A model generated the notes under the pieces. The model did no database searches. It worked only from the letters and a program-made list of their open reading frames with translations, and was not told where the DNA came from. This document shows, one piece after another, positions 1-64,000 of a stretch of DNA of 64,000 nt. The stretch covers positions 3,482,061-3,546,060 of the forward strand of contig RPFO01000065.1 of NCBI GenBank assembly GCA_009746045.1. Reading direction: 5' to 3'. The stretch's first letter is position 1, and each line of letters begins with the position of its first letter. Both the position numbers and the translations under genes were made by a program. The stretch is from Mesostigma viride (taxonomy: Eukaryota > Streptophyta > Mesostigmatophyceae > Mesostigmatales > Mesostigmataceae).

Positions 1-390
<390 letters not shown>

Positions 391-440
391 TTACAAACAC
401 CATAATTCTGCCAACGTCACTCTTCCTGGACCGTGTGATA

Positions 441-844
441 GTTACGCCCGCCGTCGTTTCTTGTCTTACTGGAAGAGCACATGACCAACATTGGTTGTGC
501 TAGTTACGCCCGCCGTCGTTTCTTTTGCCTTTTCGATGTCGAAATATATCTCGGGAAAGATGCACCCCCGTCAGTTAACTTGTCATCTTGTAAGCTCAAT
601 CTTTCCATGATAGTTACGCCCGCCGTCGTTTCTTTTGCATCTTCGATGTCGAAGTGTTTGTCGTGAAAGTTGCATCCCCGTCAGCTTCTTGTAAGATCAA
701 TGTTTCATGATAGTTACGCCCGCCGTCGTTTCTTTTTTATTTTCGATGTCGAAGAATATGTCGTGAAAGTTGCAGCGCGTTCGTGTCCATTGTGATCTTG
801 TGATATCAAAGTTTCCCATGATAGTTACGCCCGCCGTCGTTTCT
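441..844 (+). repeat. Five copies of the 22-nt GTTACGCCCGCCGTCGTTTCT motif
   Basis: Copies lie at 441-461, 503-523, 613-633, 713-733 and 824-844, all on the plus strand, about 60-110 nt apart. Most are followed by TTTTGC...TTCGATGTCGAA and some by a TCGTGAAAGTTGCA segment, so part of a longer unit was duplicated. Short open frames across it only translate the repeat and are not called. The same motif, with variants, recurs between the genes and in the introns up to 8075. Confidence 0.85.
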
Positions 845-969
845 GTTGCTTCTCGTTCGTTTAAAATATCTAATGAAGTTTTTACCATCGTTCACCTAAA
901 ACAAATTACTTTAAATCTGCACCCGTTAAACCACACCCCCCTCGAAATGACTCCATGGTTGCAGAACAA

Positions 970-1194
970 ATGTCAGAAGAAGAACAAAAAAAATGCTTCG
1001 GAAACCACAAGCGCAAAAGGAAAGCCGATGACAATTTAGAGACCCTCTCGGAGGATGTGCCGGAGTTGGTTTCTTCGGATGACGAGTTTGAATACTCAAA
1101 AACATCAGGGGGACAAGTTCTTGAGAAAGCATGGAAGGTGTTTGTGACAAACGCGTTTGTGGAATGGATAAAAAAAAACTATTCCGAGGAATAG
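970..1194 (+). CDS. Small acidic/basic protein, 74 aa, unknown function
   Basis: I do not recognise this protein. From the ATG at 970 it has a lysine/arginine-rich start (HKRKRKADD, NLS-like), an acidic middle with SEDVPE and SSDDEFE, and a hydrophobic aromatic end (KAWKVFVTNAFVEWIKKNY). An in-frame ATG exists at 955, but a splice-acceptor-like TTGCAG ends at 964, five nucleotides before the second ATG, and the following four genes show the same arrangement, so 970 is preferred. It is the first gene of a same-strand series; the next ATG is only 69 nt beyond its stop. AT-rich sequence with AATAAT follows the stop. Confidence 0.45.
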   Translation: MSEEEQKKCFGNHKRKRKADDNLETLSEDVPELVSSDDEFEYSKTSGGQVLEKAWKVFVTNAFVEWIKKNYSEE

Positions 1195-1262
1195 TAACTT
1201 GTTATTATAAAATAATAAATTAATGTTTATGAATTTTTTTGTTCGTTTTTTCCCTGAAAAAG

Positions 1263-2018
1263 ATGGAGTCCGAGATCGTGAATGAAGTCTACGGAAGCGT
1301 CCTTCAAAACGTTTTCAAACAAGTTCGCTTTCTGTCGCGTGTCATATTCGAGGAAGTTCGAGTCGCGCAGGAGAGGACAGGCCGCCACTTGGCCGTTTTA
1401 TTGGCGTTTGATTCGTTCAGCCAAATGGAGAGAATTATGTACGCCCAGCTAGCTGATATGAACTTCTGTATTCAAGAGGGTTTTTTCAGACCACAGATGG
1501 ATCTAAGAGTGCCCATAGACCCAAGGACGGAGTTCCGCCTTTTGGTGTCGTTCATTACAAAGGGGCCAAAGATAGAGTTGGGGGAAGAGGAAGGGGCTCA
1601 GCTTGGGTGCACCTACGGGCGCGCATTTTACCCGAATGTTACGCATTCTCTGCGCGTGAGGGCTGATGCATGTGTAGGGGCAGTACCCCTCAACATGAAC
1701 TTTTTCTTGCTCTCTGACCCGATCGTGAGGGATGGGGATCGCATGCGTAGTACGCGAAAGTGCTCCAAGGAGGGGTGTGGGTGCGAAACAGGACCTCATA
1801 TCAAGTGGTGTAGAGGATGTAGGGATGCCAGATATTGCAGTGAGGAGTGCCAGCGTGCGGACTGGAGTAGGCATAAGGATAGATGCGAACGTCTGAGGCA
1901 AGCGAGGGAGGTGCTGGCAGGGGTGAAGTGGGGGGTTAACGTGACGACGATACTGGATAAAACTATGGGGTCTGATGTCGACTTCTCCTTCAACTTCCAC
2001 GACGGCTCTGCCTCTTAG
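1263..2018 (+). CDS. MYND-type zinc finger protein, 251 aa
   Basis: Single open frame of 251 aa from the ATG at 1263, which follows AAAAAG directly. The C-terminal third (about residues 165-208) has a MYND finger: CSKEGCGC, then KWCRGCRDARYCSEECQ, then DWSRHKDRC. This gives the Cys pairs, the RYC..EC segment and the final H-x3-C expected of the family. MYND fingers normally bind proline-rich peptides and act in protein-protein contacts, often in chromatin or ubiquitin pathways. The N-terminal 160 residues match nothing I recognise and hold no SET-domain motifs, so this is not an obvious SMYD methyltransferase. Low-GC spacers flank it, and it shares orientation with all neighbours to 19146. 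Confidence 0.7.
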   Translation: MESEIVNEVYGSVLQNVFKQVRFLSRVIFEEVRVAQERTGRHLAVLLAFDSFSQMERIMYAQLADMNFCIQEGFFRPQMDLRVPIDPRTEFRLLVSFITKGPKIELGEEEGAQLGCTYGRAFYPNVTHSLRVRADACVGAVPLNMNFFLLSDPIVRDGDRMRSTRKCSKEGCGCETGPHIKWCRGCRDARYCSEECQRADWSRHKDRCERLRQAREVLAGVKWGVNVTTILDKTMGSDVDFSFNFHDGSAS

Positions 2019-2119
2019 AAAAACTTGAAATGTAGAGTAATAACTTGTTTATATGATGTTATATTTAATGTTTAATGTTTAATGTTTATAACGTATCATT
2101 TTCCTCCTACGCGCAGGAA

Positions 2120-2320
2120 ATGGTGGAGGTTAAGGAGAGTTTGGCCAAAAGGCAAAGGACCGACACACTTCGACATAATGGAAGGAGTCTTCCATTGTAC
2201 ATCAAAAAAATAGTCGAGGATTACTGGCTCGCTTCCGACTCGACTCCTCGTCCGAGTCCGGTGATACCGGACAGTGTCAAAGTCTGGAAGGTTTCAGCAC
2301 ATCAATCGCACATTGAATAG
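2120..2320 (+). CDS. Short protein, 66 aa, unknown function
   Basis: Open frame of 66 aa from the ATG at 2120, starting VEVKESLAKRQRTD and ending with a TAG at 2318-2320. An in-frame ATG at 2075 would add 15 residues, but a GCGCAG acceptor-like site ends 3 nt before the 2120 start. It has a basic stretch (AKRQRTD), a possible helix (LYIKKIVEDYW) and a Ser/Pro-rich segment. No family is recognised. It could be a small protein in the gene series or a chance frame. Confidence 0.35.
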   Translation: MVEVKESLAKRQRTDTLRHNGRSLPLYIKKIVEDYWLASDSTPRPSPVIPDSVKVWKVSAHQSHIE

Positions 2321-2484
2321 ATAATGTTTTATCGCCATATTGCTGTTCGACAAGTTGCGCCTTGGGGCGTTTCTTTGCGCCAAATTTAAACCTTCGTATT
2401 AATAAACAAGTACAATAAAAAAATTTCAAAACGTTTTTTGAATTTTATTTTCCGGGGCCGGTATGTTATCGTAACTTGTCGCAG

Positions 2485-3351
2485 ATGTCCGGTTCGACGG
2501 AAGATTCGTCCGATTCGTCTAGTCACCTCCTGATGGAGGATTGGCAACGACTTCAACAACACCAAGCGGTTGCCACTGTCATTCAGAGTGTTGCTCGCTC
2601 AATAGGGGCGCCGCGCAAGTGTGATGTGTCCACTTGCAAGAAAACCGCTCTCGGATTTGACTTGTATTGCCGAAAGCACGAAGAACATTCTCGTCACATC
2701 GAAAATGCCCTCAGTCGCGGACTTGGAATGGCGGGCGCCCTCGGACCTGGATTGGCGGGGGGGGCCCTGCGACTTCGCCTGGACATGACTGTCGGAGAGG
2801 TCGTGGGTGTAAATTTTGATTTCACCAGGGGAGACGAGTACTTCCTTGAAGATTGGATAGTCAAAGACTCCGCGACAGGTGCGGACTTGGCAAAGGGAGG
2901 CTACGTTGCCGGCGCCCAAGAAAATGGTTGGAGTAGCTTGAGATGCTTTTTGATGACGACACCTTTTGCCGACTCGCGTGACACGGATGTAAGCGAACTT
3001 TATCGGCGTATGTGTTTTGCACTCGCCGACATTCCGCTGATAACTCAACGAGAGTTCGATTTTCGCGTGGAAACAAAAGCCAAAGCGATTGTATCCGGCG
3101 TGAAGGCGATTGTGGAGGAGGAGCAGGATTCTCTGTGTGCAGAGTATTTGGAGAGAGTGGCCCCGATGAAGACGAGGAGGTCCGAAATCTATCCTGACAC
3201 CGGCAACAAGGAGGCAAAGTTGGTGGCCGCCAAAGAAGAGATGTTCGCTCGTGTCGATGAAATGGCGGCGAAAGAGGTTCCGAGAGTTCGCTCGATCGGT
3301 TGTTGCAAAACCTGCAGAGAGTGGAACGAGTCGCGGGACAGTCTATATTGA
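2485..3351 (+). CDS. C-x4-C-x10-C-x2-H zinc finger protein, 288 aa
   Basis: Uninterrupted 288-aa frame; the ATG at 2485 follows GTCGCAG with no gap. Near the N-terminus, C46, C51, C62 and H65 form a C-x4-C-x10-C-x2-H signature (CDVSTCKK...YCRKH). It resembles the short C-C-C-H finger repeated in WRKY19-type plant proteins, but occurs once here. A Gly/Leu-rich stretch (about 78-98) and a charged helical C-terminal half follow. The end has GCCKTCREW, which could bind metal. The next gene has the same finger spacing and the same GGCCGGTATGTT upstream segment (2456-2467 here, 3608-3619 there), so the two are probably paralogues or a duplicated cassette. Function unknown; a nucleic-acid or protein contact role is only an inference. 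Confidence 0.6.
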   Translation: MSGSTEDSSDSSSHLLMEDWQRLQQHQAVATVIQSVARSIGAPRKCDVSTCKKTALGFDLYCRKHEEHSRHIENALSRGLGMAGALGPGLAGGALRLRLDMTVGEVVGVNFDFTRGDEYFLEDWIVKDSATGADLAKGGYVAGAQENGWSSLRCFLMTTPFADSRDTDVSELYRRMCFALADIPLITQREFDFRVETKAKAIVSGVKAIVEEEQDSLCAEYLERVAPMKTRRSEIYPDTGNKEAKLVAAKEEMFARVDEMAAKEVPRVRSIGCCKTCREWNESRDSLY

Positions 3352-3631
3352 TATGAGTTGCGCCCGCCGGCGTTTCTCTGGTCTTGAATGCCCCCCCTCT
3401 ACATACACATTATATTGTCTGGACATTCGTATGTAGTGACAATCGTAGTCGATGTGATTGCCATTCGTTTGTACGTAGAAAGTGGTTGTTGAGGAAGTTG
3501 CGCCCCAGGGCGTTTCTTTGTTGCATTTTCTTCAAATTTTAGCTCGCATAAATAGATGAAGATGACTTAATAAATGCCAGTTTTTTTTAATAATATAAAC
3601 TACTCGCGGCCGGTATGTTCTGGTTTCGCAG

Positions 3632-4366
3632 ATGTCCAGTCTGACGGTCGACATAAGGGGACGTCCATATCAGGACGCTGTTTTCCGGATTTTTGAGAAG
3701 GATCCCGAAAAGAAGTGCCGGGATAGGAAATGTAAAAAGCTGTCAATTACCGACATGGGTCTGTGTGGGGAACACATCGTAGCTTTTGGAAAGGACATGA
3801 TTTCCCGTCATTTGCAACAATACGTTGACAACAATTGTGTGGGAGGGGCGCAGATGGACGTCCTTCTTGAGGATGGAGTGGACGGAGCCAAAAGGGCTGT
3901 AATTCGGCTGTCGGAAATGGATGATGACAAAGAGGACGTGAACATTCGCCTTAAGAGGCACGACGATAACACGGCCGATTGTGTGTTTGGGTCTCGAGGA
4001 GTGGCGGATGAGAGGCAGGTCTTCCATGATGCCGCGGAGAAGGTGGTGGAATGGATGATGGGTTGGTCAAATCTTGACGTTCGCATATTCAACCGTCTGA
4101 CGTCTGATTTCCTTCTCCGGGGAAGTTTCAAGATGGTTGACCGTGCAAGGCAGTCCAGGAACCAGGTATCCGTTTCCATGGCCAGTCCGATCGCACGCAT
4201 GATTGAGGGGGGCCCTCTTCCGCGCAACCTTGCCTCGAGATTTCGAAAATACCGTGAAGGGCTCGACCGAAAATCAGCAGCGATTTCCCATTCGCGAACC
4301 ACTTATGGGTCGACGGAGGTGGTAACGGAATTTTTTTGCATTTCCTTGCCAATTGATTCTTTATGA
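3632..4366 (+). CDS. C-x4-C-x10-C-x2-H zinc finger protein, 244 aa
   Basis: 244-aa frame starting directly after a TTTCGCAG acceptor-like site. C29, C34, C45 and H48 (CRDRKCKK...LCGEH) have exactly the spacing seen in the preceding 288-aa protein. A mixed charged region follows (EDGVDGAKRAVIRLSEMDDDKEDV), then a helical segment and a basic C-terminal part. A donor-like GTG|GTAACG at about 4320 lies close to the end of the frame, so the last residues may be intronic. No known family was recognised beyond the finger. The 22-nt motif lies 135 nt upstream of the ATG and 40 nt past the stop. Confidence 0.55.
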   Translation: MSSLTVDIRGRPYQDAVFRIFEKDPEKKCRDRKCKKLSITDMGLCGEHIVAFGKDMISRHLQQYVDNNCVGGAQMDVLLEDGVDGAKRAVIRLSEMDDDKEDVNIRLKRHDDNTADCVFGSRGVADERQVFHDAAEKVVEWMMGWSNLDVRIFNRLTSDFLLRGSFKMVDRARQSRNQVSVSMASPIARMIEGGPLPRNLASRFRKYREGLDRKSAAISHSRTTYGSTEVVTEFFCISLPIDSL

Positions 4367-4588
4367 GGGACATAGAGTTGTTTGTATAGAGAGTGAATTG
4401 ACGAAAGTTGCGACGGCGGTCGCATCTTTTAGTGCGTCGTTCTCTTGTTATGAATCTCTGTTCATTCTGAATTATAACGTTGTTTGTACCTTGACATAAT
4501 GATGCATTTTTTGTATTGAGTTGCGACGTGGGGCGCATCTTCCTGCTGACTCGTATGTTTTTTCCAATTTTTTTGTTTTGTGTTGCAG

Positions 4589-7500
4589 ATGGAAAAGGGC
4601 GGCCCTACATCGCAGGTGGTCGGCGACTCTCCCCCTAGGGGGGAAGGGTCAGAAGGGCAACCAGTTCAGGCCCAAGGCGCCTCCCCACAACAGCCTCCTC
4701 ACAAGCGTGCAAGGGAGGGCACGCCGCCCCCAATGGTGGAATCTGGTGTCAGCTTTGCCGCGGTCACTGGGAAGGATGAGTACCACGGTGGTCTTGAGAT
4801 GGTGGACGATCCGGTTAAGCGGATTCAGATTGAGCGGTTTGAGCGACTCGCGAATGGCACTCGTGAACAGCAATTCGCGCTGTACCAAGACATCCTTAAT
4901 GACAAACCTGAAGTCGCCAAGGTGCCTTATACCTCCAAGCGCACATTCATGCCTCGTTTCGAAACCCTGCTCCAGCAGGAGCTAAGGTTGCGTCGGTTGG
5001 CTCAGAATGCGCCAGAGACAGTAGCCGCCGCGCCCTCCCATGCCGCGCCTGCCGCAGTAGCCCAAAAGAGGGGGGAGAGTGTGCACGAGTCGGCCGCAGT
5101 GCCCTCAACCGCAAGGGATCCCCCCGCGACTTCCAAGCCGGTCGCGACGGGCGATATGCCCCCGCCGCGGCAGAGGGGAAGGGGGAAGGGGGTCGATGGA
5201 GGGGAAGTCCTCGATGTTTTCGATATGACGCTGGGCAATTTGGAAGGTGGCGGGCCGATCTTCGTAAGTCTCCGCCCATTAAATTGATGTCGTGAAATAC
5301 AATACGCATTTTTTTGCAATATTCGCCAGACATGTCATTTCCGACAACTAAGCGGATTTTTACTTTCCGTTGAAATGTTCGCAGGGCCGGCAAGAGGATG
5401 TTGGTGCAAGAGAAGCCCGCTCAATGGCGGGAAGCACCCAGGTACATGAGTGCGTCAGATTCCTCTCCGGTTTACTTGTATTGAAAAGGTTTGCGTGCGT
5501 ATATCCTTGTTTATTTTTGTAGTAATTTTTTTCTTGTGAATGGACAATCGCGTTTGCTATTTTTACAGGGAAGTCCGTTCGAGCAGCAAGAGGGCGGTGA
5601 CAGGAGGGGAAGTGGATCTTACGGTGGTTCCACTGCAGAGGGGGGAAGGGTAAGTTACCGTTGACTTACAAATTGAAAGTTTAGGTTCGTCCTCAATTGA
5701 CAGAGTTACGACGGCCGGCGTTTCTCTACACTTTTCTTACATTAAAAATCTTCCGTTGATAATGTTCTTGCAGGAAGCCGGTCGTCAGGGTGGGGCAAAT
5801 CTCCAGGGAGAGGGGGCTATCGCTGTCGGTGAGCCTGTGTCAGAGGGCGCGGGTGGAAGCGACGGCGATACTGCGAAAATGACACGCTTTAAGGAGCAAG
5901 CGGATGCTTATCAACTGAAGAAGTTGGCAAAGTGGGTTGTGGCCGAGGTGAGAACGGAAACAGCCCCACCTGAGGTACGGAACCAGATGATGACTCTCCA
6001 TCAAGTCGCTGAGTTGATCGTGAAGAATGCGTGCGCGCCCGATGGCGCCACACAGCCTGAGGAGATCCCGAGCGCCAAGGCCTTGATAAAGTGGATGGAG
6101 GAGAACCTGTTCGAGGGCAAAGGGAAGGAGAGGAAGTGTAAACTGAAGACGGTGACGATGGCGGACGCCAAGACTCTGATCAAGATGTTGAAGGAACACG
6201 ATGCCCGCCGGGACAAGTCTCCGAAGATCGCGAAGGGGTCGAAGAAAGCGGCTGAAGCAGCAGCGGTTGAGGGGAATGAGGTAAGTCTACCTCTGTTGTG
6301 AGGGGGGCTTTGTTCTTGAGGTCCAGGTTTCATGTAGGTTGCGACGGCCGGCGTTTCTCAAGTGTGACACTTACTTCCTTTTGACTAACACTTACTTCCT
6401 TTCCTGATTTCGCATCGTTGAGGGAAATGAGCCAAGTGTACCTCTGTTGTGAGGGGGGCTCTGATCTTGAGGTTTAGGTTTCATCTAGGTTGCGACGGCC
6501 GGCGTTTCTCAAGTGTGACATTTACTTTATTCCTTTCGGTTATGCTTTCCTGATTTTTTCATATCATTGTTAAGGGGAACGAGGTAAGTATACCTCTGTC
6601 GTGAGGGGGGCTTTGATGTTGAGGTTCAGGTTTCATGTAGGTTGCGACGGCCGGCGTTTCTCAATCGGCATTTACTTTATTCCTTTTGGTTATGCTTTCC
6701 TGATTTTTTCGCATCAACGCAGTACGTGCAGGCCGAGAGGGCGACCCACGCGGCCATCCTGTACTCAATCAGCCTCGACCAGCACGCGCGCCGCGAGAAC
6801 ATGAAAATAGATAGTACGTGGACTGCTGCCGTCGACGAACACCAGAAGGGACTCTCCGAAGCACTTGCGACCTACAAGGGGAAGGCGCTGAAGGGAAAGG
6901 GGAAAGGAAAGGAGGTGGAGGTTGCGGATGCTCCCGTGTCTCTGCTTGAGAAATGGGAGAAGTCCCCGGTGTCGCAGGATGATGATGACATCCTGGATGT
7001 GAACGATGAGATCGCGAAGGGCAAACGGTTGCGGAAGCAGCTTGCCGTTCAGCCTCGGGACCTCGATGAGATGTCCAAAGCCTTGGTGCATCGAAATCGG
7101 GTGTGGACAAGGAACCTGTTCGTGGGGCCTCAGAAGCTCCTCGCACGAGACTTGCATCTGTCTAGAGCCGAGCAGAACGCCACCATTTTTGCAAACTCGG
7201 AGTCCGACTACGGCCACGACAAGCTGGTGATTCCTGTGTGGCGGTACTCGTTCCAGTTTTTGGCTGACCGGTGCCCCAACAGTTTTCATGACTGGATGAA
7301 AAAGGAAGGCACCCAGCGTCAGCTCGCGCAACTCTTCGGGGAGATGGGGGGGGCACGGACAATGAAGGCTGGCTACGCTCGCGCAATGACTGACAAAGAG
7401 ATTGATATCTACCTGCGAACGAGCTCGGCCAAGGGAATGGCCGAAGCTGCTTCCACCGCGGTTCTGACAGGACCGGCCGATATTCTGGACTCACTTAAGC

Positions 7501-9700
7501 CCGTGGACGTGAGAAAGGCCGCGCTTTTGGACAGTTTGTGCAAGTCCGCCTGGGAGATGGCTCCACTCGAGAAGAAGACACCGTTGCCGCCAGCCATTTG
7601 CGGCTTTCTCGTGCTGGACGGGAACCACTTTACCACACTCATCAAATCGGTGAAATTCGAACTGGTCACCGACAATATGACGGTGGACCAAAGATCTGTG
7701 TGGTACCAGGCAATGCTGAATGGTTTCATGAAGGCGGAAAAGCTCAGGGTCGTTGCGCGGGGAGGGAAGGAGCAGGAGGTCACGAAGACCGTGGCCGCGG
7801 CGAAGCTGGAGGAGTGGGCAACTGATTGGACGAATTTCGGGGGGTGGACGTGCAGATGCTCAAGGGTGAGACCATCCTGCCGACCTGGTGGCAGATCCGT
7901 GAACAGAAGGTAAGCCAGGTTGCGACCGCCGGCGTTTCTATAAGTGGTTTTCTTGTGTTAATTTCAGTATGCCATTAGTTCGGTCAAGATGCGACCGCCG
8001 GCGTTTCTATAAGGGGTTTTCATGTTCCACCTTAGCATGCCATATTTTGGTCAAGATGCGACCGCCGGCGTTTCTGTCAGTCGTATTCTTGTTCTCAGTT
8101 GAGTTGTGCTTATTTGGGAGGACTGTCGATGTGTCTCTGCGCGTTGTTGCCCTACGGGGATGCAGGTTACCGAACAAGTCGGCAAGATGATCGAAGTTGT
8201 CAGGCAGCTCGGGAACGCCATGAACGCCGAGGACACAGCCCAAGCCAAGGCAACGTGGGGCTCAGCGCTGGGGGATGTGCACCGGGCCTACCAGGCATAT
8301 GGACCCGTCAAGAGAGGGAAGGGCGTGTCTCTCCCAACTCCTCTGTACGGCAAGATCTGGGCGATTGTGAAGCCCTTTTGGCAGAAAGGAGAGCAAGCCA
8401 AGGCCGAAGGGGACGGCGCAGGCGACAAGGCAGGAGGGGCTGAAGAGACGGACAAGTGGGGGCCGGACCAGAAGAACTTCATGCAGCGCTGGCTGTTCTG
8501 GTGTGAGGACCCTTTGAAGCCCGCTGTCGACGGCAAGCCGGCGATCGCACAGGATATCGCGGCTCGGCAAGACTTCCTTGACACGCGCCCTAAAGACAAG
8601 GCGCACGAACTGTCCATTTTCACCGCGCATCGGGAACTTGCGAGTTTCCAGTACTTCGACAGCCTGATCCAAGCGCCGATCATGTCCTGTGAGGCCCCTC
8701 CCAGCAACCTGATAAAAATAATGGAAGTCGCCAAGAATTTGATAGAGGCGGCAAAGCAATTCGCCCACATCAAGTTCCTGGAGAACCCCGAGCTGATGGC
8801 CGCTTGCAAACAACTAAACGGGACTTTCGACCCCGTATTGGTGAGGGAGCACGTGTTTGGCGTGAAGCTGAAGGGCACCGTCGCCACGGACCTCGACAAG
8901 TTCATCGCCGACTGCCGCCTGACCAGAGACTTTTGGCGGGTGATCGTCACGGCCACGAGGGCGATCATTCTCACGCTGAGGGACCTTCCGCCGGCTAAAA
9001 GGAAAGTGGTCGACCAGAAGGACTGGAAGTTCCCGAGAGGGCTGCTCGCTTCCCACCCCCGTCATTTGTATGACGATTTGGGGGTGAAGACCAAACATCT
9101 GCTGGGTGTGCCACAGCAGGAGGCGGCGGCGGAGGAGGAGGTGCAGGCGGCGGCTAAGGAGGAGGGGACTGCCAAGGCCAAGAGGGGGTGGTGGGACAGG
9201 CTGGAAGCCTTCACCTATTGGGACGGGGTGAAGATGGGACCCGACTGGATCGCATACAGGACAATGACATGGAAGGAAAACGAAAAAAGAAAGGATCTGG
9301 TGGTGACGAAGGTGGTGGACGAGTTGTACACGGGGTCTGAAGACCTTCCTGGGAAGCTGAAGGACCAGGCGTTTGCTGTGCTGGACCTGACAGCTGACAG
9401 CAACGAGAAGTGGAGGAACCTGCGCGAGTGGGATCAAGACTGTATTCCGGTCGACAGCCAGATACCCTTACCCTCCTCCCGTTTGAGGTATGCCGCGTGG
9501 GATGTGGTTGACCAGATCACCAAGGCCCTGTTGAAGGGACCCTCCAGAGTTCTGCTGGTGTTCGGGTTACCCGCCCATATCCGCCGGTGGAAGCGCCTGG
9601 TCCGACTTATCAAATATCGGCTTCTTGAAGATGGGTGGCAAGACGTCGACATGGACTTTGCCGTGGTCGTGGACGACGAAGACGACGGGGATCATCATTC

Positions 9701-9756
<56 letters not shown>

Positions 9757-9919
9757 GCTCGGAGAAGGAAGAGGTTTACGAGGAGGAAGAGGGGGAGGAG
9801 GAAGAGGGGGAGGAGGATATTGCTGAGGGGCACCCGCCCGGGGTGGGTGGGGGGCAGGCGGAGGGGGAGAAAGGGGATGGGGATGGGGAGGAGGGAGGAG
9901 GGGGGAGGGGGGAGAGGGA
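4589..9919 (+). CDS. Large multi-exon gene, 5' part (six exons), interrupted by a DNA transposon
   Basis: Six exons join by GT-AG sites, all in phase 0: 4589-5263, 5385-5441, 5569-5649, 5774-6280, 6723-7909 and 8166-9919. The ATG follows TGTTGCAG directly. Exon 1 encodes a low-complexity Pro/Gln/Ala-rich start and a charged helix; exon 4 a lysine-rich helical region; exons 5 and 6 about 1,000 residues of apparently globular sequence; exon 6 ends in an Asp run and Glu/Gly-rich tracts. I recognise no family. Exon 5 is one base short: reading moves frame at a G6 run (7839-7844), and one added G would restore both frame and phase. Exon 6 is cut at 9919 by a CACTA-type element; the frame resumes at 17460. 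Introns carry the 22-nt motif. Confidence 0.6.
5705..8075 (+). repeat. 22-nt hairpin motif, intronic copies
   Basis: Seven plus-strand copies lie in introns of the large gene: 5705-5725 (intron 3), 6338-6358, 6489-6509 and 6641-6661 (intron 4), and 7919-7939, 7988-8008 and 8055-8075 (intron 5). Core: GTTGCGACGGCCGGCGTTTCT, with GATGCGACCGCCGGCG in two copies. The 7919 copy begins 9 nt after the exon 5 donor. No copies were noticed in introns 1 and 2. Confidence 0.85.
6268..6722 (+). repeat. Triplicated donor/intron segment in intron 4
   Basis: A unit of about 151 bp, starting in the last exon 4 codons (GTTGAGGGGAATGAG|GTAAGT) and running through a CCTCTGTTGTGAGGGG stretch, one 22-nt motif and a pyrimidine-rich TTCGCATC end, occurs three times in tandem. 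The donor sites fall at 6281 (GTAAGT), 6432 (mutated to CCAAGT) and 6584 (GTAAGT). The true acceptor ends at 6722 (AACGCAG). The duplicated exon ends are vestigial. Confidence 0.8.
9702..9756 (+). repeat. GAT trinucleotide run encoding poly-aspartate
   Basis: About 18 GAT units in frame in exon 6 give an uninterrupted Asp run, followed by Glu-rich and Gly-rich coding sequence. It makes the C-terminal part of this exon strongly acidic. Length is likely to vary between alleles. Confidence 0.9.
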
Positions 9920-10160
9920 CACTAGGAAGGGGGGTGTGACATTTTGTGATATTTTGTGACATATCACGTGACATTTTGTGATGTGGATGTGACAAAATGT
10001 GACATTTTGTGATTTTTTGTGACAAAACTGTGATATTCTGTGACATTTCGTGACAAATCATGTGATAAAACCAGCATATTCTGTGATTATCTTTGTGACA
10101 AAAACAAGGAAATTATCACAAAATATCAATGTCACGACTTGACAAAACGCACTGACAAAA

Positions 10161-10384
10161 TCCGTGACATTATCACTGATATATCACGAAAAAAAGGGTG
10201 ACAAATCCGTGACATTATCACTGATATATCACGAAAAAAGGGTGACAAATCCGTGACATTATCACTGATATATCAGGAAAAAAGGGTGACAAAATCCGTG
10301 ACATTGTCACTGATATATCAGGAAAAAAGGGTGACAAAATCCGTGACATTGTCACTGATAAATCTAGGGAGAAAACAGTGACAT
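10161..10384. repeat. Subterminal 45-bp minisatellite of the CACTA-type element
   Basis: Five units start at 10161, 10206, 10250, 10295 and 10340, each with TCCGTGACATTATCACTGAT, then ATATCA(C/G)GAAAAAAGGGTGACAAA. They lie within the wider TGTGAC-rich left subterminal zone (9937-10480). The right zone, 17140-17450, carries the same words in inverse orientation without this regular unit. Confidence 0.85.
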
Positions 10385-10809
10385 AAAACCACGGGCGATC
10401 ATGACATATCACACAGATATATCGTGACATGTCACACAGATATATCAGAACACATTCCAAAGCAAAACGGATGAAAAGCACGCCTCGCGATTTCTTTATT
10501 ACAAATATAAAGATAAATGTAACAGATCTTCATTCTTCAGTCTTGATTCTTCATTCTTCAACAGTGATTATCGATCAGTGACAATTTGCAAACGCCGGCT
10601 TGGCGCTTGTCGTTGCGTGACAGAAATCTCGGAATGTTCCTGGAATGCATTAAAAAACGCACATGCGCAAGAAACATGAACGGATGGTTGGTGTCAATTG
10701 TCTCATCTGCCACCGCACCCTAGTAACCAATTCATGAACAAGAAAGCGCTCGGTATAGATCAAGAAAACAAAAACAAACATGCGCAGCCGTAGTGCCTAG
10801 ATGACGATG

Positions 10810-12384
10810 TCAAGTGGACGACGACGAGGAGGCCGGCACCTTGTCTCCCTGTGAGCAGAAAAAAAAGGCAAGTTTAAACACTCAAGATGTGTCATAGCCT
10901 TTCACAGCCTCGATCAATAGAAATGTTGCACATCAAAATCAACGTGTTGCCTAGAACATCCTTGAATGGGTTTCAAGAACAGCAAGGCGGCCTCCCCCGC
11001 CCGCAAACTCATAATCCCAGTGTTTACAACCCCCTCATGAGGGGGTTGTAAAATTGCAATCACTCATTAAAAAATAAAATAAAAAAATCCCAGTTTCACA
11101 CACTGCCCACTCATAAATAATCCCAGGTTCTGACAGCCCCCGCTCAGCCCACTCATGAACAACCCAGTTTAGACCCCCCCACTCATACACTATCCCAGTT
11201 TCCCACAGCCCCCACTCAGCCCACTCTGACATAAACCACCCCAGTTTAGACCCCCCTCTCATAAATAACCCCAGTTTCCCACAGTCACCACTCAGCCACC
11301 CATAAACCACCCAGTTTCCAACCCGCCCCCCCTCATAAATAATCCCAATGGTTTTCAACCCCCTCAATCAGTAATCAAAAACAAAAAAATCCCACTTTTC
11401 ACACACTGCCTACTCATAAATAATCCCAGTTTATGACAGCCCCTGCTCAGCCCACTCATAAACAATCCAGTTAAATACAACCCCCCACCCACACATTATC
11501 CCAGTTTCCCACAGCCCCACTCAGCCCACTCTGACATAAACCACACCAGTTTAGACCCCCCCTCTCATAAATAACCCCAGGTTCCTACAGCCCCCCACTC
11601 AGCCCACTCATAAACCACCCATGCAGTTTACAACCTCCCCCTCATATTAACCCCAGTTCTCCACAGCCCCCGGGGGCTATGAAAAACGAGTGCGCCACTC
11701 AGCCACCTCAAATGCCACCGAGTTTACAGTCCCCCCCCCCCCCCATAAATAATCCCAAGTGTTTACAACCTCCTCAACCAGTTGTTAAAAAAAAAAAAAA
11801 AACAGTTTCACACACTGCCCACTCATAAATAATCCCAGTTTCCGACAGCCCCCGCCCAGCCCACATAAATAACGCGGCTGACAACCCCCCAACAGCCCCC
11901 GCTCAGCCCACTAAAAAACAACCCAGTTTACAGCCCCTCCACTCATAAATAACCCCAATTTCCCACAGCCCCCACTCTGCCCACTCATGAACTACCCCTG
12001 TTTGCAACCCCCCAAATCACACCACTCATAACCATGTCCAGGTTTACAACCCCACCCACTCCTGAGACTTACTTCAGGGGTTGCATGGGAGACATCGGCC
12101 GCCTTTCTGGCTGCAATCATTGCCTCCTTCTTGGCAAGGAGCGCGGCCAGCGCCGCCTCTACCGAGGCCATGTCTTCATCTGCTCTTTGCGCAGGCAACA
12201 TGGATGATGGCACCGATGCTGTGGCGGTTGTTGAAGGGAGTGCTGTCGGGGGCAGGATTGTCGGCGCTGCCGGCGGTGGTGGTGCTGCTGCAGGCAGCTT
12301 TGCGAGCTTCGTGCACGGCTGCACTCTTGGATCGGCAGCGCTGCGTTTCTCTCGGCGTGAACCGGCCTTCACTACGCTTCCCAT
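10810..12384 (-). CDS. Candidate two-exon gene inside the transposon, 116 aa
   Basis: On the minus strand, exon 1 (12384 to 12073) starts at ATG, encodes 104 residues and ends at a GAA|GTAAGT donor in phase 0. A strong acceptor (T-rich tract, CTGCTCACAG) precedes 10848, and the reading continues in phase 0 for GDKVPASSSSST and a TGA at 10812-10810. The product starts MGSVVKAGSRREKRSAADP (NLS-like), then has an Ala/Pro-rich stretch and an Ala/Lys helix (ALAALLAKKEAMIAARKAA). The 1.2-kb intron is mainly minisatellite. No transposase motif is visible; it may be a captured host gene or an accessory protein. The pairing of the two exons is inferred from splice signals and phase only. Confidence 0.35.
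11030..12060. repeat. Degenerate C-rich minisatellite in the transposon
   Basis: Compound units built from CCCACTCATAAATAATCCCAG, TTTCCCACAGCCCCCACTCAG and GTTTACAACCCCC words repeat with substitutions and length changes. Open frames here (for example a Trp/Gly-rich one on the minus strand at 11035-11367) follow the repeat and are not called as genes. The block lies in the intron of the candidate minus-strand gene. Confidence 0.8.
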
Positions 12385-15300
12385 TTCAAATCGATGACCA
12401 TTGAAGCCTAATTTGACTAAAAATGAGATTGCTGAAGGGCACTAACATTGTAAGGGTGACCAAGTGAGACCCTAGCACTACTATTATGAAGATACCAAAG
12501 ACCAAGAAACCACGAAATTGGATATTATGAGCAACATGTTGAAAGAAGCAAAGCTCATAACTGCGTGTGCTACCAACTCCCTTGCTGCCCCCATGAGGAA
12601 TTATTAGCCCCCCTCCGCCTGTCCCATGATAAGGAATACATAACTAACTGACTGACAAGGAATACGCAACACAATCACAATGATTAGAAAGGAGCTATGG
12701 CGTTTCAGAGAAAAAATGATTTTCTTACAAAACCTTAAGCGTGCTGCTCTCAGTCAGTGTTCCAACAAAAAGTTCTGGTTCAAGATAACTCGTCCAGTGG
12801 TGTGACTCTTTGGAGGTTTTATCCCAAAGGACGAGCCTCAAAGTTGATCACACATGTCTCCTAGAGCCCAATGACTGAACTCCTAATAAAAATAGGCACA
12901 AGGATTTTTCTCATATATATTAGACAGTGTCATTTTTACAATTTGCTAACAAGGTTAAAAGCGCTGATTGTCAACAAAAAGGAGCTGATGGAAAGTGCAG
13001 CAGAGACGGGGTCAATGGGGGAAAACCGGAGAAAGTCGCAGCAGACGGGATGTAAATAGCAGAAAGACAGTTTACGGCTTTCAACAACAAAGAAGCCTTA
13101 TGAAAAAATGCAACGCATGTGTGTTTAAATGTAGGCGGAGCATGATTGCAAAAATGCCAAGTAATTGGAGTTAGAAACAGGAAGAACTGGATGCATTCTA
13201 GCAATGCCACATACAGCACGTCGATAACAAAGTACAGACTCCAGGTATGCGATGGTACCCACTACTCACCACAAGTCTCGACCAGGAGCTAGCCTGCCAT
13301 TCGCGGGTAGGCCGCAGGTGAGGCCAGCCCAACGGTATCAGTCACCCGCAGGTACACGCGCAATTGAAGAGGAAAACGGCAATTCGAAGGCACACATAAG
13401 ATGCCGAGCGCAGAAAGCACCATGGTATTGAAAGCCTTCAGAGAATACATATTCAAAGCTCTCAAAGACATGGCCAGCTTTACCCGGCCGCCATGAAATG
13501 GCCTCATACACATGAGCACGGCATGCTAACCGCTGTAAAAGAAGCTGGCAGAATTTTGCTAACCTTAGCGGCTAAGGAGCTTGGCGGCAGGTTCCGGAGA
13601 TCTTGCTTGCGCTGTGTTTCAGCGTAAAGAACGGCTTGATTCAGAACTGGATATGATGTGTCTCAGTCCCTCATTGCTACCTCCATGCTTAATTAAACTC
13701 GACATACATCCTAAGTGCACCTACATCATGATCCAAACTGCTACGCCGCAATTGCTAGAGAAATCACGTCGTTTCGTGGACCTGCAGCCCCGTTTGTTAT
13801 TGCACACTCTGTGGTTACATAAAACTAGGTGGCCCCTTCGCTCGAGCGTACCCTCAGCCCCTCACTGCCTTAGCCATTGCGTGCACCTAGTCGTTTGCCA
13901 TCGGTTTCGGCGTAATATTTGAATTTTGCGCAAGGATCCTGACGGGTTGATTCCAGACTTGCGCATGTTGCGAAAGATTTTTGTCCATTCATTCCAGACT
14001 CCCAAGCTAGGGGCTGCTGTGGACTGTAGTCTGAACGGTACGGCTAACAGTTACGATGCCAGGCCAGCGGTCCCAACCAAGCGATACTAGAGAGTCATGT
14101 CAGTCGTCTTTTTACTAGTTTCGTCAGTCAGTTATTCCTAATGTATGGCAAAATGCAAACTTCTACTTGGGGCGAGATGTAGTAGCGGCGAAATCGGAAG
14201 GGGACGTGGGCAGGGGGGGGGGCGGGAAGTACGACTGATGCCATCTACCGTACGTTATTATCGTCACAAAGCGAGTGACTGACGATAGTAAAGGCCTAAA
14301 GGGCCTCTAATGACGACAGTAATGACGATAGTATTTGGCACTAATGATTGATGACAGGAAGAGCGACGACACCAGACTTTGCGACGTTGATGGGACTTGG
14401 CGAATTGCGAGCCCTAATTCCAGTGGTTGCGCGGGTGTTACGTTGAAGTTGAAGTTAAGACGACGCGAAAAAAAAAAGACCTTAGAGTTGCACATCTATC
14501 CACGCTGCACAGGTGGGAAAGGTGGAAGGGAGCTGCGATCGGCTCGCAGCCAAGGCGGGATTATGTGCCTTTTGATTTCCAGCAATGTCGCTTCTGTATG
14601 AACGCACGTGGTGGTTGGAATAGGAGCATAGGCTCACTGATGACCGTCGTGATTTATGTAGCCATTAGGGCGTCGTCTCAAATGAATTCAGGAGCGAGCT
14701 CGGACAAGGCTACAAGCAGCCATCGGGGGAGAAACATAGGCATGGTCTAGAATAAAGCTTTAATCGATCTGTTCGCTCAGTGGTACGCACAGCACATTCG
14801 GACATCCAGAAGCTGCCCACTCTTTACCAGTTGAGGTGAGCAAGGAATTCCTCGCCTGAAATACTAATAAGTTTGCATCGACTTTAACATGCATGCCGTA
14901 CGCACGTGGCATTCTCACGTATCGCCCTAGGGCCAAGGCTGCTGTGGGCCGCTCGGTTTCATGCCAAGTTAGCCGTGCTTGCCATGAATGCTGCAGCAGT
15001 TTCACTATCTCATTCGTACAAGGTCAATAGACTATGCAAACGACATCTGATTTAGTTTTCATGAAGGGCATAACCTTGTTCAGATTGAGAGTTGCATGAC
15101 ATGGGCTGCTCTTGCGCCACTTTCCTTGTCTTAACCAACTGATTCTCTGTTTATGCTTTCGGTCGTTATACATTCGTATGTGTGCATCTGTGTTGCCATT
15201 GTGGTGTCAATTTTGCGCGTGTACTTGTGATGCCTAATACCGTTGGGCTTGCACGCGGCCCCATCGCATGTGGCAGCGACAAGCTCTTGGTCGCCTGTCC

Positions 15301-16189
15301 AGCGCGGCGAATTCTTGATGGTGAGCAACGGTGATCATTCTTTATGTAGTGCTCATTCCTCAAATTATCAACGTGCTGTGCGCGTCAGCCACCATTGGCC
15401 TTGTTCTTCCAGCTTCCGTGCATGATTTTTTTGTAGCCCGCTGGTGATGCTCTCAGCTACAAATAGTTGGCATTATTCGTACCAATTCCTTCGCTGTCGG
15501 TAGAACCTTCTTTGCAATCCAGTAGCCTCGGCTGACATTCCTGGCATTGCTGGACTATGTCTCGCTTCCTTGCATGGGTAGCATCTTTGCATATTTATCC
15601 TTTTTGCTCAGATCACAGCTTTTTGTCATTCCCTCCCCCCCACACCCCACCCTGAACGACTCCTGCTAGTGTCAATTGCAGACGTAGAGCCTTCAGCCTC
15701 GTTAGAGTTCATCCTACCTGTAACGGGGCATATTGTTGGTTGATTGGCCTTGCTTTTTCTTGGCACTAATCAGGCGTTTCTTTCTTATTGCCGTATTAAC
15801 CATACAGAGATTGCAATGAAGTAGATTGTGAGGCCTCTTGGCATGTTAGGGAACCTTTGCGACTCCAGGATTCCTGGGTGTGCAGTTCCCTACAACTTGT
15901 GAGGCATGTAGATACAATTTAGGTGAACATCCATGGCCAATTTTTTTCTCGAGCACCCCTGTCTCTCTCTTGGCCCAGTATCTCACCTTCTTTGTCCTAA
16001 AACTAGGCCGGTACTCATAGATAGCCACGCAACTGCTGCGATCTCCCCCGCATCCTTACATACAAGTGAACTGAAGTCATGCAAAGTTGACAGTTGTTGG
16101 CGCGTCCAGCGCGTGGCTTCATCTCACTAACAAATTTTTGTGTGTACCGATGCGTGCTTTGCCGGATGATGTATTTTTGTCTTGCATGC
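12385..16189. other. Transposon interior without a supported gene
   Basis: About 3.8 kb of mixed, mostly AT-balanced sequence. Only short open frames (under about 115 codons) exist, none with a recognisable domain or a convincing chain of splice sites. A run of G lies at about 14210-14223. It may hold exons or introns of captured host sequence, but I cannot support any. Confidence 0.6.
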
Positions 16190-16428
16190 AGGCAATATAC
16201 CTAACACAGTCGGGCTGGGCACATCCGTCAGTCCAACACGGCGAGAGGCCACATGCGGATGCAGATTTTGTAGGCTCTGAGCCTTGGTCACATTGCCGTA
16301 GCACTCGACAGTGTCCTGTGATTGTTTCTAGAGAGTCATCCAGATATTTCAGCAATGGTGGCTGGGACAGCCCTCGTAATGGTTTCAGTGATGATGAGGA
16401 TGATGACTTTGATGACGAGGACTGTTGA
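16190..16428 (+). CDS. Candidate last exon with an acidic tail, inside the transposon
   Basis: A good acceptor (TTTTTGTCTTGCATGCAG) is followed by an open frame of 79 residues ending SDDEDDDFDDEDC and TGA at 16428. The sequence is Ser/His/Arg-rich before the acidic tail. Upstream exons could not be linked. It may be the last exon of a captured or element-encoded gene on the plus strand. No family is recognised. Confidence 0.3.
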
Positions 16429-17139
16429 GCCCCGTTGTGCTTGTCGGTCAACAGATTTTATATTGCATTTGTGAGATGATTGTGGGTGTCCATTTTGCAC
16501 ACCACCCACAGCCATGCTTGAGTGCACCGTTCCTTGTGTGTGTATCAATACAGTTGGTGTTCGTATTTGATCAGTTGTGCCATTTCATCGGGTTGTTGCA
16601 TGCCATCTGAACATGTTCACTCCCCGTTGCCATTTTATCATACCAGTGTTGTGAGCTCAGAGCAATGGATGCATGATGCAGTGTTGTGATTTAGTGTAGA
16701 TATTGACGATGCCACCTTTGATCAGCATGATGGATGCTTGGCCAGCGATGGGTCGGAGGTTGACACTTGATGACCGTGATGACGATTGCCCTGAATGTTC
16801 AATATTGGTGTTTTTCTTAACATCCCAGTCGATATTTTTGCAATAAACCATGTCTCCCACGGCTCATGACATTGTGGTGCATTTTATCATGCACCTGAGG
16901 GTGTTTCCAGCTTGTTTTGTCAGTTCCTTTCAGTACCCCCCTCTGGTTTTTCAAGTTGTCACCTGCAATTAAGAACTTTCTCAGTGGCGAGTTCTTGGTG
17001 TCATCCTTTGAAAGCTTGCCCCGTACCGCTGCACGTGTTGTCTCTCCTGGCATTGCCACCTTGCCGTGTCCCACCTTGGCCTTTTCCTTCTCCATCTCTG
17101 CTGCGGCATGCACGCACTTCCTTGCTGCGGATGTGCATT

Positions 17140-17450
17140 ATGCGTGCTTTGTGATATATCACTTCCCCTGAGTGGTTGTGATTTATCACCTTATCACATT
17201 TTGTTTTTCTGTGGGTTTGTGACATTTTGTGACACTTTGACATTTTGTGATAATGACGTTATCACAAAATATGCTGGTTTTATCACGTTTGTCACGTTTT
17301 GTCACAATCATGACATGTCTCGATCACAATTTGTCACAGTTTTATCACATTTTGTCACATTTTGTCACGTTTTATCATTTTTTTATCACAAAATGTCACA
17401 AAAGTGACATTTTGTGATAAAAAAATATCACAAAATGTCACAGACCCCTT
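17140..17450. repeat. Right subterminal repeat zone of the CACTA-type element
   Basis: Dense TTTTGTCACA, TGTGATAA and TTATCACAAAATGTCAC words in both orientations, mirroring the left zone at 9937-10480. It ends in the terminal inverted repeat at 17457. Confidence 0.85.
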
Positions 17451-17459
17451 CCTAGTGGA

Positions 17460-19146
17460 CGGGGGAGGAGATGGAAGGGGAGGGAAAAAGCGCAGTCGGG
17501 ATGATGGAGGCTCGCGGGAGGAGACAATGGGGGGGGATGAAGACAAAAGGGGGGAGGTAAGCGCCAGCGTGCTGGTGAAGGAGACTCGAGGCCTGTCGTT
17601 GGAAACGCCGGCGGGCGTATCTGTGATGAGGAGGGGGATCGCCAGCGGGAGGGAGGCTCGCGGCCTGTTACTGGAAACGCCGGCGGGCGTATCTGTGATG
17701 AGGAGGGGGATCGCCAGCAGGAAGGAGGCTCGCGGCCTGTTACTGGAAACGCCGGCGGGCGTATCTGTGATGAGGATGGGGATCGCCAGCAGGAAGCAGG
17801 CTCGCGGCCTGTTACTGGTAGCGCCGGCGGGCGTTCCCGATTTACGGGAGGCGGTCGTGTCCAACAGGTGGGATTGAGGCCTCGTCAGGATTCATGGGGA
17901 CCCCCGGTTGAGGGGACCCCCGCCCTCGCCTCGGTTTCTTTGGGTCTGGGTGACGATCCCGTACCGTCGTCAGGAAGGACGGTTGTGATGACTTTGCCCC
18001 CCGCTCGACGGGGATGGAGCAATGCCCGAACACGATACTGCTGAATGAGGATGACGATCCGGAGCCGTCGGCTGACACGGATTTTGTTGCGAGCACCCCA
18101 CTGCAGAAGAGGGTATTGGAGGCTCGTAACGTGGAGGGTCCGCCGAAAGTCTCAGGTGGAGGGCCGGCGTTTGCCGGATTGATGCGCCCGACTGAGGTGG
18201 TCGATGTTGAGGCGCCGCCAGGGACATCGGCCGGACACTATACCGCATTGATGGAGCCCTTCGATCGACCAAGGATGCCCTTCCACGCTCCAACGGTACA
18301 TTCGGCCGGTAAATTTCATTTTCAATAAACGAGTTTAATAAGTACCTTAATATATATTTCTACATAAGTTTTTTTGCATCAGTCCATGGCTTCATTGATT
18401 TCTCACACGACCCTTCCGTATTCATGTTAATTGGCATGTGCTTACGTGCAGGGAAAGGCGAAGAAGAAACTCCAGTTCGGTTTCCCCGTGGATCCGCGTC
18501 TGGGACTGTGTCCAGAGAGGCCGGCCGTGTTGTTGGCCAGGCCGCGGTCGGCGAACCAGTTGCACAACCGGGGGCGGGAGGGGACGAGCTCCCACCCAAC
18601 GCACCAACCCACGCACCAGCCTTACCGTGCGGTCAGCCAGAAAAAACGTACGAAGACTTGATGGCAGAGGCGGCGGCTGCGCAGGGGCAGAAGGCAAAAC
18701 GTCGGGGAGGGGGCAGGCGAGGGGCGGGGCAGGAGACGGAGGGTGCCGACGAACCTGCACAGCCGCAGAAGGGTGGTGGTCAGGGCAGAGATGCGACGGC
18801 CGAAAACCGAATCAGGGACGTTCGGCCGGACGTCCGGATGCGCTTTATGGATGGCGCGAAACTGAGTCGCGGAGGTTGGAGTTCGAAATGGGTAGACGAC
18901 GTGTGCATAAACTGGGAGCACAAGTACCCCAAGAAGGAAGATTTTCCGCTCTTTGGCACCCTCCTGGGCAAAGAGAGGGAGAAGGTGGTGTTCAGATGGT
19001 TTGATGAAGGGCACGACCTCGGTTGGAGTAATGAGTGCGAGCAAAAGTTTCGTTTCCCTCTGAAGTTCGCTAGAGAACATGTTACTCTCCTGAAGGAAGG
19101 CGCCAGCTGGGACAACATTCCTTCATATCGACCTGGCAAGCGATGA
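17460..19146 (+). CDS. Large multi-exon gene, 3' part
   Basis: Beyond the transposon the frame continues exactly from the GAC codon at 9918-9920: 17460 gives the C and GGG GGA GGA follow (KKRSRDD, then SREETMGGDEDKRGE). The frame is open through four 24-residue repeats to 17877. Two further open stretches follow in shifted frames (about 17868-18043 and 18014-18308), with a break near a C6 run at about 17997-18002. A GCCG|GTAAAT donor at 18308 joins a GTGCAG acceptor at 18451 with matching phase 1. The last exon (18452-19146) is Gly/Arg-rich, then apparently globular (KLSRGGWSSKWVDDV...NWEHKYPKKEDFPLFG) and ends in TGA. AATAAA lies at about 19369. Frame breaks may be decay or sequence errors. 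Function unknown. Confidence 0.5.
17580..17835 (+). repeat. 72-bp in-frame coding repeats carrying the inverted 22-nt motif
   Basis: Nearly four units of 72 bp encode a 24-residue repeat (core LLLETPAGVSVMR, then GIASRKEARG). Each contains GAAACGCCGGCGGGCGTATC (17602, 17674, 17746, and a diverged copy at 17818), which is the reverse complement of the 22-nt motif found in the upstream spacers and introns. A donor-like GAG|GTAAGC stands at about 17556, so this block could instead be intronic. Confidence 0.8.
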
Positions 19147-19644
19147 TGGGCGAGGACTTTGCACGAAATCGCGTTTTGCACGTAATTGCCCACCGCAACG
19201 TGGAGAAATGCAGATGTACATAGTAGTTGGATCAGTTACCGTGACTTTGGGCAGTTTAGTAGTTGGGGTGACGTGTCCAATGTATATATGGTGGGGCGCG
19301 TCCAAGGGGGTCCACGCTGATTGAGCACTTGCATGTGTTCTTTCAACATATTCGGACATGTATGAAATGAATAAATTGTTTGGACGATTGCAAATTGATT
19401 GATTGAAGAATGAGATACCATTAATAATTGAAAAATGTAAAACCTCATTGTGAATTTGTACTTCAAACTTTCACATGCATGCCCCAAATTGTGCATTTGT
19501 GCAGGTTTTAATTATGAGAAGTAGCATTTCTCTACAAATATTGAGAAATTTAGGGGCACTTGGGGTTGTTGGCCATGTTCATTCATGATAAAATGGACTT
19601 TTTATGCTGTAAAATCATATTCCACTAGTCCAAAACGCTGCTTT
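19147..19644. other. 3' flank of the large gene; no gene seen
   Basis: AT-rich sequence with a polyadenylation-like AATAAA at about 19369. No open frame of note on either strand. It ends where similarity to LINE-B begins. Confidence 0.6.
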
Positions 19645-20454
19645 CATGACGTCAAAAGTACCAGCAATGGCCCTAGGTTGGAGCAGTAGATGTTGGGGAC
19701 GCCCCGGATCGCTCGTACCCTGCGATGCCGGTGGAGGGGCAGGGGCCGACCGAGGGGCCGCCCCGGACCGGGAGGCCGGTGCGGCCGCCGGGCCGCCGGG
19801 CAGGCCGTTCTGGGGGGTTTGGCGGCGGCACTGCCGCTCATGCTGGTACCGCCCGTGGATCGAAAAAATCCGCTGGCAATGGGCTGCCGGGCAGCGGTAG
19901 CAGTCCATGGCGCGCATGGCGGCCTCCGTGATGTGGGGGTGGGAAGCCCGAATGTGCACCAGCAACGAATTCCGGTTGGGCAGGCGCGCGCCACACGGGT
20001 CACCAAGGGGACCATCGACTTGGCAATAATGGAAGCCATCTGAGGGGGTGCGCCCACCCGGTTGGGCCGGCCCAGGTCGAGAGGGGGAGGGGTCGGGAGC
20101 ACCCTCAGCCAGAGGAACTACAGCTGCAGCGGAACCCAGGGCGGGGCCGGCCGCCGGGCGGTCAGCAGGGCTCGTGGCAGCCGAGGACAAGACCGGCGCG
20201 GGGACGGCCCCACGGCCGGGAGGGGGGCGCTGGAGGAGGCAGCCAAGCCGGCGCGCGACCCACGACCACGCACAGGGGAGGCAGGTGTCGGGGCAGGCGC
20301 GTGGGACTGGCGGCGCACGGACACGGGCGAGGGCCCCAGCGGGAGAACGCCAGGAGGCAAGGGGGAAAGGACCGCGGCCCGGCAAAGGGGGCAGGTGGCG
20401 GAGGTCGTGTGCAAGCTCGTGGCGATGCAAGCTTGATGGAAGACGTGGCCGCAA
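19645..20454 (-). pseudogene. LINE-B C2H2 zinc-finger segment
   Basis: The minus-strand frame has FHYCQVDGPLGDPCGARL...LLVHIRASH and YRCPAAHCQRIFSIHGRYQHERQC-type fingers (C-x4-C, H-x3/4-H/C). In R2-like non-LTR elements similar fingers just before the reverse transcriptase bind the target DNA. A Pro/Ala-rich linker precedes it. The frame ends at the 3' break of this copy, so no reverse transcriptase follows. Confidence 0.6.
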
Positions 20455-20702
20455 GCAGGGAGGCGGCAGAGACCGTCACCAGGGCGAGGCAGGTCCAAGC
20501 AGATGGGGCAGGAGGGGCCGCTGGCAGTGACATCCACCAAGTGGGCCGGCCCGTAGTGGGCGGGCGCCGCGTCCCACCCCAGCTCCCAGCTCGGCAGTCG
20601 GGCGATCTCATCGGCGGAGAGAAGACGGCGGCGCGGACCAGCAGGGTGCCAGACATGGGGGATGCCCGCAAGCTCGAGCACATCGTGCAAGATGGCGGGC
20701 AC
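20118..20702 (-). pseudogene. LINE-B RING-H2 segment
   Basis: The minus-strand frame carries CPICLDLPRPGDGLCRLPAC, GHVFHQACIA and CPLCRAAV: a C3H2C3 RING-H2 finger, normally an E3 ubiquitin ligase module. The flanking HDVLELAGIPHVWHPA and Pro-rich tail match LINE-A (HDILELAGIPHEWHPA). Upstream, the YLAGG segment near 20950 lies in another frame, so the copy is frame-broken. Confidence 0.65.
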
Positions 20703-21035
20703 GGCCGCACCCGCGCTCAGCTCAAGAACACGCCCCCCCCCGCATCGTACAGAACCAGGTCGCCGGCGTGCACGGTGACAGGAGCCCCGAAGTCAACGCG
20801 CAGGCGGGCGGCTTGCGCTGGGGTGACCGCCGTAGTCAAGCGCCCGTGGGCCTGCGCAACAAGGCCGGCCGAGCCGGGCCCGGCAGAGGCAAGAAACGTG
20901 TGCAGCTGAGGGCGATCGAGCAAGGCGTGGTCGGTGGCCCCCCAGCGAGATATGTCGCACGGGCGGCCTGCTGGGCCTGCACGGCAAGCCCTGTAGCAAA
21001 GAGCACCACCGCCTGCGCCACTTGAGCGTCCAGAT

Positions 21036-21986
21036 TCAGGAGCCATTCTTGGCGCACCGCGGGCAGGTGCCAAGGCAGGCGGCCGCCGGCATGGTAGTCC
21101 TCGAGGACAAACCCCCAAAGCGTGGAGGCAAGGACAGGGGGGAGGCTGCCTGCAGCATGTGCCGGACACGAACCACAAGGGCACTAAATTCAGGGGGCCG
21201 TGGGAGCGTAGGAAACGCCGCGTGCAAGCCGACAGCGTCCAACAGCAAGGGGCAATACAGCCAAGAGAACGTGGCGTGCCGGAGCGCGCTGACGCCCGCA
21301 ATGTTGGTGGGGGGCCAAACGGAGAAGTCGTGGGACCCAAGCGCGGCCGACCAGGGGCCCACCACAGGAGTCGCCGCAGGGTGTCCCACAGCCTCAGGGA
21401 GGAGAGCCGCCAGGGACCCCTCAAGCACAGGAGGACGCAGGTCAGTGGCCACCGCCGGGCTGGCCGGAGGTGGATCCCCAGAGCTAGGCGGGGCAGGGCC
21501 AGGGGACCCCGCGGAGGGGCCGGACGTGACGGCGCGGGGAGAGCGGGAGCACGGTGTGGAACCCTCCACGAGGGCCGCAAGGCCCAGGAGAGGGTCCAGC
21601 GAGGGGCTGCGGGAGGGGGCGCGGGCCGAATGGGATCCCGGGGTCGACACGGCCGCGCGTCGGGAGCCTAGGGACGGCCGAGGCGGGGCCACGCAATGAG
21701 GGCACGCCCAAGGACCCGGGGGAGGCAGCCGGAAGAGGGGCGGGACCAAGCAGCGCGTGTGCCAGCCGCATTGGCACGAATCACACACAAGGAGACGGGG
21801 GGCATCCTCACCACTGTGGCAGACCTCGCACACAAGCGAGAGTGGCACAGGGGCGCCACGACCGCCGTCGTCCAGGTCGCCCATCTCCTGCAGGTGCGCC
21901 GCGATGCGTAAGGACCGACGCGGCGCAGGTGCGCCGCTAGGCAGCGCATCCCGCGCCCGGGAGGTGCGTCGTCGTGAAGGAGGCAT
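21036..21986 (-). pseudogene. LINE-B PHD-finger segment
   Basis: The minus-strand frame starts MPPSRRRTSRARDALPSG and has a canonical PHD finger: CEVCHSGEDAPRLLVCDSC, GWHTRC, then a W-x-CPHC end (C4-H-C3). PHD fingers usually read histone H3 tails. A long Pro/Ser/Ala-rich region follows. It has the same position and length as in LINE-A. The frame is open for 316 codons, so it may still be translatable, but the rest of the element is broken or absent. Confidence 0.65.
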
Positions 21987-22054
21987 GGGGAAGGTGCGTA
22001 AAACAACGGAACCGGAAGCGCGGGGGGAAGAGCGAGATGCGGACGCGGGGGTTT

Positions 22055-22100
22055 GGGGGGCGTGCCCCCCAAGCGGGGGTTTGGGGGGCGGCAGCCCCCC
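22055..22100. other. Paired G/C hairpins at the LINE-B array/body junction
   Basis: GGGGGG-CGTG-CCCCCC (about 22055-22070) and GGGGGG-CGGCAG-CCCCCC (about 22083-22100) lie between the monomers and the coding part. The second, with its flanks TTT and AACGC, is identical in LINE-A (36372-36396). Confidence 0.85.
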
Positions 22101-22110
22101 AACGCGGGGC

Positions 22111-22920
22111 GGCCGCGGTGCCGCACCTCGGCGCAGGTTTTTTCAGCTGTGCATGAAGAAAAAAACGTGTCTCAATCCAGGAACCCCCGTCGGTTCATCA
22201 TGTCAGCCTAGAAAACTGGAGCGGTGGAGCCACAGCTAACGGGAAAGCCGCATTCAAATTCGCCTAGCCCACGGGTCACAATTGGCCGACAGGTAGATGC
22301 AGCCAGCCCCGGGCGTGTCGCAGACAGTAATCACTACCGTAGGCCGCGGTGCCGCACCTCGGCGCAGGTTTTTTCAGCTGTGCATGAAGAAAAAAACGTG
22401 TCTCAATCCAGGAACCCCCGTCGGTTCATCATGTCAGCCTAGAAAACTGGAGCGGTGGAGCCACAGCTAACGGGAAAGCCGCATTCAAATTCGCCTAGCC
22501 CACGGGTCACAATTGGCCGACAGGTAGATGCAGCCAGCCCCGGGCGTGTCGCAGACAGTAATCACTACCGTAGGCCGCGGTGCCGCACCTCGGCGCAGGT
22601 TTTTTCAGCTGTGCATGAAGAAAAAAACGTGTCTCAATCCAGGAACCCCCGTCGGTTCATCATGTCAGCCTAGAAAACTGGAGCGGTGGAGCCACAGCGA
22701 ACGGGAAAGCCGCATTCAAATTCGCCTAGCCCACGGGTCACAATTGGCCGACAGGTAGATGCAGCCAGCCCCGGGCGTGTCGCAGACAGTAATCACTACC
22801 GTAGGCCGCGGTGCCGCACCTCGGCGCAGGTTTTTTCAGCTGTGCATGAAGAAAAAAACGTGTCTCAATCCAGGAACCCCCGTCGGTTCATCATGTCAGC
22901 CTAGAAAACTGGAGCGGTGG
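22111..22920 (-). repeat. LINE-B 5' monomer array, 231-bp units
   Basis: Units start at 22111, 22342, 22573 and 22804; the last is cut at about 22920, giving 3.5 copies that are nearly identical (one CTAACG/CGAACG difference). Each contains GCCGCGGTGCCGCACCTCGG and TTTTTTCAGCTGTGCATGAAG. The block lies at the 5' side of the minus-strand element. The short open frames repeated in it are not genes. Confidence 0.9.
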
Positions 22921-23004
22921 ATATATATACGCCCTATATACACGCCCTGATCAAGCATGCTGTTTCCGGCCCCACCGTCTAGGTCATGTATATATATTCA
23001 TTGA

Positions 23005-23498
23005 TCCGGTCGGTTTTCCCCCACGCGAACATCCGGTCCGAGGATGCGGATGGCGCTGCCTTCTATTCCCCCAACCACCGGCCTGACATCGTGGTGCTGG
23101 ACTTTGAGGGGGGTGGCCGGCATCTGCTTATTGACGTTTCGGTGGCGCGGCCCTTGGCTCTTAGCCACGTGGCTGGGGCCTCCCTCACGGCAGGTTACAC
23201 GGCGGACCGGGCGGAGCGGGCCAAGCTCCTGGCCTACGGCGACGTCGGGCACCATCGTGTGGTGCCCTTTGTCCTGGAGGAGTTTGGGGCCATGGGGCCC
23301 CTGACCTCCGCCTTCTTCAAGGAGTGTTGCCGGCTCCGGGAGGACCGGCTGGACCTGGAGGGCCAGCGGGCCCCATGGTCGGCGCGGACCTGGACGTCAT
23401 ATTGGCGTCAGCGCTTGTCGGTGGCGCTGACTCGGGCCATGGCTGACATCATGCTCCGCCGTACGCGGGCTGATTTTGCGGTGCAGCAGGGCTATTAG
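23005..23498 (+). pseudogene. LINE-A ORF2 C-terminal fragment (restriction-like endonuclease)
   Basis: The frame holds HRPDIVVLDF and LLIDVSVARP, the PD-(D/E)XK core of the restriction-like endonuclease, then AERAKLLAYGDVG and the C-terminal tail ending ADFAVQQGY and TAG at 23498. The preceding CCHC motif and reverse transcriptase are missing because of 5' truncation. Confidence 0.85.
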
Positions 23499-23631
23499 GT
23501 TCCTCCCGTTAGGAGTTTCCATTGGTCTTATCGTAGTATAGAGCTTTGACATGGCTCTGTATATAGGTTTATAGCTGGGCGTTTGCTTTGGTTTGAGTGA
23601 TTTCACTCTGCTGTAAGTAATTATATTTTTA
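23005..23631 (+). mobile_element. 5'-truncated LINE-A copy with 15-bp target duplication
   Basis: It starts at TCCGGTCGG inside the endonuclease region and runs through the stop and 3' UTR to TAAGTAATTATATTTTTA. It is flanked by ATATATATTCATTGA at 22990-23004 and 23632-23646. The short length, polarity and duplication are what target-primed reverse transcription predicts. An insertion point in TATATA sequence is shared with other copies in this window. Confidence 0.9.
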
Positions 23632-23646
23632 ATATATATTCATTGA

Positions 23647-23866
23647 CCCCACCGTCTACGGTCATCTAGTCGCTCTACACGTAAGCGCCAGCCATAATTT
23701 CAATGCACAAGGATACACATTTCCATCACCATTCATCTTCATCATCCTGAACGACTCGAACACGCGGACAAGATAACGGCAGGCTCGAGCTACCATGGTC
23801 CGGATTCTCCCGATTTCTGGCCTGCGCTGGTTGTCTCCTTGATATATATATTCATTGAGAATGATA
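23647..23866. other. Intergenic sequence with a dispersed repeat
   Basis: No gene. CCCCACCGTCTACGGTCAT after the LINE-A duplication echoes CCCCACCGTCTAGGTCAT before it (about 22971). About 50 bp (23795-23845) is the reverse complement of sequence at about 45825-45875, so an unclassified repeat is present in both places. Confidence 0.6.
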
Positions 23867-25910
23867 CTAGAACTATACCCCGATGGTAGCTCCGGCCACG
23901 AGGTAGCCATGGCTGTCAGAGCTCATAACTTTCACGTTTGTGCCCCGAATTTAGCCGTGAATATCACAATCGCTTCGTCTTTCTAAGACGCACATGCTGA
24001 TATAATTTTCCGACGCTATTACGCAATATATGGCGAATAAACGCGCCTCGACGCAACGCAGCCTGGCGGCTGCGCTCGGCAATGAAAATACGTCTGCAGC
24101 TCAGGCTGCAGCTCCGCCATCAGGTCCGGCAGGCAGCGGTGACACTAGTCGTGCACTGGTGGCCGTCCAGCAACCTCCCGGGCTTAACGCCTCGCCATCT
24201 GCATCGCCTGACCCCAAGCGCACCCGCTCAGCCGACAAAACAGGAGGGTCTTCACGCCCCTCAGAACCGAGCTTTCGGCCCCGGCCTTTCAAGGTCGAAG
24301 ATTACGACCAGTTGGGCCAACCCGTCTCCGGGACCGATGCTCTGCGATGCATCTTCTTCGGGGACTACGCTTCGCTTTACGACCTGTGCCTCCATCTCCA
24401 CGACAACAATCGCCTCATTCTCCCGGACGGCCGCCTCTGGCGACCCATCACCCTGCTGCCTGGGTGCACCCGCCCCGAACTCCAGCACGCCATCCTCAAC
24501 TCCCTTCTCCAGCGCTCCGACGGCGAGATCTGGGCTCCATCCATCACCGCCCCCACACTTCGTTCCCTCCTCGCGGAAGCCTTTCAGCAGCACGTGACCC
24601 CCCTTGCTGCCGACGTAGCAGCAATCGGCGGCACGCTGGCTACTGAACTTCCTCACATTTCCACCGCCGCCGCCTCCACCTCCAAGTGCTGCCATTTCGG
24701 CATCCACTGCCGACATCACAGCCCAGCTCCTCGACCTCGACCAACGCCTTCAAGCCACCACCACCGCCCTTGAGTGCTTGCATGACACCGCCGGCCTCAC
24801 CGCCCAAGCGGTGAAGGACATCGCAGCCCAGCCGGCGCCTGCTGGCCCGGCCGGCGATGCCCCCGGCCCTCCACCTGGGCGGACTAGCTTGCTTAAGCAG
24901 CACACCACCTCCACCACCTCCACCATCACGGCACAACTCAAGCAACAAGCCCTCGACCTTCGCGAGGCCCGGCCGAGCTCGACAAGCGCAGCCACATGCA
25001 ATGTCATCGTCAAGCACTTCGACCAGCCGGCAGGTGAGACCTCCACGAGCCTCCTTGAGGCATTTAAGCGCGCCATTCTTGCCCCTATGCAACTCACTGG
25101 TGAGCTGGACATGTCGGCTGTCCGCCTTCCCCGCGCACGGGGTAAGGCTGGCCCGGCACCTGTGCTCCTCACCTTTAAGTACATGACGGACAAGCTGGCG
25201 TTCCTTAAATGCCGCAAGAAGCTCTCGGAGACTCGCTTTGATCACGCTGGACGACGACTTGACCTTGGCCCAGCAACAGCGGCGACGCGAGCTAATAATG
25301 GCCGACCTACCTTCAGCTCCGGCAGCGTGCAGGGGGGAAGCCAGTATATACTGGAGGGGGGCGGTCATCCACGTTGACCACAAGCCCTGGCAGGCCCCTC
25401 CTGCCACCCCAGACTAGGGAATATACCAGTAGTGTAGATTAGATAGGCTTAGCCTTTGCAAGTACGTGGCCCACGCGCATGTGCGCCCATAATGGCCCCC
25501 ATGGATGATGCTTTCAGTATTTAGCCGCGCCCAGCCTACAATGGGACCTCCCATGGATAATGCATTAAGAATTTAGCCGGCCATGCGATGCCTATGCAGG
25601 GAGTTACTCTCTGCTGAGATGCCATGTGTACCCCAGCTATAGCCTAGCCACACTCCACCCCATATGTCATGCAGGCCTTCTAGGCCCTCTCCTCAAGCCC
25701 CCCCTGGGTGCCTGTGCTTGTTAAGGAGGCATGAACCATCGGCGGCCGGTGCAGGTGCACCTTGTGCACCCAGAGCAGGTGATAGTTGTACATCCTCCAC
25801 CTGCAGGTTGTAGCCCTGATTGTATTACAAACCCATAGATGCCCCTTTCTCAGGGCTATGTGTTACATAATAATGCTCCCAACGGAGCTATGATTTTAAT
25901 TAATTAATTA
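23867..25910 (+). mobile_element. HAL1-like ORF1-only retroelement, full-length but decayed
   Basis: The element is flanked by ATTGAGAATGATA at 23854-23866 and 25911-25923. It has a 5' leader of about 160 nt, an L1-type ORF1 with frameshifts, a 3' UTR and a 3' end with CTCCCAACGGAG, then a TTAA tail. No reverse transcriptase or endonuclease lies between ORF1 and the 3' UTR. It is inserted into the minus-strand 3' end of a LINE-B copy (25914 onward). Confidence 0.8.
24030..25418 (+). pseudogene. ORF1 protein of the HAL1-like element, frameshifted
   Basis: It starts MANKRASTQRSLAAALGNEN, close to the intact copy at 61890 (MSKRLSTQRSLAAALSNEN). The frame shifts near 24690, and again near 25230, after which DDLTLAQQQRRREL continues in another frame. 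A long Ser/Thr/Ala heptad region, HDTAGLTAQAVKDIAAQPAP and an RRM-like segment (CNVIVKHF...RLPRARGKAG) are all recognisable. It cannot make a full protein. Confidence 0.8.
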
Positions 25911-25913
25911 ATT

Positions 25914-26020
25914 GAGAATGATAGATTACGGAGGTGAGATGGGCATGCAACACAAGGAAAAACCCGATATAACTGGGAGAAAACCCTGAAGAAATTAATA
26001 GTAATCTGCATGACACGGAC
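25914..26020 (-). mobile_element. LINE-B 3'-end fragment
   Basis: GAGAATGATAGATTACGGAGGTGAGATGGGCATGCAACA and following sequence is the reverse complement of the LINE-B 3' UTR at about 60950-61035, to about the GTAATCTG word. It served as target for the HAL1-like insertion just upstream. Confidence 0.8.
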
Positions 26021-26250
26021 ATCCATCGATATATTCTGATCAGACACTCCGCAAAGGTGAAAACCTTTGCGTTCAGTGCCGGGCCGCGGAAAACGCGGAA
26101 AACGCGATCTGCAAATGAATCCGACCGGAATCGAACTGGGGACCTCTCGCACCAATTTTGCTGACTATAGGACGGACGTCTCCGGTTACCATGGCATCGC
26201 CAACTTACACCTACAGTCATCCGCAAAAGTTCTCCTGTCCGGGGAGTGAT
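26021..26250. repeat. Possible tRNA-derived SINE or other short repeat
   Basis: On the minus strand there is a B-box-like AGTTCGATTCCGG (about 26125-26140). The adjoining CCGCAAAGGTGAAAACC...TTTGCGTT(C/T)AGTGCCGG and CGCGGAAAACGCGATC sequence recurs at about 58390-58445 with a different neighbour. A clean tRNA cloverleaf and A box could not be made out, so the SINE call is tentative. Confidence 0.3.
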
Positions 26251-26464
26251 GCAAGCCTTTCGGATTTGGTACTAGATAAATCACTCGAGATCTGTGTGTA
26301 GGAGTACTACACACGTTCGATCGATATATGTTAAAAATATAATTACTTACAGCAGAGTGAAATCACTCAAACCAAAGCAAACGCCCAGCTATAAACCTAT
26401 ATACAGAGCCATGTCAAAGCTCTATACTACGATAAGACCAATGGAAACGCCTAACGGGAGGAAC

Positions 26465-27521
26465 CTAATAGCCCTGCTGCACCGCAAAATCAGCCCGCGT
26501 ACGGCGGAGCATGATGTCCGCCATGGCCCGAGTCAGCGCCATGCACCGACAAGCGCTGACGCCAATATGACGTCCAGGTCCGCGCCGACCATGGGGCCCG
26601 CTGGCCCTCCAGGTCCAGCCGGTCCTCCCGGAGCCGGCAACACTCCTTGAAGAAGGCGGAGGTCAGGGGCCCCATGGCCCCAAACTCCTCCAGGACAAAG
26701 GGCACCACACGATGGTGCCCGACGTCGCCGTAGGCCAGGAGCTTGGCCCGCTCCGCCCGGTCCGCCGTGTAACCTGCCGTGAGGGAGGCCCCAGCCACGT
26801 GGCTAAGAGCCAAGGGCCGCGCCACCGAAACGTCAATAAGCAGATGCCGGCCACCCCCTCAAAGTCCAGCACCACGATGTCAGGCCGGTGGTTGGGGGAA
26901 TAGAAGGCAGCGCCATCCGCATCCTCGGACCGGATGTTCGCGTGGGGGAAAACCGACCGAATCATGGCGAGCACCACCGTCAGGAGGACAGTGTGCAAAT
27001 ACAAATACCAATTCTGATTCTGTTGGCCCCCCATGCAGGCAAGGTAGTGAGTCCCCGTGGGATCCAGCGGCTGCCCACAGCTACCACAAGGCCGCCCGGC
27101 CGGAACAAGAGGCTGCGGGGCAAATAGCTGGTGCCGGAGCGCCACCGAGTAGTGGCTGGGAGCCAAGGCGAATGGGGGGGCCATGGGAAGAGCACGAAGG
27201 TACGCCGAGCCCACACTCCGCAAGGAAAGCGAGAACAGCCACGCACGTCCCTGGGCGTTGAGGTCCGCGAAAAGAGCAATCCAATCAGCCGTGTGCAGAA
27301 TACCCGCGTAGGTTTTCTGGTGTTTATCGATGACGCGAGCAGGGAATGCGGCGGGAGATTGAACGGAGGCGACCGAGGGAGTGCCGCGAGGGAGGTGGCG
27401 CTGTACCGCCTGAGCGGCACGGACGGGAGAACAGGCCTGCTGGATCTCAGCATAGGCCTCCTGGATGGCGGTGACGAAGGGCAAAGGGCTGCTGGGGTCC
27501 AGGAGGTCAGGCGCTGCCGTT
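26465..27521 (-). pseudogene. LINE-A ORF2 C-terminal part, frameshifted
   Basis: Continues the reverse transcriptase reading after the CACTA-type insertion. On the minus strand it has the thumb-side helices, a CCHC knuckle (CGSCGQPLDPTGTHYLAC, C-x2-C-x8-H-x3-C) and HRPDIVVLDF. A missing base in a C5 run (about 26857-26861; six in other copies) shifts the frame, and four extra bases near 26543 shift it again before the end at 26465. Confidence 0.85.
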
Positions 27522-30500
27522 CACTAGGAACTCAATTTCTGAGAAAATTCTCAAAACCCTCAATTTTCTCACCTTTTGTGAGAATTTTTTGAGAAAATTG
27601 AGAAAAATCTCAATTTTTTTCCGCAAACGCTAGGCAAAAAATCTCACCAGGGTGAGATTTTGGTGAGAAAAAGGGCGTTTTGGTGAGATTGGGGTGAGAA
27701 AAAACCCTAAAGTGAGAAAAAAGGTGAGAATGGGTGAGAAAAAGGCAGAAAGATTGAGAAAATTGAGAAGTTTCTCACCAACACGAGAAAAATCACTAAC
27801 ACGAGAAAAATCACAAGTCAACGTGGTGAGAAATTTCTCACCAAGAGTGTAACACGAGAAAAATCATTAGCTTTATTTCATGAAGTCCTTAACGTGAAAA
27901 AAAACTCAACCACTTTGATATGCATTATAGGGTGCACCACAAAGGTGCAATATAGGGTTCATACAATACACAGGCCTTGTTAAACACAGCTTAACAGGCC
28001 ATCATTCCAAACGAGTTGTTTTTTATTAGAAATATACGATTACAATCAAGATTTAGCCCCACGTTGGTTATCTCATCAAAATGTTTACATCATTGTGAAC
28101 AAAGGCGGCAAAAAGCTAGGCCTGTCATATTTTCTGCAGATGCTGCGACTATGACCATCTAATAATAACAGGCCCAATCTATATGCTTCTTCATCACGAT
28201 TCATGCTTCTTTGGACAGAGCCACAGGGCTGCCAGCCGTTCTCTATGGTCCTGCAGGCACACAGAGCACCGCAATTGAAGAGGACACCGGTACAGCAAGG
28301 CAGGGGGCGGACCAGTCAGGCGGCAGATCGTTGTTGCCCAGCAAAACATCCTATGGTGAAGTAGGTTATGCCTCAACCCCGCTAGATTGTCGGCAGTCAC
28401 TCAAGCAGGCATACAGAACGGTATAATATAGCCGGTCCAGTTAGTAGCCTGTGTAGCTGAATGAACAAAAGCGAAAGCATGCCAGTGAGGGCAACTGCAA
28501 ATAAGGAAAACATTACCTTGCAAAAACTGCTACTCTGATTGCTAACAAATAAAGGTATGGTTTGCAAAGGTGCCGCGCATTGGACGTTGACAGCAAATGA
28601 ATCGGAAGAGAAGGATTGAAAGCAATGGTTACCGACAGATTCACAAATACGAATTGAAACAACTAAAAAAGCGATTGCTCACCAAAAACTTTCACCGCGC
28701 TTCTATAGCCTTCGATGCCAACGACGTTCCTCGTCCCGTCTCTGCGATAGGGCCGCATGCTCCTCGGTCGCCGCATTGTCTTTAGACATGCACACGAAGA
28801 AAAAAATCGACGTACAAACCACAATACACAGCATACAAAAGAAACAAGCAGTGATTTGCATGGTGGTCAACACCATAACAAGAAATCGTTCGGAAGACAC
28901 CCTCTCAACGGCAGGTCCCCAACGACCAGTAAATTACAGAAGCATGACGAATACACTGGGCCAGACATTCCACCATATGAGGAAGAACGTGCTCACCTTA
29001 TGAGTTAAGAAAGCATGCAGGTCTGGAAGTTCGGTAGTGTATTTACCGTATCTTTCATCTCTACCGAATATGACTTCAATGCTTCTAAACGATGCCATTC
29101 ATGTCTCGTCCTCAATTTAAATCCTCTGTTCGACCTGAAAACTTCGATGGGTACTGCACGCACATAATCCAGTCAATCTACATGCCTTTTCAGCGCTTCA
29201 TCAATCTAGATATATAAGGTTGCAAGGTTGCATTATTGCTATAGACATCTTGCAGTCCCGTGATCGCGCCGATCGCCGACCTAGCTTCCCTGGCCCTTGC
29301 TTTGAATGTAGGAAGGACTCACACTGGGGAAACGATGCCTTCATCATCTTGTCGAGTCGCACCACATGAATGCAACGGTCACACGGCTCGCAACTCGGAA
29401 GGTCAAGCTTTGCAATGCCGGGCTCCTGAAATGAAGTTACGGTTACGCCGCTCAGTCTCCGGCAGCGATGTGTACAGCGTGTACATTTACCTTAGTATCA
29501 AGTCATAATGGCAAGCCATATGTCCATTCGTTTGAATTTTGCTGACGATGTACGGATTAGAATCACGTACCCAGGATTTTTCTCTGGCAGGGATGTGCAG
29601 AGCGTGTACATTTACCTTAGTATCAAGTCATAATGGCAAGCCATATGTCCATTCGTTTGAATTATGCTGACGATGTACGGATTAGAATCACGATCCCAGG
29701 ATTTTATTATTGTAGATGCCAATGGGTGTGCAGAGTGACATTGCAGTGTGATCTTCGCCCGGTATTGCCGTTGCGGAAAGATTCTGTCGCTTGGCCTGTA
29801 CAGTTCAAAAACTAGCGGTTGCCGCTGGTTTCGGATCGACGCCAGCAACCGACATGCTTTTGCGCCAACGGCCATAAACACATGTAGTAGTGCAGCTAGA
29901 ACTGCTTTTGGGTGTGGTCGACAGGACGTGATTACCCCACATTTCACTTCGCGGTTTGCGCTGGGAGTGTACAGCTAATTGATTCTGAAAGGTAATGGCA
30001 GGAGGATGGGAGGTTCGATGACAGGCTAGCAGTGGTTATGTATGCGGCTCTTAGGTTTGGAAGGGAATTTGTGGATTGGCCCATGGATTGGACTGGAGGA
30101 AGTCACCGGGACGACTTTCCTTTGCAAAGGCAGCGCCTTCGACCAGCTTTAAATTTCAGAGCAGAAAGCTGTCAAGGAGAAAGCTCAGGCAGGCGTATGA
30201 CTAACAAGCTAGTCCTCGTCGCAATGTTAGACTGCTATAGAAACCCGGCGGTTTCCTGCTATGACCTCAGGTGAGCAAGTGAGTGCTTTTATAACATGGC
30301 CATGGATTCTGTATGCCTCATGCGTTGCCAATATTAAAGAACTGCTCCCAGTGGTGTGCGGCGCGATGCAAGGGTTTCAGATGCACATAGCATTCGTTTT
30401 GAACTTGTTGAATTGAATGCTGCAGAAGGAAGTTTCGGAGTTGGAACTTGGAAGTGTGCGATGTGGAGAGACCTGGCCGGATGGCTTCAGATCCAGTCTT

Positions 30501-32187
30501 AACTGCACTTGTGCTTCTGGTTCTTACATCCTTTTACTGTTTGCATTGCGTGCTGCACTTTGTACATTTGTTGGCAGCGTCATGCCGTTAGACCGGCATG
30601 CGGCGGCCTATCCGTCTACGCTAGTAGAGCCTCTGGGTCTCTATGCTGGGTGATTGTTCTGCAGCATGGTGAGCGAACGTATGCCATTCCGTGTTGTCGG
30701 CATTGAGTTGCATGATCCTCTTTGATATCCAGAGCTTACTTGGCATCTTTAAAATGGTTCTCTCCAAATCTCCGCATGCCTGCAAACGAAATCCCTTTAC
30801 TGGTGAGAGCAATCAGGAAGTCTTTTCATTTTGAATTTTTTGTTCTCACTCGCTTGCAACACCATAGCAAGAGGTTTGCTGGATTTTCGTCTCATTCTTC
30901 TCTTTCCAGTGATATGCCTTGCCATTAGGAATACATGGCCTTGTTAGATGACTTTCTTCATCTCGTTGAGCAGTTCTGAGGCTTTGGAGGTTATTTCAAA
31001 CTTGATTGGCCTTGATTACTCAATGATTTGCTATCGACTAAACGCTTGTCGCTGGTGGCTTCTATTTGTGGCAATTTGAGCGTCCTTTGCTTTGTAAAGC
31101 CCGCCATCATTAGAACTTTCTATTTGCAGTTGCACGAACTGGTATGTTGCATCTTCTTGCATAGCAGCTATGCCTTGTAGGCTAGTATGCTCACCTATAC
31201 ATCTATTCAAAATATGGTGTGCGCCACCAGCCTTGCATTCCCTTTCACTTTAGTTTCCCTTTCTATGCCTGCATTGGGAGGCATGCATGACAAGCATTGG
31301 CATGCTTCACGTTTTGGAATGCATTTGAAGGTATAGATGTTTATCTGCAAGGGCCTGTTTTTTTTTCCCCTCTTGCATGCATGGATGTGTGGAATTGTAT
31401 GTTGCTTGGTTTGATTTGCCATACACATTTGCTGCATGGATTGTTAGGTGGTGATGAGCTCAAGATCATTGTAGAACGCTTACATCTATGTCAAGGATCT
31501 GATTTCTTTTCCTCTTGCATATATTGTGTCGGTTTGCTTGATTTCTTGCAGGCACCACGAGAATAAATTGCAAGCGGTCCCACTTTCAAGTTAGCATGTG
31601 ACGCCCTGTCGAGCGGCCCGCTTTGTTAGCTAGCTGCCATATAGTATTTGATGAAAGGCATTGAATGCCGAAGAAAAACAGTGTTGAATAGTTGAATCAA
31701 CGGGTTCCTGAGCTGTTAACAATTAAATTATTCAAACATTTAATGAAAAAATCATGATTGTTCGTGCTGTTTTGAACAGCGGTTGTTACTGGCACTGCAT
31801 GCATGTGTCTGCTGCCAGCATATTGCATTATGGGTGTGTTTTTCAGCGCTGTGTTTTCTCACTTTTCTCACTTTTCTCACGTCCTGATTTTCTCACTTTT
31901 CTCACGTCCTCATTTTCTCACTTTTCTCACGTATCACACCTCCCGTTTTTCTCACTTATCTCACGTCCAGTTTTTTTGAGATTTTTCTCACGTTTTTCCC
32001 CTTTTTTCACCTTTTTGGGGCAATCTCACCCGGGTGAGAAACGTGTTTTCTCACCCATTCTCACCCCATTCTCACCCTTTTTTCTCACCTTTCTCACCCA
32101 TTCTCACCCATTTCTCACCCTTTTTCTCACCTTTCTCACCCTTTTTCTCACCATTTCTCACCCATTCTCAAAGCCGAGTTCCTAGTG
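27522..32187. mobile_element. Second CACTA-type DNA transposon (4,666 bp), inside LINE-A
   Basis: Termini CACTAGGAACTC (27522) and GAGTTCCTAGTG (to 32187) are inverted, flanked by TT (27520-27521 and 32188-32189). The uninterrupted LINE-A copies at about 50310 and 53806 give the empty site and confirm both the boundaries and a 2-bp duplication (3 bp if the shared G is counted). Subterminal zones (27535-27870 and 31850-32175) are packed with GTGAGAAA/TTTCTCAC words, different from the TGTGACA words of the first element. No transposase was recognised; the interior has only short frames. Confidence 0.9.
27871..31849. other. Interior of the second CACTA-type element, no supported gene
   Basis: No frame over about 110 codons and no recognised domain. 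A direct duplication of about 100 bp, offset 124 bp, starts at 29467 and 29591 (GTACATTTACCTTAGTATCA, and TGGCAAGCCATATGTCCATT). An acceptor-like TTTCTTGCAG near 31550 precedes a short reading that ends in TAA; it may be the last exon of captured sequence, but no upstream exons could be linked. Confidence 0.6.
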
Positions 32188-33346
32188 TTGCCAAAAGGGG
32201 CAGGAGCCGGCAGCTTTCCGCCCACGACTGAGCGACGGAGCCCAAAAAGGCTGCTGGGGCCAGCCGGGCGGCACGAGTCAGACCGCAGCCACCCATCCGT
32301 GCAGGCAGGGAGGCAATGCGAATAGCATGTGGCGGGAGGTCGGGGCCCGGGACCAGCTGCGCCAAGGCCGACTGGATGCGTTCGTCGTGGCCCTCGGCGG
32401 CCAGCCGGACCTGAGCCGGAAGAGCGCCCCGGAGCCAGTGAACGACGCGAGGGTGAGCGCAAAACCACAGAAGCAGACCCTTGGTCTGCGAATCATGAAG
32501 GCGCGCAATCAAGGGCAGTACCTCAGTGCGTGCCTCGAGGGCGGCCCGCAGAGCATCGATGACAAACGCGGGGTCGCCAACCGGAACGCCGAGGACATCC
32601 AACCCATGGAGGCGCTCGTCCCGGCCCAAGAGCTGGGGCGGAAAGCCGGAGCAATCACCTTGGGGCGAGTACACCGCGCACTTGGCAAGGGTCAACTGGA
32701 GGTTGATGTCGGCCACCGCGGTCTGCAGTGCCAGCAGAGCCGCGGTGGTGTCCGGCACAGGGCCCAGAAGGTAGATATCATCCAAGTAGGCCTGAATAGC
32801 GACCGCCGGGTGGGCAGCATGGACCGCTTGGAGGCAACCCTGGAGGGGGGCGGCAAAGTACAGGGGTCCCAGGGGGTCCCCTTGCTGGGTGCCCGACCGC
32901 GACAGCAGGCCGCCGCGAGTGCCGTCCTCCATGATGTGAACCAGTTGGCCGGGCTGGCCGTAGCACACGGCTGTCCAAGCGTACAAGTCCTCGAAGGACT
33001 CCATGACGGCCGCAAACATGCTGGCGCGGGACAGACTGTTGAACGCGTTGTGGCAGTCGACCTTGACGACAGCGTGGGTGGGGTGGGCCTCGAGGTAGGC
33101 CTGCACCGAATGGATGAGGATATCCGCCCCGCCTGGAGTCGTCACCCCCAGCTGGGCCGCCACCGAGGTCTCACCCGCTGCGAGGGGCGGGCAGAAAAAG
33201 GCACGGAGCTCGGGCGCCTTTTGGCGGCAGATCACTTTGCCCACGAGCTTGCGGAGCACCTCACCGCAGGCGATCGGGCGCACCTTGCCCTCGGGGGGGG
33301 CAAGACACCCTTGAGCAGAGCGAGGAGGCGAGCGCCCGCTAACCAC
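32188..33346 (-). pseudogene. LINE-A reverse transcriptase domain, interrupted
   Basis: Minus-strand frame with KVRPIACGEVLRKLVGKVI, motif A VVKVDCHNAFNSLSRASM, the GTQQGDPLGPLYF segment and motif C YLDDIYLLG (codons at 32777-32788), so both catalytic Asp sites are intact. Thumb helices follow until the CACTA-type insertion cuts the frame at 32187. The upstream part of ORF2 is one frame off, joined at a C8 run (33293-33300 as G8 on the plus strand). Confidence 0.9.
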
Positions 33347-34206
33347 TCGCGCGCAGCGGGAGGAACGCGACCAGCCGCCAGGTCAATGAGGGTGTCAAAG
33401 AGAATGTCCTCGCCCCCATGCCCCACCAGGACCTCCAAGTGCTCGTAGCGCCAGCCCGACGGCCCGGTAGAGGAAGCCCGCGGGACCTCACGCATCACCT
33501 CCAGGAAGCAGTCGCGGTCCAGCCGGAGGGGGGCCGGCAGGGGGTCCGGCACGGGCAGCTGGAATCCGGGCTCCGCAGGGTGAAGAGCCTCCAAGGCCGC
33601 CAGGGTAGCCGCATTGGCGGGGGCGAGCTTGGCCATTTCCAAGCGGGTCATGGCCCGGCTGAGCTGCCCCTCGCGGACGAGGCGGATGACGTCGGCGGCC
33701 ACCCGCTCGAAGTTGACCTCCCCCGACAGCCGGGCCGTGCGCGGGGGCGGCACGCCAAACAGCCCCTCCCAGTCCCCCTGCAGAAAGCGTCGGCAACGGG
33801 CAATAACCGCACCCTGGAGGCCGCGCACACCACGCCCGAGAGGGGTGAGGAGCAGGCGGGGGGTCACCATGTGCAGTTTAAAGCCCAGCGGGTCGTCCGG
33901 AGCGGCGTGCATGCGCCGGAGAGAAACGATTGCACATTGCGCGAAAAGGCTACGCGCGCGGTGGGGGAGGTCGGTCAGGGTAGACGTCGGGTTGATGGCG
34001 CATGCATCCCAGGGAACCGTGTCAAGCCAACGCCAACTGGCCGAGTAGTCGGGCGGCGGGGGCTGGGAGCCGGGGGAGCCGAGGCGGGAGGGGGGGAGGG
34101 GGCCGGGACTGCTGGCCGGTTGAGGGGCCGTTGAGCAACACAGGCGCGCGCGTGCTGAGCGCGCCCGTGAATGGAGTACACCCGCTGGCAGTGAGCTTCC
34201 GGGCAC
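33232..34206 (-). CDS. LINE-A ORF2 N-terminal region
   Basis: The minus-strand frame includes DYSASWRWLDTVPWDACAIN, a helical region, and SSTGPSGWRYEHLEVL, the segment that precedes finger motifs in non-LTR reverse transcriptases. It overlaps the C2H2 frame by about 230 nt in another phase and ends shortly after LLALLKGVLPPP, where the reading should pass to the reverse-transcriptase frame. The same overlap and break occur in the plus-strand copy at 51790-52764, so the layout is probably ancestral. Confidence 0.6.
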   Translation of the reverse strand: MPGSSLPAGVLHSRARSARARLCCSTAPQPASSPGPLPPSRLGSPGSQPPPPDYSASWRWLDTVPWDACAINPTSTLTDLPHRARSLFAQCAIVSLRRMHAAPDDPLGFKLHMVTPRLLLTPLGRGVRGLQGAVIARCRRFLQGDWEGLFGVPPPRTARLSGEVNFERVAADVIRLVREGQLSRAMTRLEMAKLAPANAATLAALEALHPAEPGFQLPVPDPLPAPLRLDRDCFLEVMREVPRASSTGPSGWRYEHLEVLVGHGGEDILFDTLIDLAAGRVPPAAREWLAGARLLALLKGVLPPPRARCARSPAVRCSASSWAK

Positions 34207-34949
34207 CGGTAACAGCTCATGGCCTGCAGATCCGCCGCGCCGAGATCGGGGTGCACAGCGCGAAGGTGCTGGCAGAGGAGGTTACGGTTGTGGAACACAC
34301 CCGCACACGGGGACCCCGTGGGAAGCAGCACGGCACACCGGTGAAGGCCGTCGGCGGGCGCTGAGTGGCGGGGAGCGGCGCCAGCAAAGGCAGGACGTGG
34401 GGCCTGCGGCGTCTCCCCAGCCGGGCCGGCAGGCGCGCGCACCACGACCCGACCAGCGCCCGGCAGGCCCGCCGGGGCCACGGAGGAGGCAGTGCCCACC
34501 GGGGAGACCCCCAGCGGAGGGGGATCGAGAACGCCGGCGCCCCTCCCAGGGGGACTCGCCAGCGCGCCCGCGACCACCCCAGGCCCCGGCAACGAGGCCG
34601 GGGGCGGAGGCCGAGGGGTCGGGGAGGCAGCTGGCCCCGGGGCCCGGTGGGGACCCGGCAGGGGACCCAGCGAGACCGGGGGCGGGCCGAGAGGAAGCGC
34701 AGTCCCAGGGGGCGGCACAACAGCCCGGCACAACGGGCAGCGCGGCACGGAGTGGAGCAAGCTGCGCGCGATGCACGCTTGATGGAATGTGTGGCCGCAC
34801 GCGGGCAGGCGACACAAGCCATCCCCCGGCCGGAAGGGCTCAAGGCAGATGGCACAGGAGCCCGACTCGGGGTCGTCCCCCTCCAGAAGGGACCGGACAT
34901 GAGGGGGGGGCGGGTCCCAGCCGGCCTCCCAGCAACCCGGGAGCGGCAA
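33975..34949 (-). CDS. LINE-A RING-H2 and C2H2 frame, 324 codons
   Basis: On the minus strand: RING-H2 (CAICLEPFRPGDGLCRLPAC, GHTFHQAC, CPLCRAVV), a Pro/Gly-rich linker of about 100 residues, then C2H2-type fingers (HRCAVLLPTGSPCAGVF...LCQHLRAVH and YRCPEAHCQRVYSIHGRAQH). RING-H2 modules recruit E2 ubiquitin-conjugating enzymes. The fingers probably bind DNA at or near the target. The frame closes with RRLP and a stop inside the overlap with ORF2. Confidence 0.7.
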   Translation of the reverse strand: MPLPGCWEAGWDPPPPHVRSLLEGDDPESGSCAICLEPFRPGDGLCRLPACGHTFHQACIARSLLHSVPRCPLCRAVVPPPGTALPLGPPPVSLGPLPGPHRAPGPAASPTPRPPPPASLPGPGVVAGALASPPGRGAGVLDPPPLGVSPVGTASSVAPAGLPGAGRVVVRAPAGPAGETPQAPRPAFAGAAPRHSAPADGLHRCAVLLPTGSPCAGVFHNRNLLCQHLRAVHPDLGAADLQAMSCYRCPEAHCQRVYSIHGRAQHARACVAQRPLNRPAVPAPSPPPASAPPAPSPRRPTTRPVGVGLTRFPGMHAPSTRRLP

Positions 34950-35472
34950 TCTGGGCGCGCGAGAGGATGCCGACCGGTTGGTCAGCCGCGGGGTGCCATT
35001 CGTGCGGGATGCCTGCCAACTCCAGGATGTCGTGGAGGAAGGCAGAAACAGGCGTCCCCGCGGTTAGGGGCTGGGCGCGCCCGGCCGAGTCCACCAAGAT
35101 GGCCTGGCCGCCCTGAACCGCGATGGGGGCCCCGAACTCCACACGCAGCATGGCGGCCTGCGCCAGGCTGAGGGAGGTGATGAGAAAGCCCCCACTGGCA
35201 ACCGGGCCGGGAGGCGGGGCCTGGGCGTCCAAGAAGAGGCGAAGCTGCCGCGGGGACATGAGGCCCAGGTCGGCGCCGCCCGCGAGGTAGGCCGCCCGCA
35301 CCGAGACCTGTGCGTCTCGAGCCACCGCCGTGACGAACTCGACCACCTCCTGACCCACCCGCTCGTCCAGGGAAAGCAGCTCTTCCTGCCGGGCGGCCGG
35401 GAGATGCCACGGCAGCCGGCAGCCGGCGTGATATCCTTCCAAGACATACCCCCAAAGAGTCGAGGCCGTCAC
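34840..35472 (-). CDS. LINE-A middle region, unknown domain
   Basis: Minus-strand frame of 210 codons: TLWGYVLEGYHAGCRLPWHL, a helical part with VRAAYLAGGADLGLMSP, a beta-like part (FGAPIAVQGGQAILVDSAGR) and HDILELAGIPHEWHPA. No known family is recognised. Equivalent residues occur in LINE-B, so it is under some constraint. It overlaps the RING frame, and a frame change is needed to link them in this copy. Confidence 0.5.
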   Translation of the reverse strand: MTASTLWGYVLEGYHAGCRLPWHLPAARQEELLSLDERVGQEVVEFVTAVARDAQVSVRAAYLAGGADLGLMSPRQLRLFLDAQAPPPGPVASGGFLITSLSLAQAAMLRVEFGAPIAVQGGQAILVDSAGRAQPLTAGTPVSAFLHDILELAGIPHEWHPAADQPVGILSRAQIAAPGLLGGRLGPAPPSCPVPSGGGRPRVGLLCHLP

Positions 35473-35535
35473 CGGGGGGCGGCGGAAAGAAATGTCGCCC
35501 GCACCTGCGCAACTAGGGCCAGGAAGGCCGGGGGC

Positions 35536-36300
35536 CTAGGGAGCGAGGGGAAGGCGGCCTGGAGCCCGACCGCGTCCAGCAACAAAGGGCAGTACGCCCA
35601 AGAAAAGGTGGCGCGGCCCACCACGCCGACAATGTGCGAGGGCGGCCACGAGGTGAACGCGTGGGCCCGGGGGCCGCCGTCCCACGCGGCAAGGACGGGG
35701 GTGGCGGCTGGGTGGCCAACCGCGGCCGGGGGAAGGGAGGCCAGAGCGTCGGGGAGCGAGGGGCCGGGGGCGGGCGCCGGGGTCGCCAGGCCCGCCGGGG
35801 GTCGGCCGGGCCAGCCCAGGCGACAGCGCCGCGCCCCCGTCGGCGGGGCCAGGCGACGGGTGGGGCCCCGGGGCCGAGGGCGCCAGGGCCCGAGCAACGG
35901 CGGCCCCATCGGGCAGGCCACGGCCCGCCCCGAGGGCCTCGGCAGGGGGGCACACGGGGCAGGGGGCCGGAGCACCCAGCGGGGAGGGCAGCCCGGGGGC
36001 CCGCCGGGGGGGACAGCGCGGGCACGTCCAGGAGCCCGGCGGGACCCGGTAGAGCCGGGGAGTAAGACACTGCAAGTGCCACCCGGAATTGCAAGCATCA
36101 CAAACTAACATGTGGTGCCCGCGGTGCCCGCTCCGGCAGACCTCGCAGACCAAGGAGGGGGAGACCGGGGCGCCCGAGCCCCCCGCAGCCGGGTCGCCCA
36201 CCTCCGCAAGAAGGGCCGCAAGCCGAGAGGACCGCCGAGGCGCCAACCGGGGAGCGGGGGAGCCGTTGGGCGAAGGGGGTCGTGGGTCGTCCATGAACAA
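35536..36300 (-). CDS. LINE-A PHD-finger frame
   Basis: The minus-strand frame starts MFMDDPRPPSPNGSPAPRLA just after the G/C hairpins. The PHD finger reads CEVCRSGHRGHHMLVCDAC, GWHLQC, then W-T-CPRC (C4-H-C3). A long Pro/Gly/Ala-rich region follows. PHD fingers usually bind histone tails, so this could steer insertion to certain chromatin; that is inference. PHD domains are known from ORF1 of CR1-like LINEs, which have a different endonuclease. Confidence 0.75.
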   Translation of the reverse strand: MFMDDPRPPSPNGSPAPRLAPRRSSRLAALLAEVGDPAAGGSGAPVSPSLVCEVCRSGHRGHHMLVCDACNSGWHLQCLTPRLYRVPPGSWTCPRCPPRRAPGLPSPLGAPAPCPVCPPAEALGAGRGLPDGAAVARALAPSAPGPHPSPGPADGGAALSPGLARPTPGGPGDPGARPRPLAPRRSGLPSPGRGWPPSRHPRPCRVGRRPPGPRVHLVAALAHCRRGGPRHLFLGVLPFVAGRGRAPGRLPLAP

Positions 36301-36343
36301 TCAGGGCAGGCGTGGCAGCCACCGAGGGGGGGGCGGGGGGTGT

Positions 36344-36391
36344 GGGGGGCGGAGCCCCCCACGCGGGGGGTTTGGGGGGCGGCAGCCCCCC
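36344..36391. other. Paired G/C hairpins at the LINE-A array/body junction
   Basis: GGGGGG-CGGAG-CCCCCC (36344-36360) and GGGGGG-CGGCAG-CCCCCC (36374-36391) stand between the last monomer and the PHD frame. A diverged version occurs at about 48779-48830 in the plus-strand copy. The strand richness in G also allows quadruplexes. Confidence 0.85.
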
Positions 36392-36410
36392 AACGCGCTG
36401 CGGTCGCGGT

Positions 36411-39400
36411 ACCGCCTGCCGTCCGGCACTTTGAAGCCCGCCGGTGCTATAATTCCTATCGTCCACGCATGTTTTCCCCTGCCTCAAACCGCACGTTGCA
36501 TTTAAATCTGGAGCCCAAAATTCACTGAAAACGTGTGCCAGCCGGTAGCAAACTGGGCCAAGCTGCCACGGAATGGTGGTACCGCCTGCCGTCCGGCACT
36601 TTGAAGCCCGCCGGTGCTATAATTCCTATCGTCCACGCATGTTTTCCCCTGCCTCAAACCGCACGTTGCATTTAAATCTGGAGCCCAAAATTCACTGAAA
36701 ACGTGTGCCAGCCGGTAGCAAACTGGGCCAAGCTGCCACGGAATGGTGGTACCGCCTGCCGTCCGGCACTTTGAAGCCCGCCGGTGCTATAATTCCTATC
36801 GTCCACGCATGTTTTCCCCTGCCTCAAACCGCACGTTGCATTTAAATCTGGAGCCCAAAATTCACTGAAAACGTGTGCCAGCCGGTAGCAAACTGGGCCA
36901 AGCTGCCACGGAATGGTGGTACCGCCTGCCGTCCGGCACTTTGAAGCCCGCCGGTGCTATAATTCCTATCGTCCACGCATGTTTTCCCCTGCCTCAAACC
37001 GCACGTTGCATTTAAATCTGGAGCCCAAAATTCACTGAAAACGTGTGCCAGCCGGTAGCAAACTGGGCCAAGCTGCCACGGAATGGTGGTACCGCCTGCC
37101 GTCCGGCACTTTGAAGCCCGCCGGTGCTATAATTCCTATCGTCCACGCATGTTTTCCCCTGCCTCAAACCGCACGTTGCATTTAAATCTGGAGCCCAAAA
37201 TTCACTGAAAACGTGTGCCAGCCGGTAGCAAACTGGGCCAAGCTGCCACGGAATGGTGGTACCGCCTGCCGTCCGGCACTTTGAAGCCCGCCGGTGCTAT
37301 AATTCCTATCGTCCACGCATGTTTTCCCCTGCCTCAAACCGCACGTTGCATTTAAATCTGGAGCCCAAAATTCACTGAAAACGTGTGCCAGCCGGTAGCA
37401 AACTGGGCCAAGCTGCCACGGAATGGTGGTACCGCCTGCCGTCCGGCACTTTGAAGCCCGCCGGTGCTATAATTCCTATCGTCCACGCATGTTTTCCCCT
37501 GCCTCAAACCGCACGTTGCATTTAAATCTGGAGCCCAAAATTCACTGAAAACGTGTGCCAGCCGGTAGCAAACTGGGCCAAGCTGCCACGGAATGGTGGT
37601 ACCGCCTGCCGTCCGGCACTTTGAAGCCCGCCGGTGCTATAATTCCTATCGTCCACGCATGTTTTCCCCTGCCTCAAACCGCACGTTGCATTTAAATCTG
37701 GAGCCCAAAATTCACTGAAAACGTGTGCCAGCCGGTAGCAAACTGGGCCAAGCTGCCACGGAATGGTGGTACCGCCTGCCGTCCGGCACTTTGAAGCCCG
37801 CCGGTGCTATAATTCCTATCGTCCACGCATGTTTTCCCCTGCCTCAAACCGCACGTTGCATTTAAATCTGGAGCCCAAAATTCACTGAAAACGTGTGCCA
37901 GCCGGTAGCAAACTGGGCCAAGCTGCCACGGAATGGTGGTACCGCCTGCCGTCCGGCACTTTGAAGCCCGCCGGTGCTATAATTCCTATCGTCCACGCAT
38001 GTTTTCCCCTGCCTCAAACCGCACGTTGCATTTAAATCTGGAGCCCAAAATTCACTGAAAACGTGTGCCAGCCGGTAGCAAACTGGGCCAAGCTGCCACG
38101 GAATGGTGGTACCGCCTGCCGTCCGGCACTTTGAAGCCCGCCGGTGCTATAATTCCTATCGTCCACGCATGTTTTCCCCTGCCTCAAACCGCACGTTGCA
38201 TTTAAATCTGGAGCCCAAAATTCACTGAAAACGTGTGCCAGCCGGTAGCAAACTGGGCCAAGCTGCCACGGAATGGTGGTACCGCCTGCCGTCCGGCACT
38301 TTGAAGCCCGCCGGTGCTATAATTCCTATCGTCCACGCATGTTTTCCCCTGCCTCAAACCGCACGTTGCATTTAAATCTGGAGCCCAAAATTCACTGAAA
38401 ACGTGTGCCAGCCGGTAGCAAACTGGGCCAAGCTGCCACGGAATGGTGGTACCGCCTGCCGTCCGGCACTTTGAAGCCCGCCGGTGCTATAATTCCTATC
38501 GTCCACGCATGTTTTCCCCTGCCTCAAACCGCACGTTGCATTTAAATCTGGAGCCCAAAATTCACTGAAAACGTGTGCCAGCCGGTAGCAAACTGGGCCA
38601 AGCTGCCACGGAATGGTGGTACCGCCTGCCGTCCGGCACTTTGAAGCCCGCCGGTGCTATAATTCCTATCGTCCACGCATGTTTTCCCCTGCCTCAAACC
38701 GCACGTTGCATTTAAATCTGGAGCCCAAAATTCACTGAAAACGTGTGCCAGCCGGTAGCAAACTGGGCCAAGCTGCCACGGAATGGTGGTACCGCCTGCC
38801 GTCCGGCACTTTGAAGCCCGCCGGTGCTATAATTCCTATCGTCCACGCATGTTTTCCCCTGCCTCAAACCGCACGTTGCATTTAAATCTGGAGCCCAAAA
38901 TTCACTGAAAACGTGTGCCAGCCGGTAGCAAACTGGGCCAAGCTGCCACGGAATGGTGGTACCGCCTGCCGTCCGGCACTTTGAAGCCCGCCGGTGCTAT
39001 AATTCCTATCGTCCACGCATGTTTTCCCCTGCCTCAAACCGCACGTTGCATTTAAATCTGGAGCCCAAAATTCACTGAAAACGTGTGCCAGCCGGTAGCA
39101 AACTGGGCCAAGCTGCCACGGAATGGTGGTACCGCCTGCCGTCCGGCACTTTGAAGCCCGCCGGTGCTATAATTCCTATCGTCCACGCATGTTTTCCCCT
39201 GCCTCAAACCGCACGTTGCATTTAAATCTGGAGCCCAAAATTCACTGAAAACGTGTGCCAGCCGGTAGCAAACTGGGCCAAGCTGCCACGGAATGGTGGT
39301 ACCGCCTGCCGTCCGGCACTTTGAAGCCCGCCGGTGCTATAATTCCTATCGTCCACGCATGTTTTCCCCTGCCTCAAACCGCACGTTGCATTTAAATCTG

Positions 39401-40164
39401 GAGCCCAAAATTCACTGAAAACGTGTGCCAGCCGGTAGCAAACTGGGCCAAGCTGCCACGGAATGGTGGTACCGCCTGCCGTCCGGCACTTTGAAGCCCG
39501 CCGGTGCTATAATTCCTATCGTCCACGCATGTTTTCCCCTGCCTCAAACCGCACGTTGCATTTAAATCTGGAGCCCAAAATTCACTGAAAACGTGTGCCA
39601 GCCGGTAGCAAACTGGGCCAAGCTGCCACGGAATGGTGGTACCGCCTGCCGTCCGGCACTTTGAAGCCCGCCGGTGCTATAATTCCTATCGTCCACGCAT
39701 GTTTTCCCCTGCCTCAAACCGCACGTTGCATTTAAATCTGGAGCCCAAAATTCACTGAAAACGTGTGCCAGCCGGTAGCAAACTGGGCCAAGCTGCCACG
39801 GAATGGTGGTACCGCCTGCCGTCCGGCACTTTGAAGCCCGCCGGTGCTATAATTCCTATCGTCCACGCATGTTTTCCCCTGCCTCAAACCGCACGTTGCA
39901 TTTAAATCTGGAGCCCAAAATTCACTGAAAACGTGTGCCAGCCGGTAGCAAACTGGGCCAAGCTGCCACGGAATGGTGGTACCGCCTGCCGTCCGGCACT
40001 TTGAAGCCCGCCGGTGCTATAATTCCTATCGTCCACGCATGTTTTCCCCTGCCTCAAACCGCACGTTGCATTTAAATCTGGAGCCCAAAATTCACTGAAA
40101 ACGTGTGCCAGCCGGTAGCAAACTGGGCCAAGCTGCCACGGAATGGTGGTACCGCCTGCTGTCC
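36411..40164 (-). repeat. LINE-A 5' monomer array, part 1: 22 units of 170 bp
   Basis: Units recur at exact 170-bp steps (ACCGCCTGCC at 36411, 36581, 36751 up to 40151) with almost no substitutions. Each holds GTCCGGCACTTTGAAGCCCG, a TATAATTCC box and TTGCATTTAAATCTGG. Near identity suggests recent amplification or assembly copying. In element sense the array is directly upstream of the coding part, the place of the promoter. Confidence 0.95.
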
Positions 40165-41950
40165 ATTTACCCAGAGGCCTCAATTGAGGCCTTTTGGCTC
40201 AATTGAGGCCTTTTTCACCAAGGTCACATGGGGACGGTAATTTTGGCGGGAAGGACCGGTCCTATGGGTCGTCCGGCCCCAGTGGCGCGAATCTGGTATA
40301 TGTGCTGAGCGTCCTGACCCGTTGGGGTCGACAGGGGTCGACGGTTACTGAAAGATATGTGAGGTGGAAAAGTACCTATTTTGGCCACTTTCGTGCAACC
40401 GGACGACGAATTTTCACGAATGCACGACCATGGCGGCCTCGAGTAAAATAGACCGTATGGCCACGTTCGTGCATCATTTCGACCAGTAAGGAGCTCGTTG
40501 GGTAGATAATTTATCCGTGAAGCTAGCCCGATCGCTAAATGGGTCAAAAGTCAATTTCTAAATTCGTGGGGTCGTTATTTGTGTGCTGAATGCCAGGTTA
40601 GTGAAATTCAGCTGGGGCGTAATTGGCGTTGATAGTGCGCCTGCCAGCAGGCCGGTGCTTCGATATGCTGGGAAGAGACTAGCGGAACGGCGGGGGGGGA
40701 TGTTGGGGCAGCCGTGACTAAAGGGGCACTGGCTATTTTCGAGCCTTTTGGCGTGGATCCGTAGGTAGAGGAAGGGGTGTTTTTAGCTAGGAAAAACTGG
40801 GATGCGGACAATAAACGCGCGCGCGCCCCCAGCTATGGGAGCGCCATTATGCGAACAGCGCTGGTGAGGCCGCTGCAGCCGCTTTCATACGTCAATGGAC
40901 GACGCATGGGGCGTCTGTCCGGCCAGATTTGCGGGCTGCATCGCTTCCGGACAACTTGAAAACGCCGAGCTTGAACAGCTTTTCTAATGCAGCCACGTTC
41001 AGCGCCAGCGCATATGCGTGCCTAGTGATCCCGGGTGTGAGGGGTGTGAAAGGTAAGTGCGTCCTGGTGGTAGTAAGGTAATGGCATCGATTTGCTTGTG
41101 ATATCGTCAGTTTTTAGCTGCCTATCGGCGCCTAGTGCCGATGTGACGTAAGGCAGGTTACAGTACTTCGTGCAGTGCTCTGCGGCTGGCCCCCGCCTTA
41201 TAGACGTGTTTGCTTTCCATAAGAAGCATGGCAGTTCCTGCCATGCTGGCCATGTCTCAGGCAACCCTTGCAAAGCCCGAAATCAAGCTAAGAGGTCTAG
41301 TAGGCTGTGCAAATGTTGTCCAGTTATGCTTGTATATCTTGCCATGTGCTGTTCATCTGCTGCCGCGGCAGCAAACCCCTGTCATAATATACCGTAACAA
41401 CCTAGATATTGGGGCTATGTGAGTGAAGCTACGCGCTTGGAAGGTCACACCTATCATTATAATGCATGATCCTTGTGCGTGTTTGTAATAGAGGCTTTGG
41501 ATTCCTCATGGTTACGTGCAATACCCATGGCAGGCTATTGCTGCCTGCAGTGCTGCGCGACAGCCCCGGCCGTGCAAGTGTGTGTGAGGGGTCCCTTGGG
41601 GAGCATGCCATGTCATGCCATGCTTACCATGTCGTGGGGGAACCTCGTAAGGTCCAAAAGACACGTTACATGCAGACGGAACTGAGTACTGACGCCTTTT
41701 GGTCGCTTGTATCTATGGTCATGTTGTGTTGATGGTGCCGTCGCAGCGACAACCTGTTTTATTAAATCATAATTAAATATGTATTAGGGCTATATGACTG
41801 ATGTTAAGTGCTGGGAACCCCGAAACAATCATAATAATGCATGGCCTTCACTCATATTTGGAATAAAGTTTGTTGGCTCATTGTAATTACATGCAACACC
41901 CAATTTATGAAAAGGCCTCAATTGAGGCCTTTTTCCAGGTAGATAGACAC
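40165..41950. mobile_element. Palindrome-ended element with an 8-bp duplication, inside the monomer array
   Basis: Flanks are TGCTGTCC (40157-40164) and TGCCGTCC (41951-41958), 8 bp with one mismatch, and removal restores the monomer array in register. Both ends carry AGGCCTCAATTGAGGCCT, a perfect 18-bp palindrome (one copy plus a half copy on the left at about 40176-40210, one on the right at about 41914-41931). Sequence outside the palindromes is only weakly inverted (TACCCAGAGGCC against TACCTGGAAAAAGGCC). An 8-bp duplication is usual for hAT elements. The 1.8-kb interior has no recognisable gene. Confidence 0.7.
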
Positions 41951-44021
41951 TGCCGTCCGGCACTTTGAAGCCCGCCGGTGCTATAATTCCTATCGTCCAC
42001 GCATGTTTTCCCCTGCCTCAAACCGCACGTTGCATTTAAATCTGGAGCCCAAAATTCACTGAAAACGTGTGCCAGCCGGTAGCAAACTGGGCCAAGCTGC
42101 CACGGAATGGTGGTACCGCCTGCCGTCGATCCGGCACTTTGAAGCCCGCCGGTGCTATAATTCCTATCGTCCACGCATGTTTTCCCCTGCCTCAAACCGC
42201 ACGTTGCATTTAAATCTGGAGCCCAAAATTCACTGAAAACGTGTGCCAGCCGGTAGCAAACTGGGCCAAGCTGCCACGGAATGGTGGTACCGCCTGCCGT
42301 CGATCCGGCACTTTGAAGCCCGCCGGTGCTATAATTCCTATCGTCCACGCATGTTTTCCCCTGCCTCAAACCGCACGTTGCATTTAAATCTGGAGCCCAA
42401 AATTCACTGAAAACGTGTGCCAGCCGGTAGCAAACTGGGCCAAGCTGCCACGGAATGGTGGTACCGCCTGCCGTCGATCCGGCACTTTGAAGCCCGCCGG
42501 TGCTATAATTCCTATCGTCCACGCATGTTTTCCCCTGCCTCAAACCGCACGTTGCATTTAAATCTGGAGCCCAAAATTCACTGAAAACGTGTGCCAGCCG
42601 GTAGCAAACTGGGCCAAGCTGCCACGGAATGGTGGTACCGCCTGCCGTCGATCCGGCACTTTGAAGCCCGCCGGTGCTATAATTCCTATCGTCCACGCAT
42701 GTTTTCCCCTGCCTCAAACCGCACGTTGCATTTAAATCTGGAGCCCAAAATTCACTGAAAACGTGTGCCAGCCGGTAGCAAACTGGGCCAAGCTGCCACG
42801 GAATGGTGGTACCGCCTGCCGTCCGGCACTTTGAAGCCCGCCGGTGCTATAATTCCTATCGTCCACGCATGTTTTCCCCTGCCTCAAACCGCACGTTGCA
42901 TTTAAATCTGGAGCCCAAAATTCACTGAAAACGTGTGCCAGCCGGTAGCAAACTGGGCCAAGCTGCCACGGAATGGTGGTACCGCCTGCCGTCCGGCACT
43001 TTGAAGCCCGCCGGTGCTATAATTCCTATCGTCCACGCATGTTTTCCCCTGCCTCAAACCGCACGTTGCATTTAAATCTGGAGCCCAAAATTCACTGAAA
43101 ACGTGTGCCAGCCGGTAGCAAACTGGGCCAAGCTGCCACGGAATGGTGGTACCGCCTGCCGTCGATCCGGCACTTTGAAGCCCGCCGGTGCTATAATTCC
43201 TATCGTCCACGCATGTTTTCCCCTGCCTCAAACCGCACGTTGCATTTAAATCTGGAGCCCAAAATTCACTGAAAACGTGTGCCAGCCGGTAGCAAACTGG
43301 GCCAAGCTGCCACGGAATGGTGGTACCGCCTGCCGTCCGGCACTTTGAAGCCCGCCGGTGCTATAATTCCTATCGTCCACGCATGTTTTCCCCTGCCTCA
43401 AACCGCACGTTGCATTTAAATCTGGAGCCCAAAATTCACTGAAAACGTGTGCCAGCCGGTAGCAAACTGGGCCAAGCTGCCACGGAATGGTGGTACCGCC
43501 TGCCGTGCGGCACTTTGAAGCCCGCCGGTGCTATAATTCCTGTCGTCCACGCATGTTTTCCCCTGCCTCAAACCGCACGTTGCATTTAAATCTGGAGCCC
43601 AAAATTCACTGAAAACGTGTGCCAGCCGGTAGCAAACTGGGCCAAGCTGCCACGGAATGGTGGTACCGCCTGCCGTCGATCCGGCACTTTGAAGCCCGCC
43701 GGTGCTATAATTCCTATCGTCCACGCATGTTTTCCCCTGCCTCAAACCGCACGTTGCATTTAAATCTGGAGCCCAAAATTCACTGAAAACGTGTGCCAGC
43801 CGGTAGCAAACTGGGCCAAGCTGCCACGGAATGGTGGTACCGCCTGCCGTCCGGCACTTTGAAGCCCGCCGGTGCTATAATTCCTATCGTCCACGCATGT
43901 TTTCCCCTGCCTCAAACCGCACGTTGCATTTAAATCTGGAGCCCAAAATTCACTGAAAACGTGTGCCAGCCGGTAGCAAACTGGGCCAAGCTGCCACGGA
44001 ATGGTGGTACCGCCTGCCGTT
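41951..44021 (-). repeat. LINE-A 5' monomer array, part 2: 12 units of 170 or 174 bp
   Basis: Units start at 41951, 42121, 42295, 42469, 42643, 42817, 42987, 43157, 43331, 43501, 43671 and 43845. The 174-bp units contain an extra GATC (CCGTCGATCCGGC), absent from part 1. The array ends at the 10-bp target duplication at 44022. Confidence 0.95.
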
Positions 44022-44132
44022 TCGATATATGAAGCGTGAGACAACTATTCCGATACTAGCTACACTTTTCCAAATATTGCATATGGTGAAGTGAGGTATA
44101 TCAACGTGATTTGAGCTAGCAACTGACGTTAT

Positions 44133-45345
44133 TAAAATTAAATTAAATTATAACATGCCTCCGTTGGGAGATCATGTAGCACATATTCCATGATGGATGG
44201 GTGGAGTGGAGGAAGCCGCGTAATCGAACTAACCTAACTCTAAGCTATCTAGTCTAAAAAAAGCCTAACTACACTACTCATCAATCAAAACCCCTCCTCC
44301 TCTTGGGGGGAGCTAGGTGGCTTGCCCACAGGGTCGGGCGTGCGAGCCTTGGTACAATCTGCTGCCATCGCGTCTTGTTCTGCATTGCAGTCCAAAGAAG
44401 GGAGAGAGAGGGGATTAAATTAAATTAAATTAAATTATAACATGCCTCCGTGGGGAGGTCATGTAGCACATATTTCATGATGGATGGGGTGGAGGAAGCC
44501 GCGTGATCGAACTATCCTAACTCTATCTAGAAAATCCTAACTGCACTACTCATCAAAACGCCTCCTCCGCTTGGGGGGAGGTGGCTTGCCCTAGAGAGGG
44601 GATGCGGTGTTCAAACTGGGCTGGGACCACTAGGTCGACCAGCAACATCTGGGTGTAGTTCGTGACAGATTTCCCTACCCTTTTGGGAATGCCCTTGGGG
44701 CCAGGCCATGCAGGGCAGAATATGCCGCCCTGGCTGGCCAAGCCGCTGGGGGCCTGCCAGACCAAGGTCGGTGTCGACCTGCCGGCTGGTGCGAGCAAGG
44801 TGTCCTACAAATGCTATCCTACGCTGCCTAATCTCGTCCGAAATACGAGGCATACCATGATACAAAGACTCTAATGACGGGCGCTGGGAAAACCCTACGT
44901 TAAGGATCTGTCGGAGCATCCTGTAAACCGTGCCGTTGAGCCTATAGCTGCCAGTGTGGGTGTCAGTGTCCAGGCCTCGGCGCCATACGTGAGCACCGTG
45001 AGGACGAGGACCTTGAAGAGCATGCGCTTGCGGTGCTCGCCCAGGCCCGGCCTTCGAGCGCCAGTAGGTGTTGAGCGAACGGAGCCTGGCCCAGGCCAGG
45101 GCCAATGCGGGTGTCCACATCGTCTGCAGTGTCAGGGAGCCAACTCCCCAACAGTTTGAAGCGATCGCGGAACGGCGGGACCTCCGTCCCGTCGAGCAGG
45201 CGCGGCAGCGGTGGTGTACTGGAGGCCCCTATCACCATCGCCTCAGTTTTGACTCTAATCTCCAACCCCACCGCCCTCGCCTCCAGGCCCAGACAGTCCA
45301 GCCAGGTCTGAATGTGCTCAGGGCGCTCGATGAGGGTGGTATCTG
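44133..45345 (-). mobile_element. LINE-C (L1-type) fragment with doubled 3' end and 29-bp target duplication
   Basis: A 29-bp direct repeat starting ACGTGATTTGAGCTAGCAAC lies at 44104-44132 and 45346-45374. On the minus strand the insert reads reverse-transcriptase C-terminal coding sequence (45345 to about 44560), a 3' UTR with CTCCCCACGGAG, a TAAAT tail (about 44415-44435), then a second 3' UTR (about 44400-44150) with its own CTCCCAACGGAG and tail. Two 3' ends in one duplication suggest template switching or read-through of a neighbouring copy. Confidence 0.8.
44560..45345 (-). pseudogene. LINE-C reverse transcriptase C-terminal remnant
   Basis: Minus-strand frames give LGSWLPDTADDVDTRI, then in another frame LAWARLRSLNTYWRSK, HTGSYRLNGTVYRMLRQILN and RISDEIRQRRIAFVGHLAR. 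This is the conserved C-terminal region after the reverse transcriptase in L1/jockey-like elements (colinear with the usual ...YGAE.W..., ...LR.IL... and ...R...GH..R words). Frameshifts at about 45050 and the 5' truncation make it non-functional. Confidence 0.75.
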
Positions 45346-45518
45346 ACGTGATTTGAGCTAGCAACTGACGTTATCCGGCCCCATATGGGCACTAACTGCA
45401 TGTGCAGGCCCGGCTCAATTAGCAAATTTTTTGTACCTAGCTCGCGCTCGCAATGTATATCAACTCAAGTGTCAGTGTGGATCGAGTGTCCCATGTCGGC
45501 TGCATGTATCAAGGAGAC

Positions 45519-45824
45519 TCTCTGCTGAGAGGCCATGTGTACCCCAGCTATAGCCTAGCCACATACCTTCCACCCCATACGTCATGCAGGCCTTCTAGGC
45601 CCTCTCCTCAAGCCGGCCGCCTTGTGTGCCTGTGCTTGTTTAGGAGGCATGAACCATGTCATGGCGGTGCAGGTGCACCTTGTGCACCCAGAGCAGGTGA
45701 TAGTTGTACATCCTACACCTGCAGGTTGTCGCCCTGATTGTATTACAAACCCATAGGTGCCCCTTCCTCAGGGCTATGTGTTACATATGCTCCCCACGGA
45801 GCTATGATTTTAATTAATTAATTA
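45519..45824 (+). mobile_element. 5'-truncated HAL1-like 3' end
   Basis: It matches the 3' UTR of the element at 23867-25910 (CTCTCTGCTGAGAGGCCATG through CCCACGGAGCTATG) and ends in a TTAA tail. It is flanked by ATCAAGGAGAC at 45508-45518 and 45825-45835. Confidence 0.9.
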
Positions 45825-45835
45825 ATCAAGGAGAC

Positions 45836-46476
45836 AACCAGCGCAGGCCAGAAATCGGGAGAATAGCTGTATAGTGGGTGTATAGTTGTTTTGTTATGGT
45901 ACCTATCCCTTGTTAGCGTTGGATTTGTTTATTTTTACGTGGGTGCCTTTTCTCTGATTTAAGTAATTATAGCTTACATTAAATCCATTCCATCCCATGT
46001 TCCCCTCCCACTGAGGACTTATGCTCACGTGTCTATTAAGTAATTAATTAATTTTAAGGGTTAAAGCAATTGTATTTTTTAAATATATATCAACTTACGA
46101 GACAACTATTCACTAGTACGTTGTCTCACTAGCAAAATAAATACAAATGCATACATGAGCGCGCCGTGATGCGTTCGTCCAGGAAAAGCACTCTGATATA
46201 CACGAGCTCGATCCTGACCCTAGTAGTCCAATATTTCATGTCGCCTCTGATTTGAATCATGTCAACTGCATGGGGCTAGCTTGGATCAGGACTACTGTAC
46301 TGCCAGCCACGCGTGGCTTCCGCGGCCGGTCTTTGCGCCTTCCCTCTCATGCCGACAGCTGCTTATATTATTAGATAGCCCTCCACGACGTTGCGCATCT
46401 TTGAAAGTTGCGCATGCTGACGTACCACTGTACACGGAACAATATAAGGACACTTGAATCACGGTACAATATATAT
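45836..46476. other. Intergenic AT-rich sequence with a LINE 3'-end remnant
   Basis: No gene. About 45918-45975 (GGGTGCCTTTTCTCTGA, then AAGTAATTATA) resembles the LINE-A/LINE-B 3' terminus and is likely a very short truncated copy. GAGACAACTATT at about 46101 also occurs at about 44038. Confidence 0.5.
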
Positions 46477-46487
46477 GGCATGATGAA

Positions 46488-48759
46488 AAACATGCGTGGA
46501 CGATAGGAATTATAGCACCGGCGGGCTTCAAAGTGCCGGACGGCAGGCGGTCCCACCATTCCGTGGCAGCTTGGCCCAGTTTGCTACCGGCTGGCACACG
46601 TTTTCAGTGAATTTTGGGCTCCAGATTTAAATGCAACGTGCGGTTTGAGGCAGGGGAAAACATGCGTGGACGATAGGAATTATAGCACCGGCGGGCTTCA
46701 AAGTGCCGGACGGCAGGCGGTCCCACCATTCCGTGGCAGCTTGGCCCAGTTTGCTACCGGCTGGCACACGTTTTCAGTGAATTTTGGGCTCCAGATTTAA
46801 ATGCAACGTGCGGTTTGAGGCAGGGGAAAACATGCGTGGACGATAGGAATTATAGCACCGGCGGGCTTCAAAGTGCCGGACGGCAGGCGGTCCCACCATT
46901 CCGTGGCAGCTTGGCCCAGTTTGCTACCGGCTGGCACACGTTTTCAGTGAATTTTGGGCTCCAGATTTAAATGCAACGTGCGGTTTGAGGCAGGGGAAAA
47001 CATGCGTGGACGATAGGAATTATAGCACCGGCGGGCTTCAAAGTGCCGGACGGCAGGCGGTCCCACCATTCCGTGGCAGCTTGGCCCAGTTTGCTACCGG
47101 CTGGCACACGTTTTCAGTGAATTTTGGGCTCCAGATTTAAATGCAACGTGCGGTTTGAGGCAGGGGAAAACATGCGTGGACGATAGGAATTATAGCACCG
47201 GCGGGCTTCAAAGTGCCGGACGGCAGGCGGTCCCACCATTCCGTGGCAGCTTGGCCCAGTTTGCTACCGGCTGGCACACGTTTTCAGTGAATTTTGGGCT
47301 CCAGATTTAAATGCAACGTGCGGTTTGAGGCAGGGGAAAACATGCGTGGACGATAGGAATTATAGCACCGGCGGGCTTCAAAGTGCCGGACGGCAGGCGG
47401 TCCCACCATTCCGTGGCAGCTTGGCCCAGTTTGCTACCGGCTGGCACACGTTTTCAGTGAATTTTGGGCTGCAGATTTAAATGCAACGTGCGGTTTGAGG
47501 CAGGGGAAAACATGCGTGGACGATAGGAATTATAGCACCGGCGGGCTTCAAAGTGCCGGACGGCAGGCGGTACCACCATTCCGTGGCAGCTTGGCCCAGT
47601 TTGCTACCGGCTGGCACACGTTTTCAGTGAATTTTGGGCTCCAGATTTAAATGCAACGTGCGGTTTGAGGCAGGGGAAAACATGCGTGGACGATAGGAAT
47701 TATAGCACCGGCGGGCTTCAAAGTGCCGGACGGCAGGCGGTCCCACCATTCCGTGGCAGCTTGGCCCAGTTTGCTACCGGCTGGCACACGTTTTCAGTGA
47801 ATTTTGGGCTCCAGATTTAAATGCAACGTGCGGTTTGAGGCAGGGGAAAACATGCGTGGACGATAGGAATTATAGCACCGGCGGGCTTCAAAGTGCCGGA
47901 CGGCAGGCGGTCCCACCATTCCGTGGCAGCTTGGCCCAGTTTGCTACCGGCTGGCACACGTTTTCAGTGAATTTTGGGCTCCAGATTTAAATGCAACGTG
48001 CGGTTTGAGGCAGGGGAAAACATGCGTGGACGATAGGAATTATAGCACCGGCGGGCTTCAAAGTGCCGGACGGCAGGCGGTCCCACCATTCCGTGGCAGC
48101 TTGGCCCAGTTTGCTACCGGCTGGCACACGTTTTCAGTGAATTTTGGGCTCCAGATTTAAATGCAACGTGCGGTTTGAGGCAGGGGAAAACATGCGTGGA
48201 CGATAGGAATTATAGCACCGGCGGGCTTCAAAGTGCCGGACGGCAGGCGGTCCCACCATTCCGTGGCAGCTTGGCCCAGTTTGCTACCGGCTGGCACACG
48301 TTTTCAGTGAATTTTGGGCTCCAGATTTAAATGCAACGTGCGGTTTGAGGCAGGGGAAAACATGCGTGGACGATAGGAATTATAGCACCGGCGGGCTTCA
48401 AAGTGCCGGACGGCAGGCGGTCCACCATTCCGTGGCAGCTTGGCCCAGTTTGCTACCGGCTGGCACACGTTTTCAGTGAATTTTGGGCTCCAGATTTAAA
48501 TGCAACGTGCGGTTTGAGGCAGGGGAAAACATGCGTGGACGATAGGAATTATAGCACCGGCGGGCTTCAAAGTGCCGGACGGCAGGCGGTCCCACCATTC
48601 CGTGGCAGCTTGGCCCAGTTTGCTACCGGCTGGCACACGTTTTCAGTGAATTTTGGGCTCCAGATTTAAATGCAACGTGCGGTTTGAGGCAGGGGAAAAC
48701 ATGCGTGGACGATAGGAATTATAGCACCGGCGGGCTTCAAAGTGCCGGACGGCAGGCGG
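46488..48759 (+). repeat. LINE-A 5' monomer array, 13 units of 170 bp
   Basis: Same monomer as at 36411-44021, inverted, in element sense. Most units read GGCGGTCCCACC, where the minus copy has the equivalent of GGCGGTACCACC; one unit is a base short (48421). The joint with the element body (GGCGGTACCGCGACCGCAGC) is the same as in the minus copy. Confidence 0.95.
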
Positions 48760-48868
48760 TACCGCGACCGCAGCGCGTTGGGGGGCTGCCGCCGCCCAAA
48801 CCCCCCGCGTGGGGGGCTCCGCCCCCACACCCCCCAGCCCCCCCCTCGGTGGCTGCCACGCCTGCCCT

Positions 48869-49330
48869 GATTGTTCATGGACGACCCACGACCCCTTCGC
48901 CCAACGGCTCCCCCGCTCCCCGGTTGCCGCCTCGGCGGTCCTCTCGGCTTGCGGCCCTTCTTGCGGAGGTGGGCGACCCGGCTGCGGGGGCTCGGGCGCC
49001 CCGGTCTCCCCCTCCTTGGTCTGCGAGGTCTGCCGGAGCGGGCACCGCGGGCACCACATGTTAGTTTGTGATGCTTGCAATTCCGGGTGGCACTTGCAGT
49101 GTCTTACTCCCCGGCTCTACCGGGTCCCGCCGGGCTCCTGGACGTGCCCGCGCTGTCCCCCCCGCGGGCCCCGGGCTGCCCTCCCCGCTGGGTGCTCCGG
49201 CCCCCTGCCCCGTGTGCCCCCCTGCCGAGGCCCTCGGGGCGGGCCGTGGCCTGCCCGATGGGCCGCCGTTGCTCGGGCCCTGGCGCCCTCGGCTCCGTGC
49301 CTTTTTCTGCCCGCCCCTCGCAGCGGGTGA
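48869..49330 (+). pseudogene. LINE-A PHD-finger region, frameshifted start
   Basis: Contains the same PHD finger (CEVCRSGHRGHHMLVCDAC, GWHLQC, CPRC; about 49015-49160). A base missing near 48890 puts the original start MFMDDPRP out of frame with the finger. The region passes at about 49297 straight into reverse-transcriptase sequence through GCTCCGTGCCTTTTTCTGCC. Confidence 0.75.
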
Positions 49331-51779
49331 GACCTCGGTGGCGGCCCAGCTGGGGGTGACGACTCCAGGCGGGGCGGATATCCTCATCCATTCGGTGCAG
49401 GCCTACCTCGAGGCCCACCCCACCCACGCTGTCGTCAAGGTCGACTGCCACAACGCGTTCAACAGTCTGTCCCGCGCCAGCATGTTTGCGGCCGTCATGG
49501 AGTCCTTCGAGGACTTGTACGCTTGGACAGCCGTGTGCTACGGCCAGCCCGGCCAACTGGTTCACATCATGGAGGACGGCACTCGCGGCGGCCTGCTGTC
49601 GCGGTCGGGCACCCAGCAAGGGGACCCCCTGGGACCCCTGTACTTTGCCGCCCCCCTCCAGGGTTGCCTCCAAGCGGTCCATGCTGCCCACCCGGCGGTC
49701 GCTATTCAGGCCTACTTGGATGATATCTACCTTCTGGGCCCTGTGCCGGACACCACCGCGGCTCTGCTGGCACTGCAGACCGCGGTGGCCGACATCAACC
49801 TCCAGTTGACCCTTGCCAAGTGCGCGGTGTACTCGCCCCAAGGTGATTGCTCCGGCTTTCCGCCCCAGCTCTTGGGCCGGGACGAGCGCCTCCATGGGTT
49901 GGATGTCCTCGGCATTCCGGTTGGCGACCCCGCGTTTGTCATCGATGCTCTGCGGGCCGCCCTCGAGGCACGCACTGAGGTACTGCCCTTGATTGCGCGC
50001 CTTCATGATTCGCAGACCAAGGGTCTGCTTCTGTGGTTTTGCGCTCACCCTCGCGTCGTTCACTGGCTCCGGGGCGCTCTTCCGGCTCAGGTCCGGCTGG
50101 CCGCCGAGGGCCACGACGAACGCATCCAGTCGGCCTTGGCGCAGCTGGTCCCGGGCCCCGACCTCCCGCCACATGCTATTCGCATTGCCTCCCTGCCTGC
50201 ACGGATGGGTGGCTGCGGTCTGACTCGTGCCGCCCGGCTGGCCCCAGCAGCATTTTTGGGCTCCGTCGCTCAGTCGTGGGCGGAAAGCTGCCGGCTCCTG
50301 CCCCTTTTGGCAACAGCAGCGCCTGACCTCCTGGACCCCAGCAGCCCTTTGCCCTTCGTCACCGCCATCCAGGAGGCCTATGCTGAGATCCAGCAGGCCT
50401 GTTCTCCCGTCCGTGCCGCTCAGGCGGTACAGCGCCACCTCCCTCGCGGCACTCCCTCCGTCGCCTCCGTTCAATCTCCCGCCGCATTCCCTGCTCGCGT
50501 CATCGATAAACACCAGAAAACCTACGCGGGTATTCTGCACACGGCTGATTGGATTGCTCTTTTCGCGGACCTCAACGCCCAGGGACGTGCGTGGCTGTTC
50601 TCGCTTTCCTTGCGGAGTGTGGGCTCGGCGTACCTTCGTGCTCTTCCCATGGCCCCCCCATTCGCCTTGGCTCCCAGCCACTACTCGGTGGCGCTCCGGC
50701 ACCAGCTATTTGCCCCGCAGCCTCTTGTTCCGGCCGGGCGGCCTTGTGGTAGCTGTGGGCAGCCGCTGGATCCCACGGGGACTCACTACCTTGCCTGCAT
50801 GGGGGGCCAACAGAATCAGAATTGGTATTTGTATTTGCACACTGTCCTCCTGACGGTGGTGCTCGCCATGATCCGGTCGGTTTTCCCCCACGCGAACATC
50901 CGGTCCGAGGATGCGGATGGCGCTGCCTTCTATTCCCCCAACCACCGGCCTGACATCGTGGTGCTGGACTTTGAGGGGGGTGGCCGGCATCTGCTTATTG
51001 ACGTTTCGGTGGCGCGGCCCTTGGCTCTTAGCCACGTGGCTGGGGCCTCCCTCACGGCAGGTTACACGGCGGACCGGGCGGAGCGGGCCAAGCTCCTGGC
51101 CTACGGCGACGTCGGGCACCATCGTGTGGTGCCCTTTGTCCTGGAGGAGTTTGGGGCCATGGGGCCCCTGACCTCCGCCTTCTTCAAGGAGTGTTGCCGG
51201 CTCCGGGAGGACCGGCTGGACCTGGAGGGCCAGCGGGCCCCATGGTCGGCGCGGACCTGGACGTCATATTGGCGTCAGCGCTTGTCGGTGGCGCTGACTC
51301 GGGCCATGGCTGACATCATGCTCCGCCGTACGCGGGCTGGTCCCCTGCGGTGCAGCCCCGGGGCCAGCTGCCTCCCCCCCCTCGGCCGCCGCCCCCGGCC
51401 TCGTTGCCGGGGCCTGGGGTTGTCGCGGGCGCGCTGGCGAGTCCCCCTGGGAGGGGCGCCGGCGTTCTCGATCCCCCTCCGCTGGGGGTCTCCCCGGTGG
51501 GCACTGCCTCCTCCGTGGCCCCGGCGGGCATGCCGGGCGCTGGTCGGGTCGTGGTGCGCGCGCCTGCCGGCCCGGCTGGGGAGACGCCGCAGGCCCCACG
51601 TCCTGCCTTTGCTGGCGCCGCTCCCCGCCACTCAGCGCCCGCCGACGGCCTTCACCGGTGTGCCGTGCTGCTTCCCACGGGGTCCCCGTGTGCTGGTGTG
51701 TTCCACAACCGTAACCTCCTCTGCCAGCACCTTCGCGCTGTGCACCCCGATCTCGGCGCGGCGGATCTGCAGGCCATGA
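49068..51779 (+). CDS. LINE-A reverse transcriptase plus endonuclease, open fused frame (903 codons)
   Basis: An unbroken frame holds, from about codon 77: LRAFFCPPLAAGETSVAAQL, motif A VVKVDCHNAFNSL, GTQQGDPLGP, YLDDIYLLG (49713-49724), thumb, the CCHC knuckle CGSCGQPLDPTGTHYLAC (about 50740-50800), and HRPDIVVLDF with LLIDVSV (about 50940-51015). It ends in a fused tail read from the RING/C2H2 linker in a non-native frame (after about 51340). The first fingers motifs are missing, so activity is doubtful, but this is the longest intact catalytic frame in the window. The 5' part of the frame (49068-49297) is not in the PHD frame. Confidence 0.75.
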   Translation: MMLAIPGGTCSVLLPGSTGSRRAPGRARAVPPAGPGLPSPLGAPAPCPVCPPAEALGAGRGLPDGPPLLGPWRPRLRAFFCPPLAAGETSVAAQLGVTTPGGADILIHSVQAYLEAHPTHAVVKVDCHNAFNSLSRASMFAAVMESFEDLYAWTAVCYGQPGQLVHIMEDGTRGGLLSRSGTQQGDPLGPLYFAAPLQGCLQAVHAAHPAVAIQAYLDDIYLLGPVPDTTAALLALQTAVADINLQLTLAKCAVYSPQGDCSGFPPQLLGRDERLHGLDVLGIPVGDPAFVIDALRAALEARTEVLPLIARLHDSQTKGLLLWFCAHPRVVHWLRGALPAQVRLAAEGHDERIQSALAQLVPGPDLPPHAIRIASLPARMGGCGLTRAARLAPAAFLGSVAQSWAESCRLLPLLATAAPDLLDPSSPLPFVTAIQEAYAEIQQACSPVRAAQAVQRHLPRGTPSVASVQSPAAFPARVIDKHQKTYAGILHTADWIALFADLNAQGRAWLFSLSLRSVGSAYLRALPMAPPFALAPSHYSVALRHQLFAPQPLVPAGRPCGSCGQPLDPTGTHYLACMGGQQNQNWYLYLHTVLLTVVLAMIRSVFPHANIRSEDADGAAFYSPNHRPDIVVLDFEGGGRHLLIDVSVARPLALSHVAGASLTAGYTADRAERAKLLAYGDVGHHRVVPFVLEEFGAMGPLTSAFFKECCRLREDRLDLEGQRAPWSARTWTSYWRQRLSVALTRAMADIMLRRTRAGPLRCSPGASCLPPLGRRPRPRCRGLGLSRARWRVPLGGAPAFSIPLRWGSPRWALPPPWPRRACRALVGSWCARLPARLGRRRRPHVLPLLAPLPATQRPPTAFTGVPCCFPRGPRVLVCSTTVTSSASTFALCTPISARRICRP

Positions 51780-52021
51780 GCTGTTACCGGTGCCCGGAAG
51801 CTCACTGCCAGCGGGTGTACTCCATTCACGGGCGCGCTCAGCACGCGCGCGCCTGTGTTGCTCAACGGCCCCTCAACCGGCCAGCAGTCCCGGCCCCCTC
51901 CCCCCTCCCGCCTCGGCTCCCACCGGCTCCCAGCCCCCGCCGCCCGACTACTCGGCCAGTTGGCGTTGGCTTGACACGGTTCCCTGGGATGCATGCGCCA
52001 TCAACCCGACGTCTACCCTGA
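51350..52021 (+). pseudogene. LINE-A C2H2 zinc-finger frame (second block)
   Basis: Linker and C2H2 fingers as in the minus copy (HRCAVLLPTGSPCAGVF, LCQHLRAVH, YRCPEAHCQRVYSIHGRAQH); RING is absent because the block starts after it. It ends with RRLP and a stop inside the overlap with the next frame. Confidence 0.7.
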
Positions 52022-52764
52022 CCGACCTCCCCCACCGCGCGCGTAGCCTTTTCGCGCAATGTGCAATCGTTTCTCTCCGGCGCATGCACGCCGCTCCGGA
52101 CGACCCGCTGGGCTTTAAACTGCACATGGTGACCCCCCGCCTGCTCCTCACCCCTCTCGGGCGTGGTGTGCGCGGCCTCCAGGGTGCGGTTATTGCCCGT
52201 TGCCGACGCTTTCTGCAGGGGGACTGGGAGGGGCTGTTTGGCGTGCCGCCCCCGCGCACGGCCCGGCTGTCGGGGGAGGTCAACTTCGAGCGGGTGGCCG
52301 CCGACGTCATCCGCCTCGTCCGCGAGGGGCAGCTCAGCCGGGCCATGACCCGCTTGGAAATGGCCAAGCTGGCCCCCGCCAATGCGGCTACCCTGGCGGC
52401 CTTGGAGGCTCTTCACCCTGCGGAGCCCGGATTCCAGCTGCCCGTGCCGGACCCCCTGCCGGCCCCCCTCCGGCTGGACCGCGACTGCTTCCTGGAGGTG
52501 ATGCGTGCGGTCCCGCGGGCTTCCTCTACCGGGCCGTCGGGCTGGCGCTACGAGCACTTGGAGGTCCTGGTGGGGCATGGGGGCGAGGACATTCTCTTTG
52601 ACACCCTCATTGACCTGGCGGCTGGTCGCGTTCCTCCCGCTGCGCGCGAGTGGTTAGCGGGCGCTCGCCTCCTCGCTCTGCTCAAGGGTGTCTTGCCCCC
52701 CCCGAGGGCAAGGTGCGCCCGATCGCCTGCGGTGAGGTGCTCCGCAAGCTCGTGGGCAAAGTGA
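51790..52764 (+). CDS. LINE-A ORF2 N-terminal region (second block)
   Basis: Same sequence and same end as the minus copy frame at 33232-34206 (DYSASWRWLDTVPW, SSTGPSGWRYEHLEVL, LLALLKGVLPPP). It breaks at the same C8 run (52696-52703), where the reverse-transcriptase frame overlaps it by about 115 nt. Confidence 0.6.
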   Translation: MPGSSLPAGVLHSRARSARARLCCSTAPQPASSPGPLPPPASAPTGSQPPPPDYSASWRWLDTVPWDACAINPTSTLTDLPHRARSLFAQCAIVSLRRMHAAPDDPLGFKLHMVTPRLLLTPLGRGVRGLQGAVIARCRRFLQGDWEGLFGVPPPRTARLSGEVNFERVAADVIRLVREGQLSRAMTRLEMAKLAPANAATLAALEALHPAEPGFQLPVPDPLPAPLRLDRDCFLEVMRAVPRASSTGPSGWRYEHLEVLVGHGGEDILFDTLIDLAAGRVPPAAREWLAGARLLALLKGVLPPPRARCARSPAVRCSASSWAK

Positions 52765-54859
52765 TCTGCCGCCAAAAGGCGCCCGAGCTCCGTGCCTTTT
52801 TCTGCCCGCCCCTCGCAGCGGGTGAGACCTCGGTGGCGGCCCAGCTGGGGGTGACGACTCCAGGCGGGGCGGATATCCTCATCCATTCGGTGCAGGCCTA
52901 CCTCGAGGCCCACCCCACCCACGCTGTCGTCAAGGTCGACTGCCACAACGCGTTCAACAGTCTGTCCCGCGCCAGCATGTTTGCGGCCGTCATGGAGTCC
53001 TTCGAGGACTTGTACGCTTGGACAGCCGTGTGCTACGGCCAGCCCGGCCAACTGGTTCACATCATGGAGGACGGCACTCGCGGCGGCCTGCTGTCGCGGT
53101 CGGGCACCCAGCAAGGGGACCCCCTGGGACCCCTGTACTTTGCCGCCCCCCTCCAGGGTTGCCTCCAAGCGGTCCATGCTGCCCACCCGGCGGTCGCTAT
53201 TCAGGCCTACTTGGATGATATCTACCTTCTGGGCCCTGTGCCGGACACCACCGCGGCTCTGCTGGCACTGCAGACCGCGGTGGCCGACATCAACCTCCAG
53301 TTGACCCTGCCAAGTGCGCGGTGTACTCGCCCCAAGGTGATTGCTCCGGCTTTCCGCCCCAGCTCTTGGGCCGGGACGAGCGCCTCCATGGGTTGGATGT
53401 CCTCGGCGTTCCGGTTGGCGACCCCGCGTTTGTCATCGATGCTCTGCGGGCCGCCCTCGAGGCACGCACTGAGGTACTGCCCTTGATTGCGCGCCTTCAT
53501 GATTCGCAGACCAAGGGTCTGCTTCTGTGGTTTTGCGCTCACCCTCGCGTCGTTCACTGGCTCCGGGGCGCTCTTCCGGCTCAGGTCCGGCTGGCCGCCG
53601 AGGGCCACGACGAACGCATCCAGTCGGCCTTGGCGCAGCTGGTCCCGGGCCCCGACCTCCCGCCACATGCTATTCGCATTGCCTCCCTGCCTGCACGGAT
53701 GGGTGGCTGCGGTCTGACTCGTGCCGCCCGGCTGGCCCCAGCAGCATTTTTGGGCTCCGTCGCTCAGTCGTGGGCGGAAAGCTGCCGGCTCCTGCCCCTT
53801 TTGGCAACGGCAGCGCCTGACCTCCTGGACCCCAGCAGCCCTTTGCCCTTCGTCACCGCCATCCAGGAGGCCTATGCTGAGATCCAGCAGGCCTGTTCTC
53901 CCGTCCGTGCCGCTCAGGCGGTACAGCGCCACCTCCCTCGCGGCACTCCCTCGGTCGCCTCCGTTCAATCTCCCGCCGCATTCCCTGCTCGCGTCATCGA
54001 TAAACACCAGAAAACCTACGCGGGTATTCTGCACACGGCTGATTGGATTGCTCTTTTCGCGGACCTCAACGCCCAGGGACGTGCGTGGCTGTTCTCGCTT
54101 TCCTTGCGGAGTGTGGGCTCGGCGTACCTTCGTGCTCTTCCCATGGCCCCCCCATTCGCCTTGGCTCCCAGCCACTACTCGGTGGCGCTCCGGCACCAGC
54201 TATTTGCCCCGCAGCCTCTTGTTCCGGCCGGGCGGCCTTGTGGTAGCTGTGGGCAGCCGCTGGATCCCACGGGGACTCACTACCTTGCCTGCATGGGGGG
54301 CCAACAGAATCAGAATTGGTATTTGTATTTGCACACTGTCCTCCTGACGGTGGTGCTCGCCATGATTCGGTCGGTTTTCCCCCACGCGAACATCCGGTCC
54401 GAGGATGCGGATGGCGCTGCCTTCTATTCCCCCAACCACCGGCCTGACATCGTGGTGCTGGACTTTGAGGGGGGTGGCCGGCATCTGCTTATTGACGTTT
54501 CGGTGGCGCGGCCCTTGGCTCTTAGCCACGTGGCTGGGGCCTCCCTCACGGCAGGTTACACGGCGGACCGGGCGGAGCGGGCCAAGCTCCTGGCCTACGG
54601 CGACGTCGGGCACCATCGTGTGGTGCCCTTTGTCCTGGAGGAGTTTGGGGCCATGGGGCCCCTGACCTCCGCCTTCTTCAAGGAGTGTTGCCGGCTCCGG
54701 GAGGACCGGCTGGACCTGGAGGGCCAGCGGGCCCCATGGTCGGCGCGGACCTGGACGTCATATTGGCGTCAGCGCTTGTCGGTGGCGCTGACTCGGGCCA
54801 TGGCTGACATCATGCTCCGCCGTACGCGGGCTGATTTTGCGGTGCAGCAGGGCTATTAG
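52650..54859 (+). pseudogene. LINE-A reverse transcriptase and endonuclease (second block), one frameshift
   Basis: Complete reverse transcriptase from KVRPIACGEVLRK, with YLDD at 53208-53219, thumb, CCHC knuckle and endonuclease, to ADFAVQQGY and TAG at 54857-54859. One base is lost near 53309 (TTGACCCTGCCAAG against TTGACCCTTGCCAAG in the first block), so the frame changes from 52650-53486 to 53321-54859. Otherwise it has no defect that I could see; the 3' UTR (54860-54993) matches the other copies. Confidence 0.85.
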
Positions 54860-55002
54860 GTTCCTCCCGTTAGGCGTTTCCATTGGTCTTATCGTAGTAT
54901 AGAGCTTTGACATGGCTCTGTATATAGGTTTATAGCTGGGCGTTTGCTTTGGTTTGAGTGATTTCACTCTGTTGTAAGTAATTATATTTTTAAAATATAT
55001 AT

Positions 55003-55823
55003 AGAAATGACATTCGGTCACTCAATGTCCCAAAGGGTGAACATTGTTTTTTATATAGCATTAGCAATTCCTGCACACCCTGTACGATATCGCACCTTGG
55101 GCTGGGGGTTATTGTGTGTACCTTGGGTAGACACACTGCTTATTCTGTACTGCCGCAATGCTGCATATCTGCGCAATGCCTCAAAAAGCAGTTTTGCCAC
55201 ATCATTTCTGAGGTGTGGCTTACGTATATACATCACTGGGCCGGCAACAAACCCATAGATCTATCCCCCTAACATATTTACAACTATTTACTTGACGTAA
55301 TGATATCACCCGGGCCAGCGCCCGGACCCGAAATCAGCTTTACGACTGTGGTCTCTCTCTTCATCTGGATCCCTATCACCTGTACATAGACTCCACATGT
55401 CCACCCCCATGATTAACCACTACTAAGTCTCTACATCGCCAGCGTGGGGCACAGCCACCCACACGTCGCCATTCTATCGGCGCCCCAAATGCCACCTGAC
55501 AAAGCACAGGTTGCATGCAAGGGTTCAGGGCCCACGATATGCATTCTCGACCCAGTAATCCGCGTCCCGCGGTTCCAGCGCCCATGCATGCCATGCATCA
55601 TCCAGAGTCATCTCTCGGCGCCCACAAACAGGTACGGATTTGCTGACCAGGATTCAAGATTCGAGGAATCAACACACGGTGGGCATCAAAACCCTCCAGG
55701 CTCAGACCACGCGTGACCAACTATGGCTCCAACCGCCACGGGCACGAGCACCCAAAAGCTCTCGAGACCGCTTGCGAGCGGCTTCGTTGGGACATCTCCA
55801 TCTGCGCCCCCTTACTTGGGCCC
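55003..55823. other. Intergenic, no gene seen
   Basis: Single-copy looking sequence between LINE-A and the heat-shock gene. Only short frames. The last part (about 55700-55823) is 3' flank of the minus-strand heat-shock gene. Confidence 0.6.
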
Positions 55824-57291
<1,468 letters not shown>

Positions 57292-57450
57292 TCTTGCCCT
57301 GCAGAGAGCCAGTTTTGGCGTAAGAACGTGGATTAGGTCTCAGGAATGAGCTGACCAAGCTGGCCAGCAATAGTAATTCACGTAGGCTGGTAACGAGGAA
57401 CCGACGTTGCAAAGAAACTTCACCGACAAGCGAGCTGATGTCGTGCCCGT

Positions 57451-57664
57451 ATTTATATGCGTCGAAGGAGAAAGTCGCAATCCTTCTAGAGCGCCTCTCG
57501 ACGTGTTCCGAATGATGTATCTGCGTCATTTTGCCTGCGGATGCTTGCGAAATTGCAAGAAACGCATCGTAATTTCCGTTTCTCAGCAAGACTGGACGCG
57601 TGGAAGCTCGGGCTTGATTCCGACGCAAGGCTGCCATTCTGCAAAATCCGTAAGCGTTCTGGAA
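57451..57664 (-). promoter_or_regulatory. Candidate heat-shock promoter: TATA box and heat-shock elements
   Basis: On the minus strand a TATAAAT lies at 57457-57451, 160 nt upstream of the ATG. Just beyond it, CTCTAGAAGG (57491-57482) is one base from the TTCnnGAA heat-shock element, and a perfect TTCTGGAA half-site pair lies at 57657-57664. The distances suit a heat-inducible promoter. No experimental support. Confidence 0.4.
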
Positions 57665-59317
57665 ATCGCGTTCTGTAAACGGAACGCGTTTGTCAGGCAC
57701 TTTCATACTACGCAGGTCACGTGAGATAGGAATTTGATTATCGTGTTCTATGGATGCTGCCTGTGTCTTCCGGAATAATGCGTCAGAATCCGTACTAAAG
57801 ATACTAGTTCTGGGCTCATCGCAATACTGATCTGTACGACGTTGCAGATACCGAGGCCGTACAGCTTGGACGCAATTGATCAGGCGACAGGCATGCCTCC
57901 AGGCTCCGGCCTCGTCACGCATCCGCAATCGGCATCCTTAATGCGCGTTTCACCTTGACTCCTGGACTCTTGTCTCCTGGACTAGGTACCTCTTGACCGG
58001 TCAAGAGCTGTTTTGTCTAGGACAGAGAAATCCCAAATCCCACGCTGGACGCCGGCTATGTCAAATATTAGGACATTCCTGGGTAGTGGGCTAGTGGCTT
58101 AAGCTGGTAAAGCTTCTCATTTACCAATACCTAGAGCTACATTGATAAGACATTGATAAGAGCATAGAAATTTAATTCCAATCTGTGCCACCATCGTCTG
58201 CCTAGTACCTAGCGACTAGCGAGGCCTCGTCTCCCACATAACTCGGAAATTACGCTGGAAGTTTTCCAAGAACCAAAGTACCGCCTGAAGTACTTTCATG
58301 TTTGTTTACCCGTTTTCATTCAACCAGCTAATAATACTAAATGATTTCATTCTGATTATTGATATGATCCTTGTGTATTCTGATTTGGCACGCCGCAAAG
58401 GTGAAAACCATTTGCGTTTAGTGCCGGTCCGCGGAAAACGCGATCTTGTGTAGTTTACATATCGTAGGTGAAGTACAGTCCCCGTGGGAAAGCGATGCGG
58501 TGTATAGAATGGCGGGCTAGAAGCCCTAACAGAACTTGAATTCCACAGCTTCATACGATTCCGACTTAACTGGTCAACGCATTGTATTAACCTGCTAGCT
58601 AATCCTGTTAAGGATTAATGAGGACCCTGGCGCTCTGGAGGCTCACGCGAATTTTGGGTGTACTTCCTGCAAAGACTCAGGTAAGACGCACCGTTTCGAG
58701 TAAGTTTTCTCCCGTTCGCCATCAGGCAGTCCTGTGTTTGCCTCGGCCGTTCCATGTGCCGCTTCGCCTCAGCACACCTTGCGCAGTGTGCTTGCATTTT
58801 GCAGCCTACGCTTGAGCTGAGCATACCGGCATGGGCGCTTCCGCACTCTGCCTGGTCCCGCCAGCCAGCAGGTCGACTTGAAGAGCGATGATGCAGCGAT
58901 AGGCATGCGCGGATTCATAGACCCGTGACTCATGTTGATTTTGGCGTACGATGAAGCTGCGCACAATGAACGGGGCAATCTTGTGTGGCGGAGAGTTTGA
59001 CCAGTCTGAAACTTTGGCGGGGACACTGCGGACATAGGAGCACTGGCGTCTGGCGGCATGCCGATGCCGATACTTGCTCATCGCGGGAACCATTGTGCAT
59101 GTGTTACTCCACCATCACCTGACTCCCTTGATCACAACGATGTCGGCAAGGCGTCTGCATGGTGAAGAGGTGCAGTACATGACATTGCATGAAAATGTGA
59201 TTTTATCGTACGGTTGTCCGCAATATCAGAGCTGTGCTTGCTGTGCCATGGACCCATAAGAAAGGAAAAGTTATTTATGGGCGTCTGCTCATGTGAATCA
59301 TCTTGTTGAATTGAAAC
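57665..59317. other. Intergenic; no gene supported
   Basis: Only short frames. About 58390-58445 repeats the CCGCAAAGGTGAAAACC...AGTGCCGG...CGCGGAAAACGCGATC sequence of 26050-26110. No domain or splice chain was recognised. Confidence 0.6.
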
Positions 59318-59362
59318 TAAATTACATTAAATTGTAACATATCTCCGTTGGGAGCACATTAA
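59318..59362 (-). mobile_element. Short LINE-C/HAL1-like 3'-end remnant
   Basis: CTAAATTACATTAAATTGTAACATA followed by CTCCGTTGGGAGCACATTA is the reverse complement of the 3' hairpin and tail found in LINE-C and HAL1-like elements. Confidence 0.6.
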
Positions 59363-59499
59363 TCGTATATATTAATTTGGCAATTCCACGCCATCCGATG
59401 TCCACTATTCAGGGCGTTGCGACTTCCCTGGCAATCAAAAAAGCCTGGGAATCACTGAACTCCAATACGAAAGAAGAGGACCTACTGACCACCAACCCG

Positions 59500-59665
59500 C
59501 GCGAAGCGCCCAGCGAGCGAAGCGAGCTGCGCTTCAGCGCACAGAGACCGCAGCGAGCGGCGAGCGAAGCGAGCACCGTACTGTTCAGCAGGCAGTGAGC
59601 AAAGCGAGCACCGTACTGCATGCTCAGCGGGCCGCGAGCGAAGCGAGCATCGTACTGTTCAGCCT
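59500..59665. repeat. GAGCGAAGCGAGC minisatellite
   Basis: Units built on GAGCGAAGCGAGCACCGTACTG recur imperfectly (about 59513, 59560, 59597, 59636), with spacers such as TTCAGCAGGCAGT. The core is nearly palindromic in GCGAGC/GCTTCGC words. Frames across it are not called. Confidence 0.7.
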
Positions 59666-60044
59666 TCGTTGCTCGGACTAGAGTCTATGTAGGGGTCAAG
59701 CTAGTATCTCAACGCTCTCACCTTGTTTGCCATCCCATAAGGCAGGACCAGCCCTATCCACTAGTTATTAATAACCCTGTCGGTACGTACCCCAGCGCGG
59801 GAATAAACTCAACTCAACTCACCCAACGGCCACCCATCTAGACGCTACAGGGAGGTTTTAGTAACCATTTATAGCCACACTCCTAGCTTGACACTAGCAC
59901 GTCCTTCTTCATCAAAGACGTCTGCAAACTGACCAAAGCTCTTGCACGCTGCGTGGTATCTCTTGTAAGCGCTGGCTTTGTTTCTTTTTACCTGGGTGCC
60001 TTCACTCTGATGTACAAGTAATTATAAAGTTTAATACATATCGT
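59666..60044. other. Intergenic, retroelement 3' tails
   Basis: GGGAATAAACTCAACTCAACTCACC (about 59800-59824) looks like the repetitive 3' tail of an unclassified retroelement. About 59985-60030 (GGGTGCCTTCACTCTGATG, AAGTAATTATA) resembles the LINE-A/LINE-B 3' terminus. No gene. Confidence 0.5.
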
Positions 60045-61038
60045 TGGCTTCACTCCGTTTCCCTTGAGGGGAGCGTGGGGTCCGCATTCCTGCGCGCCCT
60101 CCCCATGAGCCCTTTGTTCACACTGGTTCCGGCCCTTTACGCCATCGCTCTCCGCCACCAGCTCTTTGCCCCGCAACCTCTCATCACGGCGGGTGCGTCC
60201 TGCGGCAGCTGCGGGCTTGCTCTGGATACTACTGGGACGCACTACATCGCGTGCATGGGTGGCCAGCAGAACCAGAACTGGTTCCTCTATCTCCATACCG
60301 CTCTCCTCCGGGTGGTGTGTGCCATGGTTCGGTCGGTCTTTCCCCACTCCACCATCAAGTGCGAGGACGCGGATGGGGCCGTCCTCTACTCACCCAACCA
60401 CCGCCCCGACATTACCGTGCTTGACTACGACGGGCAGGGTTGCCACCTGCTCATCGATGTCTCCGTGGCTCGGCCGCTTTCCGGTCGCCACATCCTCCGG
60501 GCGGCTGTGGATGCCGGCGCTGCTGCCGCTGTGGCTGAGCGCGACAAGTTTGCCTCCTACGGCGATGTGGGGCCCCACCGGGTCATCCCCTTTGTCCTTG
60601 AGGAGTTCGGGGCCATGGGCCCCAAGACAGCGGAGTTTTTCCACGAGTGCTGCCAGCGCCGTGAAGACCGCCTCGACCTCGAGGGTCAGACCGCCCCGTG
60701 GTCGGCCCGCACGTGGTCCTCGTATTGGCGGCAGCGCCTGCCGGTCACTCGCCCTCACTCGCACCGTGGCTGATGTGTTATTCCGCCGCACCCGGGCCGA
60801 CTTTGTCGCGACCCATGCGGTCTAGATCCCTTCCAGGCCTGCATGGTGGGCCGGCAGCGCTGTTGCTGCGTGTAGTTTTGTGATGTCTAGTTAGTTGTAC
60901 CTTGTGCCGCTGGCGTGATCCTTGGATGTCTGTGTCAGATTACTATTAATTTCTTCAGGGTTATTCTCCCAGTTATCGGGTTTTTCCTTATGTTGCATGC
61001 CTATCTCACCTCCGTAATCTATCATTCTCAATGAATAT
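60045..61038 (+). mobile_element. 5'-truncated LINE-B copy
   Basis: Coding sequence for the C-terminal part of ORF2, then a 3' UTR ending CTATCATTCTCAATGA before a TATATA tract. ATATCGT occurs at 60038-60044 and 61039-61045 as a possible short target duplication. Diverged from LINE-A (for example SGRHILRAAVDAGAAAA for LSHVAGASLTAGYTA). Confidence 0.75.
60072..60825 (+). pseudogene. LINE-B ORF2 C-terminal fragment (CCHC and endonuclease)
   Basis: Reads GSAFLRALPMSPLFTLVPAL, CCHC knuckle CGSCGLALDTTGTHYIAC, HRPDITVLDYDGQGCHLLID and DKFASYGDVGPHRVIPFVLE. A small insertion near 60748 shifts the frame; LALTRTVADVLFRRTRADFV continues in the new frame to a TAG at 60823-60825. Confidence 0.8.
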
Positions 61039-61069
61039 ATATCGTGTCTATATATAACGAGATCTATAT

Positions 61070-61866
61070 AAGGATAATGCCATCGCTATCGAGGTGCAGC
61101 AGAACACCGCGGGCCTCACCGCCCAGGCGGTGAAGGACATTGCCGCCAAGCCAGCCCCAGCTGGCCTGGCCGGCGATGCTCCTCCCATCACGACCTGGGC
61201 GGACATGCTTAAGCAACATACCACCTCCACCACCTCCGCCGTCGCAGCCCAGCTCCAGCGGCAGACGCTTGACCTCCGCGAGGAGGCCGAGCTCGCCAAG
61301 CGCAGCCTCAACGCCATACTCAAGAACTTCGACATGGTGGAAGGTGAGAATTCCGAGAAGCTTGCACGTGCGTTTGAGAGCAAAATCCTTGCACGCATGG
61401 GCCTCCTTGGTGAGATTAAGCTGACCGCCCACCGCCTCCCCCGGCCCGCGCGCGGGGTAAGGCAGGGGCGCCTCCGCTTCTTCTCATCTTTGACAGCCCA
61501 GCGGACAAGATTTCGTTTCTCAGACGCCGCAAGCGGCTCGAGAACACCCCCTTCACCGTGGACGACGACTTGACCCTGGCGCAGCAACAACGGCGACGGG
61601 AGCTATGGCCGACCTACCTCCAGCTCCGGCAGACCAAGCCGGGCCAGCCGGTGTACTGGAAGGGGGCGGCCATCTACGTCGGCCTCAAGCCCTGGCACGC
61701 GACCCCCTCGACCACCGCGGCCCCAGCGACTCCAGCAGCCCCAGCCTAGGGGAATACAGCAGCAGTAGTGTAGAATAGTTAGACAGTGGCCTTGTACATG
61801 CCCGCCTACTACAGGCACTACACCAGCTGAGGCCTAGCCTTTTTAGTCATGTACATGTGTGCCTAT
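61070..61866 (+). mobile_element. Older HAL1-like copy, 5'-truncated, left part of a nested pair
   Basis: It starts inside ORF1 (AIEVQQNTAGLTAQAVKDIA) and runs through the ORF1 end (frameshift near 61450) and 3' UTR to ATGTGTGCCTAT (61855-61866), where the intact element is inserted. Its 3' UTR resumes at 63735. Confidence 0.85.
61094..61749 (+). pseudogene. ORF1 fragment of the older HAL1-like copy
   Basis: The frame is open to about 61450 (NTAGLTAQAVKDIAAKPAPA, RSLNAILKNFDMVEG), then a small indel in GGCCCGCGCGCGG shifts it; DDDLTLAQQQRRRELWPTYL and the end at 61749 are in another frame. It lacks the N-terminal half. Confidence 0.8.
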
Positions 61867-61889
61867 CCGAAGCTATAACGCACTATACG

Positions 61890-63320
61890 ATGAGCAAACG
61901 CCTCTCGACGCAACGCAGCCTGGCGGCTGCGCTCAGCAATGAAAATACGTCTGCAGCCCCGGCTGCAGCTTCGCCAACCGGCCCAGAAGGCAGCGGCGCC
62001 ACTAGCCAAGCTCTAGTGGTCGCCCAGCCCCCTGCTGAGCCCGCCTCGCCCGCAGCGTCGCCTGAACCCAAGCGCAGTCGCTCTGCCGAGCCGAGTTGGA
62101 CAGAGCTCGACTTTGTCGCCGAAGCCAGCCAGCCCGGCTTCCTTGACACGCTTAACCCGGAACGCATCCTGGTCTGCGTGTTTTATGGAACGCACGCCTC
62201 GCTTCTTGCACTATGCAAGCAGCTCTTCAACCAAGGTCGCCTCTTTGACCCTCGCTGGGTTCGTCTCGCCTCTTTCGACATCATTCCCAGCCTCCACCGC
62301 CCCTTCCTCCAGCAATTCGCTCTCTTTTCCCTCCTTGGACGCTCCATCGGGGAGCTTTGGCCCCCCAAGCCTCTCACCACCACCTTAACCGAATCCTCCC
62401 TCCGCTCACTCCTTAAGGAGGTCCTCGAGGAGCACGTGGACCCCATTGCTGCAGATGTGGCGGCCATCGGCGGCACGCTGACTGCCGAGCTTCCCCTCCT
62501 TTCCACCGCCACCTCCACCATCTCCACCGCCACCTCCACCCTCCTCGCCTCCTCCACCGCCACCACCTCCACCTCCGACGCCATCACCGCCCAGCTCCGT
62601 GACATCGACCAGCGTCTTAAGGACAACGCCATCGCTATCGAGGTTCTGCAGAACACGGCAGGCCTCACCGCCCAGGCGGTGAAGGACATTGCCGCCAAGC
62701 CAGCCCCGGCTGGCCTGGCCGGCGATGCTCCTCCCATCACCACCTGGGCGGACATGCTTAAGCAACATACCACCTCCACCACCTCCGCCGTCGCAGCCCA
62801 GCTCCAACGGCAGACGCTTGACCTCCGCGAGGAGGCCGAGCTCGCCCAGCGCAGCCTCAACGTCATTGTCAAGAACTTCACCATGGAGGAAGGTGAGACT
62901 TCCGAGAAGCTTTTGCGTGCGTTTGAGCGAGAAATCCTTGGTCGCATGGGCCTTATCGGTGAGATCGCGCTGGCCGCCCACCGCCTTCCCCGCGCACGGG
63001 GTAAGGCAGGGCCGCCCCCGCTCCTTCTCACCTTTAAGACCCCGGCGGACAAGATTTCTTTTCTCAGACGCCGCAAGCGGCTCGAGAAGACTCTCTTCAC
63101 CCTTGATGACGACCTGACCCTGGCGCAGCAACAACGGCGACGGGAGCTATGGCCGACCTACCTCCAGCTCCGGCAGACCAAGGCGGGCCAGCCGGTGTAC
63201 TGGAAGGGGGCGGCCATCTACGTCGGCCACAAGCCCTGGCAGGCGACCCCCCCCCCCCGCGGCCCCAGCGACTCCAGACGCCCCAGCTTAGGGGAATACA
63301 GCAGTAGTAGTGCAGAATAG
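61890..63320 (+). CDS. L1-type ORF1 protein, 476 aa
   Basis: ATG at 61890, TAG at 63320. The N-terminus is Ser/Ala/Pro-rich with a PEPKRSRS basic motif. Residues about 205-260 are Ser/Thr/Ala/Leu heptads with coiled-coil character (LSTATSTISTATSTLL, QLRDIDQRLKDNAIAIE). Then comes an RRM-like part (RSLNVIVKNFTMEEGETSEK, RMGLIGEIALAAHRLPRARG, PLLLTFKTPADKISFLRRRK) and a C-terminal part (LFTLDDDLTLAQQQRRREL, KAGQPVYWKGAAIYVG). The order of coiled coil, RRM and C-terminal domain is that of L1 ORF1p, an RNA-binding chaperone of the retrotransposon particle. The unusual point is that no ORF2 follows. The same protein, damaged, occurs at 24030-25418 and 61094-61749. Confidence 0.85.
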   Translation: MSKRLSTQRSLAAALSNENTSAAPAAASPTGPEGSGATSQALVVAQPPAEPASPAASPEPKRSRSAEPSWTELDFVAEASQPGFLDTLNPERILVCVFYGTHASLLALCKQLFNQGRLFDPRWVRLASFDIIPSLHRPFLQQFALFSLLGRSIGELWPPKPLTTTLTESSLRSLLKEVLEEHVDPIAADVAAIGGTLTAELPLLSTATSTISTATSTLLASSTATTSTSDAITAQLRDIDQRLKDNAIAIEVLQNTAGLTAQAVKDIAAKPAPAGLAGDAPPITTWADMLKQHTTSTTSAVAAQLQRQTLDLREEAELAQRSLNVIVKNFTMEEGETSEKLLRAFEREILGRMGLIGEIALAAHRLPRARGKAGPPPLLLTFKTPADKISFLRRRKRLEKTLFTLDDDLTLAQQQRRRELWPTYLQLRQTKAGQPVYWKGAAIYVGHKPWQATPPPRGPSDSRRPSLGEYSSSSAE

Positions 63321-63689
63321 ATAGACCGTGGCCATGTACATGTACGCCTCCTAGAGGCACTATCCTAGCTAAGCCACGCGCTTTCCTTAATCATGTACAT
63401 GTGTGCCTATGATGAGCCACACCCCAGATGATGCCTAGCTTTATTTAGTTATGTTGTGCCCATGCAGGGAGTAACTCTCTGCTGAGACGCCATGCCCTAG
63501 CTTCTTTGTATAGCTATGCTGCTCTTCCCCCCCATGACAGGCTCCCCCTTCGCTGGGCATAGCTTGAAGATCATGGGGATGCAAGTGCCCTGGTGCACCT
63601 AGAGCAAGGGTCCTTTACATCCCCACCCTTGCAGGAAGTAGCTTAGGATGTATGATAGGCCATATGCCCCCCTCTCAAGGGCTGTGTGC

Positions 63690-63734
63690 TACATATACTC
63701 CCAACGGAGTTATGTTACAATTCAATTCAATTCA
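63690..63734 (+). other. 3'-terminal hairpin and tail of the HAL1-like element
   Basis: CTCC-CAAC-GGAG forms a short hairpin after GTGCTACATATA and is followed by TTATGTTACAA and TTCAA repeats. Equivalent 3' ends lie at about 25870-25910, 45788-45824, and inverted at about 44135-44180, 44416-44465 and 59318-59362. Confidence 0.75.
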
Positions 63735-64000
63735 ATGTGTGCCTATGATGAGCCACCCTCCAGATGATGCCTAGCTTTATTTAATTATGCAGTGCCCATG
63801 CAGGGGGTCACTCCCTGCTGAGAAGCCATGCCCTAGCTCTTGTATAGCTGTGCTGATCTTCCCCACCTATGACAGGCTCCCCTTAGCTGGGTGTTGCCTG
63901 AAACTCTGGGTGGTGCAGGTGCCCTAGTGCACCTAGAGCAGGGGTAGCTTACATTCCCACCCTTGCAGGAAGTAGCTAGCTTAGAATGTATGATAGGCCA
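63735..64000 (+). mobile_element. Older HAL1-like copy, 3' UTR continuing out of the window
   Basis: GTGTGCCTATGATGAGCCAC and following sequence matches the 3' UTR of the intact copy (63402 onward) with about one difference per 15-20 bases. It is the continuation of the copy interrupted at 61866. Its tail lies beyond the window end. Confidence 0.85.

Follow-up and report, generated by a model that had tools for sequence, protein, structure and literature searches.

A tandem array of 34 monomers lies with a LINE inside one target duplication in Mesostigma viride

The window, by which we mean the whole stretch of 64,000 nucleotides of Mesostigma viride DNA that was analysed, contains several copies of a LINE, here called LINE-A, and part of a sister LINE, LINE-B. 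The following features are discussed below.

19807–22110, minus strand: LINE-B body, with matched PHD, RING and C2H2 regions.
22111–22921, minus strand: LINE-B 5′ array, 3.5 units of 231 bp; its outer edge adjoins ATATATATA.
22991–23646, plus strand: LINE-A copy 4 with its duplication; 5′-truncated (23005–23632), monomers absent.
26321–26330: target duplication copy at the 3′ end of LINE-A copy 1, reading CATATATCGA in LINE orientation.
26331–27521, minus strand: 3′ part of the body of LINE-A copy 1, with the C-terminal reverse transcriptase (RT) region, putative CCHC and PD..D endonuclease motifs and the 3′ end ATTATATTTTTAA.
27522–32186: later CACTA-like insert, with inverted ends CACTAGGAACTC and a duplication of about 3 bp.
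32187–36408, minus strand: 5′ part of the body of LINE-A copy 1, with PHD finger, RING-H2, C2H2-like region, N-terminal half of the RT and a G/C-rich 5′ leader.
36408–44020, minus strand: 5′ array of LINE-A copy 1, with 34 tandem units (170/174 bp).
About 40165–41950 (limits approximate): insert in array unit 12, with AGGCCTCAATTGAGGCCT near both ends.
44021, minus strand: one extra base, between the right duplication copy and the first unit.
44022–44031: target duplication copy beyond the array, from direct reading and the flank-match count.
46487–48760, plus strand: LINE-A copy 2 array, 13 full units and one partial.
48761–51356, plus strand: body of LINE-A copy 2, which lacks about 2.65 kb internally and breaks off 145 nt short of its 3′ end.
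51355–54993, plus strand: LINE-A copy 3, 5′-truncated, with a mosaic junction to copy 2.

LINE-A copy 1 is oriented on the minus strand, from 44020 to 26331, with the array first, followed by the leader, the body and the 3′ end. Direct reading of both outer edges of the insertion located the decamer TCGATATATG at positions 26321–26330 and 44022–44031. The 3′ end of the LINE (TTTTTAA, minus strand) directly abuts the copy at 26321–26330. The decamer occurs twice in the whole window, as compared to a mean of 0.02 in shuffled sequences. When matches to the 3′ flank were sought at 63,542 further positions of the window (offsets 0 to 3), they did not exceed 7 bp, and 8 bp were reached at none of these positions. 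The original prediction had placed a perfect 10-bp duplication around the LINE and its array, and this observation is confirmed as real and correctly located: the array lies inside the target duplication, at the 5′ end of the element. The right duplication had also been put directly beyond the last monomer. It indeed stands outside the array, but one base (44021) intervenes.

The predicted number of 34 monomers was reproduced with two anchors. When cut at the unit start, 27 units are 170 bp long and six are 174 bp long (numbers 2, 5, 8, 9, 10 and 11 from the 5′ end); the remaining one, unit 12, is split by about 1.79 kb of inserted sequence. No differences exist among units 14 to 34, and the array contains three substitutions in total, confined to units 3 and 13. 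As had been claimed, the array makes up about half of the element, since the body measures about 5.4 kb and the array about 5.8 kb. The view that 34 monomers are unusual holds within the present sample, where none of the other nine sized arrays is as long, but not beyond it: the sections of PMC6454616 drawn on here report up to 50 monomers for a mouse L1.

The CACTA-like insert (4,665 bp) lies inside the body of copy 1, at a site that is uninterrupted in copy 3. The N-terminal zinc fingers of LINE-A matched the Pfam families PHD (2.2e-10) and zf-RING_2 (RING-H2; 2e-11), and the LINE-type RT, searched on copy 2, matched RVT_1 (1.5e-9). In a PDB sequence search the best matches were LINE RTs, with weak E values of 0.67 and 0.76. 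Downstream of the RT, the motifs CGSCG..H....C and RPD..LLID were recognized by eye; copy 5 (72% identity) conserves both. We take the former to be a putative CCHC motif and the latter to belong to a putative restriction-like endonuclease (RLE; PD-X12-14-D). No profile or structure search picked up an RLE or a CCHC motif in LINE-A, the predicted fold having a pLDDT of 32.7, and no Pfam match to the APE-type endonuclease family was obtained in the LINE-A or LINE-B frames searched. Judged from its motifs, LINE-A looks RLE-encoding. In copies 1 and 3 the reading frame shifts at identical C-runs (within 32187–36408 and 51355–54993), reflecting either a source mutation in common or a systematic sequence error. 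No Rfam family reached its gathering score in the window, and the leaders gave weak matches at chance level only; a known RNA element in the leader or the units was rejected on these scores. Leader hairpins folded moderately better than shuffled sequences (z of -1.35 and -2.37). A search for relatives in viral contigs, prokaryote genomes and plasmids led nowhere.

In the array of copy 2, 11 of the 13 full units have a C at unit position 13, where copy 1 has an A. Copies 2 and 3 meet in a mosaic junction (window 51346–51376) that alternates between two LINE positions, which is what template switching would leave. A 9-bp duplication considered for the joined copies 2 and 3, AATATATAT, was rejected, being equalled at 106 of 340 positions near ATATAT, and copy 2 showed no other duplication of significance. 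Copy 4 has a 14-bp duplication, TATATATTCATTGA, at 22991–23004 and 23633–23646. A fifth, diverged LINE fragment (window 60045–60830; 72% protein identity) adjoins another LINE 3′ end and an ATATCG target. At the start of the window, positions 1–376 are occupied by a CCCTCT microsatellite of about 63 copies.

LINE-B resembles LINE-A in the PHD, RING and C2H2 regions (44–60% identity in the main matched stretches); its RT half was not found within the window. The 231-bp unit of LINE-B and the LINE-A unit have nothing longer than 9-bp words in common. A G/C-rich twin hairpin leader (36320–36400; 22040–22110) is conserved between the two elements despite their differing units. Since the leaders are alike but the units unrelated, the unit type would have been exchanged between related LINEs while the leader was kept. 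Repeats of the TGTGACATTTTGTGATA type are found about 7 kb apart, at 9935–10447 and 17277–17450, and may represent the subterminal repeats of a DNA transposon by which LINE-B was cut.

The search for LINE-A 5′ ends that had been proposed with the original prediction was performed on the assembly (439.9 Mb in 2,243 contigs). At least 494 candidates were obtained by the 3′-end search and at least 354 by the 5′-body search, 40 being scored in each case. We examined 40 further 3′ ends, the window's own excluded, 20 of them as 10-kb stretches and 20 as 1.2-kb stretches. Array units were present at the 5′ end in 7 of the 40 copies (2 of 20 and 5 of 20, respectively), the 1.2-kb stretches having been placed at the expected body start, where a displaced 5′ end would be missed. 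With the two window copies, C93, and C1480, whose 3′ end is absent from the expected place, the array-bearing copies seen amount to 11. The ten arrays that were sized hold about 1.7 to 34 units, those of C93 and C65 being taken from coordinates, and several are long (about 19, 15, 13, 11 and 9 units). The 3′ flanks of all 20 copies considered start with (N)ATA, most of them with TATATAT. A satellite beside which the LINE had inserted would also be long, tandem and homogeneous. However, the array stands on the 5′ side of the body, and it belongs to the LINE because the duplication lies outside it, because the unit directly adjoins the body start at one fixed junction in the seven other copies in which that start was seen (7 of 7), and because no unit was found elsewhere in the window, outside the LINE-A copies. 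A neighbouring satellite is thus scarcely credible, as the original prediction had argued. The array forms the 5′ part of LINE-A itself and is integrated with the body at TATATAT-containing targets. In two cases, L013 (2493–2884) and L058 (C125), a LINE-A array is fused to fragments of other LINE bodies that lie on its own strand; the L013 fusion lies within a duplication. Both fusions are likely template jumps.

At first look, the 20 10-kb stretches showed duplications of 10–14 bp in 11 copies, of 7–8 bp in three and of fewer bases in six. The six low-match copies are L013, L014, L016, L017, L020 and L023; the start of L020 had been set too far downstream, because the reference was split there. 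Among array-bearing copies, the duplication measures 10 bp in window copy 1, 10 bp with 6 extra bases in C1, 11 bp in C2, 9 bp with 9 extra bases in C65, 8 bp in C129, 7 bp in C93 and 6 bp with 9 extra bases in L014. L013 has 2 bp at the array edge, and 8 bp only if the fused 5′ LINE fragment of about 0.4 kb is counted in. Because the targets have TATATAT in common, own flanks were compared with foreign ones. Foreign flanks were as good as own flanks in 0 of 25 cases for the window copy and C1, in 1 of 25 for C2 and L014, and in 5, 8, 10 and 20 of 25 for C65, C129, L013 and C93, respectively; single matches of 7–9 bp in TATATAT targets prove little. For the eight array-bearing copies together, own flanks gave a sum of 69, and 1 of 5,000 permutations with swapped flanks was as good. 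Without L013, a post hoc case, 7 of 20,000 permutations were as good, and without both L013 and the window copy 54 of 20,000, some shuffles among so few copies being the true pairing itself.

To locate the 5′ ends within the unit, the assembly was searched for TATAT followed by 0–14 bases and the unit start. This pattern gave 28 rows at 15 distinct places. At 14 of them the 5′ end lies within a few bases of the unit boundary; in the one exception, C1945, it lies further upstream in the unit. These places represent about 11 independent 5′ ends, because three pairs have one flank in common and may be alleles or duplicates. With two control phases of the unit, the same pattern matched at 2 and 4 places. 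The preference of 5′ ends for the unit boundary fits a start site in each unit. In addition, both unit types have an A/T tract that starts 32 bp upstream of the unit boundary, AATTATA in LINE-A and AATTT in the unrelated LINE-B unit; this argument is post hoc, and other A/T tracts are present in each unit.

Two truncated copies with differing duplications and without monomers, L009 and L010, both begin inside the body at GCAACGGCAG, which resembles the unit start ACGGCAGG. Therefore, a sequence-directed stop is a live alternative for the clustering: the 5′ ends may mark an arrest of the RT at the ACGGCAG motif and not the start of transcription. The common start of L009 and L010, whose flanks differ, would be expected from such an arrest. 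Yet just two copies of this kind occur among the 20 10-kb stretches and there is no ACGGCAG motif at the LINE-B 5′ end, so that we consider an RT stop somewhat unlikely. The internal start site of L009 and L010 is also the position of the CACTA-like insert in copy 1.

The 174-bp units differ from the others by an additional ATCG at the unit boundary, an insertion that can be placed at 3 equivalent positions of the 170. An exact-flank pattern allowing 1–20 inserted bases retrieved six assembly rows with this variant, all six in the copy 1 array and none elsewhere. Full units read in seven other copies equalled the window's unit in 46 of 47 cases. Since the 174-bp variant is restricted to the copy 1 array, enlargement would have taken place there or in an unassembled parent. 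Private variants spread through one array would indeed mean growth or homogenisation in that array or in such a parent, and the array seems to grow where the element lands. The claim that the array was inserted with the LINE accordingly needs to be divided: the array belongs to the element, but the duplication does not establish a single insertion of 34 units, which is partly contradicted by a variant found only here.

We regard it as probable that LINE-A units are inserted with the body inside one duplication, that they are putative promoters which are lost and refilled, and that copy 1 reached 34 units partly by growth at this locus. Each 170-bp unit would act as an internal promoter, transcription presumably starting where one unit meets the next. 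Transcripts would begin at a unit start, and inserted copies would end there, one or more units being lost per round. The lost units would then be regained when the RT slips on the repeats or jumps between templates, or when the new site undergoes repair or unequal exchange.

Copying of all 34 units from one parent RNA and their joint insertion, with no local growth, would equally place the array inside the duplication. The diversity of the copy 1 array fits the age of the copy on this account, with three substitutions as compared to 5.6 expected from the private rate of the body (P 0.19); the homogeneity of this array was rejected as strong evidence, as this value does not separate the models. 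Against such a joint insertion, however, all six occurrences of the 174-bp variant in the assembly fall within this array, and the copy 2 variant, absent from copy 1, occupies 11 of 13 units. Moreover, private changes are scarcer in the copy 2 array than the 9.6 that would be expected from its body (P 0.004 for at most 2 and 0.014 for at most 3). On these grounds we find it improbable. Growth might conversely have occurred only after insertion, by unequal exchange or DNA replication slippage, reverse transcription being uninvolved. The variant units are scattered (2, 5, 8–11), as repeated exchange leaves them, and this model is held responsible for the 50-monomer mouse L1 case in the sections of PMC6454616 used here. 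But several copies have long arrays, and the LINE fragments fused at 5′ ends favour jumping during reverse transcription; an origin by DNA processes only is possible, if doubtful.

The array could also be rebuilt at each insertion, the RT or second-strand synthesis slipping or jumping at the boundary, where the 5′ end of the element lies, and so multiplying units on the spot; ATCG would then be trapped target bases, a fossil of an earlier 5′ end over which further units were laid down. The private ATCG equals target bases of the locus (CATATATCGA), but it is no plain copy of the present junction, because this reads ATCGAAACGG and not ATCGACGG. We give this explanation little credence. As for the unit number itself, near-identical units are difficult to assemble, and the frame breaks at C-runs suggest residual sequence errors. 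Nevertheless, the array has internal landmarks, namely the insert in unit 12 and the scattered 174-bp units, and an assembly artefact is very unlikely. Partial growth at the locus of an array inserted with its LINE thus remains our preferred reading.

Repeats at a LINE 5′ end are found in SLACS, which carries a variable number of 185-bp repeats there. The trypanosomatid CRE-clade LINEs (SLACS, CZAR, CRE1/2) combine RT and RLE, zinc fingers and one or two repeat regions, according to the part of PMC12278014 drawn on; LINE-A is like them in its RT, putative RLE, zinc fingers and repeat region. Their target is the spliced-leader gene, whereas LINE-A inserts into TATATAT-rich DNA. In the sections of PMC4640811 used here, RLE LINEs (R2, R4, NeSL/Utopia, HERO, Dualen) are described with N-terminal zinc fingers, RT, and a C-terminal zinc finger with RLE, and their clades with target preference, for microsatellites in some. 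LINE-A resembles them in its N-terminal fingers, RT, putative C-terminal zinc finger and RLE, and target preference; unlike for LINE-A, those sections mention no 5′ monomer array and no PHD and RING fingers. For the Chlamydomonas genome, L1, Dualen and Zepp-like LINEs are named, with no mention of 5′ monomer arrays in the portion of PMC8226300 considered. A limited search of the open-licence literature on algal or RLE LINEs with tandem repeats, RING or PHD fingers gave no description of LINE-A.

Mouse L1 elements (L1Md A, Gf, Tf) carry tandem 5′ monomers of about 200 bp whose number varies between copies. A common 5′ truncation is read there as the start site, and second-strand priming versus unequal crossing-over is left open (both from the sections of PMC6454616 drawn on). 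From the same sections, LINE-A is like mouse L1 in its tandem 5′ units, in their copy-variable number, in the unrelated unit types of related elements and in a preferred 5′ end, which in mouse lies inside the unit and is read as the start; the refilling mechanism is unsettled. LINE-A differs in its body with PHD and RING fingers, in the putative RLE motif downstream of the RT and in its TATATAT targets. Moreover, mouse L1 monomers have been tested for promoter activity, whereas the LINE-A units are putative promoters from 5′-end positions and A/T tracts. Overall, LINE-A would represent L1-like 5′ monomers, an architecture known from mouse L1, in a LINE that looks RLE-encoding.

How units are regained that each copying round should lose is an open question in mouse L1 (PMC6454616, in the sections used here). 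LINE-A differs in type from mouse L1. Its near-identical units number about 2 to 34 per copy, many of its insertions are recent and have duplications that can be read, local growth is marked by private variants, and the sister LINE-B has unrelated units; these features jointly make the question of unit refilling testable in LINE-A.
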